Virus record (IMG/VR): IMGVR_UViG_3300037247_000423
Coordinates: 1 to 33,729 of that record
Source of the DNA: a virus
DNA: 33,729 nt
Reading direction: 5' to 3' (one strand)
Part shown: in pieces, positions 1-33,729 of the stretch
How the letters are laid out: every line of letters begins with the position of its first letter
How positions within the stretch are numbered: position 1 is the stretch's first letter
Notes under the pieces: generated by a model
The model's input: only the letters and a program-made list of their open reading frames with translations
What the model was told of the DNA's origin: nothing
The model's database searches: none
Made by a program: the position numbers and the translations under genes

Positions 1-21
1 CTCATTACCACCGGTTATCAC

Positions 22-43
22 CTAAAATGCCCCTAGTAGGGGG
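22..43 (-). terminator. weak terminator-like hairpin
   Basis: On the minus strand a CCCC/GGGG stem with a short loop is followed by CATTTT. It lies 30-60 bases downstream of the promoter at 92-120, so it could be an early terminator or attenuator for a transcript leaving the window. The stem is only 4-5 bp and the T run is short, so support is weak. Confidence 0.3.
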
Positions 44-74
44 ACCGCGCTGGTGAGAGCACCGGGTGTCGGTT

Positions 75-90
75 TTGCACTCGATTGCAA
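75..90. promoter_or_regulatory. 16-bp palindromic operator, copy 1
   Basis: TTGCACTCGATTGCAA, within TTTTGCA...TGCAAAA. It is one base away from the perfect palindrome seen at 5196, 9178 and 13118. It covers the expected transcription start of the promoter at 92-120, where a bound repressor would block initiation. The central CG flanked by A/T and symmetric TTGCA arms resembles LacI/GalR-family operators. No LacI-type gene is present in the window. Confidence 0.7.
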
Positions 91-91
91 A

Positions 92-120
92 ACGATAGAA
101 GAGTACTCCGGGGTTGTCAA
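92..120 (-). promoter_or_regulatory. sigma70-type promoter under operator copy 1
   Basis: Minus strand: TTGACA (115-120), 17-base spacer (98-114), TATCGT (92-97). The -35 is a perfect consensus. The start would fall near position 85, inside operator copy 1. The promoter reads out of the window's low end. The rest of 1-233 contains no gene I can support. Confidence 0.65.
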
Positions 121-233
121 GCCCCAGAGCACAATTAGAGGAGGAGAGATCGAAGGTTATTGTTGGTCGGGAGGCAGTAGCTTCACGTCTGTCGCGTTGG
201 GGTCAAGTTTCCCGAAAAGCCGCTCCTGCCCCG

Positions 234-1208
234 TTATCCGGCGCTTTCGTTTCTTTTTTTTTGCTCATCCTGACGGTCGCGAGAGCGAGTTTCCCGTGAA
301 GACAAATTATTGAGCAGATTACCCCTCTCCCTCTCACGAGTGGTCATGGGCAGCCCGCGCCTAGCAGGATCACGGTCTGTCGCTTTGGTCTGCTCTCGGA
401 ATCCATCCTTCTTCTTCTTTCCCTTCTCCATCTCAGGAGTCGGATGGCTGGCACGGTCTATACCAGTGAAGAGACCATCGAATTCCATCGTGGGCGATTC
501 CACGTCACGCTCACTCAATACGATGCCGCCGAAATCGCCACGCCGAGTAATCTCGTCCTCTTCCAAGATAATCAGATCATCGCGCTGCACTTCGAACGGC
601 TGTGTCGTATGAATGTGATACCCCGCTCCTCCCTGGCCGGTGGACTCCCGCCGCACGTCTACCCAGTGTACGTGACCGTCCACGTCCCATGGCGTGGTAA
701 ACCCGGCAACGAGCGAGTTGTACATGTGGTCGTGCTCGTTGGTGAAACCTGTCGGAGACAGCCCCATGAGGTTGCCAGTCTCCAGGTTGTCACGCTTACG
801 CTCGATCACCAGCATACAGGTACCAGCGGCTCCGCTTGCCAGATCGACGCGCGTCCCGTCATCCAACTCCGGCTTCGCATCGGCCATTAGCTGTTCCAGC
901 GTCCTATCGCTGGCTCCCGCTATCTCGCGCAGATGGTCCTCGCGCTGCAATTCCTCGACAGCGATGTACAGACACGATGCGGCCTCACGCTGTTCATCGT
1001 CCTGCATATCGTAGTCTTCGCCGACGTGCTGGAGTAGATGCTGCTTGAAGTCAGCAAGGCGAACCATGCTGTCTGTCTTCTTGGTGTTCTTGAAGAACTT
1101 GACTTGCCTTTCACGTTTCTCGGCGGCTTCTTTCGTTGGAAAGGTGCCGAGATTTTTGCCCGTGCTGGAAATAAGTTGGAACTTACTCCCCACTTTCTTG
1201 ATGGTCAT
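234..1208 (-). CDS. hypothetical phage protein with N-terminal KVGSKF-type motif and charged C terminus
   Basis: 324 residues. The start is ATG at 1208, with AAGGGG about 8 bases upstream. A longer frame opens at 1289 but would run deep into the methyltransferase gene. Residues 1-40 carry the pattern KKVGSKFQL..STGKNLGTFPTKEAAEKRERQV, which I recognise from many uncharacterised phage proteins as a short basic module. Residues 45-240 are mixed alpha/beta. The last 65 residues are Lys/Arg/Glu-rich and probably disordered. It overlaps the methyltransferase by 26 bases. Its position after the terminase would suit a late or structural role, but the sequence does not show one. Confidence 0.8.
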   Translation of the reverse strand: MTIKKVGSKFQLISSTGKNLGTFPTKEAAEKRERQVKFFKNTKKTDSMVRLADFKQHLLQHVGEDYDMQDDEQREAASCLYIAVEELQREDHLREIAGASDRTLEQLMADAKPELDDGTRVDLASGAAGTCMLVIERKRDNLETGNLMGLSPTGFTNEHDHMYNSLVAGFTTPWDVDGHVHWVDVRRESTGQGGAGYHIHTTQPFEVQRDDLIILEEDEITRRGDFGGIVLSERDVESPTMEFDGLFTGIDRASHPTPEMEKGKKKKDGFREQTKATDRDPARRGLPMTTRERERGNLLNNLSSRETRSRDRQDEQKKRNESAG

Positions 1209-1773
1209 GGTGTGTACCCCTTGGTCGAATTCGCAACCTTCTAGGCATTGCGTATATCTGAGGGTACACACGAGGAGGCTGTTTAGCAAGCATGGTCGTT
1301 ACGTACGTAGGCGCAGCGTTAGTGGGGGTCCACGCGTTGTAGATAGCAACCATAGAAGGGAAAGGAGCAGAATTATCGTGACCGCCGAATTTTAACCGTC
1401 CCTTGACTAGACGTAGCTCAGTACAAGTACCGAACACGTAATCGTGGAACCACTTGGTGTCTGTGCGAGCAGGGAGGAGGCACACGATGTTCAATCCGAA
1501 TCTGCTTTCCAAAGCAGCTTTCTGCACCCAGTGCTTAATCACTCGGCCATACGGTGGATTCATCCAGGCCCATCCATCGGGCCGCACTATTCGATGCCAG
1601 CGTTTCGTCAGAGCATTCAGTTCAGGAGTGTAGAAGGCTTTGCATTTGGCGTTGGCGGCAGTAGCGCAAACATCCAGGGTAAAACGGAATTCTCCCGCGA
1701 GCTTATCAAAGAACTCGTCGGGAGTTTCCCAGTCACCACTCCCCGAAGAAAAGTGTACGTTGTTAGAGGGCAT
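1183..1773 (-). CDS. Dam-type phage N6-adenine DNA methyltransferase
   Basis: 196 residues, starting at ATG 1773 with AGGAAGG just upstream; the open frame extends to 1884 but that would overlap the membrane gene by over 100 bases. It resembles the phage N-6-adenine methyltransferase (Dam, PF05869) family: WETPDEFFDKL near residue 15, an FTLDVCA strand (31-37) for AdoMet binding, and the catalytic NPPY motif at 72-75 (MNPPYGRVI). It would methylate adenine in phage DNA, probably to evade host restriction or mark its own DNA. Its length fits the family. It overlaps its neighbours by 11 and 26 bases, so it is in the same operon. The recognition sequence cannot be read from the protein. Confidence 0.85.
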   Translation of the reverse strand: MPSNNVHFSSGSGDWETPDEFFDKLAGEFRFTLDVCATAANAKCKAFYTPELNALTKRWHRIVRPDGWAWMNPPYGRVIKHWVQKAALESRFGLNIVCLLPARTDTKWFHDYVFGTCTELRLVKGRLKFGGHDNSAPFPSMVAIYNAWTPTNAAPTYVTTMLAKQPPRVYPQIYAMPRRLRIRPRGTHHDHQESGE

Positions 1774-2077
1774 CCCCCTTCCTAACAATGTCGCGCGCCA
1801 TGTCGCGCATCTCTTCGTCCGAGTAAGAAGCGAAGAATGCTTTGCCCTCGCTAAATATTGCGACCGGTACCACGAAGAAGGCACCGAAGAAAACCGAAAC
1901 GGGCAACCAGACTTGCATGAACGTGAAGAGGCTGTGATGCCATTCGGGCCTCATCTCTCGCATACATCGAATCATGTAGGGGTATCTACGAACGACGTAA
2001 AACCACTTCAGAATCACCAGGGCCGAATAGCCGGTGATGGGGTAGAGCAGCCAGTTGTGCGAGAGAATATAATCCAT
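1763..2077 (-). CDS. small protein with two membrane segments
   Basis: 104 residues. ATG at 2077 is chosen because GGAGGT lies 8 bases upstream. An earlier ATG at 2107 would sit almost on the start point of the promoter at 2114-2142, leaving no leader. Two hydrophobic segments are visible at about residues 8-28 and 53-76, with a basic loop between them and an acidic C-terminal tail. It is the first gene of a promoter-driven transcript that also carries the methyltransferase. Function unknown. It could be holin-like, but the recognisable lysis genes are 30 kb away. Confidence 0.75.
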   Translation of the reverse strand: MDYILSHNWLLYPITGYSALVILKWFYVVRRYPYMIRCMREMRPEWHHSLFTFMQVWLPVSVFFGAFFVVPVAIFSEGKAFFASYSDEEMRDMARDIVRKGDAL

Positions 2078-2113
2078 AAAGTTGTACCTCCAGGTCTCAT
2101 TGAACATGGAGGG

Positions 2114-2142
2114 ATCTTACCAAAGAATGTGATAGGGGTCAA
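2114..2142 (-). promoter_or_regulatory. sigma70-type promoter with conserved spacer (copy at 2.1 kb)
   Basis: Minus strand: TTGACC (2137-2142), spacer CCTATCACATTCTTTGG (17 bases), TAAGAT (2114-2119), with TGG giving an extended -10. The spacer is nearly the same as in the promoters at 18520 and 29358. It sits over the last bases of terL and drives the membrane protein, methyltransferase and 324-residue gene. Confidence 0.8.
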
Positions 2143-4082
2143 ATTCTAGCGTCGCCGTCAAAGCGATCCCCCAGGTCTTCACGCTCCCCTACCTCGGCAT
2201 AGCTCTCCCAGGTCTTGGAGCGGCCCAGGAGCAGCCAGTAGGCCCCACAGAGGGCGTCAGCCACGTCCTTAGAGCCTTTCGGGGGGTGCTCTACCTTGTC
2301 CCGCTTCTCGTCATACTCCAAGGAAATAAGTTCGTCTACCAATATATCTTGGAAGTAGATTCGTAGACGACCATCGTAGATCGCGTCGCGGAGGTTCTTG
2401 TACGGCACAGATGTCCGGTCTACGGATTGAAGGCCGGTGCGCATACCCTGCTTCTTCCACTGCTGTCGTGATTCTAGGGAATTCCACCCATCGTACGTTA
2501 TCCCACGTATAGGATACCCGTACGTCACCTTCAGTTGCCTTACCCATGCTCGTACCTCCCCGATCTCAATCTCTGCTTGTTGGTTTGGGAGAATCGTAAC
2601 TGCCATTTCACATGTGGCAATAGGCAGCGTCTCCACTTCCCCAGTCGCACGCGTTACATCCGTGAAGCCATCAAAACGAACCATTGCAATTCCACACCGG
2701 TCGCCTGTAGAGGATAGATCGATATGAACGTAGCGGGGCTTCGACGGAGATTGGCAGTAGTGGCCGCGCGTAACAAGGGGCATCCCCTCCAATCCCAGGA
2801 CGACGTTATCCTTGACGAGAAAGCTTTCCAAGCCCATCTCTTGCCCCGCGATAACCGCTTCATTGACTTTCTCTCTTCGGCGAAGGAACGGATTGATCGA
2901 TTTGACACTCCTTCCAACAATGTCGCGAAGTGCACCGGCCGAATCAATGTCGAAGTTCTCACGATATTCCACTGGAATCTCAATGACGGTCGCGCCCTCC
3001 GCTGCACGCTCTTCATCTCCGAGTACCCGAACGTCGGCCGCAGCTTCATTCTCAATGAGCAACCGGAATTTGTCTCCGCAGTAACGATCCTCCGGCCATA
3101 CATCGTACTGCGCTTTGTCGTAGATGTAACAGCCTTGAATGTTGTTATCTTCGATCTGCTTCTTTCGCCGGTCAGTGAAATCGTTACGATAGCGAGTCGA
3201 AGATGACAACGAGATAATCCCAATCGAGGGGCCGTTATACATGAATCGGCCCTTGCGACGCCGCGTGAGTGTATCGTGAAGGTTTTGTGCCTGATCATAC
3301 CTGCCGCCTCTGCCTCCCTCGCTTACCTCTGCGCGTTTGGATTGCTCCACGACTTGCATGAAATTGACTTCATCCACCGCCCCTCCAATGATCGCCTCAC
3401 CGAGAATGGCATCGGCATCACTTCCCCCTTGGACGACGCGAATGTTTTTCTCCGTGAAAAACATTTCTGCCTCGATGAGCTTCGTCGGACGAGCGTATTT
3501 CTGAAACCAGGGCATCGCCTCGATGTAAACTCTAAGTGGCGTATAAAGGATCCGCTTAGTAACATGCGGCTTAGCTGCCTGAATGACAAAGATGATGCTG
3601 GTAGATGAAGGTAGCCCGTAAACAAGTTGAGGCTGTCGGAGACAATGCAAGAGATGGACGTGGTACGCCAACGTGACTTTCGCGATCTCAGATTTACCCG
3701 TCGCAGTAGCACCCATAAGTAACGCTTCTTGAATCGCATACTTCGGTCCCTTCCACCAGTTTTCATTGATATCGATAATAGCCTGACGCACTTCCGGCCA
3801 CAGTACGAGATCAGTAGCCGCGAGGAAATCTGTTGAGTCTAAGAACTCATGAATCGAAACGGGAGGCTGTTCCAGATGTGACAGGAACTCAAGAAACGTA
3901 TCGTCTTCTTCGAAGACCTTCTTCTCCACTGCAAGCAGATACATGTCCGCAAACAATGGGTTCTCAAACTCCTCCACCATCTCACGGGCTTTACGGAGTA
4001 TTTTTTCTTGTCGTGTATCTATGCGACGTTGACGGATCCTACGTCGTCTAGGAGGCCGATCAAACCCTAGCTGCGTCTCCAT
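2139..4082 (-). CDS. terL: terminase large subunit (TerL)
   Basis: 647 residues. ATG 4082 overlaps the TerS stop as TGATG. It is the DNA-packaging motor: an N-terminal ATPase translocates DNA into the procapsid and a C-terminal RNase H-fold nuclease cuts concatemers. Walker A is GATATGKS at residues 124-131 and Walker B ends in D237-E238 (IIGGAVDEVNF). Nuclease acidic residues are D455 (HIDLSSTGD), D531 (ITYDGWNS) and D606/D609 (SKDVADALCGA). Length is slightly above the usual 450-600, with a basic N terminus (residues 9-20). TerS lies directly upstream. All key residues are present. Confidence 0.93.
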   Translation of the reverse strand: METQLGFDRPPRRRRIRQRRIDTRQEKILRKAREMVEEFENPLFADMYLLAVEKKVFEEDDTFLEFLSHLEQPPVSIHEFLDSTDFLAATDLVLWPEVRQAIIDINENWWKGPKYAIQEALLMGATATGKSEIAKVTLAYHVHLLHCLRQPQLVYGLPSSTSIIFVIQAAKPHVTKRILYTPLRVYIEAMPWFQKYARPTKLIEAEMFFTEKNIRVVQGGSDADAILGEAIIGGAVDEVNFMQVVEQSKRAEVSEGGRGGRYDQAQNLHDTLTRRRKGRFMYNGPSIGIISLSSSTRYRNDFTDRRKKQIEDNNIQGCYIYDKAQYDVWPEDRYCGDKFRLLIENEAAADVRVLGDEERAAEGATVIEIPVEYRENFDIDSAGALRDIVGRSVKSINPFLRRREKVNEAVIAGQEMGLESFLVKDNVVLGLEGMPLVTRGHYCQSPSKPRYVHIDLSSTGDRCGIAMVRFDGFTDVTRATGEVETLPIATCEMAVTILPNQQAEIEIGEVRAWVRQLKVTYGYPIRGITYDGWNSLESRQQWKKQGMRTGLQSVDRTSVPYKNLRDAIYDGRLRIYFQDILVDELISLEYDEKRDKVEHPPKGSKDVADALCGAYWLLLGRSKTWESYAEVGEREDLGDRFDGDARI

Positions 4083-4792
4083 CAAACAACCTCGACATCC
4101 TCATCTTCCATGTCGGGCAGATTGAATAACTCGGACTCCGGGATCCCGCTCATACCTTCTGGCAGCCCTTGTTGAACTTTATCCTCATCGAGAACTTCTC
4201 TGGTCAAGTTCATGAGCTTCTGTATATCGCCCTGTCCCTTCGACTTATCAGGCACAAACTTCAATGCTTCGAATACTCCAGCTTGGGCCATCATCCTTGT
4301 CTGATCATTCTTCGCTGCAACAGCAGTGCGAATACTGGCGAGCTTCATATTGACAGGGTTCTTTGTATTCGACGCATGACGCATAGCCATAGCCACAGCT
4401 TCATTGTAGAACGCCATGGTGTCGCCAATGAGCAGATTGATGTCCAGCTTCTTCGCCGCAGTACGAAGTCTATCCCACAGTTCCTTGCGGTCCCGTATCA
4501 CCGTGCTCACGGAGATATCGAGTTCACGAGCAATTTCATCAAGAGGGATGCCACGCATCAGCATACGGTGCAGCAGTCGCAGCCTGAACTCGCGCTCGTA
4601 CTGGCTGGCCCTGTGTCGTACTTGGTGCAGCCTACTATTAGCTGTTACACCCTCATCGACTTCAGGTTCCGGCTCGGGCACGACTTCATTTTCGACGTGT
4701 GCGTTCAGGTCGTCCATAGGGACGCCCTCGGGTCTGCGTGAATACACTACGCCTCTGCGTGGTCGCCGTCTTATCCGGGTTCTACCGGGCAT
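4082..4792 (-). CDS. terS: terminase small subunit (TerS)
   Basis: 236 residues, ATG 4792 with GAGGGG 8 bases upstream. The small subunit recognises the packaging site and hands DNA to TerL. A helix-turn-helix is visible at about 77-100 (MLMRGIPLDEIARELDISVS), followed by long helices (105-175) suited to oligomerisation. The C terminus is acidic, as expected for the TerL contact. The first 20 residues are very Arg-rich. It overlaps terL as TGATG and the upstream gene by 11 bases. The assignment rests on the HTH plus position immediately before terL. Confidence 0.85.
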   Translation of the reverse strand: MPGRTRIRRRPRRGVVYSRRPEGVPMDDLNAHVENEVVPEPEPEVDEGVTANSRLHQVRHRASQYEREFRLRLLHRMLMRGIPLDEIARELDISVSTVIRDRKELWDRLRTAAKKLDINLLIGDTMAFYNEAVAMAMRHASNTKNPVNMKLASIRTAVAAKNDQTRMMAQAGVFEALKFVPDKSKGQGDIQKLMNLTREVLDEDKVQQGLPEGMSGIPESELFNLPDMEDEDVEVV

Positions 4793-5402
4793 GAGACACC
4801 CCCCTCGATGAACCTTTTACGCTGGCGTACGCGGAGAACTGTAACCAGCGTGCTGTCTCGTATACTGGATCAAAGCCTGCGTTGTACAGCAGGTTACGCA
4901 GGCTTGTGGGATTACTGGGGTAGGGGCTGTCCGGAAAGGGGGATATGGTTTCTTGCATGAACATAGGCACGAAGCCGGTATTGTTTTCTTTGAAGGTTTC
5001 GCGTTGCGTCGTTACGAATAGCCCTCGATACTTGAGAATACGAAACGCTGCGTTGAAGATTCTCTGCTTGTAGAGCGGCGGGACGGTACCTATGGCGTGG
5101 TCCAAGAATACACAATCTGCCTGCATATCCAGCTTGGATAGTGCATCCGGATTCTTCACGAGCACTTTTGTCAGGACAGTTCGCGATTCAATATTTTGCA
5201 ATCGATTGCAAATATCTTTCAACACCAAATCCGGCGCTGCACTCACAACGAGCATTCGATAGGGGGGCTTGGGCTTGTTGGTACAATGCTTTTCAATCAA
5301 CTCCAGGTTGACCATACGAAGCTCACCACTGAGGGATAGCGATCCCTTCTTGGGCTTTCTCATGGTGGCTCGTTTGTTTATCTGCACTTCCATGCGCGGC
5401 AT
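4782..5402 (-). CDS. unknown protein with Rossmann/methyltransferase-like core
   Basis: 206 residues. ATG at 5402 follows AAAGGAGGAG at a rather long distance; ATG at 5393 is possible. Residues 48-130 alternate strands and helices (MLVVSAAP, DCVFLDHAIG, FRILKYRGLFVTTQRE) like a class I AdoMet-methyltransferase, but no glycine-rich AdoMet loop is evident, so it may be degenerate or have another role. A perfect 16-bp operator palindrome at 5196-5211 lies within the coding sequence. It overlaps terS by 11 bases. Confidence 0.7.
   Translation of the reverse strand: MPRMEVQINKRATMRKPKKGSLSLSGELRMVNLELIEKHCTNKPKPPYRMLVVSAAPDLVLKDICNRLQNIESRTVLTKVLVKNPDALSKLDMQADCVFLDHAIGTVPPLYKQRIFNAAFRILKYRGLFVTTQRETFKENNTGFVPMFMQETISPFPDSPYPSNPTSLRNLLYNAGFDPVYETARWLQFSAYASVKGSSRGVSHAR
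5196..5211. promoter_or_regulatory. 16-bp palindromic operator, copy 2 (intragenic)
   Basis: Perfect palindrome TTGCAATCGATTGCAA, with the symmetry extending into flanking AT-rich bases. It is inside a coding region, far from a visible promoter, so a role as roadblock, stoperator or chromosome-organising site is as likely as simple promoter repression. Confidence 0.65.
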
Positions 5403-5403
5403 T

Positions 5404-5733
5404 CTATTCCGTTATCTCCTCCTTTGGCAACTTATAATTTTTATCGTCCAAAGGGTGCCCGACAAATATCTGAGTAGTCGGTTTCGTTTTCCCCGGTTCT
5501 TTCTCGCACAAAATGTAATGCATAGTGATAAGTCGCCCCATGAAAAGTACCTTGATCCGCTCCATGAACGACAACTTTATGAACGTCTCTACGAAAATCA
5601 TATCGGTCCAGCCGCCTGGGAAATCCGCCATACCTAATCGTCTCCTGGTTCCCGCTATCTTCATGAAGAAGCGGAGCAGTAGACTTGGCCTATACTCCTG
5701 AACGCTATTGACGGGATCGGTCGAATCGGTCAT
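5404..5733 (-). CDS. hypothetical protein
   Basis: 109 residues from ATG 5733; the frame is open to 5865 but that would overlap the MazG-like gene by 160 bases. The Shine-Dalgarno is weak (AAGAGAG some distance away). Visible features are a hydrophobic/basic stretch SLLLRFFMKIAGTRRRLG near residue 20 and a central segment FVETFIKLSFMERIKVLFMG that could be an amphipathic or membrane-associated helix. No family recognised. It overlaps the MazG-like gene by 29 bases. Confidence 0.65.
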   Translation of the reverse strand: MTDSTDPVNSVQEYRPSLLLRFFMKIAGTRRRLGMADFPGGWTDMIFVETFIKLSFMERIKVLFMGRLITMHYILCEKEPGKTKPTTQIFVGHPLDDKNYKLPKEEITE

Positions 5734-6079
5734 TTTCTTTTGGTCTCTCTTTTCTTGGGCGCGGAAACTTCCTCCGAATCTCCGGTAGTTTCGCATGCAC
5801 AGCATCAGTAAGGTTAAGACGCATGCTGCGAGCAAGTAGCTCAAGATAAACTTGAATATCAGCAAGTTCGAGTTCGATCTCTTCGATCATCTCGTCAATC
5901 ACGAAGTCACCACGCCAAGCCTTCTTGATAATGTTTTGTAATTCACCCACTTCACCGCCCAAAGCAAGCGCGAGGAATTGAGTATCTTCATCAGTTCCTA
6001 CACGTATGCCAGCCTTCTTAATCGCGCGGACATGGATTTCCCATACCTCATCCTGCCAACTCACCTTCTTCACCGCCAC
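5705..6079 (-). CDS. MazG-like nucleoside triphosphate pyrophosphohydrolase
   Basis: 124 residues. GTG at 6079 is chosen because AAGGAG lies 9 bases upstream, inside the end of the preceding gene. It resembles the all-alpha NTP-PPase superfamily: E43-xx-E46 (GGEVGELQN) and E71-xx-D74 (ELADIQVYLELLARS) form the expected Mg2+-binding set. Members hydrolyse (d)NTPs or alarmone-related nucleotides, and phage versions are thought to adjust nucleotide pools or host stress signalling. The C terminus (107-124) is very basic. Single-domain length fits phage MazG-like proteins. Confidence 0.8.
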   Translation of the reverse strand: MAVKKVSWQDEVWEIHVRAIKKAGIRVGTDEDTQFLALALGGEVGELQNIIKKAWRGDFVIDEMIEEIELELADIQVYLELLARSMRLNLTDAVHAKLPEIRRKFPRPRKERPKENDRFDRSRQ

Positions 6080-6083
6080 CGCA

Positions 6084-6368
6084 CTATTCTCCTTTTCTGA
6101 TTCGCAATTTCCTCGGAAGATTATAGACCAACGCATCATTCTCGTCAGCCGCCAAATCACTATCGAGCATGATACGTATATTTCTGGGGTTAAACGTCAC
6201 CGTAACTTCAGGGATCTCGTCACCAACAAGATCTGATATCGCTATCTTCGAAACACTTTTGATCTCATGCCCGTCTACAAATAATCGACCATACGATCCA
6301 CGAACAGTTTGACCATCCCTATCATCAGTGGGTGTCACCACTACAACCTCTGACCAATCAGGACTCAT
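6084..6368 (-). CDS. hypothetical protein, beta-rich
   Basis: 94 residues, ATG 6368 with GGGAG 8 bases upstream. An in-frame extension to 6653 is rejected because it would overlap the HNH gene almost completely. It is predicted mostly beta (SEVVVVTPTDD, GRLFVDGHEI, EVTVTFNPRNIRIML) and lacks Cys or membrane segments. No family recognised. Its last codons contain the ribosome binding site for the MazG-like gene, so the two are probably coupled. Confidence 0.7.
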   Translation of the reverse strand: MSPDWSEVVVVTPTDDRDGQTVRGSYGRLFVDGHEIKSVSKIAISDLVGDEIPEVTVTFNPRNIRIMLDSDLAADENDALVYNLPRKLRIRKGE

Positions 6369-6921
6369 TTTGCTGCTCCCTTCGGCGCTTCTCCACGAGA
6401 CTGCCAATGCTAGGACGACGATCCATACGAGGAACGGTACCGCCCACCTTAACGCCTTTCTTCTTTCTCGGGCGCATGGGACGCCTGTTGAGATTTTGTT
6501 CTGAGCGCGTCGCCCACTTGCAATTGCTTGGTTCGTAGTTTCCGTCGTTGTCCACACGTTCAATGGTGTAGCCCTCCGGACGTGGCCCCATGTCTTCGTA
6601 AAAGTCCTCGAAAGACTCACTCCAACGGGTGCACACAGAGATGCCCCGGCCACCGTAATTCTGGTATTGCTCTGCGGTCTTGACGTTACAACGTCGCAGC
6701 ATTTGTCGCCACACTTTGTACTCGGGGATGTAGCTGAAGCCGCCTAGACGTTTGCAGCCACACGATATGATTTTCCCTTCCTTGAGCTTCTTAGCGAGCA
6801 CTTCCTTGAACTCGCCGCAATCACATTGACACAACCACATGGCATGACCGCTGTGACTGCCTACAAATTCTATCGCTTGCAGCATACCAAACCGCATGCC
6901 AGTGATATCAGCTTTCGCCAT
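6358..6921 (-). CDS. HNH endonuclease, probably free-standing homing type
   Basis: 187 residues, ATG 6921. The N-terminal part has C31, C33, C35 and C54, C56 (LCQCDCG...SCGC), a zinc-ribbon-like module common in phage HNH proteins. The HNH core is at about 120-140 (IERVDNDGNYEPSNCKWATRSEQ). The C terminus (148-187) is Lys/Arg-rich and probably contacts DNA. Such proteins are usually mobile homing nucleases sitting between phage genes, and I see no intron beside it. It overlaps both neighbours by 11-14 bases. Confidence 0.85.
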   Translation of the reverse strand: MAKADITGMRFGMLQAIEFVGSHSGHAMWLCQCDCGEFKEVLAKKLKEGKIISCGCKRLGGFSYIPEYKVWRQMLRRCNVKTAEQYQNYGGRGISVCTRWSESFEDFYEDMGPRPEGYTIERVDNDGNYEPSNCKWATRSEQNLNRRPMRPRKKKGVKVGGTVPRMDRRPSIGSLVEKRRREQQNES

Positions 6922-7603
6922 CTTCCCGCACCAAGTATGGCGAGATCCCCAGGAGTTCCATCAAGTGATCGGTGATGTCGTCCTGGTCGTGATTACACTC
7001 TGCCCTGATTTGATTCGCCCACTGCCTGTACACAGAAGTAGGTATGAAGGCCGTGAACTCTCCCACAACGATGCGGGTGTTGGCCGGTGCCCTGGATTGT
7101 TGTTGTCGTCGGGAAGGTCGCAAGTTAACGTTGGCTGCGGCTGTTGAATCGTCAGACGTTATGTTTACCAGGGAGTCGAGTTCGTCACCAGTAAACCCGA
7201 AGTCTGTAAAATCCAGCCCGGTAGCCTCCAGTCCTGTAATCTCCTGCGCCAGTAAATCGATATCCCAAGTAGCAAGCTCTGCGACTTTGTTATCGATGAT
7301 GCGGTATTGTTTTATCTGGCTTTCATTCAGGTGTGAAGCCCGTACGCAAGGAACGTCTACCATCCCCAGTCGTCGCGCTGATTCTACCCTAGTGTGCCCC
7401 GCGACTATGCCCAAGTTATCATCGATGACAATAGGCACCAGGAAACCAAACTCCCGGATTGAATTCTTTACAGCTTCGATGGCTGCTTCATTATCGCGTG
7501 GATTGTATTCGTACGGATTGAGATCGTCTATCGGATGATGTTCAATCTCCAATCGTCGCGGTGACGCATGCTCGCGCCGCCGCCTGCGTGCTGGCCTAGC
7601 CAT
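6908..7603 (-). CDS. ParB/Srx-fold N-terminal domain protein
   Basis: 231 residues, ATG 7603 with GGAGG upstream. Residues 20-110 match the ParB-type nucleotide-binding fold: IDDLNPYEYNPRDNEAAIEAVKNSIREFG, then IVIDDNLGIVAGHTRVESARRLG with the GHTR motif at 69-72. In ParB this motif binds CTP; in phage proteins the same fold is often a nuclease or methylation-associated protein. No clear ParB helix-turn-helix follows, so chromosome-partition activity is unproven. The N terminus is very Arg-rich. It follows a terminator, and no promoter of its own was found between the two. Confidence 0.8.
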   Translation of the reverse strand: MARPARRRRREHASPRRLEIEHHPIDDLNPYEYNPRDNEAAIEAVKNSIREFGFLVPIVIDDNLGIVAGHTRVESARRLGMVDVPCVRASHLNESQIKQYRIIDNKVAELATWDIDLLAQEITGLEATGLDFTDFGFTGDELDSLVNITSDDSTAAANVNLRPSRRQQQSRAPANTRIVVGEFTAFIPTSVYRQWANQIRAECNHDQDDITDHLMELLGISPYLVREDGES

Positions 7604-7612
7604 CCCCCTACC

Positions 7613-7651
7613 TCCAAATAGAAAGGGCGCTGCGAAGTATACAGCGCCCTT
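7613..7651 (-). terminator. intrinsic terminator after the Lys-rich protein gene
   Basis: Minus strand: a perfect 10-bp stem AAGGGCGCTG / CAGCGCCCTT (7642-7651 and 7623-7632) with a 9-base loop, followed by TTTCTATTT. It separates the 472-residue gene from the ParB-fold gene. Read-through would be needed for the downstream genes unless a promoter was missed. Confidence 0.75.
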
Positions 7652-7678
7652 GAGCTTACCGCGAATCAGGTACCGGCG

Positions 7679-9097
7679 TTACTTGCGACGGCCCTTCTTC
7701 TTGGTTTTCTTCTTGGCAGTTGTCTTCTTCTTGGAAGCAGTCTTCTTCGAAGTTTTCTTCTTCGAAGTCGTCTTCTTCTTGGAAGCGCGCTTCTTTTTGG
7801 AGGCAGACTTCTTGGCCGCCTCTTCCTGCTCGCGCAAGAGCTTCTTCGCCCTACGCTTCGCAGAACGCGTATCCTTCACGTCCAAGTGCTCTTCGGCCCA
7901 CTCGGTAACAACGTGCTGGAAGACTTCCGAAGGATTATCCAGGCCCAGGCTTTCCGCCGCCGCGTTCATATACTCGGCGATGATCTGTCCTGCGTCCTCG
8001 GCCAACCGATACTTCAGGGTGATTCGCTTCACACGCTCGCCGGGAGTCGCACCCTTAACTGCGTAGGTTTCGCGAACCGTATCCTTCAGATCCTCGACGG
8101 ACGATGACTCGGCCAACTCGACAAGCTCTTCGGCATTCTCTGCCGACATGACACGAGAGACCTGTGCAGCCTTGGTCCAACCAAGCTCGGCAACCTTGTC
8201 GCCGCCGATACCGTACTTGTTGAACTTGGCGTAGATATCCACGAGGTACTGCGCCTTGCGGTACTCCAGGTTGAGTTCGTTGGAAACGAAATCAGCCCAA
8301 CCGCCCTTACCAGCGTACGCGCCCTTGTTGACATCCTTGTAGGCTTTGCTGATTTTGACGTGGTAGAGGATGCCGCCGAGTTTGTAGTCGGTAGCCATCG
8401 CTTCCTCGGCGTATTCCTGCGCCAGTTCCACGACATCATCGGCTGCGTTGACGAGATCCAGAATTTCCTGATCTTCCTCTTCTTCCGTGAGGATGATCAT
8501 GTCCTTGAGATCTGGATCTACCTCTTCCTCTTCCTCGTCATCGGCACGGGTAGCGAGCTTCTTCGAAGACTTCTTCTTTGTCTTCTTTTTTGACGAGGCT
8601 TTCTTCTTGCCCTTCTTTTTACTGACGCTTTTGTTTTTGGTTTTCTTCTTGCTGCGAGGGGCAGGCTCTTCCTCTTCTTCCTCGTCCTCGTCTTCGTCTT
8701 CTTCCTCTTCGCCTTCGTCCTCGTCACCCTCGTCCTCTTCTTCCTCATCTTCCTCTTCCTCGGACTCGGGCACGTCGCCGGAAATCTCATCGGCAAACAC
8801 GTCTACCAGGATGTGACTCGGGTTGGCTTTCGTCTCCCGCTTGTCTTCATCGAAGTCGGGATTCTCGGCGCGCAGAAGATACGCGGTCTCGTTGTCATCG
8901 CTCTCCTGAAGCGAAGCGATCTCGTAAACCTCGTCCTGCTCCAGCAGTTCGGCGTTATCGGGATACTCCTCTTCGGACTCGGCAGTGAAGCCAGTGAATA
9001 CGACTTCTTGCCCCTTCTTGAAAAGAGCCTTGGCAGGCTTCTTCGCCTTTGCCTTGCCCTTGACCTTCGCTTTGGATTTCGCTTTGGGTTTCGCCAT
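7679..9097 (-). CDS. Lys-rich, acidic-linker protein with histone-H1-like tail
   Basis: 472 residues, ATG 9097 with GGAGG 10 bases upstream. In order: a basic N terminus (1-22); a small globular part (25-105); an acidic run of Glu/Asp (about 108-142); a Lys/Ser-rich run (148-180); a second short acidic run; a helical central domain (about 225-345, with YKLGGILYHVKISKAYKD and KGGWADFVSNELNLEYRKAQYL) that resembles phage/plasmid DUF3102-like helical domains; and a C-terminal tail from about 425 of repeated SKKK/TSKK/TAKKK units like histone H1. I infer nucleic-acid binding or DNA compaction. Base composition is skewed by the Lys and Glu runs. Confidence 0.85.
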   Translation of the reverse strand: MAKPKAKSKAKVKGKAKAKKPAKALFKKGQEVVFTGFTAESEEEYPDNAELLEQDEVYEIASLQESDDNETAYLLRAENPDFDEDKRETKANPSHILVDVFADEISGDVPESEEEEDEEEEDEGDEDEGEEEEDEDEDEEEEEEPAPRSKKKTKNKSVSKKKGKKKASSKKKTKKKSSKKLATRADDEEEEEVDPDLKDMIILTEEEEDQEILDLVNAADDVVELAQEYAEEAMATDYKLGGILYHVKISKAYKDVNKGAYAGKGGWADFVSNELNLEYRKAQYLVDIYAKFNKYGIGGDKVAELGWTKAAQVSRVMSAENAEELVELAESSSVEDLKDTVRETYAVKGATPGERVKRITLKYRLAEDAGQIIAEYMNAAAESLGLDNPSEVFQHVVTEWAEEHLDVKDTRSAKRRAKKLLREQEEAAKKSASKKKRASKKKTTSKKKTSKKTASKKKTTAKKKTKKKGRRK

Positions 9098-9118
9098 GGA
9101 ATGTGGCCCTCCGTTTGA

Positions 9119-9148
9119 ACCTTACCAGTAAAGAGGGAATCTACGTTA
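9119..9148 (-). promoter_or_regulatory. extended -10 promoter
   Basis: Minus strand: ACTGG directly before TAAGGT (9119-9124), matching the TGG-TARGRT extended -10 of the other phage promoters, and GATTC is shared upstream. No good -35 is seen. The leader carries GGAGGGCCAC as in the AAA+ gene leader. Operator copy 3 lies about 55 bases upstream. Confidence 0.5.
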
Positions 9149-9177
9149 CACCCTCACCGCAAGTGATCATACCTGAA

Positions 9178-9193
9178 TTGCAATCGATTGCAA
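9178..9193. promoter_or_regulatory. 16-bp palindromic operator, copy 3
   Basis: Perfect TTGCAATCGATTGCAA in the 114-base gap between the RuvC-like gene and the Lys-rich protein gene, upstream of the extended -10 promoter. Its position would suit activation or upstream repression of that promoter. Confidence 0.7.
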
Positions 9194-9211
9194 ATGTTTT
9201 TTACCAGGAAC

Positions 9212-9754
9212 TTAATGAATATCACGTATCCATCCAGGCCGGATAAGCTCAAACTTCTCCAATGCCTCACGGCGCTTAGGGTCATAGTTCCTGGCCCTAC
9301 GGGGGTTCCAGTACGCCTCCCCCGCATGCATCAGTACAAAGGCGTCAGCTTCGTCCTCCTGCTCCACACGGTACCCCCAGCGCGTCATGATGTGCCCCTG
9401 GACCTGGGGCTTGGTGGAGTTACCGTTCCCGGTCGCGAACTTCTTGAGGCCCTTCGGCGAGACAATCAAAATAGGAATGCCCTTCTTCCAGAGCATCACC
9501 TTCACTAGCCCGCCCATTTCACCAGTCGAGTGCGCTCGCTGCATCTGAAATCGGCCCATCGAGTACCCTTCGATTACTACCTTGTCTGTGCCCTGTGCGT
9601 GGACAATATGCTCAATACAATTCCAGACGTACAACAGGCGCGGTAATCCCTTGTGCGACTTCGGTGTGATGATACCTGTATGGATTTCCCCTGCGTCATC
9701 ACGATACGCGAATCCGCTGGACGTAAGGCTGAGATCTAATCCGAGAACGTTCAT
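9212..9754 (-). CDS. RuvC-like Holliday junction resolvase
   Basis: 180 residues. ATG 9754 overlaps the stop of the Cas4-like gene as ATGA; a start at 9772 is possible but lacks that junction. RNase H-fold acidic residues are visible: D7 (GLDLSLTSSGFA), E62 (VVIEGYSMGR) and D134/D137 (EDEADAFVLMHAG). RuvC family enzymes are Mg2+-dependent and cut four-way junctions symmetrically. In phages they resolve recombination intermediates before packaging. Length fits. It is the last gene of the RecA, Hjc-like, Cas4-like series. Confidence 0.85.
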   Translation of the reverse strand: MNVLGLDLSLTSSGFAYRDDAGEIHTGIITPKSHKGLPRLLYVWNCIEHIVHAQGTDKVVIEGYSMGRFQMQRAHSTGEMGGLVKVMLWKKGIPILIVSPKGLKKFATGNGNSTKPQVQGHIMTRWGYRVEQEDEADAFVLMHAGEAYWNPRRARNYDPKRREALEKFELIRPGWIRDIH

Positions 9755-10671
9755 CCCGGCAGCGCGAAACACTGAATGGCAAAACTACATTTTTTAGCGG
9801 CCGGTGAGTTCATGTCCACACACGTTATGCGTGGTGGCAACCCGCCGCGTCTACGAGCACGTTTCAGATCCTTGGCGTCTCGCAAGTAATCTTTGATTCG
9901 ATGGAGTTGCGACGTGACGTTAATAATGAATTCCTTGTACGGTGAACCTATCTTGAATTCCTTCACCACGTACAATATTGAAGCGTTCTCATTGAGCGAA
10001 TAACCGGCCTCTCTCATGAGGAACCAATAGAGCACTACCTGGATAAGATGATCAGGAATGGGGCGCACCAGGGCCTCCCAATCCTTCTTATTGATGGATT
10101 TACACTCGATAACGTACAAGGCTCTGTTCTCGATGAATAGTAAATCCACGGAGCCGACGACCATGTACTTGTCGTTATGCACGACTATCTCGTGATAGTG
10201 AGTCAATCTGCTGTCGCATTTGCGGCACGAAGGCATCTGCTTGGCGACATTCAAAGTAGCTATGACTTCTTTGTCCTGGCACAGACAACGCCAACTACCG
10301 TACAGCTTCTCAGAGGCATTAGACATCAATCGAGTAGTAACGTAATCCTGGATAGCGCGGCCCTGCGCAAACGTTATACCACGTCCATCCCAAACAATCT
10401 CCGGCGTGAACGGTACCTCCAACTGATCGGACAACGCCATAGCGCGTGTGCATCGGTAAATCAAATCCGACGCATGCATGTACTTGCCTTCTCTGAACTG
10501 TTGGGGGGTAGGGTTGGTGTGAAGACAGGGTATAACGATCTCGCAAGGCTCAGCCTTCACGATTGTTCCCTTCCTCAAGCTCCGTCGCTTCCTAGACCGA
10601 TTCGACAGAACGCTATCTACATCCCCCTGACGCGTGTGTTGTTCTAGTACACGCCGCCTACGTTTTTTCAT
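9751..10671 (-). CDS. Cas4/RecB-type PD-(D/E)XK nuclease with Cys cluster
   Basis: 306 residues, ATG 10671 with AGGGG 5 bases upstream. The nuclease core has D176 (VVGSVDLLFIENRAL) and E189-x-K191 (YVIECKSIN). C74 (YRCTRAMAL) together with C284, C295 and C301 near the C terminus form the spacing expected for a Cas4/AddB-like 4Fe-4S cluster. A second Cys set, C129/C131 and C149/C152, lies within the core as a zinc-ribbon-like insertion, which is less usual. Likely a 5'-3' or 3'-5' DNA exonuclease for end resection. No CRISPR array or other cas gene is nearby, so a recombination role is favoured. The N terminus is Lys/Arg-rich. Confidence 0.82.
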   Translation of the reverse strand: MKKRRRRVLEQHTRQGDVDSVLSNRSRKRRSLRKGTIVKAEPCEIVIPCLHTNPTPQQFREGKYMHASDLIYRCTRAMALSDQLEVPFTPEIVWDGRGITFAQGRAIQDYVTTRLMSNASEKLYGSWRCLCQDKEVIATLNVAKQMPSCRKCDSRLTHYHEIVVHNDKYMVVGSVDLLFIENRALYVIECKSINKKDWEALVRPIPDHLIQVVLYWFLMREAGYSLNENASILYVVKEFKIGSPYKEFIINVTSQLHRIKDYLRDAKDLKRARRRGGLPPRITCVDMNSPAAKKCSFAIQCFALPG

Positions 10672-10858
10672 CCTCGCCCCTGTTCTTTTTCACCACATCT
10701 TTGATGCCCGCGAACCCATCATCGATTCTGCGCATCCTCTTCACCCAATTCTCGGCAGCCTGTCTCCGGAGAGCATACGCGTCAGGATCGGATCGCTCCA
10801 ATTCATCGAGAACCCGTTGGGCGTCCTGTATGATTTGTATATTGGTGCGCTTCTTCAT
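10658..10858 (-). CDS. small charged helical protein
   Basis: 66 residues. ATG 10858 is chosen because it overlaps the stop of the 32-residue membrane peptide gene as ATGA. Almost entirely helical and charged (IQIIQDAQRVLDELERSDP, ENWVKRMRRIDDGF). No family recognised. It overlaps the Cas4-like gene by 14 bases. Confidence 0.65.
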   Translation of the reverse strand: MKKRTNIQIIQDAQRVLDELERSDPDAYALRRQAAENWVKRMRRIDDGFAGIKDVVKKNRGEDEKT

Positions 10859-10953
10859 AGCATCAGCGAGATCAGCACCGCAGTAATCCCTAGCATCACA
10901 GTGATGCGCCACAGTATGGCCCAACCACCGTTCCCGCTAAACGGATTTTTCAT
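10855..10953 (-). CDS. 32-residue single-span membrane peptide
   Basis: Reads MKNPFSGNGG, then a hydrophobic span to ISLML. ATG 10953 has GGAGG 10 bases upstream; the stop overlaps the next ATG as ATGA, and the start overlaps the end of the Hjc-like gene. The junctions, ribosome binding site and hydrophobicity support a real gene, although it is very short. Function unknown. Confidence 0.6.
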   Translation of the reverse strand: MKNPFSGNGGWAILWRITVMLGITAVLISLML

Positions 10954-11302
10954 CTGCCCATTCCTCCGCAATCCATGTAGGGATCACGCACAGTTCTTTT
11001 ATCGGTCGCCCCACTTCATCCACGAACTCAATGATCATCATTGGCTCTTCGCGATTGGGGTAAGCTGCTTCTTCAATTTTAGTCCAATCAGATAATCGAA
11101 TAGAGAAAGATTTATGTCCAGTGGCTTTGGCTTCCACTCGGAAGATTCCACGGAATCGGCGTACATCTGCCTTATGAGTGGGACCGCTTCCGCTTCCGGG
11201 AGTTGGTATACCTCCCCTTCGTGCAATGTCACGTTCCTGTCTCGGAGAACGACGCTGTGCAGCATGCTTATTAGCATCACGAATCAACCTCTGTCTGCTC
11301 AT
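10937..11302 (-). CDS. Hjc-like PD-(D/E)XK endonuclease
   Basis: 121 residues; ATG 11302 overlaps the previous stop as ATGA. It has the compact Hjc-like nuclease pattern: E23 (RQERDIARR), a glycine/serine loop (TPGSGSG) before D46 (HKADVRRF), and E57-x-K59 (FRVEAKATGHKSFSI), then a strand-rich end. Archaeal and phage relatives cut Holliday junctions or act as structure-specific nucleases. Together with the RuvC-like gene it gives this phage two candidate junction resolvases. Confidence 0.8.
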   Translation of the reverse strand: MSRQRLIRDANKHAAQRRSPRQERDIARRGGIPTPGSGSGPTHKADVRRFRGIFRVEAKATGHKSFSIRLSDWTKIEEAAYPNREEPMMIIEFVDEVGRPIKELCVIPTWIAEEWADEKSV

Positions 11303-11529
11303 GGCCGTGGAATGAATTCGTTCTCTTCAAGCACTTCCTTGAGTCTGTCCCGTACGTATTCACCCACAGTATGATCAGTGAGCGTAGCCCTGATACCCTC
11401 ACATAGTCGCCGGTTCTTGTTGCCCAAATCAACGACCTTCAACTCCTGGTGCCCGAACATCGCTTTCAATGCGACGTACGATTCATGATCTCCCTGCATT
11501 GCTTTATTCAGCATGGCATCTAAGTTCAT
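11299..11529 (-). CDS. hypothetical small protein
   Basis: 76 residues; ATG 11529 overlaps the recA-like stop as ATGA, and the gene ends by overlapping the Hjc-like start as ATGA. Mostly helical and acidic (MLNKAMQGDHESYVALKAMFG, YVRDRLKEVLEENEF). No family recognised. Its position between recombinase and nuclease suggests an accessory role in recombination, which is only inference. Confidence 0.7.
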   Translation of the reverse strand: MNLDAMLNKAMQGDHESYVALKAMFGHQELKVVDLGNKNRRLCEGIRATLTDHTVGEYVRDRLKEVLEENEFIPRP

Positions 11530-12665
11530 ATTATTGTCCTGATAAATTCCCGACTCATCCCCAGATGCTCGGCTTGTTCTTGAATCAGCTTACAACGCAA
11601 CGCCCAATATAGTTCGGGTTCGTCGCGCAAAGCCTGTACGGTCTCAGTGTTCTTCTTGAACCGCATACGCGTGTCATCGAAATCCAGTACCTTCGCCGCA
11701 GTGCCTTCCCCCGAATAGAAACCCATCTTCTTCGCGTAGGTCAGCAGTGTGGCCGAATCATCGATATCGCCTTCACGTAGGCCAGCGTCGTCATCGTCAA
11801 TGCGTTGCAGCGTGAACTCACCCACGCGTGGCCCCGCATTACATTTGTTCTTGATAATCGTGTAGGAGTGATCGTTGGTAATGACATCCTCGATATCCCG
11901 CGAATCTTTGCCCTTGTTTTCTTTGTTCTTGATGATGAACTGGACCGACGTGCAATACTCCATGGCCTTGCCGCCGACCACAATACGTGGGTCTCCGTAG
12001 CCACCGATGCGGTTCCTGAACTGACTGGTGTAGAAGTTCGTAATCCAATGCCCGCGCTTACGTTCTTTGATCAGCGCCGATGTCATCTTGCGCACAAAGC
12101 GAGCAATGAGTCTCGCCTGCACTGCAATGAATGCATCCTCGACACTAGCATCAATCTCGGCCATCGGTGTCATAGCTGCGATGCTGTCAGTGATCACCAT
12201 GGAGATTTCTTTGCTCTCCACCATAGCAATACCAACATCAGCCGCCATCTCCCCTGTCTCGCACTCAATTACAATCAACTGATCCAGGTCTACGCCTAGC
12301 TTGTGTGCGAATACTTTATCGAACGTACCCTCTGCGTCGATCAGTACAACGCTTTTGTCGGGGTACAACTGTTGTGCGCTAGCCGTTACTTTACTAGCAA
12401 CAAGAGACTTCCCGGCATGTCGCTCACCCACGACCATAGAGCTACGGTTGTGAGGTATGCCCCCCAGTAAACTAAAATCGAGAATGAAAGCCCCAGTGCT
12501 AATACGAAGAGGCTGGCGTACCTCTCTCGCCAATCTGACTGTCTCCGGTCCATAACGTTTGCGGACAGCGTTAAGCGTCTCTCCGATTTCTCCTCTTTCG
12601 TGTTTTGCTTTTACTTTTCTTTTTGACTTTCTTTTTGCGCGAGTGCGTGGCTGGCGGGCCATCAT
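11526..12665 (-). CDS. RecA/UvsX-like recombinase
   Basis: 379 residues, ATG 12665 or the adjacent ATG 12662, with AGAGGA just upstream. It forms filaments on ssDNA and drives strand exchange. Walker A is GERHAGKS (80-87); LIDAEGTFDKVFAHKLGVD (108-126) parallels the RecA segment after Walker A; Walker B is MVITDSIAAMTPMAEID (156-172). The N-terminal 25 residues are Lys/Arg-rich and absent from standard RecA. The first about 95 bases are also coding for the end of the upstream gene in another frame. Adjacent nucleases and helicase fit a phage recombination-dependent replication pathway. Confidence 0.9.
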   Translation of the reverse strand: MMARQPRTRAKRKSKRKVKAKHERGEIGETLNAVRKRYGPETVRLAREVRQPLRISTGAFILDFSLLGGIPHNRSSMVVGERHAGKSLVASKVTASAQQLYPDKSVVLIDAEGTFDKVFAHKLGVDLDQLIVIECETGEMAADVGIAMVESKEISMVITDSIAAMTPMAEIDASVEDAFIAVQARLIARFVRKMTSALIKERKRGHWITNFYTSQFRNRIGGYGDPRIVVGGKAMEYCTSVQFIIKNKENKGKDSRDIEDVITNDHSYTIIKNKCNAGPRVGEFTLQRIDDDDAGLREGDIDDSATLLTYAKKMGFYSGEGTAAKVLDFDDTRMRFKKNTETVQALRDEPELYWALRCKLIQEQAEHLGMSREFIRTII

Positions 12666-13008
12666 CTTCGTCCTCTTCTAAAGGTTCCCCAAGATACTTG
12701 TCGCATTCAATGTCCAGCCGCTCCGCTACAAACTCGGCTGTCACTTCCATTTGCTCTGCTAACTGTTCACGGTAGCAGGGTATGCTTGCACCAACATCCA
12801 CTCGCAAAGATTCATACTCGCGAATCTTTTTCGTTACACCAGCACCTACACGCACGTAAGCAGGTTCCACATCAAAAACCTGCACTTCTATCTCCTCCGA
12901 CTCTTCCAATTCTTCATCAGGCTCCCCCGGCCGACAGATACGTGCGTGCACCCATATCTTGCCCTCGGCAGTCTGACGATCCACCTTCACCTTTCGTCGC
13001 GTTCTCAT
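12571..13008 (-). CDS. hypothetical protein with basic C-terminal tail
   Basis: 145 residues; ATG 13008 overlaps the upstream stop as TAATG. Residues 1-65 are beta-rich (RKVKVDRQTAEGKIWVHARI, EIEVQVFDVEPAYVRVGAG). The middle is helical and acidic, and the last 25 residues are Lys/Arg-rich (RKKKVKKKSKSKTRKRR). It resembles nothing I can name; composition suggests nucleic-acid or recombinase contact. It overlaps recA by about 95 bases. Confidence 0.75.
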   Translation of the reverse strand: MRTRRKVKVDRQTAEGKIWVHARICRPGEPDEELEESEEIEVQVFDVEPAYVRVGAGVTKKIREYESLRVDVGASIPCYREQLAEQMEVTAEFVAERLDIECDKYLGEPLEEDEDDGPPATHSRKKKVKKKSKSKTRKRRNRRDA

Positions 13009-13565
13009 TACATGTGGGCTTCCCTATAAGCTGACACTACCTCATGCAAACGATCCACCGTATCCGTATGCGTCTGCTTGAGGTACGTGTACTCGTTCTC
13101 GTGCTCAATCAGAATTCTTGCAATCGATTGCAATTCTCCTTTCGTATAATGCTTATGTCCCTTCACCGTATCGGTGGCGACAGGCTCCGGGATGATGCCC
13201 TGTTGAATCCACCGCTTCAGCGTAAGCAGAGCTTTGCCTAACGCATCCGCAGCTTCAGGAATAGAGTATACCTCGTGTACCTGCACGATATCTCCGTCAT
13301 CCAAATGCACGATGACTTCTTTGTCTATTCCTTCCTTGAGAAGCCTGCCCTCGGCAGCGAGATCAGAATCAACTTTGTCACGACGACTGTAGTAATGCGC
13401 GCGGGCAGCACGACGCTGCTCCTCGGCATAGTCTACGTCTGTATCGTAAAGCTCCCGTCGTTGGTCGTTCCTATTCTCAGAAGCTTGAGCCGTTTCGAGT
13501 TGTCGCTGGCCTCTCGTTTTAGCTCCCCTGCGTCTCGACGTTGAACGCCCTTGTCGGGATGCCAT
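13008..13565 (-). CDS. MerR-like helix-turn-helix DNA-binding protein
   Basis: 185 residues. ATG 13565 is chosen because GGAGG lies 7 bases upstream, although the gene then overlaps the SF2 helicase by 133 bases. Residues 99-150 look like a MerR-type winged helix: VYSIPEAADALGKALLTLKRWIQQGIIPEP, then GHKHYTKGELQSIARIL. A coiled coil follows (152-180), usual for dimerisation. The first 40 residues are Arg/Ser/Gln-rich. Operator copy 4 lies inside the coding region, encoding LQSIA. It is a candidate regulator for the palindromes, but MerR operators are usually spaced differently. Confidence 0.78.
   Translation of the reverse strand: MASRQGRSTSRRRGAKTRGQRQLETAQASENRNDQRRELYDTDVDYAEEQRRAARAHYYSRRDKVDSDLAAEGRLLKEGIDKEVIVHLDDGDIVQVHEVYSIPEAADALGKALLTLKRWIQQGIIPEPVATDTVKGHKHYTKGELQSIARILIEHENEYTYLKQTHTDTVDRLHEVVSAYREAHM
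13118..13133. promoter_or_regulatory. 16-bp palindromic operator, copy 4 (intragenic)
   Basis: Perfect TTGCAATCGATTGCAA within the MerR-like gene; GAATT/TTC bases extend the symmetry slightly. No promoter was seen next to it. Confidence 0.65.
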
Positions 13566-14986
13566 CGGAATACCTCCACATTGCTTTTCACCAGTTCCGC
13601 TATCCGATTCGCGAATTGGTACTCCGCGCGGTACGAACTGATATCTCTCATTGTAATCCATATCGGCACCTTTTTACCTTTACCTAATCGTAGGATACGG
13701 CCGTGTGTTTGCTCAAACCCAGATCGCGGAGTGCAGTCTAGTCCAGCACTCAAACGCGGTACGTCTACTCCTTTGTGGAAGATAGCGTACGTCGCGAAGA
13801 TTATTTGTCGTCCCTTCGCTTCATCCAGTTTGGCTTTCGATGCTCGCTTCTTCACCATCTGCATCATCACAGGGGTATATTCGCACCCCTTCTCCAAGAA
13901 ATCAGGTTTGCGGATAGGCTTCAAGTCCTTCGCATACTTGTATATATGCCTGTGCGCCGTACATAGGCCCATTGCTTCTTGGGGAATACCACTGTACAAA
14001 CAGAGCGCCATCAAAGCTTCAAGTTGCTCGATGCGATCAGAGATGATCAGTGAGTCTCGTTCGTAGTCGTAGAGGTATCTGATAACTTTAGCGAGCAAAA
14101 GATTGCGCACACCGTCACCGGCAATCTCATTGATAAATCGTCCAGTCTTCGGCGATATATTCGCATACCAACTGTACACGGTATCGCTTTCGAGGTAGTA
14201 AACTTTGGATGGTCGATGCTTGGTCTTAGTCTTCACCTTCACCGATCCAATATGCCACTTGATGATTTTACCAAGTGCCCCATTACGTGGCGTGGCTGTA
14301 ACACCGAATCGTGCCTGCGCAGGAAATTTGTAAAGCACCTGATTAAACTGCGGTGCTCCGGTACCGTGGCACTCATCGAATACCACCGTACCGAAGGCCC
14401 GTCGTACGCTCATCGGGAGTTTTCGGTTGTAAAGTGTTTGCAGCATAGCGACCGTAAAGAAGTCATCGGAGATGTCAGTCTTGGTTCCTTGGATGATACC
14501 TACCTCATCAGAAGAGATACCGAAATGTTGTTCGATGCGCTCTGCCCATTGGTCGCGCAAAAAATTTGTATCCACAACGATCAGTGTCGTGCGCCCAAGT
14601 TGGCGTGCTACCTCCAAAGCCATGACTGTTTTACCTGTGGCGGCCTTCGATTGCATCTGCACATCGAAATCATACTTGCTGGCAAGCACCATCTCCGCGA
14701 CAGGTTTGACTTGCTCGTGCCATAATTTAATCGGCGGCAAGTCGCGCAGTTCCCCCCCTCTGCATGTACGATCCTCAACTGCTATCCCCCAACGTTCACA
14801 GAGTTTTATTCCATAGTCACGCGGCAGATAGATCCAGTTACGGTTCTGCCTGTAAGACTTCAACGTCAAAGGAACCTGTTCGCCGGGTTCCCATACCTTT
14901 ACCGTGAGTTCCCGGCGAACAGAAGGTAGCCCCGGCGTTAACCGGGGCAACCGAAGGCTACCTGCAATGATTGCGGGTTCTAACAC
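13433..14986 (-). CDS. SF2 DNA helicase (UvsW/RAD3-XPB-like)
   Basis: 517 residues. The start is GTG 14986, directly after the stop of the ssDNA-binding gene, so translation is probably coupled; no later start has a ribosome binding site. Motif I is KAATGKT (114-120), motif II DECH (204-207), motif III VTATPR (229-234), and the C-terminal RecA domain has FEQTHGRILRLGKGKK for motif VI. T4 UvsW-like enzymes remodel branched DNA and R-loops during recombination-dependent replication. Residues 5-40 are encoded by two strong inverted repeats. The last 133 bases also encode the start of the MerR-like gene. Confidence 0.88.
   Translation of the reverse strand: MLEPAIIAGSLRLPRLTPGLPSVRRELTVKVWEPGEQVPLTLKSYRQNRNWIYLPRDYGIKLCERWGIAVEDRTCRGGELRDLPPIKLWHEQVKPVAEMVLASKYDFDVQMQSKAATGKTVMALEVARQLGRTTLIVVDTNFLRDQWAERIEQHFGISSDEVGIIQGTKTDISDDFFTVAMLQTLYNRKLPMSVRRAFGTVVFDECHGTGAPQFNQVLYKFPAQARFGVTATPRNGALGKIIKWHIGSVKVKTKTKHRPSKVYYLESDTVYSWYANISPKTGRFINEIAGDGVRNLLLAKVIRYLYDYERDSLIISDRIEQLEALMALCLYSGIPQEAMGLCTAHRHIYKYAKDLKPIRKPDFLEKGCEYTPVMMQMVKKRASKAKLDEAKGRQIIFATYAIFHKGVDVPRLSAGLDCTPRSGFEQTHGRILRLGKGKKVPIWITMRDISSYRAEYQFANRIAELVKSNVEVFRWHPDKGVQRRDAGELKREASDNSKRLKLLRIGTTNDGSFTIQT
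14876..14963 (-). repeat. two strong stem-loops in the 5' coding part of the helicase gene
   Basis: Stem 1 has perfect 12-base arms (14876-14887 / 14911-14922, CTGTTCGCCGGG) around a 23-base loop. Stem 2 is AGGTAG+CCCCGG (14924-14935) with CCGGGG (14942-14947) and CTACCT (14958-14963), a 12-bp stem with a 10-base bulge. They start about 23 bases after the GTG start. Possible roles are control of helicase translation or partial termination between the ssDNA-binding gene and the helicase. Confidence 0.6.
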
Positions 14987-16078
14987 CTACCGCCCTCTCT
15001 TACGGGTAGCACCGCGCTTCTTTTTGCCGCGCTTCTTCTTTGCGCGGCGGCGAGGGCGCTCTTCCTCTTCTTCTTCGTCTTCTTCGTCTTCTTCTTCTTC
15101 TTCGTCTTCGTCGTCTTCCTCAAACTCCTCGTCCTCCTCGTCTTTTTCTTCGTCTTCATCTTCCTCTTCTTCTTCGCGACGAGAGCGCCGTGAGGGACGC
15201 TTCTTTTTCTTTTTGGTTTTGGATTTCTTTTTCTTTTTCTTGCGACGTGATTTAGTCCCCTCGTCTTCCTCTTCCTCGTCCCAATCATCGTCTTCAAGCT
15301 CTTCCTTAGCCTGCTTCGCTGACCCTGGTACGGCGTCGCCGCCCGCGATGATTGATAACTCCTCTGTATCCGGTTCCTTGAAGATCTTCTTGTAATCGAA
15401 AGGAACGCTGCAATCCTCCGTGTGCTTTTTCTTTTTGCGGTCTACCCAATCCTTGGTGTACTCCGCGAGATCATCGTCATCCATCCAGTCTTCGAATTCG
15501 ATGTCGTTACCAATGACAGGATCCTTGTCGGTATCACGGGACAGTAAAAGTATCTGCCCGCGCAATGTACCTTCCTTCTTCCAGCGCCGGATGAATTTCT
15601 TTTGCTGCTGCGGCTTGACGCACATGAGCTTACGCGAGAACTCGACTGTCTCCTTGGCTCTCGTTTGGTAAGGCTCCAGATCAAGCACAGTCATGAACAG
15701 TGCGTAGTAGCTGTCCTTGATTTCCTCGCACACCGGACACGTTTCCCATTCCTTCACACAGCCGCAATAGGTATACATCGGCATGTCTTTACGACCGCCG
15801 TTGTAAATCTGGTGTTCGTGCATGAAGAATTCCGGCTCATCATCGAGGATGACAACTTGCCGTTCAGTCGTATCAGGTTTCAGATAGAGTCGATACGGTC
15901 CTTCGTTGGCCGCCTGACGACGCGCCTGTCGTTCCTTCTGTGCCGCCAGTTCACTGTCTACCTTGTTTCTACCAGCAGCACCCCGATGAAACCGGGAAGT
16001 ACTGCTACTCTCCTTACCACGAGATCGTGCGGCACGTCGCTGCACTTTCTTTTTCGTTACACGCTTCTTTTTAGCCAT
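14987..16078 (-). CDS. gp32-like zinc ssDNA-binding protein with charged tails
   Basis: 363 residues, ATG 16078 with AGGAAAG upstream. Residues 60-190 resemble phage ssDNA-binding proteins of the T4 gp32 type: EHQIYNGG...YCGCVKEWETCPVCEE. H89, C105, C114 and C117 have nearly the spacing of the gp32 His-Cys-Cys-Cys zinc site, followed by a strand (ALFMTVLDLEPY). After 255 come an acidic run, a Lys run (about 272-296), a long Glu/Asp run (300-340) and a basic end. An acidic tail is normal in SSBs for recruiting replication proteins; the alternating Lys/Glu blocks are not. Position between primase and helicase fits. Confidence 0.8.
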   Translation of the reverse strand: MAKKKRVTKKKVQRRAARSRGKESSSTSRFHRGAAGRNKVDSELAAQKERQARRQAANEGPYRLYLKPDTTERQVVILDDEPEFFMHEHQIYNGGRKDMPMYTYCGCVKEWETCPVCEEIKDSYYALFMTVLDLEPYQTRAKETVEFSRKLMCVKPQQQKKFIRRWKKEGTLRGQILLLSRDTDKDPVIGNDIEFEDWMDDDDLAEYTKDWVDRKKKKHTEDCSVPFDYKKIFKEPDTEELSIIAGGDAVPGSAKQAKEELEDDDWDEEEEDEGTKSRRKKKKKKSKTKKKKKRPSRRSRREEEEEDEDEEKDEEDEEFEEDDEDEEEEEDEEDEEEEEERPRRRAKKKRGKKKRGATRKRGR

Positions 16079-16433
16079 CTTTCCTCACTCCGTAAAGTTC
16101 ATCTAATTCACGCTTGAGAACCTGAGAAGACTTCATGCTCAATCCAACGCGATGCAGTGTGGTTGCCTTTATATCGTTTACGTGAACGACTTCGCAGCCG
16201 TGGCCTGCTAAACCGATGACCAAATATGGTTCCTGTGATTTTGGGTGATAGCACTCAATCGGCGCGATGAGCAGGATTGGTTGCATCCCTTTCAAACGAC
16301 GCTTCTTTATGATTCGGGAATCACTTACGACAAGTGCTACACCTTCACCACTTAACAACGGTTTCAGTACGCGCTGAGCATCATCTTCCTGATACTCCTC
16401 ACTTGGTTGATACTCGATCAACTCTACGGTCAT
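16071..16433 (-). CDS. hypothetical protein
   Basis: 120 residues, ATG 16433, with AGGTAAA close upstream. Mixed alpha/beta: GVALVVSDSRIIKKRRLKGM, QPILLIAPIECYHPKSQEPYLVIGLAGHGCEVVHVNDI. Hydrophobic strands suggest a small globular protein rather than a membrane protein. No family recognised. It overlaps the ssDNA-binding gene by 8 bases. Confidence 0.7.
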   Translation of the reverse strand: MTVELIEYQPSEEYQEDDAQRVLKPLLSGEGVALVVSDSRIIKKRRLKGMQPILLIAPIECYHPKSQEPYLVIGLAGHGCEVVHVNDIKATTLHRVGLSMKSSQVLKRELDELYGVRKDG

Positions 16434-16438
16434 TTTAC

Positions 16439-16669
16439 CTAATCTTGGTCCGGTGGCGCAACTGGTCGCTCTGCCGGTCCAACTGGTAGATCGGCCGTAA
16501 CCTCTTCGCCCGACTCCACAATGAGACGCACAACGCCGTCTGCCGGATTCACCGTAACGTCGATGACGTGCAGATCCTCATCGTTGCCGACGACGTTGAC
16601 TCGTAGAGGCATGTCAAAATCAGGAACGACAGCGACCAGATCTTCAGTCAGTTGCAGAACCGTACTCAC
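16439..16669 (-). CDS. hypothetical small acidic protein
   Basis: 76 residues; GTG 16669 overlaps the upstream stop as GTGA and has AGGAGG 6 bases before it. Beta-rich and acidic (LVAVVPDFDMPLRVNVVGND, GVVRLIVESGEEVTADLPVG). No Cys, no membrane segment, no recognised family. Confidence 0.7.
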   Translation of the reverse strand: MSTVLQLTEDLVAVVPDFDMPLRVNVVGNDEDLHVIDVTVNPADGVVRLIVESGEEVTADLPVGPAERPVAPPDQD

Positions 16670-16872
16670 GCCGCCCTCCTAATTCCCTGGCGCAACACCT
16701 TAGTCATACGATGGTGCCACCGCGCTATCTTCTTCCCGTGCTTGAGAAGCTGTCCCGGCGTCGCGTCGCGCCAGTAGTAGAGGAACGAATAGCACGTCTT
16801 GCAGATGCCGATTTTCGGGTAATCGACTGGGTTTTCGGAGCACAGTTCGCAATACTTCTTTTTCGCTGGCAT
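16666..16872 (-). CDS. small Cys4 zinc-finger protein
   Basis: 68 residues, ATG 16872 with GGAG 8 bases upstream. Two CxxC pairs (YCELCSENP...GICKTCYSF) make a zinc ribbon in the first 30 residues. The remainder is basic and aromatic (YYWRDATPGQLLKHGKKIARWHH), consistent with nucleic-acid binding. Family unknown; it may be a small regulator in the replication operon. Confidence 0.75.
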   Translation of the reverse strand: MPAKKKYCELCSENPVDYPKIGICKTCYSFLYYWRDATPGQLLKHGKKIARWHHRMTKVLRQGIRRAA

Positions 16873-16951
16873 TTTCTTCTCCTCAGTTGTGGTGGATTGT
16901 CGCCATCCGACTTATCCACTTCTTCATCATCCAAACCTGGGAAAACATCAA

Positions 16952-17068
16952 TCACATTCTTGGTCCCCAGGCGACCAACAATCCATAAGCTATAAAACCA
17001 ACAACTCCAACAACGACGATGACAATCATCAACGCTGATAGTTTCGAGCCGCCTGTTTGCTTGTTCAT
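16952..17068 (-). CDS. 38-residue single-span membrane peptide
   Basis: Starts MNKQTGGSKL, then a strongly hydrophobic span (about residues 12-33), ending GPRM. ATG 17068 overlaps the primase stop as ATGA, and GAGG lies 6 bases upstream. The residual gap 16873-16951 holds no gene I trust. Confidence 0.6.
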   Translation of the reverse strand: MNKQTGGSKLSALMIVIVVVGVVGFIAYGLLVAWGPRM

Positions 17069-18018
17069 GCTAACCTCGCATTTGCGATCATCTTTCGTAC
17101 GGATTTGGCGGAATCAATCTCACCGGGGTCCGAGATCCCTCTTGGGTATCTGACCTTGGCGACGGGGAGTGATGCACGTAAGGCATCGGCCGCGAGCGCA
17201 GCCCCAGTCTTTCCAGCCATGTCGTTATCGTAGAAAAGGTAAACAGGTCTACCAAGTCGCTGAAGGATCTTACGTTGCGGCTCTGTGAGATCTGAACCAC
17301 AAGTAGCGAGAGCGTCAAAGCCAAGAGTGACCAGCTTTGCAAAATCGAAAAGCCCTTCCACCAGGAGAACAGGTTCGTCTGACTTGCGATCAACGAGATG
17401 ATCCCCAAGCAAACACAAACGCTTTGGTAGACCAAAATAGTCTTTGACTCTGGGTACCCTTTTGTTGGACACAGCGCGACCAGTAAAGCCGTACAGCGCG
17501 CCCGTGTGATCACATACAGGGAAGATAATGCGATCTTCATCCGGGTCATGGAGTATTGGAATTTTTCGCGCTGCGCGTGCGCTAATATGGCGTCGTCGGA
17601 GATACGGATGACCCTCTGCCGAATCATAGACGTGCCAGTATTCTTCGCTAAGTGGTTCCGGTAATTTTTGTATCTCTTCGGCATGGTTCCGTCGCCTCCA
17701 CTCGGGAAGATCATAACCAACTTGCTCGCCCGCCTCGATCTCCTCTTCCAGATCGGAATAGTCCTCACCCGTATATTCCTCAAGGAGATGGACAAGATAT
17801 GGAAGGGGGCCTTTCTCTTTGCATCCAAAACAATGGAAGAGGCTTTCGCGTTCATCAGTTACCAGAATTCCAAAACTTGGATTATTGTCCTGGCCCCCGG
17901 CGTGAGTCCATTCCGCCAGTGGGCACGAAAACATGAGCCATTCATCCTTGCGCTCAGAAGGCTGCGGTACTCCGTCATTGAGTTCCGTCATCAATGATTG
18001 AATACCCTCGACGTTCAC
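17065..18018 (-). CDS. DNA primase (CHC2 zinc + TOPRIM)
   Basis: 317 residues; GTG 18018 follows the previous stop directly, so it is probably translated by coupling. The zinc finger is C32, H39, C63, C66 (SCPLAEWTHA...FHCFGCKEKG). The TOPRIM domain has E221 (PVLLVEGLFDFAKL) and D264/D266 (LFYDNDMAGKTGA). It would make RNA primers for lagging-strand synthesis. Unlike T7 gp4 there is no fused helicase; the DnaB-like helicase is a separate gene. Length fits the catalytic core without a C-terminal helicase-binding domain. Confidence 0.9.
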   Translation of the reverse strand: MNVEGIQSLMTELNDGVPQPSERKDEWLMFSCPLAEWTHAGGQDNNPSFGILVTDERESLFHCFGCKEKGPLPYLVHLLEEYTGEDYSDLEEEIEAGEQVGYDLPEWRRRNHAEEIQKLPEPLSEEYWHVYDSAEGHPYLRRRHISARAARKIPILHDPDEDRIIFPVCDHTGALYGFTGRAVSNKRVPRVKDYFGLPKRLCLLGDHLVDRKSDEPVLLVEGLFDFAKLVTLGFDALATCGSDLTEPQRKILQRLGRPVYLFYDNDMAGKTGAALAADALRASLPVAKVRYPRGISDPGEIDSAKSVRKMIANARLA

Positions 18019-18480
18019 TTAGGCCGCTTCAGCGTCCTCCTGCTTTGCCGGTATGATCTTGACTTTCAGTACCGGAGTACCAGGAACAGCCGGAGTAACC
18101 TTGGACACATTCGCGAGTTCTTTCCCCGACAAGTGTTCCTTCGCTTTGGTCACACTGACGGAAATGGAATCATAGAACGCGTCTTCGTCCGCGACCGCTT
18201 CTTGGTACTCGCGCGGATCGATCTTCGTCTGTGAGCGTCCAGCCGGTCGCACGATTGTTGCATCGCACCTACCGTTCTTTTGCTCCTTCAGGCCCAGACG
18301 TTTCATCTCCTTGAACGTGTCGTCGCGCAACTGCACAGACGACGCTTGTAACGCCAGGATTTGCTCTTCCGTCGCGGCGATGCTGTAGAGCATACCGTTG
18401 AGCTTGTCCAGATCATCACCATTCGGGGGAATGATGCTCGATGCTTTGCGCCTTACGCGCATTCTTCGTTTCTCAGCCAT
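18019..18480 (-). CDS. hypothetical protein before primase, coiled-coil N-terminal half
   Basis: 153 residues, ATG 18480 with AGGAG 10 bases upstream. It is first on the transcript from the 18520 promoter. The N-terminal 12 residues are basic. Residues 20-65 are helical (LDKLNGMLYSIAATEEQILALQ...FKEMKRLGL). The C-terminal half contains KIDPREYQEAVADEDAFYDSISVSVTKAKEHL. No family recognised. Being promoter-proximal to primase suggests a replication accessory. Confidence 0.75.
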   Translation of the reverse strand: MAEKRRMRVRRKASSIIPPNGDDLDKLNGMLYSIAATEEQILALQASSVQLRDDTFKEMKRLGLKEQKNGRCDATIVRPAGRSQTKIDPREYQEAVADEDAFYDSISVSVTKAKEHLSGKELANVSKVTPAVPGTPVLKVKIIPAKQEDAEAA

Positions 18481-18519
18481 AGTACTTAATCTCCTCTGTT
18501 GAGCGGATGAGGGACACTC

Positions 18520-18548
18520 ACCTTACCAAAGAATCTAATAGGGTGCAA
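18520..18548 (-). promoter_or_regulatory. sigma70-type promoter with conserved spacer (copy at 18.5 kb)
   Basis: Minus strand: TTGCAC (18543-18548), spacer CCTATTAGATTCTTTGG (17), TAAGGT (18520-18525) with TGG extended -10. It drives the gene before primase and the following recombination genes. It overlaps the last bases of the 64-residue gene. Confidence 0.82.
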
Positions 18549-18729
18549 CTGTGCCGGATAGCCCCATTTTAGCTGGTCTAAACGATTGGCCCTGATAGTA
18601 GGTGCATACCTCCTGCGCTAGCACCAGTATCTCCTTCCCGTGGTTCCCGATAGCGTATCGCTCTCCTGCGTGGAACGATACAAAAACGACGACGGCAAAC
18701 GCCATGTAGATCATTATTCGATTTGTCAC
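18535..18729 (-). CDS. small protein with N-terminal membrane/signal segment
   Basis: 64 residues. GTG 18729 overlaps the polymerase stop as GTGA, with GGGAG 9 bases upstream. A hydrophobic segment (IMIYMAFAVVVFVSF) comes first, then a soluble part (LVLAQEVCTYYQG). Function unknown. Confidence 0.65.
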   Translation of the reverse strand: MTNRIMIYMAFAVVVFVSFHAGERYAIGNHGKEILVLAQEVCTYYQGQSFRPAKMGLSGTVAPY

Positions 18730-21353
18730 GCGGCTACTCCCCACACCGGCTCCTCAAGCAGTCCATCGTTGGGCGGTGTTTTCTGTTTTGGTAATTCAAT
18801 ATCCATTTTGAGTTTACTGAAATCGTACTTCTTACCTTCTTGCAGATTTTTCATGTCCCACTTGTCGGTACCGTTCACGCCAAAGGCGACATCCGCAACA
18901 ATGGGTACCGGAAGATCATGGCCGAACAGGGCCTCGATATCATTGGACTCCATATAATACTTCAATGTCTTCGCGCCCCACTCAACATACCTTGGGTCAC
19001 AGTACGCATAGATGGCGTCGTGCACGAAAGCTGTGAGCGCGAGATATTGCGGATCCAGTTCACGATCCATTCGGCCCATGGACATGACGCCCAGTGAGGA
19101 TGCGAACTCCTGGACTGGACTGTTGATGGCTTGGCGCTCTGCCTCTGACACAACGAACTCTTCCTCAGAGTGAATCATTGGCAGATGACGAATTCGGCCA
19201 CTGTAGCTGCGCACATATCCGTTCTCGTGCGCGAAGTTACGCTGCTCCATGTGCCACTCATCGAGCATGTAGTATTTATCAAAGAACCCGTAGCGAACGC
19301 GCTCTGCTTCCTTCTCGGTAAACTCCACGCCGAATTGCGTCTTCGCATAGATACGGAATTTTCTCCAGCCCATACCGTACATGAACCCGAAATTCACTGC
19401 CTTAGCACGGAACCGGGCAAGCTCTCGTTCATCCTTCGACAGTTCATTGAATTCTTCCAAGCTCATATCGAGAACGATCAAAGCAGTCTCGGTATGGATG
19501 TCGCCAGCGTCCTGGTAGATCTCAATCATGGTCGGCTCATCTGCCATGCACGCAGCGATACGAAGCTCGGCCTGACTCAAGTCAGCCATGAGCATGATCT
19601 TTCCTGGCGGCGGGACAAAGATTCTCCGATAGGCCGGTGCATTCTCACCGCGAACAGGAAAATTCTGTGCGTTTGGATCCTGAGAAGCTGAACGGCCCGT
19701 GACTGCGGTGTGCAACGAGTACGACGGATAGATCATCCCTCGATACATGTAGTTCTCGCGAAACTTACGGACGTTGGTAGATAACAAACGTTCATCCTTG
19801 ATGTACTGTGCGAGATCCATAGTGAACGGACAGGACTCAAAGAAGTAAGGGAGATGGTCTTTGCTAGATACCGAAGGCACCCGCATATCTTCGTCGGGTA
19901 AATCCTTAGTTGTTTTGGTGAAGACGACCGGCTCTAACTGAAACCCACCGGGATGCGTGAACAACACATCCGCGAGAAAATCACGGCGGCTCAAACTTAT
20001 TCCTTTCGGGTTGGTTCCTCCTCGGAGATGCGTGCGTTTGACGGCGCGCGGAATCTGGTCATAAATGTTGTGGCGCTGTTCCGCAACGTCATCAGACAAG
20101 ACTTCCTCAAATGCCTCCAGAGCTTCTTCGTCAATAAGTTGCCCCCGACGTTCAATCGAGGCAAAAGCATTAAGTCCCGGTATGGTAATAACTTGATAGT
20201 GATTGCACAGGTCACTGTCGTCTTCAACTCGCGGCCATAGTTCAAGGTAGAGACGTAGAGCAGCGTCGGAGTCTCCACATCCGTACGGTATGAGATCATC
20301 CAGTGGGACCAAATCCATCCTGGCTTTATCGTACTGTGCGTTAAATGCATCGTTGTATCCCGCCATGTCTTGAACATAAATTTTTATTAGTGTGTCGAGA
20401 CTTTTATCCTGCTGGTTCTCATCCAGCAACGCCGCAAGTAAAAGCGTGTCGTGGTGGATGGTGACGCGAATCTTCATGCGCCATAGCACCCAGAGAACAT
20501 CGAACTTTAGATTCTGCCCAACGATAGTGCGATCAGGTTTGCATAATAGCTCGCGCACCTGTCGTTTGATTTTCTTCTTGTAGCTATCTGACTTCCTATG
20601 CTTTGGGTGATCCCATAGCACCATGTAGGCTCGCCCCGGCTCCGGCGAGAACTGCAACGTCAGCAGCTTATTCTTCATGTTCGATGGACGTAAGCCACGC
20701 GTCTCAACATCGAAGCCAAGAATTTTTGGGTCTTCATCGATTAGGAATTGCAGATCATCGACAAGCTCATACTCTGCATCTGTCGTCTTGAGAGCTTCCA
20801 GACTCAAATCAGCATCGATGAACTGTCGGAGAGTATTGCAATCGGTTTCAAAAATTGGCTCATGCTGCGGATACATGCAAACAAACGTAGGATCCAACAT
20901 GGGCAGCACCCAGGTATCGAGTTCTTCGCTCCACTCCACGACACCGCGCGCTTTGGTTATCTTGACTGCACGCCCCAATACTTGCCGCGAAGCCTGCGCA
21001 CCCATGGGAATAATCACATCCGGCTTCAGCTTCTCCACAATGCGCAGCAGATACTCGCGGCACTGTCGCATGATCTTGGTGCGATCTTTCGATACCCAGT
21101 GCTTCTCGTTGTACTCGCACTTCACGCCAGCGTGGTACACAAACTCGCTGCGCGTAAAATCCAGACGCTTCATATTCCGCCCGATCAATCGAGAAGCATC
21201 AGGATGAAAGTGTTCACCGTATCGTATTTGTTGATGGTTAGGCGCGGAAGTGACAACCAGATAGCGTGCCGCCTTCTTACCCTTTGGCTTGAGCATCCGA
21301 CAGGTAAGAAGGCACTCATCGCACGGTTTCGATATGCGTTCTTTGACAGCCAT
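18726..21353 (-). CDS. family A DNA polymerase with N-terminal family-4 UDG-like domain
   Basis: 875 residues; ATG 21353 overlaps the DnaB-like stop as TGATG. Residues 1-165 look like a family-4 uracil-DNA glycosylase: C11-C14, C79 and C98 suit a 4Fe-4S cluster, with KPDVIIPMGAQASRQVLG (110-127) and LPMLDPTFVC in HPS-motif position; the usual GEAPG active-site motif reads TSAPN. The 3'-5' exonuclease has D215/E217, NLKFD (281-285) and Y357..D361. Polymerase motif A is DLSQAELR (591-598), motif B RFRAKAVNFGFMYG (647-660) and motif C HDA (778-780) rather than HDE. It replicates the phage genome. I recall a similar UDG-like fusion in SPO1-type polymerases. Confidence 0.92.
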   Translation of the reverse strand: MAVKERISKPCDECLLTCRMLKPKGKKAARYLVVTSAPNHQQIRYGEHFHPDASRLIGRNMKRLDFTRSEFVYHAGVKCEYNEKHWVSKDRTKIMRQCREYLLRIVEKLKPDVIIPMGAQASRQVLGRAVKITKARGVVEWSEELDTWVLPMLDPTFVCMYPQHEPIFETDCNTLRQFIDADLSLEALKTTDAEYELVDDLQFLIDEDPKILGFDVETRGLRPSNMKNKLLTLQFSPEPGRAYMVLWDHPKHRKSDSYKKKIKRQVRELLCKPDRTIVGQNLKFDVLWVLWRMKIRVTIHHDTLLLAALLDENQQDKSLDTLIKIYVQDMAGYNDAFNAQYDKARMDLVPLDDLIPYGCGDSDAALRLYLELWPRVEDDSDLCNHYQVITIPGLNAFASIERRGQLIDEEALEAFEEVLSDDVAEQRHNIYDQIPRAVKRTHLRGGTNPKGISLSRRDFLADVLFTHPGGFQLEPVVFTKTTKDLPDEDMRVPSVSSKDHLPYFFESCPFTMDLAQYIKDERLLSTNVRKFRENYMYRGMIYPSYSLHTAVTGRSASQDPNAQNFPVRGENAPAYRRIFVPPPGKIMLMADLSQAELRIAACMADEPTMIEIYQDAGDIHTETALIVLDMSLEEFNELSKDERELARFRAKAVNFGFMYGMGWRKFRIYAKTQFGVEFTEKEAERVRYGFFDKYYMLDEWHMEQRNFAHENGYVRSYSGRIRHLPMIHSEEEFVVSEAERQAINSPVQEFASSLGVMSMGRMDRELDPQYLALTAFVHDAIYAYCDPRYVEWGAKTLKYYMESNDIEALFGHDLPVPIVADVAFGVNGTDKWDMKNLQEGKKYDFSKLKMDIELPKQKTPPNDGLLEEPVWGVAA
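20836..20851. promoter_or_regulatory. degenerate copy of the 16-bp operator
   Basis: TTGCAATCGGTTTCAA inside the polymerase gene matches 14 of 16 bases of the palindrome. It breaks the symmetry twice, so it may be chance. Confidence 0.3.
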
Positions 21354-22687
21354 CAGTTGCGCCTACGTGTCCTGGTGTTACCGCCGCGCTGCCAGTCAGT
21401 GGATCGTCGTGCACTGCTGCGTCTTTGTGCTTCGGTAGGCGGGCCGATGATTAGATGCGGAGCTTGCTCAAACCCAATAGGGTTGAATCGGTAGTGGATA
21501 CCGAACATCGCGCTTTCGCCTTCCCTGCCCTTCAACGTATCGATAACCCGGTAGTATTTCTTGTTCTCGTCTCGGTTGATCTTGTTCTTCAAATGCCGAA
21601 TCCAAGGGCGTATCGCGTAGATCAGAGATGAATGTGTAGAAATCGCATCGGTCAGAGCAATGTTCTCCAATCCCCCGTGCTGCCCAGACTTTCCGGCAGA
21701 GCGCGCGAACTGCGTGGATATCACAAGCGGTATGTCCCTCTGCACGTTGATCCGTTTCAAATCGTCCATCACGCTCGACTGGTGTTCCCATTTGCTTGCG
21801 TTCCTTCTGAAATCCTCGGGCTTCAGCAAGTAGGCAGAATCGATGAACACAATGGATGGTCGAATCTCTTGAATGAGATTGTCCACGTTCTCCGTACGCC
21901 CGCCGAACCCGTGTGAGTAAATGCGTATCCCCGGTATCTCTTCGAAAGTCTGTATCGCTCCCAACATTTTCTCATGCGCTATCGGACCTAGCATACCGCG
22001 CCGCATCCATTTCGGATCGATACCTGCTTCCAAACCAATCAAGCGTTGGATCAGTTGTCGTCCGCTCATCTCCAGCGAGAAGAACAAAATAGAAAATCCT
22101 GCATGCCACGCTGCCAACACTTGCTTCAGCAGCAAATACGTTTTACCCATGCCAGGGCGACCAACCCAGGTCACTAGGTCAGCCCGTTGGTAGCCGCCCG
22201 TGTCCTGGTCTATGGGCAACCAACCCGTGGGTACCCCTGTGAGGCCAGAAGCGTGCGCCTCGTGTATCTCCGTGTACGCCCGGTGATAGTCCGTCGCCAG
22301 ATGATCGGTACCAGTGACCGTCTCTGCGTCATCTATCGCCCGTGCTGCAATTCGCAATCGCGAGATGCACTCACGTATGTTCTCGGGGTCAGCCCCTAGC
22401 AGTGCTTGTCGTAGTTCTCCGAATACCGGTCGCACTTCGTTGTAGAGTGCGCGATTGCGTAGTTGGTCCAAGTAGTATTCTGTGGACTCTCCTATTTCCG
22501 GTATTTCTACACCTGTCTCCTCTTCAATGGTTTCAATTGTTGGTAGCTCTCCGTAGCGTCGAAAATGTCTCCGGAGAAAATTGTAAACATCAACCTCATC
22601 GTCAACAAAAAGATCCGTGCTGATTTGTCTTAATAATTCTGTTGCATTGTTCTCGATGATGGCTGCGAGTAGACGCAACCCTTCCAT
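21353..22687 (-). CDS. DnaB-type replicative helicase
   Basis: 444 residues, ATG 22687 with AGGGGG upstream. The N-terminal helical domain spans about 1-120. The RecA-like core has Walker A GRPGMGKT (176-183), the DnaB signature FFSLEMSGRQLIQR (202-215) and Walker B IVFIDSAYLL (279-288), followed by HQSSVMDDLKRINVQRDIPLVISTQ. It unwinds the phage replication fork as a hexamer. The C terminus is Arg-rich. Its neighbours, a winged-helix loader candidate and the polymerase, form the replisome operon. Confidence 0.92.
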   Translation of the reverse strand: MEGLRLLAAIIENNATELLRQISTDLFVDDEVDVYNFLRRHFRRYGELPTIETIEEETGVEIPEIGESTEYYLDQLRNRALYNEVRPVFGELRQALLGADPENIRECISRLRIAARAIDDAETVTGTDHLATDYHRAYTEIHEAHASGLTGVPTGWLPIDQDTGGYQRADLVTWVGRPGMGKTYLLLKQVLAAWHAGFSILFFSLEMSGRQLIQRLIGLEAGIDPKWMRRGMLGPIAHEKMLGAIQTFEEIPGIRIYSHGFGGRTENVDNLIQEIRPSIVFIDSAYLLKPEDFRRNASKWEHQSSVMDDLKRINVQRDIPLVISTQFARSAGKSGQHGGLENIALTDAISTHSSLIYAIRPWIRHLKNKINRDENKKYYRVIDTLKGREGESAMFGIHYRFNPIGFEQAPHLIIGPPTEAQRRSSARRSTDWQRGGNTRTRRRN

Positions 22688-22705
22688 TCATACCCCCTAG
22701 TTCCA

Positions 22706-23242
22706 TTATTCGTTAGAAAAATAATCGTTCAGATTCACAAGCAAGTAAGTCTTAAAATCATTGCCCCACCACTCCTGCACCGTTTCAATAGTTCCCTGGA
22801 TGTAAGGATACACGCATACGTCCCCCATGATCCATTCGCGTATTTTCTGCCTCACAGTGTGCTCCGATCCTGGCGACAACGGAGATGGTCTACCGTCGTG
22901 GGCAAACCCTTCAATGAAAACATGACGAGCATCAGTATCCGACATGCTGGTGTTCTCGATAGCCAAGATATCTTTCATGGACAAGAACTCAATCTCCTCG
23001 TCCTGGAGCACGAGATGTTTCGCTGTTGCGTACCAGAGCAAATCATACTGTGAGATCTGGAAGTCGGCAGTGAGCACCAGCATGTAACCGTTTCCGTATT
23101 CTTCCTTGTCCAAACGATCAGCGAGTACGTCATGGCCCAATGACCGCAAGCTGTGCTCCCACACAAACTCCGGCACCCGCACTTCGATAAGTGACGCTTC
23201 GATTTGTTCGTCTTCTACAACGTCGTCTTCTTCATCCGCCAT
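22706..23242 (-). CDS. hypothetical protein of the replication operon
   Basis: 178 residues, ATG 23242 preceded by GGGAGAAG. Very acidic N terminus (ADEEDDVVEDEQIEASLIEV), then mixed alpha/beta with several aromatic segments (YGNGYMLVLTADFQISQYDLLWYATAKH, VCVYPYIQGTIETVQEWWG). No motif recognised. Its place between the putative loader and DnaB suggests a replication accessory such as a loader component; this is context only. Confidence 0.75.
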   Translation of the reverse strand: MADEEDDVVEDEQIEASLIEVRVPEFVWEHSLRSLGHDVLADRLDKEEYGNGYMLVLTADFQISQYDLLWYATAKHLVLQDEEIEFLSMKDILAIENTSMSDTDARHVFIEGFAHDGRPSPLSPGSEHTVRQKIREWIMGDVCVYPYIQGTIETVQEWWGNDFKTYLLVNLNDYFSNE

Positions 23243-24239
23243 TCTTCTTCTCCCGGTAATGCTTCACAACACGTTGAGCCATCGATAGCTTGTCACGGGT
23301 AGCGTAGTGCTCTGCCCTCTCCGTGGCAAGTTGGCGCTCCAGTTCCCCGGTAGTCGTGCCAGGAAGATCTTCTGCTTTGACTTTCTCGTAGTATTCCCTG
23401 GTCGCATAGAAACCAGTGAACTGTGACATCGCCATCCCCCACACCGAGATATCCGGCTTGGGCTTGACGAGATCCCAGTTCTTGAATTCTTTCTTCTTGA
23501 GCACGGACCAATGCTGTATGCACCACTCCATGAATTCGTAAGGATCGTTGACAGAACGCTCGTGGTTCCGCAGTTGGCCGGTCACACGTCCAGCAGTTGC
23601 CTTGGTGAAAGACTGCTCGCGTAGCTCCGGGTAATATTCGATGCAAAGTTGCTTCCATGCCTGCGCGACGTTGCCAGTATTCACTTTCTTCGTAAGCTGG
23701 CGATGTGCTTTATTCTTGCGTCGTACTCTCCCTACCTTCTTTACTTCATCTACCACTGCGTGCACTGCACGCGTAGCTCTTGTAGTTGTAGTTCTGGAAG
23801 AACTAGAACTAGGAGAGGTATTCTTCTCTTCCTTTAGGGGGTCCACCGTTGACCCCTCCCCCTCGGCCTGGGTTTTATGCTTCTTGGAGATACGTAGCTT
23901 GCTCATTTTGCACACGATTTCAATTCTAGGAGCCGCGTCCCTTCCGTTGGCGTCTTTCCGGGGATGGACCACCAAGAATCCCTTGTCCTCAAGTCCTTTC
24001 AATGCCCGTTTTATCGTGTTCCTAGCGAGGCCCAGGCCAGCGATGACCTTGGGTATACCCTGGAGCATGTGACGCATAGGGACGCGCTCAGACCGCTTAT
24101 TGAACCGGGCTGTGCGCTCGATACAGAAGTGGGCCACCTTTGCTTCGGAGGCTGTGTATCGGGCGAGGTTGGCATTGAGGTAATTGGATAGTCCCAGGTA
24201 GTTGTAACCAGGACGCGAGATCGCTATACTTGCTGTCAC
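23232..24239 (-). CDS. winged-helix replication protein (lambda O / helicase-loader type)
   Basis: 335 residues; GTG 24239 has GGAGG 10 bases upstream. Residues 25-95 form a winged helix (ASEAKVAHFCIERTARF...GLARNTIKRALKGLEDKGFLVVHPR), as in phage replication initiators. A Lys/Ser/Thr-rich linker (120-160) separates it from a helical C-terminal domain (185-320) with WKQLCIEYYPEL and FMEWCIQHWSVLKKKEFKNWDLV, which would recruit the helicase. Followed by the 178-residue protein and DnaB, it is the likely initiator/loader; it may bind a nearby origin, for which I see no clear iterons. Confidence 0.8.
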   Translation of the reverse strand: MTASIAISRPGYNYLGLSNYLNANLARYTASEAKVAHFCIERTARFNKRSERVPMRHMLQGIPKVIAGLGLARNTIKRALKGLEDKGFLVVHPRKDANGRDAAPRIEIVCKMSKLRISKKHKTQAEGEGSTVDPLKEEKNTSPSSSSSRTTTTRATRAVHAVVDEVKKVGRVRRKNKAHRQLTKKVNTGNVAQAWKQLCIEYYPELREQSFTKATAGRVTGQLRNHERSVNDPYEFMEWCIQHWSVLKKKEFKNWDLVKPKPDISVWGMAMSQFTGFYATREYYEKVKAEDLPGTTTGELERQLATERAEHYATRDKLSMAQRVVKHYREKKNGG

Positions 24240-24240
24240 A

Positions 24241-24268
24241 GTTCGTTCCCCTCCAAGGTGTTACGAAC
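24241..24268 (-). repeat. small hairpin around the ribosome binding site of the loader gene
   Basis: GTTCG (24241-24245) and CGAAC (24264-24268) can pair, placing the GGAGGGG ribosome binding site of the winged-helix gene in the loop. Only 5 bp, so regulation is tentative. Confidence 0.3.
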
Positions 24269-24272
24269 GTTG

Positions 24273-24310
24273 ACCCCCGGAAGGTGTTCAGGCCCTCCGG
24301 GGGTTTTTTA
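24273..24310 (+). terminator. strong plus-strand terminator opposing all genes
   Basis: Perfect 9-bp stem ACCCCCGGA / TCCGGGGGT (24273-24281, 24296-24304) followed on the plus strand by TTTTTT. On the minus strand the same hairpin sits in the 5' leader of the loader gene, with an A run before it and no T run after it. Confidence 0.65.
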
Positions 24311-24323
24311 TTTCTGACAAAGA

Positions 24324-24352
24324 ATTCTACACCCCTCAGTGCAGGCGGGCAA
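24324..24352 (-). promoter_or_regulatory. sigma70-type promoter for the replication operon
   Basis: Minus strand: TTGCCC (24347-24352), 17-base spacer, TAGAAT (24324-24329). ATTCTTTG follows, shared with the other phage promoters but in a shifted position. The leader to GTG 24239 is about 75 bases and contains the opposing terminator hairpin. Confidence 0.55.
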
Positions 24353-24368
24353 ATCGCGCCCGTTGCCG

Positions 24369-24563
24369 TCACGACTCAAATATTAAATCCAATAACTTAA
24401 TAGATTGCTCGTTAGCGAGTTTCATTGGAGTGCCATATTGGTCGTGGAGTAGACAGGCCATGTTAGAGATGTAAGTGAACTTGAATGATCCAGGGGTGTT
24501 GCCCCCATCGTCTTCAAATGCCTTCCTGATTGTTTCGCGAGCATCACGGATTTCATTGCTCAT
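24369..24563 (-). CDS. hypothetical small protein
   Basis: 64 residues from ATG 24563 (ATG 24566 is adjacent) with AGGGGAAGG upstream. Helical and acidic (NEIRDARETIRKAFEDD), C-terminal half SNMACLLHDQYGTPMKLANEQSIKLLDLI. No family recognised. The gap 24564-24673 upstream contains only a 7-bp GGGAGCG/CGCTCCC hairpin (24635-24657) without a T run. Confidence 0.65.
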   Translation of the reverse strand: MSNEIRDARETIRKAFEDDGGNTPGSFKFTYISNMACLLHDQYGTPMKLANEQSIKLLDLIFES

Positions 24564-24673
24564 CATCCTTCCCCTAAATTGTTGAGGCACCCACTAATCA
24601 CCTTGGCGTTCCCAGCCTCATCCCAAGTCTCCGGGGGAGCGAGGATCGCCCGCTCCCTCCCGTGCCCTCTGCT

Positions 24674-24901
24674 CTACTTACCGTTGCCGTTCTGCTGCGG
24701 TAGCTTCTCTTCGTCCAGCTTGTGATCGCCGCACCAGTCGCCGGGGAACATCACCGGCCAGCCACTCATCGTAGGCGCATGTCGTCGGCACCTACCCACC
24801 GACTGAGCGCCAACGATCACCTTCGCCTTCTCCACGTAGAACATACAGGTAGCGCACCGCATGCCTTCGCTCCTGTGTTTCCAGTTGTCTTCTTTACCCA
24901 T
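24674..24901 (-). CDS. small Cys/His-rich zinc-binding protein
   Basis: 75 residues; ATG 24901 overlaps the upstream stop as TGATG with GGAG 8 bases before. Cys/His pattern: RCATCMFYVE, GRCRRHAPTM, DWCGDHKLDE, enough for one or two zinc sites. I have seen this pattern in small uncharacterised phage proteins. Function unknown. Confidence 0.7.
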   Translation of the reverse strand: MGKEDNWKHRSEGMRCATCMFYVEKAKVIVGAQSVGRCRRHAPTMSGWPVMFPGDWCGDHKLDEEKLPQQNGNGK

Positions 24902-25170
24902 CACCTTCTCCTCGTTCTATACACTGCTCTTATTGCCTGTTCCAGTTGTCGCCTTGCACGAGCACGCGCGACTCGTTCTTTTGATTGCGCAAGCTCGATG
25001 AAAAATAGATTATGTTCCTCTACTCGTTGAACCTCTGTGCAATAGTAAATCCCCGGAATGCTAAAAGCGGCCATCGCAGCCGCTTCTTTGCACTTATATT
25101 CAGTAACGTAGGGCAATCCCTGCCCTCCAACTTCAAACAGTATCCCTACCGTAAGCAACCAGATGGTCAC
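24901..25170 (-). CDS. small protein with hydrophobic N terminus
   Basis: 89 residues; GTG 25170 overlaps the upstream stop as GTGA. The N-terminal hydrophobic stretch (TIWLLTVGILFEVGG) could be a signal or anchor. Two Cys (KC, YYC) may be paired if exported, and the C-terminal third is a basic helix (KERVARARARRQLEQAIRAV). Unknown family. Confidence 0.65.
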   Translation of the reverse strand: MTIWLLTVGILFEVGGQGLPYVTEYKCKEAAAMAAFSIPGIYYCTEVQRVEEHNLFFIELAQSKERVARARARRQLEQAIRAVYRTRRR

Positions 25171-25382
25171 GGCAGAGCCTTGTCCTTGTAGTGCTTGCCA
25201 AGCTGAAGCATACACATGCTCACCAGTCCTATGCCGCCGCCAATCAGTAGCGTAACGAAGTCATGACTTGCGGCCCCAAACACTATTACGCCAAAGCCGA
25301 CACCCAAACCAGGAAGACCACACTCGTAGAGGAACTGTGCGCGCTCCAGGATCTTCAGTTGCTCATCGTCAGTCAATGGCAT
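25167..25382 (-). CDS. small two-span membrane protein
   Basis: 71 residues, ATG 25382 with a weak GGGCGAG upstream. After a soluble helix (LTDDEQLKILERAQFLYECG) come two hydrophobic spans (GLGVGFGVIVFGAA and FVTLLIGGGIGLVSMCML). It overlaps the upstream gene by 10 bases. Function unknown. Confidence 0.68.
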   Translation of the reverse strand: MPLTDDEQLKILERAQFLYECGLPGLGVGFGVIVFGAASHDFVTLLIGGGIGLVSMCMLQLGKHYKDKALP

Positions 25383-25585
25383 ATCTCGCCCACGAAACCG
25401 TGAATCAACGCCTCGCTGACCGGACTGTGATGGTAGTTGCCGTGGCTGTCTTTGCACATCATTGCATCACGCACCATGGTCTCGGCATTCTCGCGCAACG
25501 CTTCAACTGTAATGTTAAGCGATTTAGCGACTTCCTCCTCAGTCATGGGGATCCCACGCAAGCTGTAGTAGAGCGGCGCAGTCAC
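25373..25585 (-). CDS. small helical protein with possible HTH
   Basis: 70 residues. GTG 25585 overlaps the upstream stop as GTGA; ATG at 25546 is an alternative. GIPMTEEEVAKSLNITVEALRENAETMV reads like a helix-turn-helix. The C terminus has KDSHGNYHHSPVSEALIHGF. No family recognised. Confidence 0.6.
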   Translation of the reverse strand: MTAPLYYSLRGIPMTEEEVAKSLNITVEALRENAETMVRDAMMCKDSHGNYHHSPVSEALIHGFVGEICH

Positions 25586-25932
25586 GACCGGTCCTGCTCG
25601 TACAGTGGGCGCATCATCAGGGCAATCGCTTCGGCGCGCTCGCCCCACGGCACGACGCCTTCTTTGCGGCACTCGTTCATCCACTGCACTTCGAACTCGC
25701 GACCGTGCTCGTAGCTGTCGAAGTCTCTCAATGCCATGCACGGCGCTGTGACGTACTGCCCGTCGCTGGTGTAGAGATCGATCTGCCACCACTTCTTGTC
25801 GGACTCGTAGATGATCTCGCTGGCGCGTTCCACGACGGCATCACCGAACTGCATCAGCGGAAACTCATCGCTGTGCATGCTCTTGAGCGTACCCGCTTCA
25901 GAGATCTCAATGACGTGTTCTTTTGCCTTCAT
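25582..25932 (-). CDS. hypothetical protein downstream of the structured RNA
   Basis: 116 residues. ATG 25932 is chosen because GGAGGT lies 7-8 bases upstream; that site overlaps an earlier ATG at 25947. Mixed alpha/beta with many aromatics (KKWWQIDLYTSDGQYVTAPCMAL, HGREFEVQWMNECRKEGVVPWG). No family recognised. It starts only about 23 bases after the closing helix of the candidate RNA at 25955-26268, so that RNA could be its leader. Confidence 0.72.
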   Translation of the reverse strand: MKAKEHVIEISEAGTLKSMHSDEFPLMQFGDAVVERASEIIYESDKKWWQIDLYTSDGQYVTAPCMALRDFDSYEHGREFEVQWMNECRKEGVVPWGERAEAIALMMRPLYEQDRS

Positions 25933-25954
25933 GTTATGTACCTCCATTTTCGTA

Positions 25955-26268
25955 TGATCAAAAGGGACCGCTGTCCTACCTTACTTGCTGCCTACGTTCC
26001 GGCTCAGCAGCTTTCAACCACCCTTCCCTGACTGTAACTACCGGGCTACCATTGGCCTCATATTTCAGAGTCCCCGGTCCTCGGACAGCAGTCCCTTTTG
26101 ATCACAAAAATGAAACACAGAGGGCGAGAGGGTCACACTGGGGGAGCGGGACTGCTCTGCTTTAATCGGGGGGATTACCCTCCGTGTTTCGAAAACTGGA
26201 CTCTCAGGGATTTTGACCGGGGGTACAGTCACGCGATGGCTGAAATCGAGCCTACCCTGAGAGTCCAG
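25955..26268 (-). ncRNA. candidate structured RNA of three large consecutive stem-loops
   Basis: The 340-base gap 25933-26273 has no convincing gene. On the minus strand three stems follow one another. P1: 26255-26268 with 26196-26209, 14 perfect pairs. P2: 26178-26190 with 26112-26124, 13 pairs. P3: 26083-26104 with 25955-25976, 22 pairs. Linkers are 5 and 7 bases. The single non-Watson-Crick position in P2 and in P3 is G.U on the minus strand but A.C on the plus strand, so the structure belongs to minus-strand RNA. Competing pairings exist: 26087-26095 with 26148-26156, and 26072-26079 with 26215-26222. It may be a free RNA or a riboswitch-like leader for the gene at 25932. No known family recognised. 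Confidence 0.6.
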
Positions 26269-26273
26269 AACCT

Positions 26274-26480
26274 TCAAAACGTGAGCTTGTGGTCTTGCCC
26301 CGTAGCGAGGGGCGGCTTATAGAAGTCGTCCTTACGGCTACGTTGCATGCCGCCGCCAAGCACGATCTCGATGTGCTGAGTAGCTTTCTCGCACTGATCG
26401 CCTCGGAAGCCTTGCGCGTCCAAAGTCACGTTCCCGGCCGGGGAGATATCCACTACGATTTGCTGTTGCTGTTTCGTCAT
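26274..26480 (-). CDS. DUF2997-like protein
   Basis: 68 residues, ATG 26480 with AAGGAG upstream. The pattern IVVDISPAGNVTLDAQGFRGDQCEKATQHIE...LGG matches what I know of DUF2997: a short beta hairpin with I.PdG and G..G..C motifs, then a helix ending in LGG. In cyanobacteria and other bacteria DUF2997 genes sit beside DUF1257/Ycf35 genes, as here. Function unknown. It is 9 bases after the DUF1257-like gene. Confidence 0.75.
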   Translation of the reverse strand: MTKQQQQIVVDISPAGNVTLDAQGFRGDQCEKATQHIEIVLGGGMQRSRKDDFYKPPLATGQDHKLTF

Positions 26481-26489
26481 GGTCTCTCC

Positions 26490-26927
26490 TTACGCCGGGA
26501 CACCAAGGACGAGACGGATTCCACCGCTGTCGCCCTTGACCCTGCTCACACTGTAGCCCTGCTGCGCAGCCTGACGCTCGATAGCATTCGTAGCGTACGC
26601 CTGATACAGCTTCCCTAGCCTTGCCTGATCCCGGTTGTCGTCCTTGCCGGGGGTGACGCCGAGAAGCTTCTCGACATGGCCCTGATAGAAGTCCGTCGCA
26701 AGACTGTACTCGCCGTCTTTGTTGGCGTACATCCCCACGTCGTACGGGCTGTCATGCAGCTTCAGAACGTAGTCGGCTTTCTTCATCTGGCCCCCAGCGT
26801 AAGCACGCGGGATAGCCGCCTCCAGGAGATCGCATTTGACCCCCTGCGCCTGAAGCTCCTTGATGGCACCCTTGATGGCTGCCTTGTCGGACAGCAACAG
26901 AGTACTGATAGTCGTCGTGTGGCTCAT
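26490..26927 (-). CDS. DUF1257 / Ycf35-like protein
   Basis: 145 residues; ATG 26927 has AGGAGG 8 bases upstream, giving the family-typical opening MSHTTTISTLLLSDK. Further match: AIKELQAQGVKCDLLE, then ADYVLKLHDSPYDVGMYANKDGEYSLATDFY, the usual N.DG.Y.L..D core of Ycf35/DUF1257. The family is found in plastids, cyanobacteria and scattered bacteria with no assigned biochemical function. It has its own promoter at 26957-26985 yet follows the Ycf46-like operon. An internal basic/Gln-rich end (IERQAAQQGYSVSRVKGD) may bind nucleic acid. Confidence 0.78.
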   Translation of the reverse strand: MSHTTTISTLLLSDKAAIKGAIKELQAQGVKCDLLEAAIPRAYAGGQMKKADYVLKLHDSPYDVGMYANKDGEYSLATDFYQGHVEKLLGVTPGKDDNRDQARLGKLYQAYATNAIERQAAQQGYSVSRVKGDSGGIRLVLGVPA

Positions 26928-26956
26928 TGATGGCCCTCCTGTGTTACCGAGACCGA

Positions 26957-26985
26957 AGTATACCAAAGGATCCTATGTAGCTCAA
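26957..26985 (-). promoter_or_regulatory. strong sigma70-type promoter before the DUF1257-like gene
   Basis: Minus strand: TTGAGC (26980-26985), 17-base spacer ending GGATCCTTTGG, TATACT (26957-26962), with TGG extended -10. It shares CTTTGGTA with the 2.1, 18.5 and 29.4 kb promoters. Leader of about 25 bases, containing GGAGGGCCA. Confidence 0.78.
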
Positions 26986-27629
26986 ATACGCCGCCGCACA
27001 CGGATCCGTCTTTGCGGCTGCGATCCTACTACCACTGCCCTGGTTTCGCCAGTCACCGTCCTGACCTTCTCCACCGTAGGCTTGGGCGTTTTGCCCTGGT
27101 TCAACCCTTGCACTTCCCAGCACTCATCGAACTCTTCCTCGTCATCGAGATAGTTATCGACGTATGCGCTGGTCATGGTCGCACCAAGATCAGTTGCTTC
27201 CTCGACTGTCAGGACATCGGCATTGCCGACGAACACTGGCAGTATGTTATACACCGATTCGCGGTGCGCTGGTAGCTTTGCGTTCACCGAGATAGCAGGA
27301 GCCTCTTCACGTAAGCGTAGCAACACGCCCGCTCCGCTGTAGGGGCGACCGTTCATGGTGTTGCTCACTTGCATCAACAGCACGACGCCTTCCGAATGCT
27401 CCATGCGCGCAGTGTACCAGTGTCCGTGGTCCGCGAAGTTGTCAATCGATGCGGGCGCTTTCGTAGCGCGGCCAATCGGCTGTAACAACTGACTTGGAAA
27501 ACATCGCGACTGGACGCCCGGTAAATGCTCGATGTTGAACGCAAACACATTGACCTTGCTCGACGTACCTTTGAACGTCTGGTGCCCGTGCATAAGCTGC
27601 ACAACGTGACCTGGAATACGACGTGCCAC
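26982..27629 (-). CDS. unknown protein of the Ycf46/Ycf35 cluster
   Basis: 215 residues. GTG 27629, one base after the AAA+ stop, is preferred; it gives an opening ARRIPGHVVQLMHGHQTFKG. ATG 27593 is an alternative. Globular, beta-rich first half (NVFAFNIEHLPGVQSRCF, WYTARMEHSEGVVLLMQVSN), then VEEATDLGATMTSAYVDNYLDDEEEFDECWEV, and a basic C terminus (SQPQRRIRVRRR). I do not recognise a family. Its place between the AAA+ and DUF1257-like genes makes it a possible partner or substrate adaptor. Confidence 0.72.
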   Translation of the reverse strand: MARRIPGHVVQLMHGHQTFKGTSSKVNVFAFNIEHLPGVQSRCFPSQLLQPIGRATKAPASIDNFADHGHWYTARMEHSEGVVLLMQVSNTMNGRPYSGAGVLLRLREEAPAISVNAKLPAHRESVYNILPVFVGNADVLTVEEATDLGATMTSAYVDNYLDDEEEFDECWEVQGLNQGKTPKPTVEKVRTVTGETRAVVVGSQPQRRIRVRRRI

Positions 27630-27630
27630 G

Positions 27631-29322
27631 CTAATGTACCTGCTCGTCGGAAGAACCGCGACGATGATGCACGCGAACACGAGCGCCTTTCTTCGGCTCA
27701 ACCGTGTCCTCCTGAAAGTCATCGTCATACACCTTGCTGGCAGGCCGCGCGTTCTCGCGTGCCCAAAGCGTCATCATCTGAATCTGATAACCGTACGCCT
27801 TGCTCAGCGGAGTCATCTCCTTCAGTGACGCAATGATGTGGTGCATCTCCAACTCTTCATCGGCATCGAATGCATTGATCAAGGCGTCCTTCAACGAAGT
27901 CTCGATCTCCGCACCGACGTAGGCTTTACTCGCCCCAACGAACTTGGCGTAATCCTTCTTGCTGAAATCCGCGATGTCGTAGCCGCGCTTCCGCAGATGA
28001 ATCTCCAAGATCTGTTTGCGCTCATCACCCGCTGGTAGACGCGTAGCGAATATTTCATCGAACCGGCCCCGCCTTAACAACTCAGGAGGAAGACCATCGA
28101 TGTTGTTGGCTGTGACCATGGTGAACACAGGGGTCTTGTTGTCCTGCAACCACGTCAGGAAGGTGCCCAGCACACGGCTGCCGGTGCCGGAGTCGCCACT
28201 GCCGCCCATACCACCTAGACCCTTGTCGATCTCGTCGCAGAAGAGCACACAGGGGGCCATAGCCTCCACCATGCGCAGCGCAGTACGAATGCGTTCCTCC
28301 GATGCACCAACGAGTGACTGAAACACCTTACCGAAGTCCAACCGGATACAAGGTACGCCAAGCGTAGCGGCGACAGCTTTCGCCACCAGCGACTTACCGG
28401 TACCAGGAGGCCCGACGAACACCATGCCCTTCGGAGCTTCGATACCGAACTCGGCCGCTTCCTCGGTGTAACAATTTTTCCGCTTCTCAACCCACTCTTT
28501 CAGAAGCTCCATGCCGCCAACGTCTGCCATGTCCTCGGTGTGGTAAAGCTCCAGGAGATCATTCTTGTTGACGATCTCCGTCTTGCCTTTGTTGAGTCCT
28601 TCGATGATCTCGTCAGGACCGACAGCTTCGTCGGAATCCTCGACTGCATTCTGCACGATGGCGAGCGAAGAAAACATTTCGAATCCTTCCTTGGTCATAC
28701 CCGCACCGGCAAAACAAATCTTGTCGTAGTCATCCTTGTCCACAGCGAGAATGCTGTCATCAACACCATCCAGAACAGCACCGAGTGCTTTCTTCAATTC
28801 CTTGTGTCCTGGCGTATCGAAATACAGTGTCACGATTGAACTGGAGACAGCTTCGGGCATCGGCACATTCGGTGTAACGAACACAACGCGAATATTACTC
28901 GGCGGCAACACATGTGCGTACTGCTGAATCATGTGCACGACGGCAGGCTCTTCCAGCCAGTAAAGAGGATTCACGTACACGAAGAAGTGTAACTGCTCAT
29001 CGTCCTCCGATGACTCGGGCTTCTTCTTGACCAGTTCCTTCATCGGCTCAGTGATGGCCCCATTGAAGACTAGCTGACCATCACCCTCGACGTTGGTTTT
29101 GAACATCGTGTTCGCATCGAATTCGCGGAACCCATTGATGATGTCCCACTCTCGATATTGATTAGCTTCCACGAGCACAGTCTTACGGAGTGCCAGGGTA
29201 GCCCTGACAACTTCGTCGGTGCGTACGTGGATGACAGACGCGCCCGAATCCGAGTACACCATCAGCTTGTGGCTGAAGGCGTCCTCCGAGTGGCGATTCA
29301 ATAACTCTTGAGTTACGCGCAT
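27631..29322 (-). CDS. Ycf46-like AAA+ ATPase
   Basis: 563 residues, ATG 29322 with GGAGG about 11 bases upstream. The N-terminal half (1-260) is a degenerate ATPase-like domain, as in Ycf46. The C-terminal AAA+ module starts DMADVGGMELLKEWVEKR and has Walker A GPPGTGKS (304-311), KVFQSLVGASEERIR, Walker B LFCDEID (360-366), the segment GDSGTGSRVLGTFLTWLQ, sensor 1 TANN (404-407) and RRGRFDEIF (417-425). These follow plastid/cyanobacterial Ycf46 closely, rather than FtsH or Cdc48. AAA+ proteins remodel other proteins with ATP; the substrate here is unknown. The C terminus is basic. Confidence 0.85.
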   Translation of the reverse strand: MRVTQELLNRHSEDAFSHKLMVYSDSGASVIHVRTDEVVRATLALRKTVLVEANQYREWDIINGFREFDANTMFKTNVEGDGQLVFNGAITEPMKELVKKKPESSEDDEQLHFFVYVNPLYWLEEPAVVHMIQQYAHVLPPSNIRVVFVTPNVPMPEAVSSSIVTLYFDTPGHKELKKALGAVLDGVDDSILAVDKDDYDKICFAGAGMTKEGFEMFSSLAIVQNAVEDSDEAVGPDEIIEGLNKGKTEIVNKNDLLELYHTEDMADVGGMELLKEWVEKRKNCYTEEAAEFGIEAPKGMVFVGPPGTGKSLVAKAVAATLGVPCIRLDFGKVFQSLVGASEERIRTALRMVEAMAPCVLFCDEIDKGLGGMGGSGDSGTGSRVLGTFLTWLQDNKTPVFTMVTANNIDGLPPELLRRGRFDEIFATRLPAGDERKQILEIHLRKRGYDIADFSKKDYAKFVGASKAYVGAEIETSLKDALINAFDADEELEMHHIIASLKEMTPLSKAYGYQIQMMTLWARENARPASKVYDDDFQEDTVEPKKGARVRVHHRRGSSDEQVH

Positions 29323-29357
29323 AGACAGTGGCCCTCCGGTTCATTGACTCACAAGGG

Positions 29358-29386
29358 ATCCTACCAAAGAATTTGATAGGGTGCAA
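29358..29386 (-). promoter_or_regulatory. sigma70-type promoter with conserved spacer (copy at 29.4 kb)
   Basis: Minus strand: TTGCAC (29381-29386), spacer CCTATCAAATTCTTTGG (17), TAGGAT (29358-29363) with TGG extended -10. It drives the AAA+ gene with a leader of about 30 bases. A degenerate operator copy lies 20 bases upstream of the -35. Confidence 0.83.
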
Positions 29387-29405
29387 CCGGAATGTAGTTC
29401 CTACT

Positions 29406-29421
29406 TTGCAACCAAGTGCAA
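29406..29421. promoter_or_regulatory. 16-bp palindromic operator, copy 5 (imperfect)
   Basis: TTGCAACCAAGTGCAA keeps both TTGCA/TGCAA arms but loses the central CG. It is just upstream of the AAA+ promoter and after the Acb2-like gene. Confidence 0.55.
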
Positions 29422-29423
29422 AA

Positions 29424-29684
29424 TCAGCCTACAGATGCCTGGGATAGCTTAGGCTCCGGATGCCCTGGTGTGGGCCTAGCCACAGAGCGGTTAGCAGCCA
29501 TGAAACCAAGCTCCATGTAATCGCGGGCAATTGCTATCCACCGCTTGTCATAAGCCCCGGCTGTGTTCAGTCCATCCAGCATAGCGAGCACTTCTTGTTC
29601 TTTGCTCTTCAGTATATTCATCACCGCGATTTCATCTTGCTCCAACTCGCGGTACCCAGTGATTAAACGATGTTGATTTTCCAC
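29424..29684 (-). CDS. Acb2-like cyclic-nucleotide sponge (anti-CBASS), DUF7681-type
   Basis: 86 residues; GTG 29684 follows the previous stop directly, with GGAG 8 bases upstream. The pattern QHRLITGYRELEQDEIAVMN, then DKRWIAIARDYMELGFMAANRSVARP matches my knowledge of the small helical Acb2/DUF7681 family (HR.I.GYReLsqeEI..MN; RW.aIa...lq.GFMal.RaVa.P). Acb2 proteins form hexamers that bind cyclic di- and trinucleotides and so block CBASS defence. The C-terminal 12 residues after RPTPG are extra. It lies in a small-gene cluster between lysis and replication genes, a usual place for anti-defence genes. Not confirmed by search. Confidence 0.75.
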   Translation of the reverse strand: MENQHRLITGYRELEQDEIAVMNILKSKEQEVLAMLDGLNTAGAYDKRWIAIARDYMELGFMAANRSVARPTPGHPEPKLSQASVG

Positions 29685-29921
29685 CTAATCTACTCCTGCA
29701 AATGCTTTGTACATATCGGTTACTTCAGAAGGTATGGTCTTTACAAATTCAGGATCCTGAAGTTTTAATTTCCATTCTTCACTTGCATTCCATACCTCGA
29801 TCTTGAGTTCTACAGGATACTTTGGGCAAATGTATAACTGACCATGAAAACGATCACATGCGCCACACCACCTAGCGTGAGCATAAGGATGACCGTGCGG
29901 TGGCGTGTAGCCTGTTTCCAT
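29685..29921 (-). CDS. small Cys-rich protein upstream of the Acb2-like gene
   Basis: 78 residues; ATG 29921 has GGGGGGAAG just upstream. WCGACDRFHGQLYICPKYP gives CxxC plus a third Cys and a His, a possible zinc knuckle. The rest is a charged alpha/beta segment (VELKIEVWNASEEWKLKLQD). It starts 15 bases after a terminator, so its expression may depend on read-through. No family recognised. Confidence 0.7.
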   Translation of the reverse strand: METGYTPPHGHPYAHARWCGACDRFHGQLYICPKYPVELKIEVWNASEEWKLKLQDPEFVKTIPSEVTDMYKAFAGVD

Positions 29922-29935
29922 ATCTTCCCCCCACA

Positions 29936-29971
29936 ATTGAAAAGGGGCCGAACCCCGAAGGATCCGGCCCC
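29936..29971 (-). terminator. intrinsic terminator / attenuator
   Basis: Minus strand: GGGGCCG (29965-29971) and CGGCCCC (29944-29950) form a 7-bp GC stem around a 14-base loop, followed by TTTTC. It lies about 115 bases downstream of the promoter at 30065-30094 and just before the gene at 29921. Confidence 0.75.
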
Positions 29972-30058
29972 GCCCTCCGCTCAAGGAGATAACCCAGTTG
30001 CTACGACACGCAGGAGAGTGGGAGGGCCAGTCCGTCAGCAGGCGTATCTAACAACCGC
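29936..30058 (-). ncRNA. candidate small RNA or attenuated leader
   Basis: The promoter at 30065-30094 and the terminator at 29936-29971 enclose about 120 bases with no credible coding frame (the longest is 19 codons without a ribosome binding site). Either a free-standing small RNA or a leader controlling the Cys-rich/Acb2-like genes by attenuation. Confidence 0.45.
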
Positions 30059-30064
30059 ACGGCT

Positions 30065-30094
30065 ATTTTACTTATTATGCCCCTTCCCCGTCAA
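30065..30094 (-). promoter_or_regulatory. sigma70-type promoter after the lysis genes
   Basis: Minus strand: TTGACG (30089-30094), 18-base spacer, TAAAAT (30065-30070). It begins right after the stop of the gene at 30100. It does not share the conserved spacer of the other phage promoters. Confidence 0.6.
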
Positions 30095-30099
30095 ATCGA

Positions 30100-30537
30100 T
30101 CACTTGGCGGTTTTCTTCATCTCCACTTCAATCGCGTTGAGCCGCATCTTCTGATCTTGCAACTGCTTCTGCTCGCCTTCAAGATTTCGCATGTCGCGCT
30201 TATCGTCCAGATCTAAAGGGCCATCCGTTTCTTCTCGATAATCGAGATCCTTAATCTCGTGACCCACTTGAGCGCGTCGAGTCGAATTCACCATCTGTTG
30301 CAGATCGAGCAAGATCTGAGCCTGCGAACGCTGCACTTCTTCTGCATGAGCGTAACGCCCATCAAACCACGCACCACCAGCAAGCAAGAATGCAATGATC
30401 GTTACGGTGCTACCCGCTATCCCGATCCAAATCTTGACCTTCGTCGGCCACTTCGCTTTAGCTAAGTCAGTTGCTTTGCGCCGAAGCGTCGTAGTCGATT
30501 CTTCCTCGTACTCTCTTCTTTCTCTATTGCTTGGCAT
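30100..30537 (-). CDS. single-span membrane protein with coiled coil
   Basis: 145 residues, ATG 30537, no strong Shine-Dalgarno; the previous stop is 6 bases upstream, so coupling is likely. Basic cytoplasmic N terminus (1-33), one membrane span (IGIAGSTVTIIAFLLAGGAWF, about 38-58), then a long charged coiled coil (65-145). It could be a second inner-membrane spanin-like or lysis-control protein, by topology and position at the end of the lysis cassette. Confidence 0.72.
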   Translation of the reverse strand: MPSNRERREYEEESTTTLRRKATDLAKAKWPTKVKIWIGIAGSTVTIIAFLLAGGAWFDGRYAHAEEVQRSQAQILLDLQQMVNSTRRAQVGHEIKDLDYREETDGPLDLDDKRDMRNLEGEQKQLQDQKMRLNAIEVEMKKTAK

Positions 30538-30543
30538 CTTCGT

Positions 30544-31263
30544 CTACCCGATGGTAAACGCCTCACCCCTGTTGTTCGCGGCGTTGTAACTGATATGCAC
30601 CCATCCGGACATCGGATCACCTTCTTTCGGGAACTCACGTATGAGTTGATCGAATTTGAGATTGGCGAGACACCACTGATAAAGCTCATCGTTGGGTACA
30701 CCGACAATCTCGCAGTCTGCTGCCATACCTTTCGGATGGCTCTTGAGCCTGAAGTATTCATCCCAGGAATTCGTGTCGCTCGGTTTGTTATGCTTTACGC
30801 GCCAATTCACGAAACCCTGTTTCGCTACGATCTTCTCCAGGGCCTCGCCGCGATACCACGACTGCGGCGCGAACTTGCCGAACTCAGCACGCATGGGCTG
30901 CAAGCAGTTCACAGCCAGTGCATGGGCTGCACGTAGCACTTGAGGGCTTGGAGTGTTATCGATACCGTAGCGGTCAGCAGTAGACGACCGGGCAACCTCT
31001 CTGTGAGTGAAGTTTGGCGCGTCAGGCTCAAATCTCTTGTGAGGATCGAACTCCCATGGGTCCACTGTAGGTACCTCCGGTTGTGGCTCCGTAAAAGCCT
31101 CTTTGACTGTTTCCGATGTCACGTCCCTGCCGGAGCCGGTAACGCTCACGGAATCATAGGCCGCCTGCTCCTGCTCTCCCTCTGCGGACGGCACATCCCC
31201 GAATACAGGCGCAACGTCATCCGTCTGTGTCGCCTTCGACTTCTTCTTCCGTTTCCTCGCCAT
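30544..31263 (-). CDS. M15 peptidase endolysin with charged N-terminal extension
   Basis: 239 residues, ATG 31263 with GGAGG 6 bases upstream. The C-terminal half resembles peptidase M15A, a zinc L-alanyl-D-glutamate or D-Ala-D-Ala peptidase: SHPKGMAADCEIVGV gives H176 and D183, and SGWVHISY gives H223, the expected zinc ligands. It would cut peptidoglycan cross-links during lysis. The first about 85 residues (KRKKKSK then acidic, Pro-rich) are unusual for an endolysin, and there is no signal peptide, so it needs the holin for access. It overlaps the o-spanin by 47 bases. Confidence 0.85.
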   Translation of the reverse strand: MARKRKKKSKATQTDDVAPVFGDVPSAEGEQEQAAYDSVSVTGSGRDVTSETVKEAFTEPQPEVPTVDPWEFDPHKRFEPDAPNFTHREVARSSTADRYGIDNTPSPQVLRAAHALAVNCLQPMRAEFGKFAPQSWYRGEALEKIVAKQGFVNWRVKHNKPSDTNSWDEYFRLKSHPKGMAADCEIVGVPNDELYQWCLANLKFDQLIREFPKEGDPMSGWVHISYNAANNRGEAFTIG

Positions 31264-31639
31264 CGGTTTCCTCCTCTACCGGCTTACCCCCGGTCTTGAA
31301 ATTTACGGCCCGCCGATTGAAGTTAGTAAGACATTCGCGGAACCATTCAATTTGTGCCTTGCGCTGCTTGAGATGTATGAGCATGTCGTTGAAGTTCAGG
31401 CCCATGTTCTCGTAGTGCTTCGGCGTGAACGCAACCCACCAGATATCTACTCGATCCTGCATGGCCCACGGTTCTACCTTACGTAGATGAATCTTGTCTG
31501 CTTTCGGTTCTGCTCCGCAACGAATCTCCTCCATAGCAGTGACTTCATTCACCACCACATCCGGTTGCTGAATCATCGGCCCGGTACAGGCCGCGATCAG
31601 GAACGGACTAAAAACTATTAGCAACGTTTTCGAATTCAT
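31217..31639 (-). CDS. o-spanin (Rz1-like outer-membrane lipoprotein)
   Basis: 140 residues; ATG 31639 lies inside the i-spanin gene in another frame, the classical Rz/Rz1 arrangement. The signal peptide ends in a lipobox, FLIAAC, with the lipidated Cys at residue 18. The mature part has one conserved region (WAMQDRVDIWWVAFTPKHYENMGL) and an acidic tail. It would pair with the i-spanin to fuse inner and outer membranes at lysis. Longer than typical Rz1. Confidence 0.82.
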   Translation of the reverse strand: MNSKTLLIVFSPFLIAACTGPMIQQPDVVVNEVTAMEEIRCGAEPKADKIHLRKVEPWAMQDRVDIWWVAFTPKHYENMGLNFNDMLIHLKQRKAQIEWFRECLTNFNRRAVNFKTGGKPVEEETDGEETEEEVEGDTDG

Positions 31640-32024
31640 CGAATACTTCTTGCGTTTTCTTTTGCATGAGATTGGTGACAAGGCCGGGTTTCGCGGCCAG
31701 TAGTTTACCGAACTTGTGATCGGCAAATACATTCTTCATGTACTGCCCTTGCTCGCGTGCCTCTTCCAACTTTGCATCGGCTACTTCCCTGGCAGCCGTA
31801 CTCTCAATCATTGCGATTTGAAGATTCTGGATCCGGTTCTCGTTGTTCTTGATGGTTTGACGGAACTGCTCTTCGTTGGCTTGATGCACTGCGATAGCAC
31901 TGGTCTGTTCAGCGATCAACTGATCCTTGCGTTGGTCGTCCTTCCAGTGCAGATAGATTGGCAATCCCACCGCGATCATGATTGCCAATGCGATACCTGC
32001 CTTAATGAGAAACCCGGCACCCAT
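31608..32024 (-). CDS. i-spanin (Rz-like)
   Basis: 138 residues, ATG 32024 with GGAG 8 bases upstream. An N-terminal inner-membrane anchor (IKAGIALAIMIAVGLPIYLHW) is followed by a long periplasmic coiled coil (DQRKDQLIAEQTSAIAVHQ to AREQGQYMK). Topology, size and overlap with a lipoprotein gene identify it as the inner-membrane spanin, which implies a Gram-negative host. Confidence 0.84.
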   Translation of the reverse strand: MGAGFLIKAGIALAIMIAVGLPIYLHWKDDQRKDQLIAEQTSAIAVHQANEEQFRQTIKNNENRIQNLQIAMIESTAAREVADAKLEEAREQGQYMKNVFADHKFGKLLAAKPGLVTNLMQKKTQEVFDEFENVANSF

Positions 32025-32025
32025 A

Positions 32026-32280
32026 TCACTTACTCCAGATTTTATCCCCGACTACGAAGCCGATGTACGCACCGATGACTGCGGCGCACGGCCACATACC
32101 AGAGACCATGATGTCCGCATTCGTTTGAGGGATAGTAATGCCGTTCGCAGTGACAACCATCGTGTAGACACCGATTGCGACGATGTACCACATGCTGAGC
32201 CATGCCATCCTCCTTCGGTTCGTCCAAAGCGTTCCGGGGTTTGGATGTTGACCCCCAACCGCTTCTGTTGCCTCACCCAT
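32026..32280 (-). CDS. holin-like two-span membrane protein
   Basis: 84 residues, ATG 32280 with GGAGG 8 bases upstream; an upstream ATG at 32295 lacks a site. Two spans: MAWLSMWYIVAIGVYTMVV and MWPCAAVIGAYIGFVVGD, with a polar linker and short basic C terminus. Position directly before the spanins and endolysin makes a holin the best guess. Confidence 0.72.
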   Translation of the reverse strand: MGEATEAVGGQHPNPGTLWTNRRRMAWLSMWYIVAIGVYTMVVTANGITIPQTNADIMVSGMWPCAAVIGAYIGFVVGDKIWSK

Positions 32281-32301
32281 GATGCAACCCTCCACTTAAC
32301 G

Positions 32302-32334
32302 TGAAAGAAACCCCGGCAGCCGAAACCACCGGGG
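32302..32334 (-). terminator. intrinsic terminator after the secreted repeat protein
   Basis: Minus strand: CCCCGG (32329-32334) and CCGGGG (32311-32316) around a 12-base loop, followed by TTTCTTTC. It separates the secreted protein gene from the lysis cassette. Confidence 0.75.
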
Positions 32335-32354
32335 CATGAGTTACACCATCGAAT

Positions 32355-32370
32355 TTGCAATCAATTGCAA
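32355..32370. promoter_or_regulatory. 16-bp palindromic operator, copy 6
   Basis: TTGCAATCAATTGCAA, one base from the perfect palindrome, flanked by T and AAA. It lies between the stop of the secreted protein gene and its terminator. Confidence 0.6.
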
Positions 32371-32381
32371 AAACGAATTAC

Positions 32382-33317
32382 CTAGTTACCTTCAGCTTGG
32401 CCTCGTGACGTGAACTTGATCCGGTTGTCGTCATCAATGCCGATCAGCACCGACTCGATCAGATCCTCGTCCATGTTCATCGTGTAATCCTGACCGCCCA
32501 GAGGGAAACTGACCGTCTGGAAACCAGAACCGTTAACCGCACTGACGTTCGGCTTGTAGCCAGCCTGGAACATCGCCTCGGTAAACGCGATAGCGGCTGC
32601 ACGCTGATATTGCGGGTGCCTTTCTACCGGCACGAAGGCTTTCAACTCTTTCGAGTACAAAACCTTTTGCACGTTGCCCTCGCCATCGAGAACATTGGCC
32701 GCAACGATGTGGCCTTCACGTTCGGCAATCGTCGTCATCTGGTGACGATACAAGTCCAGAGCAAGCTCCTGTGCTTCCGGGATGTTGCTCTCAAAACCTG
32801 TCCGCACAGCTTGTTCCATTACGCAGTCTTCATCACGTATCGGCAAGCTGAAGCCCAAGCTGAAAACACTCCCAGTCCCACCAGAACCACCGGACGCAGA
32901 ATACGTCGAGATGCAATTGGTTGTTGAACGTGAACTGATACTCGGCGCAAACGCGGCAACACGATTGCCGCTGGCATCACTCTTGATGCTGACGCCCTGC
33001 TTGTTACCCTGCAACTGACCCTGGACGGCAATGGCTTTCGAATTCGAATACGCCTTCCCGCCATAGGCTTTGTTGCTATTGTAGTTGGCGTTGTAATCGG
33101 AATTGTAGTTCTTGTTGATTCCGATCTGGCCCTGCTGCATACCTTGCTGCTGACCTTGCAACTGCCCTTGAAGCTGACCCTGTTGCTGACCTTGAAGCTG
33201 GCCTTGGATCTGATTGTCGTCGCAATTGCTGATACCCGCGCATGGACTTCCGGCGAATGCCGACCCACTTACGGACAGGGCAAAGGCAGCGAGAATGCTT
33301 GCAAGCAATTTTCTCAT
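32382..33317 (-). CDS. secreted Q/G- and N/Y-repeat protein
   Basis: 311 residues, ATG 33317 with AAGGAGAAGGGG upstream. A clear signal peptide (MRKLLASILAAFALSVSGSAFA, cut near residue 22) is followed by tandem QGQLQGQQ units (about 38-63), then an N/Y/S-rich stretch (NYNSDYNANYNSNKAYGG, about 69-93), another QGQLQG unit, a Ser/Gly linker (136-150), and a globular C-terminal domain with a few Cys (C166 in DEDCVMEQ). The low-complexity part resembles amyloid/prion-like or curli-type sequences. Role unknown; perhaps surface exclusion or a modified cell envelope. It has its own promoter and terminator. Confidence 0.82.
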   Translation of the reverse strand: MRKLLASILAAFALSVSGSAFAGSPCAGISNCDDNQIQGQLQGQQQGQLQGQLQGQQQGMQQGQIGINKNYNSDYNANYNSNKAYGGKAYSNSKAIAVQGQLQGNKQGVSIKSDASGNRVAAFAPSISSRSTTNCISTYSASGGSGGTGSVFSLGFSLPIRDEDCVMEQAVRTGFESNIPEAQELALDLYRHQMTTIAEREGHIVAANVLDGEGNVQKVLYSKELKAFVPVERHPQYQRAAAIAFTEAMFQAGYKPNVSAVNGSGFQTVSFPLGGQDYTMNMDEDLIESVLIGIDDDNRIKFTSRGQAEGN

Positions 33318-33338
33318 TTTCCCCTTCTCCTTATTTCA

Positions 33339-33368
33339 CCTATACCACGAACTGGGGAATCCAATTCG
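33339..33368 (-). promoter_or_regulatory. extended -10 promoter for the secreted protein gene
   Basis: Minus strand: TGG directly before TATAGG (33339-33344), with GGATTC upstream as in the other phage promoters. The -35 is poor. The leader is about 15 bases and consists mostly of the ribosome binding site. Confidence 0.5.
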
Positions 33369-33483
33369 TCATGGCGAATACTACGCCTACCACCTACCAT
33401 GTCGCAAATCAGAGACATAATTACACGGTTAGTTACTACTCAAGCTTCTTTCCCCTCACTTTAGGATTTGAGGGTGTATCACG

Positions 33484-33594
33484 TCACGATCCAAAGCTGG
33501 CCCCTATTGCGCCAAGGATTAAACCGATTACCCCTACGACGGCATAACGTTGCCATGGTTTCAGAGCATTCCATCTTTCGCTTAGCTTCTCCAT
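33484..33594 (-). CDS. 36-residue single-span membrane peptide
   Basis: Starts MEKLSERWNALKPWQRY, then a Gly/Ile/Val-rich span (AVVGVIGLILGAIGASFG) ending in Ser. ATG 33594 has GGAGG about 6 bases upstream. Amphipathic basic N terminus plus one span; it could be a small holin-type or regulatory peptide. The gap 33369-33483 to the next promoter holds nothing I can support. Confidence 0.62.
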   Translation of the reverse strand: MEKLSERWNALKPWQRYAVVGVIGLILGAIGASFGS

Positions 33595-33623
33595 TATCTT
33601 CCTCCTGTGATGGTGGCAGCCAT

Positions 33624-33729
33624 CTATATTCCTAGTGACGGGATGAGAAATGCACAGTTGTTCGTAGTTAGATAATCCTCTGCCGCAGTTCGTGCCGTCG
33701 CTTTATCAGCAGCATTACGAACTATCGAT
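33624..33729 (-). CDS. 3' end of an unknown gene cut by the window edge
   Basis: The last 34 or so codons are visible, ending in TAG at 33624-33626 (NAADKATARTAAEDYLTTNN then IPSLGI). The segment reads like a helical, Ala/Thr-rich protein end and stays open to the window boundary. Identity unknown. Confidence 0.5.
   Translation of the reverse strand, partial: SIVRNAADKATARTAAEDYLTTNNCAFLIPSLGI

Follow-up and report, generated by a model that had tools for sequence, protein, structure and literature searches.

The locus examined here raises the question of what occupies the 341-base gap between two genes of a phage gene cluster, that is, whether it harbors a structured RNA and, if so, which role such an RNA might play. 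The sequence analysed (hereafter, the window) is the whole 33.7 kb IMG/VR record IMGVR_UViG_3300037247_000423, belonging to an uncultured virus and probably covering only part of a longer phage genome. As a rule, structured RNAs of phages are discovered through the conservation of their sequence; in the case described below, position and stem architecture recur without sequence, a pattern that is missed by covariance-based searches.

Genomic context of the intergenic element

The minus strand carries nearly all the genes of the window. The cluster embedding the gap has the order AAA ATPase (27631-29322), an unknown gene, DUF1257, DUF2997, the gap, and p25585; beyond p25585, further along, there are a replication initiator-like gene, DnaB, and a DNA polymerase gene. 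The assignment of the upstream gene to DUF2997 in the first-pass annotation agreed with the Pfam search, and the downstream gene belongs to a family of unknown function. The three features are the following:

26274..26480, minus strand: upstream gene, DUF2997 protein of 68 aa (Pfam PF11211, E 9e-10)
25933..26273, minus strand (RNA sense): whole intergenic element, from the DUF2997 stop to the p25585 ATG, 341 bases, fold z-score -5.97
25582..25932, minus strand: downstream gene p25585, 116 aa (PHROG 38408), with a GGAGG about 10 nt before the ATG

The p25585 family (PHROG 38408) is widespread in phages. The predicted structure of the protein (pLDDT 85) consists of a small beta sheet followed by two helices; the comparison of this model with solved structures gave no significant match, and its weak matches were to integrase/AP2-type DNA-binding domains. 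The window also harbors a gene for an Acb2/Tad1 hairpin-domain protein (29424-29684; PF24729, E 7e-16), a family of cyclic-nucleotide sponges. No tRNA gene was found in the 33.7 kb of the window, which covers part of the phage genome.

Three tandem hairpins on the minus strand

Three tandem hairpins of 14, 13, and 22 pairs take up almost the entire gap. All the inverted repeats previously proposed were recovered at their coordinates, together with the linkers of 5 and 7 nt between them, the 23 nt separating the end of P3 from the ATG at 25932, and the single irregular pair of P2 and of P3, which is G.U on the minus strand. The arms and loops are as follows:

26255..26268, minus strand: P1 5' arm, CTGGACTCTCAGGG, 14 out of 14 positions paired
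26210..26254, minus strand: P1 loop, 45 nt, complementary in co-linear order to the P3 loop
26196..26209, minus strand: P1 3' arm, CCCTGAGAGTCCAG, pairing with the P1 5' arm
26178..26190, minus strand: P2 5' arm, 12 out of 13 pairs plus one G.U
26112..26124, minus strand: P2 3' arm, the P2 loop being of 53 nt
26083..26104, minus strand: P3 5' arm, TGATCAAAAGGGACTGCTGTCC, 21 out of 22 pairs plus one G.U
25977..26082, minus strand: P3 loop, 106 nt
25955..25976, minus strand: P3 3' arm, pairing with the P3 5' arm

The minus strand folds with an energy of -147 kcal/mol, compared to -114 kcal/mol in shuffled sequences (z-score -5.97; none of the 100 shuffles was as good), and the plus strand gave a weaker value (z-score -3.26), in agreement with the earlier proposal of a structured RNA transcribed from the minus strand. 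Moreover, helices of at least 12 matched pairs appeared in only 24 out of 2000 dinucleotide shuffles of the gap, the longest being of 14, whereas the real gap holds matched-pair helices of 21, 14, and 12 in tandem; other inverted repeats of similar length occur elsewhere in the window, but they are scattered.

The two G.U pairs had been taken as the mark of selection on minus-strand RNA. They are indeed present, but alone they are weak evidence, since such an outcome is expected by chance about once in four times. Pooling the stem mismatches of all the elements found at this position (see below) and reading them on the coding-sense strand, we counted nine G.U and three A.C (p = 0.07; strand-symmetric search, with L008 and L009 sharing one A.C), which would modestly favor RNA over DNA. 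This tally bears on the possibility that the hairpins act at the DNA level as single-stranded structures, e.g., to prime lagging-strand synthesis or to signal replication or recombination close to the replication genes. In its favor are the likeness of tandem hairpins to G4-type priming sites and the position of the genes for the replication initiator-like protein, DnaB, and DNA polymerase, 2-7 kb downstream; against it, there is no GC-skew turn at 26 kb, no iterons were observed, the wobble pairs favor the coding-sense strand, and the minus strand folds better than the plus one. We therefore consider a DNA-level element very unlikely.

A further possibility is that the gap is translated and that the stems are incidental or regulatory. 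A 70-codon frame with a TTG start (26277-26065) overlaps the DUF2997 stop as TTGA and spans P1, P2, and part of P3; its codon score (0.148) is comparable to those of the lower-scoring real genes, and 1.4% of the open stretches in shuffles score at least as high. On the other hand, no homologue of its product was retrieved from phages, Pfam, or PHROGs, no ribosome-binding site was seen, and sense open stretches of at least 65 codons appeared in 46% of the shuffles. Furthermore, the frame does not explain P3, because it ends within the P3 loop. That it represents a gene is thus unlikely, and a small gene accounting for the whole element appears highly improbable.

Complementarity between the P1 and P3 loops

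Most of the P1 loop can pair in antiparallel order with the P3 loop, through four segments of each, a feature that the first reading of this sequence had missed:

26215..26222, minus strand: P1-loop segment CCCCGGUC, complementary to the P3-loop segment GACCGGGG at 26072..26079, minus strand
26224..26231, minus strand: P1-loop segment UGACUGUA, complementary to the P3-loop segment UACAGUCA at 26029..26036, minus strand, as UGACUGU(A)/(U)ACAGUCA
26235..26245, minus strand: P1-loop segment UUUCAGCCAUC, complementary to the P3-loop segment GGUGGUUGAAA at 26012..26022, minus strand
26247..26252, minus strand: P1-loop segment GGCUCG, complementary to the P3-loop segment UGAGCC at 26001..26006, minus strand

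The best duplex between the two loops, computed on this one sequence, comprises 35 pairs (-45.6 kcal/mol; z-score -4.2; 3 out of 2000 shuffles), and the same test revealed nothing between the P1 and P2 or the P2 and P3 loops. Considering only two perfect co-linear helices, a comparable result was obtained in 1 out of 3000 shuffles for the P1 and P3 loops and in 5 out of 1000 for any pair of loops; since three loop pairs were compared, the significance to be adopted is about 0.005. For the two 8-bp segments, the energy needed to open them is 14.0 kcal/mol, compared to the 25.4 kcal/mol gained when the two duplexes form; therefore, a pseudoknot is energetically possible. Steric constraints may prevent all 35 pairs from forming at once as long as P1 and P3 are closed, and an alternative conformation in place of the pseudoknot is equally possible.

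Two alternative pairings had previously been put forward as the basis of a structural switch. The 9-bp pairing between 26087-26095 and 26148-26156 is real, but about 0.2 pairings of this kind are expected by chance in such a sequence according to our own estimate; that between 26072-26079 and 26215-26222 is real as well, but it is part of the larger complementarity of the P1 and P3 loops, which is unlikely to have arisen by chance. Hence, switching did not find support: one pairing does not exceed the chance expectation, and a tertiary contact between the loops accounts for the other at least as well.

Search for homologues and known RNA families

No match at the gathering threshold was obtained in the window with the covariance models of Rfam 15 (including GOLLD, ROOL, HEARO, OLE, and riboswitches), the best sub-threshold match of the region being RNase MRP on the plus strand, with 11 bits vs. 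a threshold of 50. No homologue of the element was retrieved by blastn from phages and plasmids, and no match by probing IMG/VR with two exact stem patterns; likewise, no relative emerged from nhmmer and blastn over 99 locus sequences, nor from the whole records of nine related phages, although the records closest to the window may have been missing from the collections covered. Neither an intrinsic terminator nor a promoter-like site was called in the element (25.9-26.3 kb); P1 is followed by UUUU and P2 by UUUUU, but their loops are of 45-53 nt, unlike the short loop of the GC-rich hairpin that precedes a T run in terminators.

The loci of the relatives were found through alignments of the AAA and DUF1257 proteins. 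The use of the neighboring proteins as bait did not retrieve loci, the p25585 alignment added almost exclusively records that were already known, and bacterial genomes yielded distant AAA proteins only.

The DUF2997-p25585 slot in other phages

The gene cluster is widespread, being present in the Pseudomonas SM1 group, in Rhizobium phages L338C, P11VFA, and RHph_I4, in Agrobacterium phage JP1, in the Rhodobacter RcTiptonus group, in Aeromonas phage HJ05, and in many uncultured phages. Across 52 distinct loci, DUF2997 and p25585 are usually a few bases apart. In some of them the gap is occupied by genes, encoding a response regulator (L053), an HNH endonuclease (L026), an RNase H (L010), or Acb2 (L037); in the latter, the Acb2 gene occupies the same slot as the RNA element of the window.

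A different structured sequence occupies this slot in about six other lineages (phages of Rhizobium and Rhodobacter and uncultured ones). Structured noncoding slots were found in Rhizobium phages RHph_I4 and L338C (L008 and L009, respectively; 150 nt), in Rhodobacter phage RcTiptonus (L012; 346 nt), in the uncultured L004 (218 nt), L026, L057, and L074, and in L062. These elements (L008/L009, L012, L026, L057, L074, and L004) resemble that of the window in sharing the slot, a long stem around a folded loop, and the sense strand. The main stem is of 22-26 bp in the window (P3), 25 in L057, 24 in L074, 23 in L008/L009, 21 in L012, and 18 in L026, and encloses in all of them a loop of 59-124 nt; L004 (stem of 16 bp, loop of 41) and L062 (a short stem only) fit this common size poorly. 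Other gaps were not counted: in L053 the structured gaps, as well as several of those that follow p25585, have the appearance of ordinary terminators, and the gaps of L037, L041, L053, L068, and L097 are coding or mixed.

L057 and L074 have three tandem hairpins each, as in the window. Accordingly, the earlier statement that no family with this layout is known holds as far as Rfam is concerned, but the tandem layout is not unique, since L057, L074, and L012 have comparable hairpin arrays. The RNA usually lies directly upstream of the p25585 homologue; in L012, L057, and L074, other genes are interposed between DUF2997 and the RNA, which still adjoins p25585, the proteins adjoining it in these three loci not being clearly of one family. 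No sequence similarity was detectable among the slot elements, or between them and that of the window, except for that of L008 and L009 with each other. The loop-loop complementarity is not a common feature either, being weak in L057 (17 out of 500) and absent in L004 and L012.

Stems of at least 14 pairs are concentrated in the slot, with 11 in 12.2 kb vs. 28 in 734 kb elsewhere (p 2.5e-11), some of the 11 lying within genes. Considering noncoding sequence only, there are 4 in 2.9 kb of slot, one of which is supplied by the window, vs. 3 in 69.7 kb (p 4.7e-5); these figures carry some selection (window, cut-offs), because the slot members were partly chosen by inspection. The z-score of the 200 nt upstream of p25585 did not separate the 52 loci from the controls (3 out of 52 below -3, compared to 0 and 3), because most slots are empty.

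The elements of RHph_I4 and L338C, which are about 72% identical, allow pairing to be compared between two sequences. In the main stem, two positions have changed on both sides with pairing kept, and both side arms have wholly different sequences and are still paired. The element of P11VFA is the same as that of L338C, and in the Rhodobacter group a single change at a paired position, from G.U to G.C, keeps the pairing. The compensation between L008 and L009, as a two-sequence analogue, would be evidence for selection on pairing in these elements, not on the window's own RNA.

An element born by chance, or unselected debris of a palindromic insertion, would agree with the lack of any homologue of its sequence; the fold, helix, and loop-loop statistics, the positional enrichment of stems in the relatives, and the compensation in L008/L009 stand against it and make it extremely improbable. 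Overall, these data suggest that the stretch is a real structured RNA element of recurrent architecture, under selection. What is new here is an architecture and a position that recur without a shared sequence, in an element belonging to no Rfam family; a search of the open literature, although not exhaustive, did not find such a recurrence described.

Possible roles of the element

In principle, we can depict the following scenarios for the role of this RNA:

i. A processing site. The element would be transcribed together with the DUF2997-p25585 gene cluster, and the host RNase III, or a similar enzyme, would recognize the double-stranded character of the long stems while the transcript is being made. 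A cut in the stems would separate the upstream messenger from that of p25585 and free the loop domain as a separate small RNA, whose role is conjectural; in the window, the pairing of the P1 and P3 loops would perhaps keep this domain compact. The slot is a variable one, in which several related lineages keep an RNA with one stem of about 18-25 bp (about two helical turns) around a folded loop domain of 60-125 nt.

ii. A trans-acting accessory, anti-defence, or host-takeover RNA (a decoy or sponge), whose stems protect the loop domain or present it to a host protein.

iii. A cis-acting leader, whose pseudoknotted fold controls the translation of p25585.

RNase III is the general double-strand-specific cutter in bacteria, and a two-turn stem, the position before p25585, and a free sequence are what such a cutter needs; therefore, processing is the scenario that we favor, as a plausible one that falls somewhat short of probable. 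It would explain how position and stem length are kept without sequence, because stems that need only double-strandedness can change their sequence. No intrinsic terminator was called in the element, which also speaks for processing, and, with respect to the stem of about 20 bp or more adopted as the criterion for an RNase III site, P3 has 22-26 pairs and the relatives have 18-25, cleavage being a prediction. Classical phage RNase III hairpins have small loops, which counts against processing given the approximately 60-125 nt found here. Moreover, most of the phages bearing the cluster lack a slot element, so that cutting is dispensable there, and a mere cutting site needs no loop-loop fold.

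RNase III cleaves double-helical structures in transcripts, phage T7 employs it on transcripts of its own, and the R1.1 hairpin of this phage is the standard substrate (PMC4858673, PMC6121014). As with R1.1-type and pre-rRNA processing stems, the genes of a polycistronic transcript would be separated here by long double-stranded stems; the stem of the element is near two helical turns, as in RNase III hairpins, and encloses a large domain, as in pre-rRNA. The element differs from the T7 sites in that their loop domain is far smaller and in that the P1 and P3 loops of the window are mutually complementary, and its cleavage is predicted. The element also resembles the large ornate RNAs GOLLD and ROOL (Rfam; PMC12286853), which are likewise noncoding and structured RNAs encoded by phages, contain pseudoknots or kissing loops, and have no known function. 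Their size is about 600-800 nt, their sequence is conserved, and they are frequently close to tRNA islands, whereas the element is of about 340 nt, with no tRNA in the window, no Rfam match, and no conserved sequence among the syntenic elements. By its nature, the element is intermediate between the structured RNAs of phages whose function is unknown and the stems processed by RNase III.

The second scenario draws on the company that the element keeps: the same slot carries Acb2 (L037), a response regulator (L053), an HNH endonuclease (L026), and an RNase H (L010), an Acb2 gene is nearby in the window, and the sequence turns over fast with the shape kept, in an intricate loop-loop fold. Nevertheless, neither a promoter-like nor a terminator-like site was called for the element itself, no target is known, and in most lineages the RNA sits directly upstream of p25585 instead of freely within the slot; we regard a trans-acting RNA as possible, although rather unlikely. 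In a broader version, which we consider quite unlikely, a fixed slot of many large siphophages would host rapidly changing, interchangeable trans-acting RNAs defined by architecture and not by sequence, as cargo alongside protein counter-defence genes such as Acb2. The defining architecture would be a two-turn stem that presents a folded domain of 60-125 nt, locked in the window by the loop-loop pseudoknot.

A leader, in turn, might act through the pairing of the P1-loop segment UGUACCCCC with GGAGGUACA, the ribosome-binding site of p25585. Eight out of nine pairs can form between these two while UGUACCCCC is free of the P3 loop, the end of P3 is 11 nt from the GGAGG that follows it, and the RNA stays next to p25585 in L012, L057, and L074 despite the genes after DUF2997. 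However, this anti-SD match, noticed after the fact, has a chance of about 3% at such length (own estimate), the predicted fold leaves the SD free, a leader is lacking in most p25585 genes, and neither a ligand nor a conserved aptamer emerged; a leader function is therefore unlikely.

If expressed, these elements would add a phage RNA class that can be found by synteny; if they are plain processing sites, they would provide a clean natural series for the substrate needs of RNase III. Three of the phages carrying them, Rhodobacter RcTiptonus and Rhizobium L338C and RHph_I4, are cultured with their hosts, which makes direct testing possible.

Other features of the window and of its relatives

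In L077 (7673-10641), the distance between DUF1257 and DUF2997 is about 2.3 kb, unlike in the other relatives. The AAA ATPase match spans about 2.4-2.5 kb, and not 1.7 kb, in L006 (244-2649) and L059 (6001-8475); in L006, about 0.8 kb separates the part of the match covering residues 1-307 from that covering residues 308-530, which suggests an intein or another insertion in the Walker region of this gene.

Lastly, a 16-bp palindrome, TTGCAATCGATTGCAA, is present in exact form at 5196-5211, 9178-9193, and 13118-13133 of the window, about 4 kb apart, and with one mismatch at 75-90 and 32355-32370. The palindromes of the relatives have fixed TTGCAA arms and a changing palindromic core (TTGCAAACGTTTGCAA in L010, TTGCAACYGGTTGCAA in L011, and TTGCAACCAGTTGCAA in L044). 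These palindromes look like dispersed operator, stoperator, or centromere sites, and the core resembles LacI/PurR-type operators.

Follow-up and report, generated by a model that had tools for sequence, protein, structure and literature searches.

Results

A Distant Acb2-Family Gene

The 86-codon open reading frame at 29424-29684 of the window (the entire 33,729-base virus record that we analyzed, a 33.7-kb phage fragment) is, judged by its sequence, a distant but ordinary member of the Acb2 family, and it very probably encodes a cyclic-oligonucleotide sponge. An earlier note on this DNA, which did not name a strand, had proposed an 86-residue protein here, and such a frame spans the interval exactly on the minus strand, being read from the GTG at 29684 to 29424; the plus-strand frame of the same interval has two stops. 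A putative ribosome-binding site (AGGAG, 29693-29697, minus strand) lies 8 nt 5′ of the GTG, within the 3′ end of the upstream 78-aa gene (29685-29921, minus strand). The acb2 GTG follows immediately after the TAG stop of that gene and in the same frame (29682-29687), such that read-through would fuse both proteins. GTG is also the start codon of two acb2 homologues, those of viral contig L001 and Microcystis phage Mwe-JY05.

The assignment to the Acb2 family made in the earlier note was borne out by Pfam, PHROGs, a PDB profile search and residue-level conservation. The HMM comparison with Acb2 that it had suggested gave a match to Pfam PF24729 (Acb2_Tad1_hairpin) of 58.5 bits (E 7.4e-16) across positions 1-58 of the 58-position model, far above the curated cut-off of 27 bits, and the protein was also matched by PHROG 717 (phrog_717, E 8.8e-16), which is the set of Vs.4 homologues used in the T4 Vs.4 paper (PMC10097602). 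Searching the PDB with phmmer retrieved p26 (8h2j, E 3.7e-8), the crystallized Acb2 of phage PaP2 (PMC11722364), and a profile of 27 relatives retrieved p26 at E 2e-31 and Vs.4 (7uq2) at E 1e-18, the remainder being at chance level. No NCBIfam model was found. By tblastn the protein matches 214 phage records, 202 of these over ≥80% of the query and all at <60% identity, and in IMG/VR the confirmed matching stretches number at least 568; the proteins that it matches best are without exception short and Acb2-like. Judged by sequence, the predicted architecture is the one expected of Acb2, a short N-terminal helix and a helical hairpin with no extra domain, in 86 residues with the hairpin domain at residues 10-70. 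Several Acb2 homologues, at 501-731 of contig L024 and in other phage records, are labeled "NAD/FAD-utilizing enzyme," apparently in error.

Pocket Residues and Unusual Positions

In T4 Vs.4, Y8 and F82 stack on cGAMP, and Y8, H11, K23, and R79 make polar contacts with it (PMC10097602). When aligned with 84 other distinct homologues, a sample drawn with a window-led alignment and whose counts therefore favor window-like sequences, T4 Y8 corresponds to Y11 of the window protein (Y in 83/84), T4 K23 to K26 (K in all 84) and T4 R79 to R66 (R in 83/84). Other conserved positions of the window protein are N23 (84/84), R48 (83/84), and P71 (84/84). H11 and F82 are specific to T4; at these positions the rest of the family and the window protein have L and A, respectively. 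The loss of F82 was considered as a meaningful change and ruled out, as the aligned position (A69 in the window protein) is A in 79 of the 84 homologues.

The window protein has D at residue 55, a site that is T in 78/84 homologues and D in 3/84, and where the substitution T68M weakens T4 Acb2 (PMC12657230). Aeromonas phage 25 and GomatiRiver_11 share this D in proteins that look typical elsewhere. Residue N65 occurs in none of the 84 homologues, which have T, V, I, A, or C instead. Nearly all relatives stop three to four residues past P71 at an aromatic residue, usually F; the window protein lacks this aromatic and has instead a 15-residue tail, TPGHPEPKLSQASVG, that is seen in 0/84 homologues. 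The C-terminal aromatic is also missing in a few other proteins (VP882, L015, L052, L094, and L103). In a tree of 85 rows the end branch of the window protein is long, at 1.0 vs. a median of 0.19. These variant positions are the sole part of the protein that is of specialist interest.

The same positions bear on two other readings of the gene. They might mark a sponge of Acb2 fold whose ligand range has shifted, e.g., mainly to cyclic trinucleotides or to another messenger, owing to D55, N65, and the replaced C-terminus; the scarcity of D55, the absence of N65 and of the tail from all homologues, the lost terminal aromatic, and the long end branch would all be consistent with such a shift. However, every contact residue kept by the family is conserved in the window protein, as is R48, and two of the other carriers of D at that site, Aeromonas phage 25 and GomatiRiver_11, look typical in other respects, and we regard a shifted range as unlikely. 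D55 and the divergent C-terminus could alternatively reflect a decayed or non-functional copy carried by the phage, but the frame is intact, the ribosome-binding site is good, the domain match is full-length, and the contact residues are retained, making decay a highly improbable explanation.

Pfam pools the hairpins of Acb2 and Tad1 in one model, PF24729, which is named after both, and this raises another reading, in which the window protein is a Tad1-type anti-Thoeris sponge for gcADPR. The hairpin model is indeed common to Tad1 and the window protein, but in Tad1 an antiparallel four-strand sheet precedes the two helices (PMC12043709), and this N-terminal beta-sheet domain is missing from the window protein, as merely nine residues precede its hairpin. 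In addition, the family profile that retrieved Acb2 structures found no Tad1 chain in the PDB at E up to 10, and the top matches are, as described above, all short Acb2-like proteins. We consider a Tad1-type sponge extremely improbable.

Gene Order and the Variable Slot

PHROG and Pfam matches in the window include a terminase, a ParB-like protein, a RuvC-like resolvase, an exonuclease, a UvsX-like recombinase, helicases, a DNA polymerase, an endolysin, and spanins. The terminase (51% identity) and polymerase (45%) have their nearest counterparts in Pseudomonas phage SM1 and its kin, and by these sequences the phage is distantly related to SM1. A megablast search of window positions 15000-33729 against 50,697 phage records gave no DNA-level match, and no tRNAs were found in the window. 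Two of the encoded proteins (7679-9097 and 14987-16078) contain extended low-complexity stretches, acidic (Glu/Asp) as well as basic (Lys). A weak MazG-like match at 5705-6160 (17.6 bits) falls below the cut-off; Atd1, which is MazG-like, has been reported to act in counter-defence in phages.

The order on the minus strand is spanins, endolysin, a 145-aa gene, a hairpin, the 78-aa gene, acb2, an AAA+ ATPase gene, a 248-aa gene, DUF1257, DUF2997, and a series of small genes, one of them encoding 121 aa. The slot holding acb2 and the 78-aa gene is bounded upstream by the 145-aa gene beside the lysis genes (30100-30537, minus strand) and, 3′ of acb2, by the AAA+ ATPase gene (27631-29322, minus strand; phrog_8638), a conserved gene of the lineage. 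An intrinsic-terminator-like hairpin (29944-29971, minus strand) of 12 pairs followed by TTTT (-28 kcal/mol, z -2.8) separates the acb2 pair from the lysis genes, in a scan that overall found no more terminators than in shuffles.

The AAA+ ATPase, DUF1257, and DUF2997 genes (26274-29322) form a block conserved in Pseudomonas and Rhizobium phages and in viral contigs. DUF1257 (Ycf35) and an AAA protein (Ycf46) are also plastid and cyanobacterial proteins of ill-defined function. The order from AAA to DUF1257 is conserved in SM1, Rhizobium phage RHph_I4, and contigs L016, L033, L034, and L035, and the AAA gene is present in RcTiptonus. The content directly before the AAA gene varies: L033 has only the small gene on the lysis side, L034 a ligase-like 308-aa ORF with an 83-aa ORF, and SM1 three different small genes. 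PF24729 had no match in the whole genomes of the complete relatives SM1, RcTiptonus, and RHph_I4, and the same search was positive in T4, PaMx35, L001, and L016. Contig L016 carries its acb2 in another slot of the same block (region 5804-6690), flanked by DUF2997 on one side and by a counterpart of the 121-aa gene on the other. As the content of the slot differs among relatives, the complete relatives lack PF24729, and the L016 slot is a different one, acb2 appears accessory-like in this lineage. The different slots (before the AAA gene in the window, after the DUF2997 gene in L016) suggest that acb2 may have been acquired twice in this lineage, and the 85-row tree groups the L016 acb2 with long-insert Acb2s, but a tree joining it with the window acb2 was not rejected (p-AU 0.136). 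No common upstream partner gene of acb2 was seen by eye across phages.

The suggestion in the earlier note that small genes nearby may be further anti-defence genes found little support. The 78-aa gene, which starts with ATG and encodes a CxxC-containing protein, had no relatives in Pfam, PHROGs, NCBIfam, phages, or viral contigs, and is a possible candidate by virtue of its position next to acb2. Position is likewise what recommends the 24369-25932 cluster, for which no informative match was found. In five related loci the 121-aa gene (25582-25947) is likewise kept beside the AAA/DUF1257/DUF2997 genes; acb2 is near it in L016, and the other four neighborhoods gave no acb2 match. With this distribution the 121-aa gene looks like a gene of the lineage and not one specific to defence.

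Discussion

Based on the published biochemistry of the Acb2 family (PMC10097602), the most likely function of the window protein would be the sequestering of CBASS-type cyclic nucleotides. We infer that, like T4 Vs.4 and PaP2 p26, it is made during infection and forms a hexamer of helical hairpins, with predicted pockets composed of Y11, K26, and R66 from two protomers. Its ligands would be 3′3′-cGAMP-like dinucleotides, with cyclic trinucleotides as possible additional ligands, and an anti-CBASS effect would arise from messengers being held uncut and kept from the effector, such that the alarm would not lead the infected cell to shut down. Vs.4 itself binds cGAMP at ~30 nM, three per hexamer (PMC10097602). 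The activity of Acb2 can also set off the Panoptes system (PMC12657218, PMC12657230), and consequently the benefit of acb2 would be host-dependent; its variable slot fits the expectation for accessory counter-defence genes. It is conceivable, although we think it very unlikely, that the window protein represents an Acb2 sub-type in which the acidic D55 and the long C-terminal tail alter ligand choice toward other or fewer messengers, perhaps evading sensors of Acb2 activity such as Panoptes and possibly together with the 78-aa orphan.

These findings add a probable sponge gene to a phage fragment whose relationship to SM1-type phages is distant; in three complete relatives the family is lacking. 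The unusual tail and one altered site might change what the protein binds, and this natural variant (D55, no C-terminal aromatic) could be used for probing the determinants of Acb2 ligand range; otherwise it is one further distant sequence in a family known from hundreds of phages.

Comparison with Known Systems

Identities of 50-54% are found with Acb2-like hypothetical proteins from Aeromonas phage vB_AsaP_MQM1 and from the IMG/VR contigs L001 and L039, which have the same hairpin, but the MQM1 and L001 proteins end in PTSF/PTTF where the window protein has its tail, and none of the neighboring genes of the window were found in the MQM1, L001, and L039 loci. The T4 Acb2 (Vs.4; 7uq2) is 25% identical to the window protein and shares with it PHROG 717 and the Y8/K23/R79 set (Y11/K26/R66), whereas its stacking F82 is replaced by A69, and neither the NQH start nor the RW motif of the window protein is present in it. 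The PaP2/PaMx-group Acb2 (p26; 8h2j, 8ixz) is 33% identical by tblastn and 35% in a MAFFT alignment. The window protein is without the inter-helix insert and C-terminal PxxF of p26 and has D55 in place of T, but the two have in common the domain, Y11, K26, N23, an R before the last turn, an MDNQH/MENQH start, and the RW motif, whose arginine (R48 in the window protein) is in p26 R67, presumably a residue of the trinucleotide site and a lead only.
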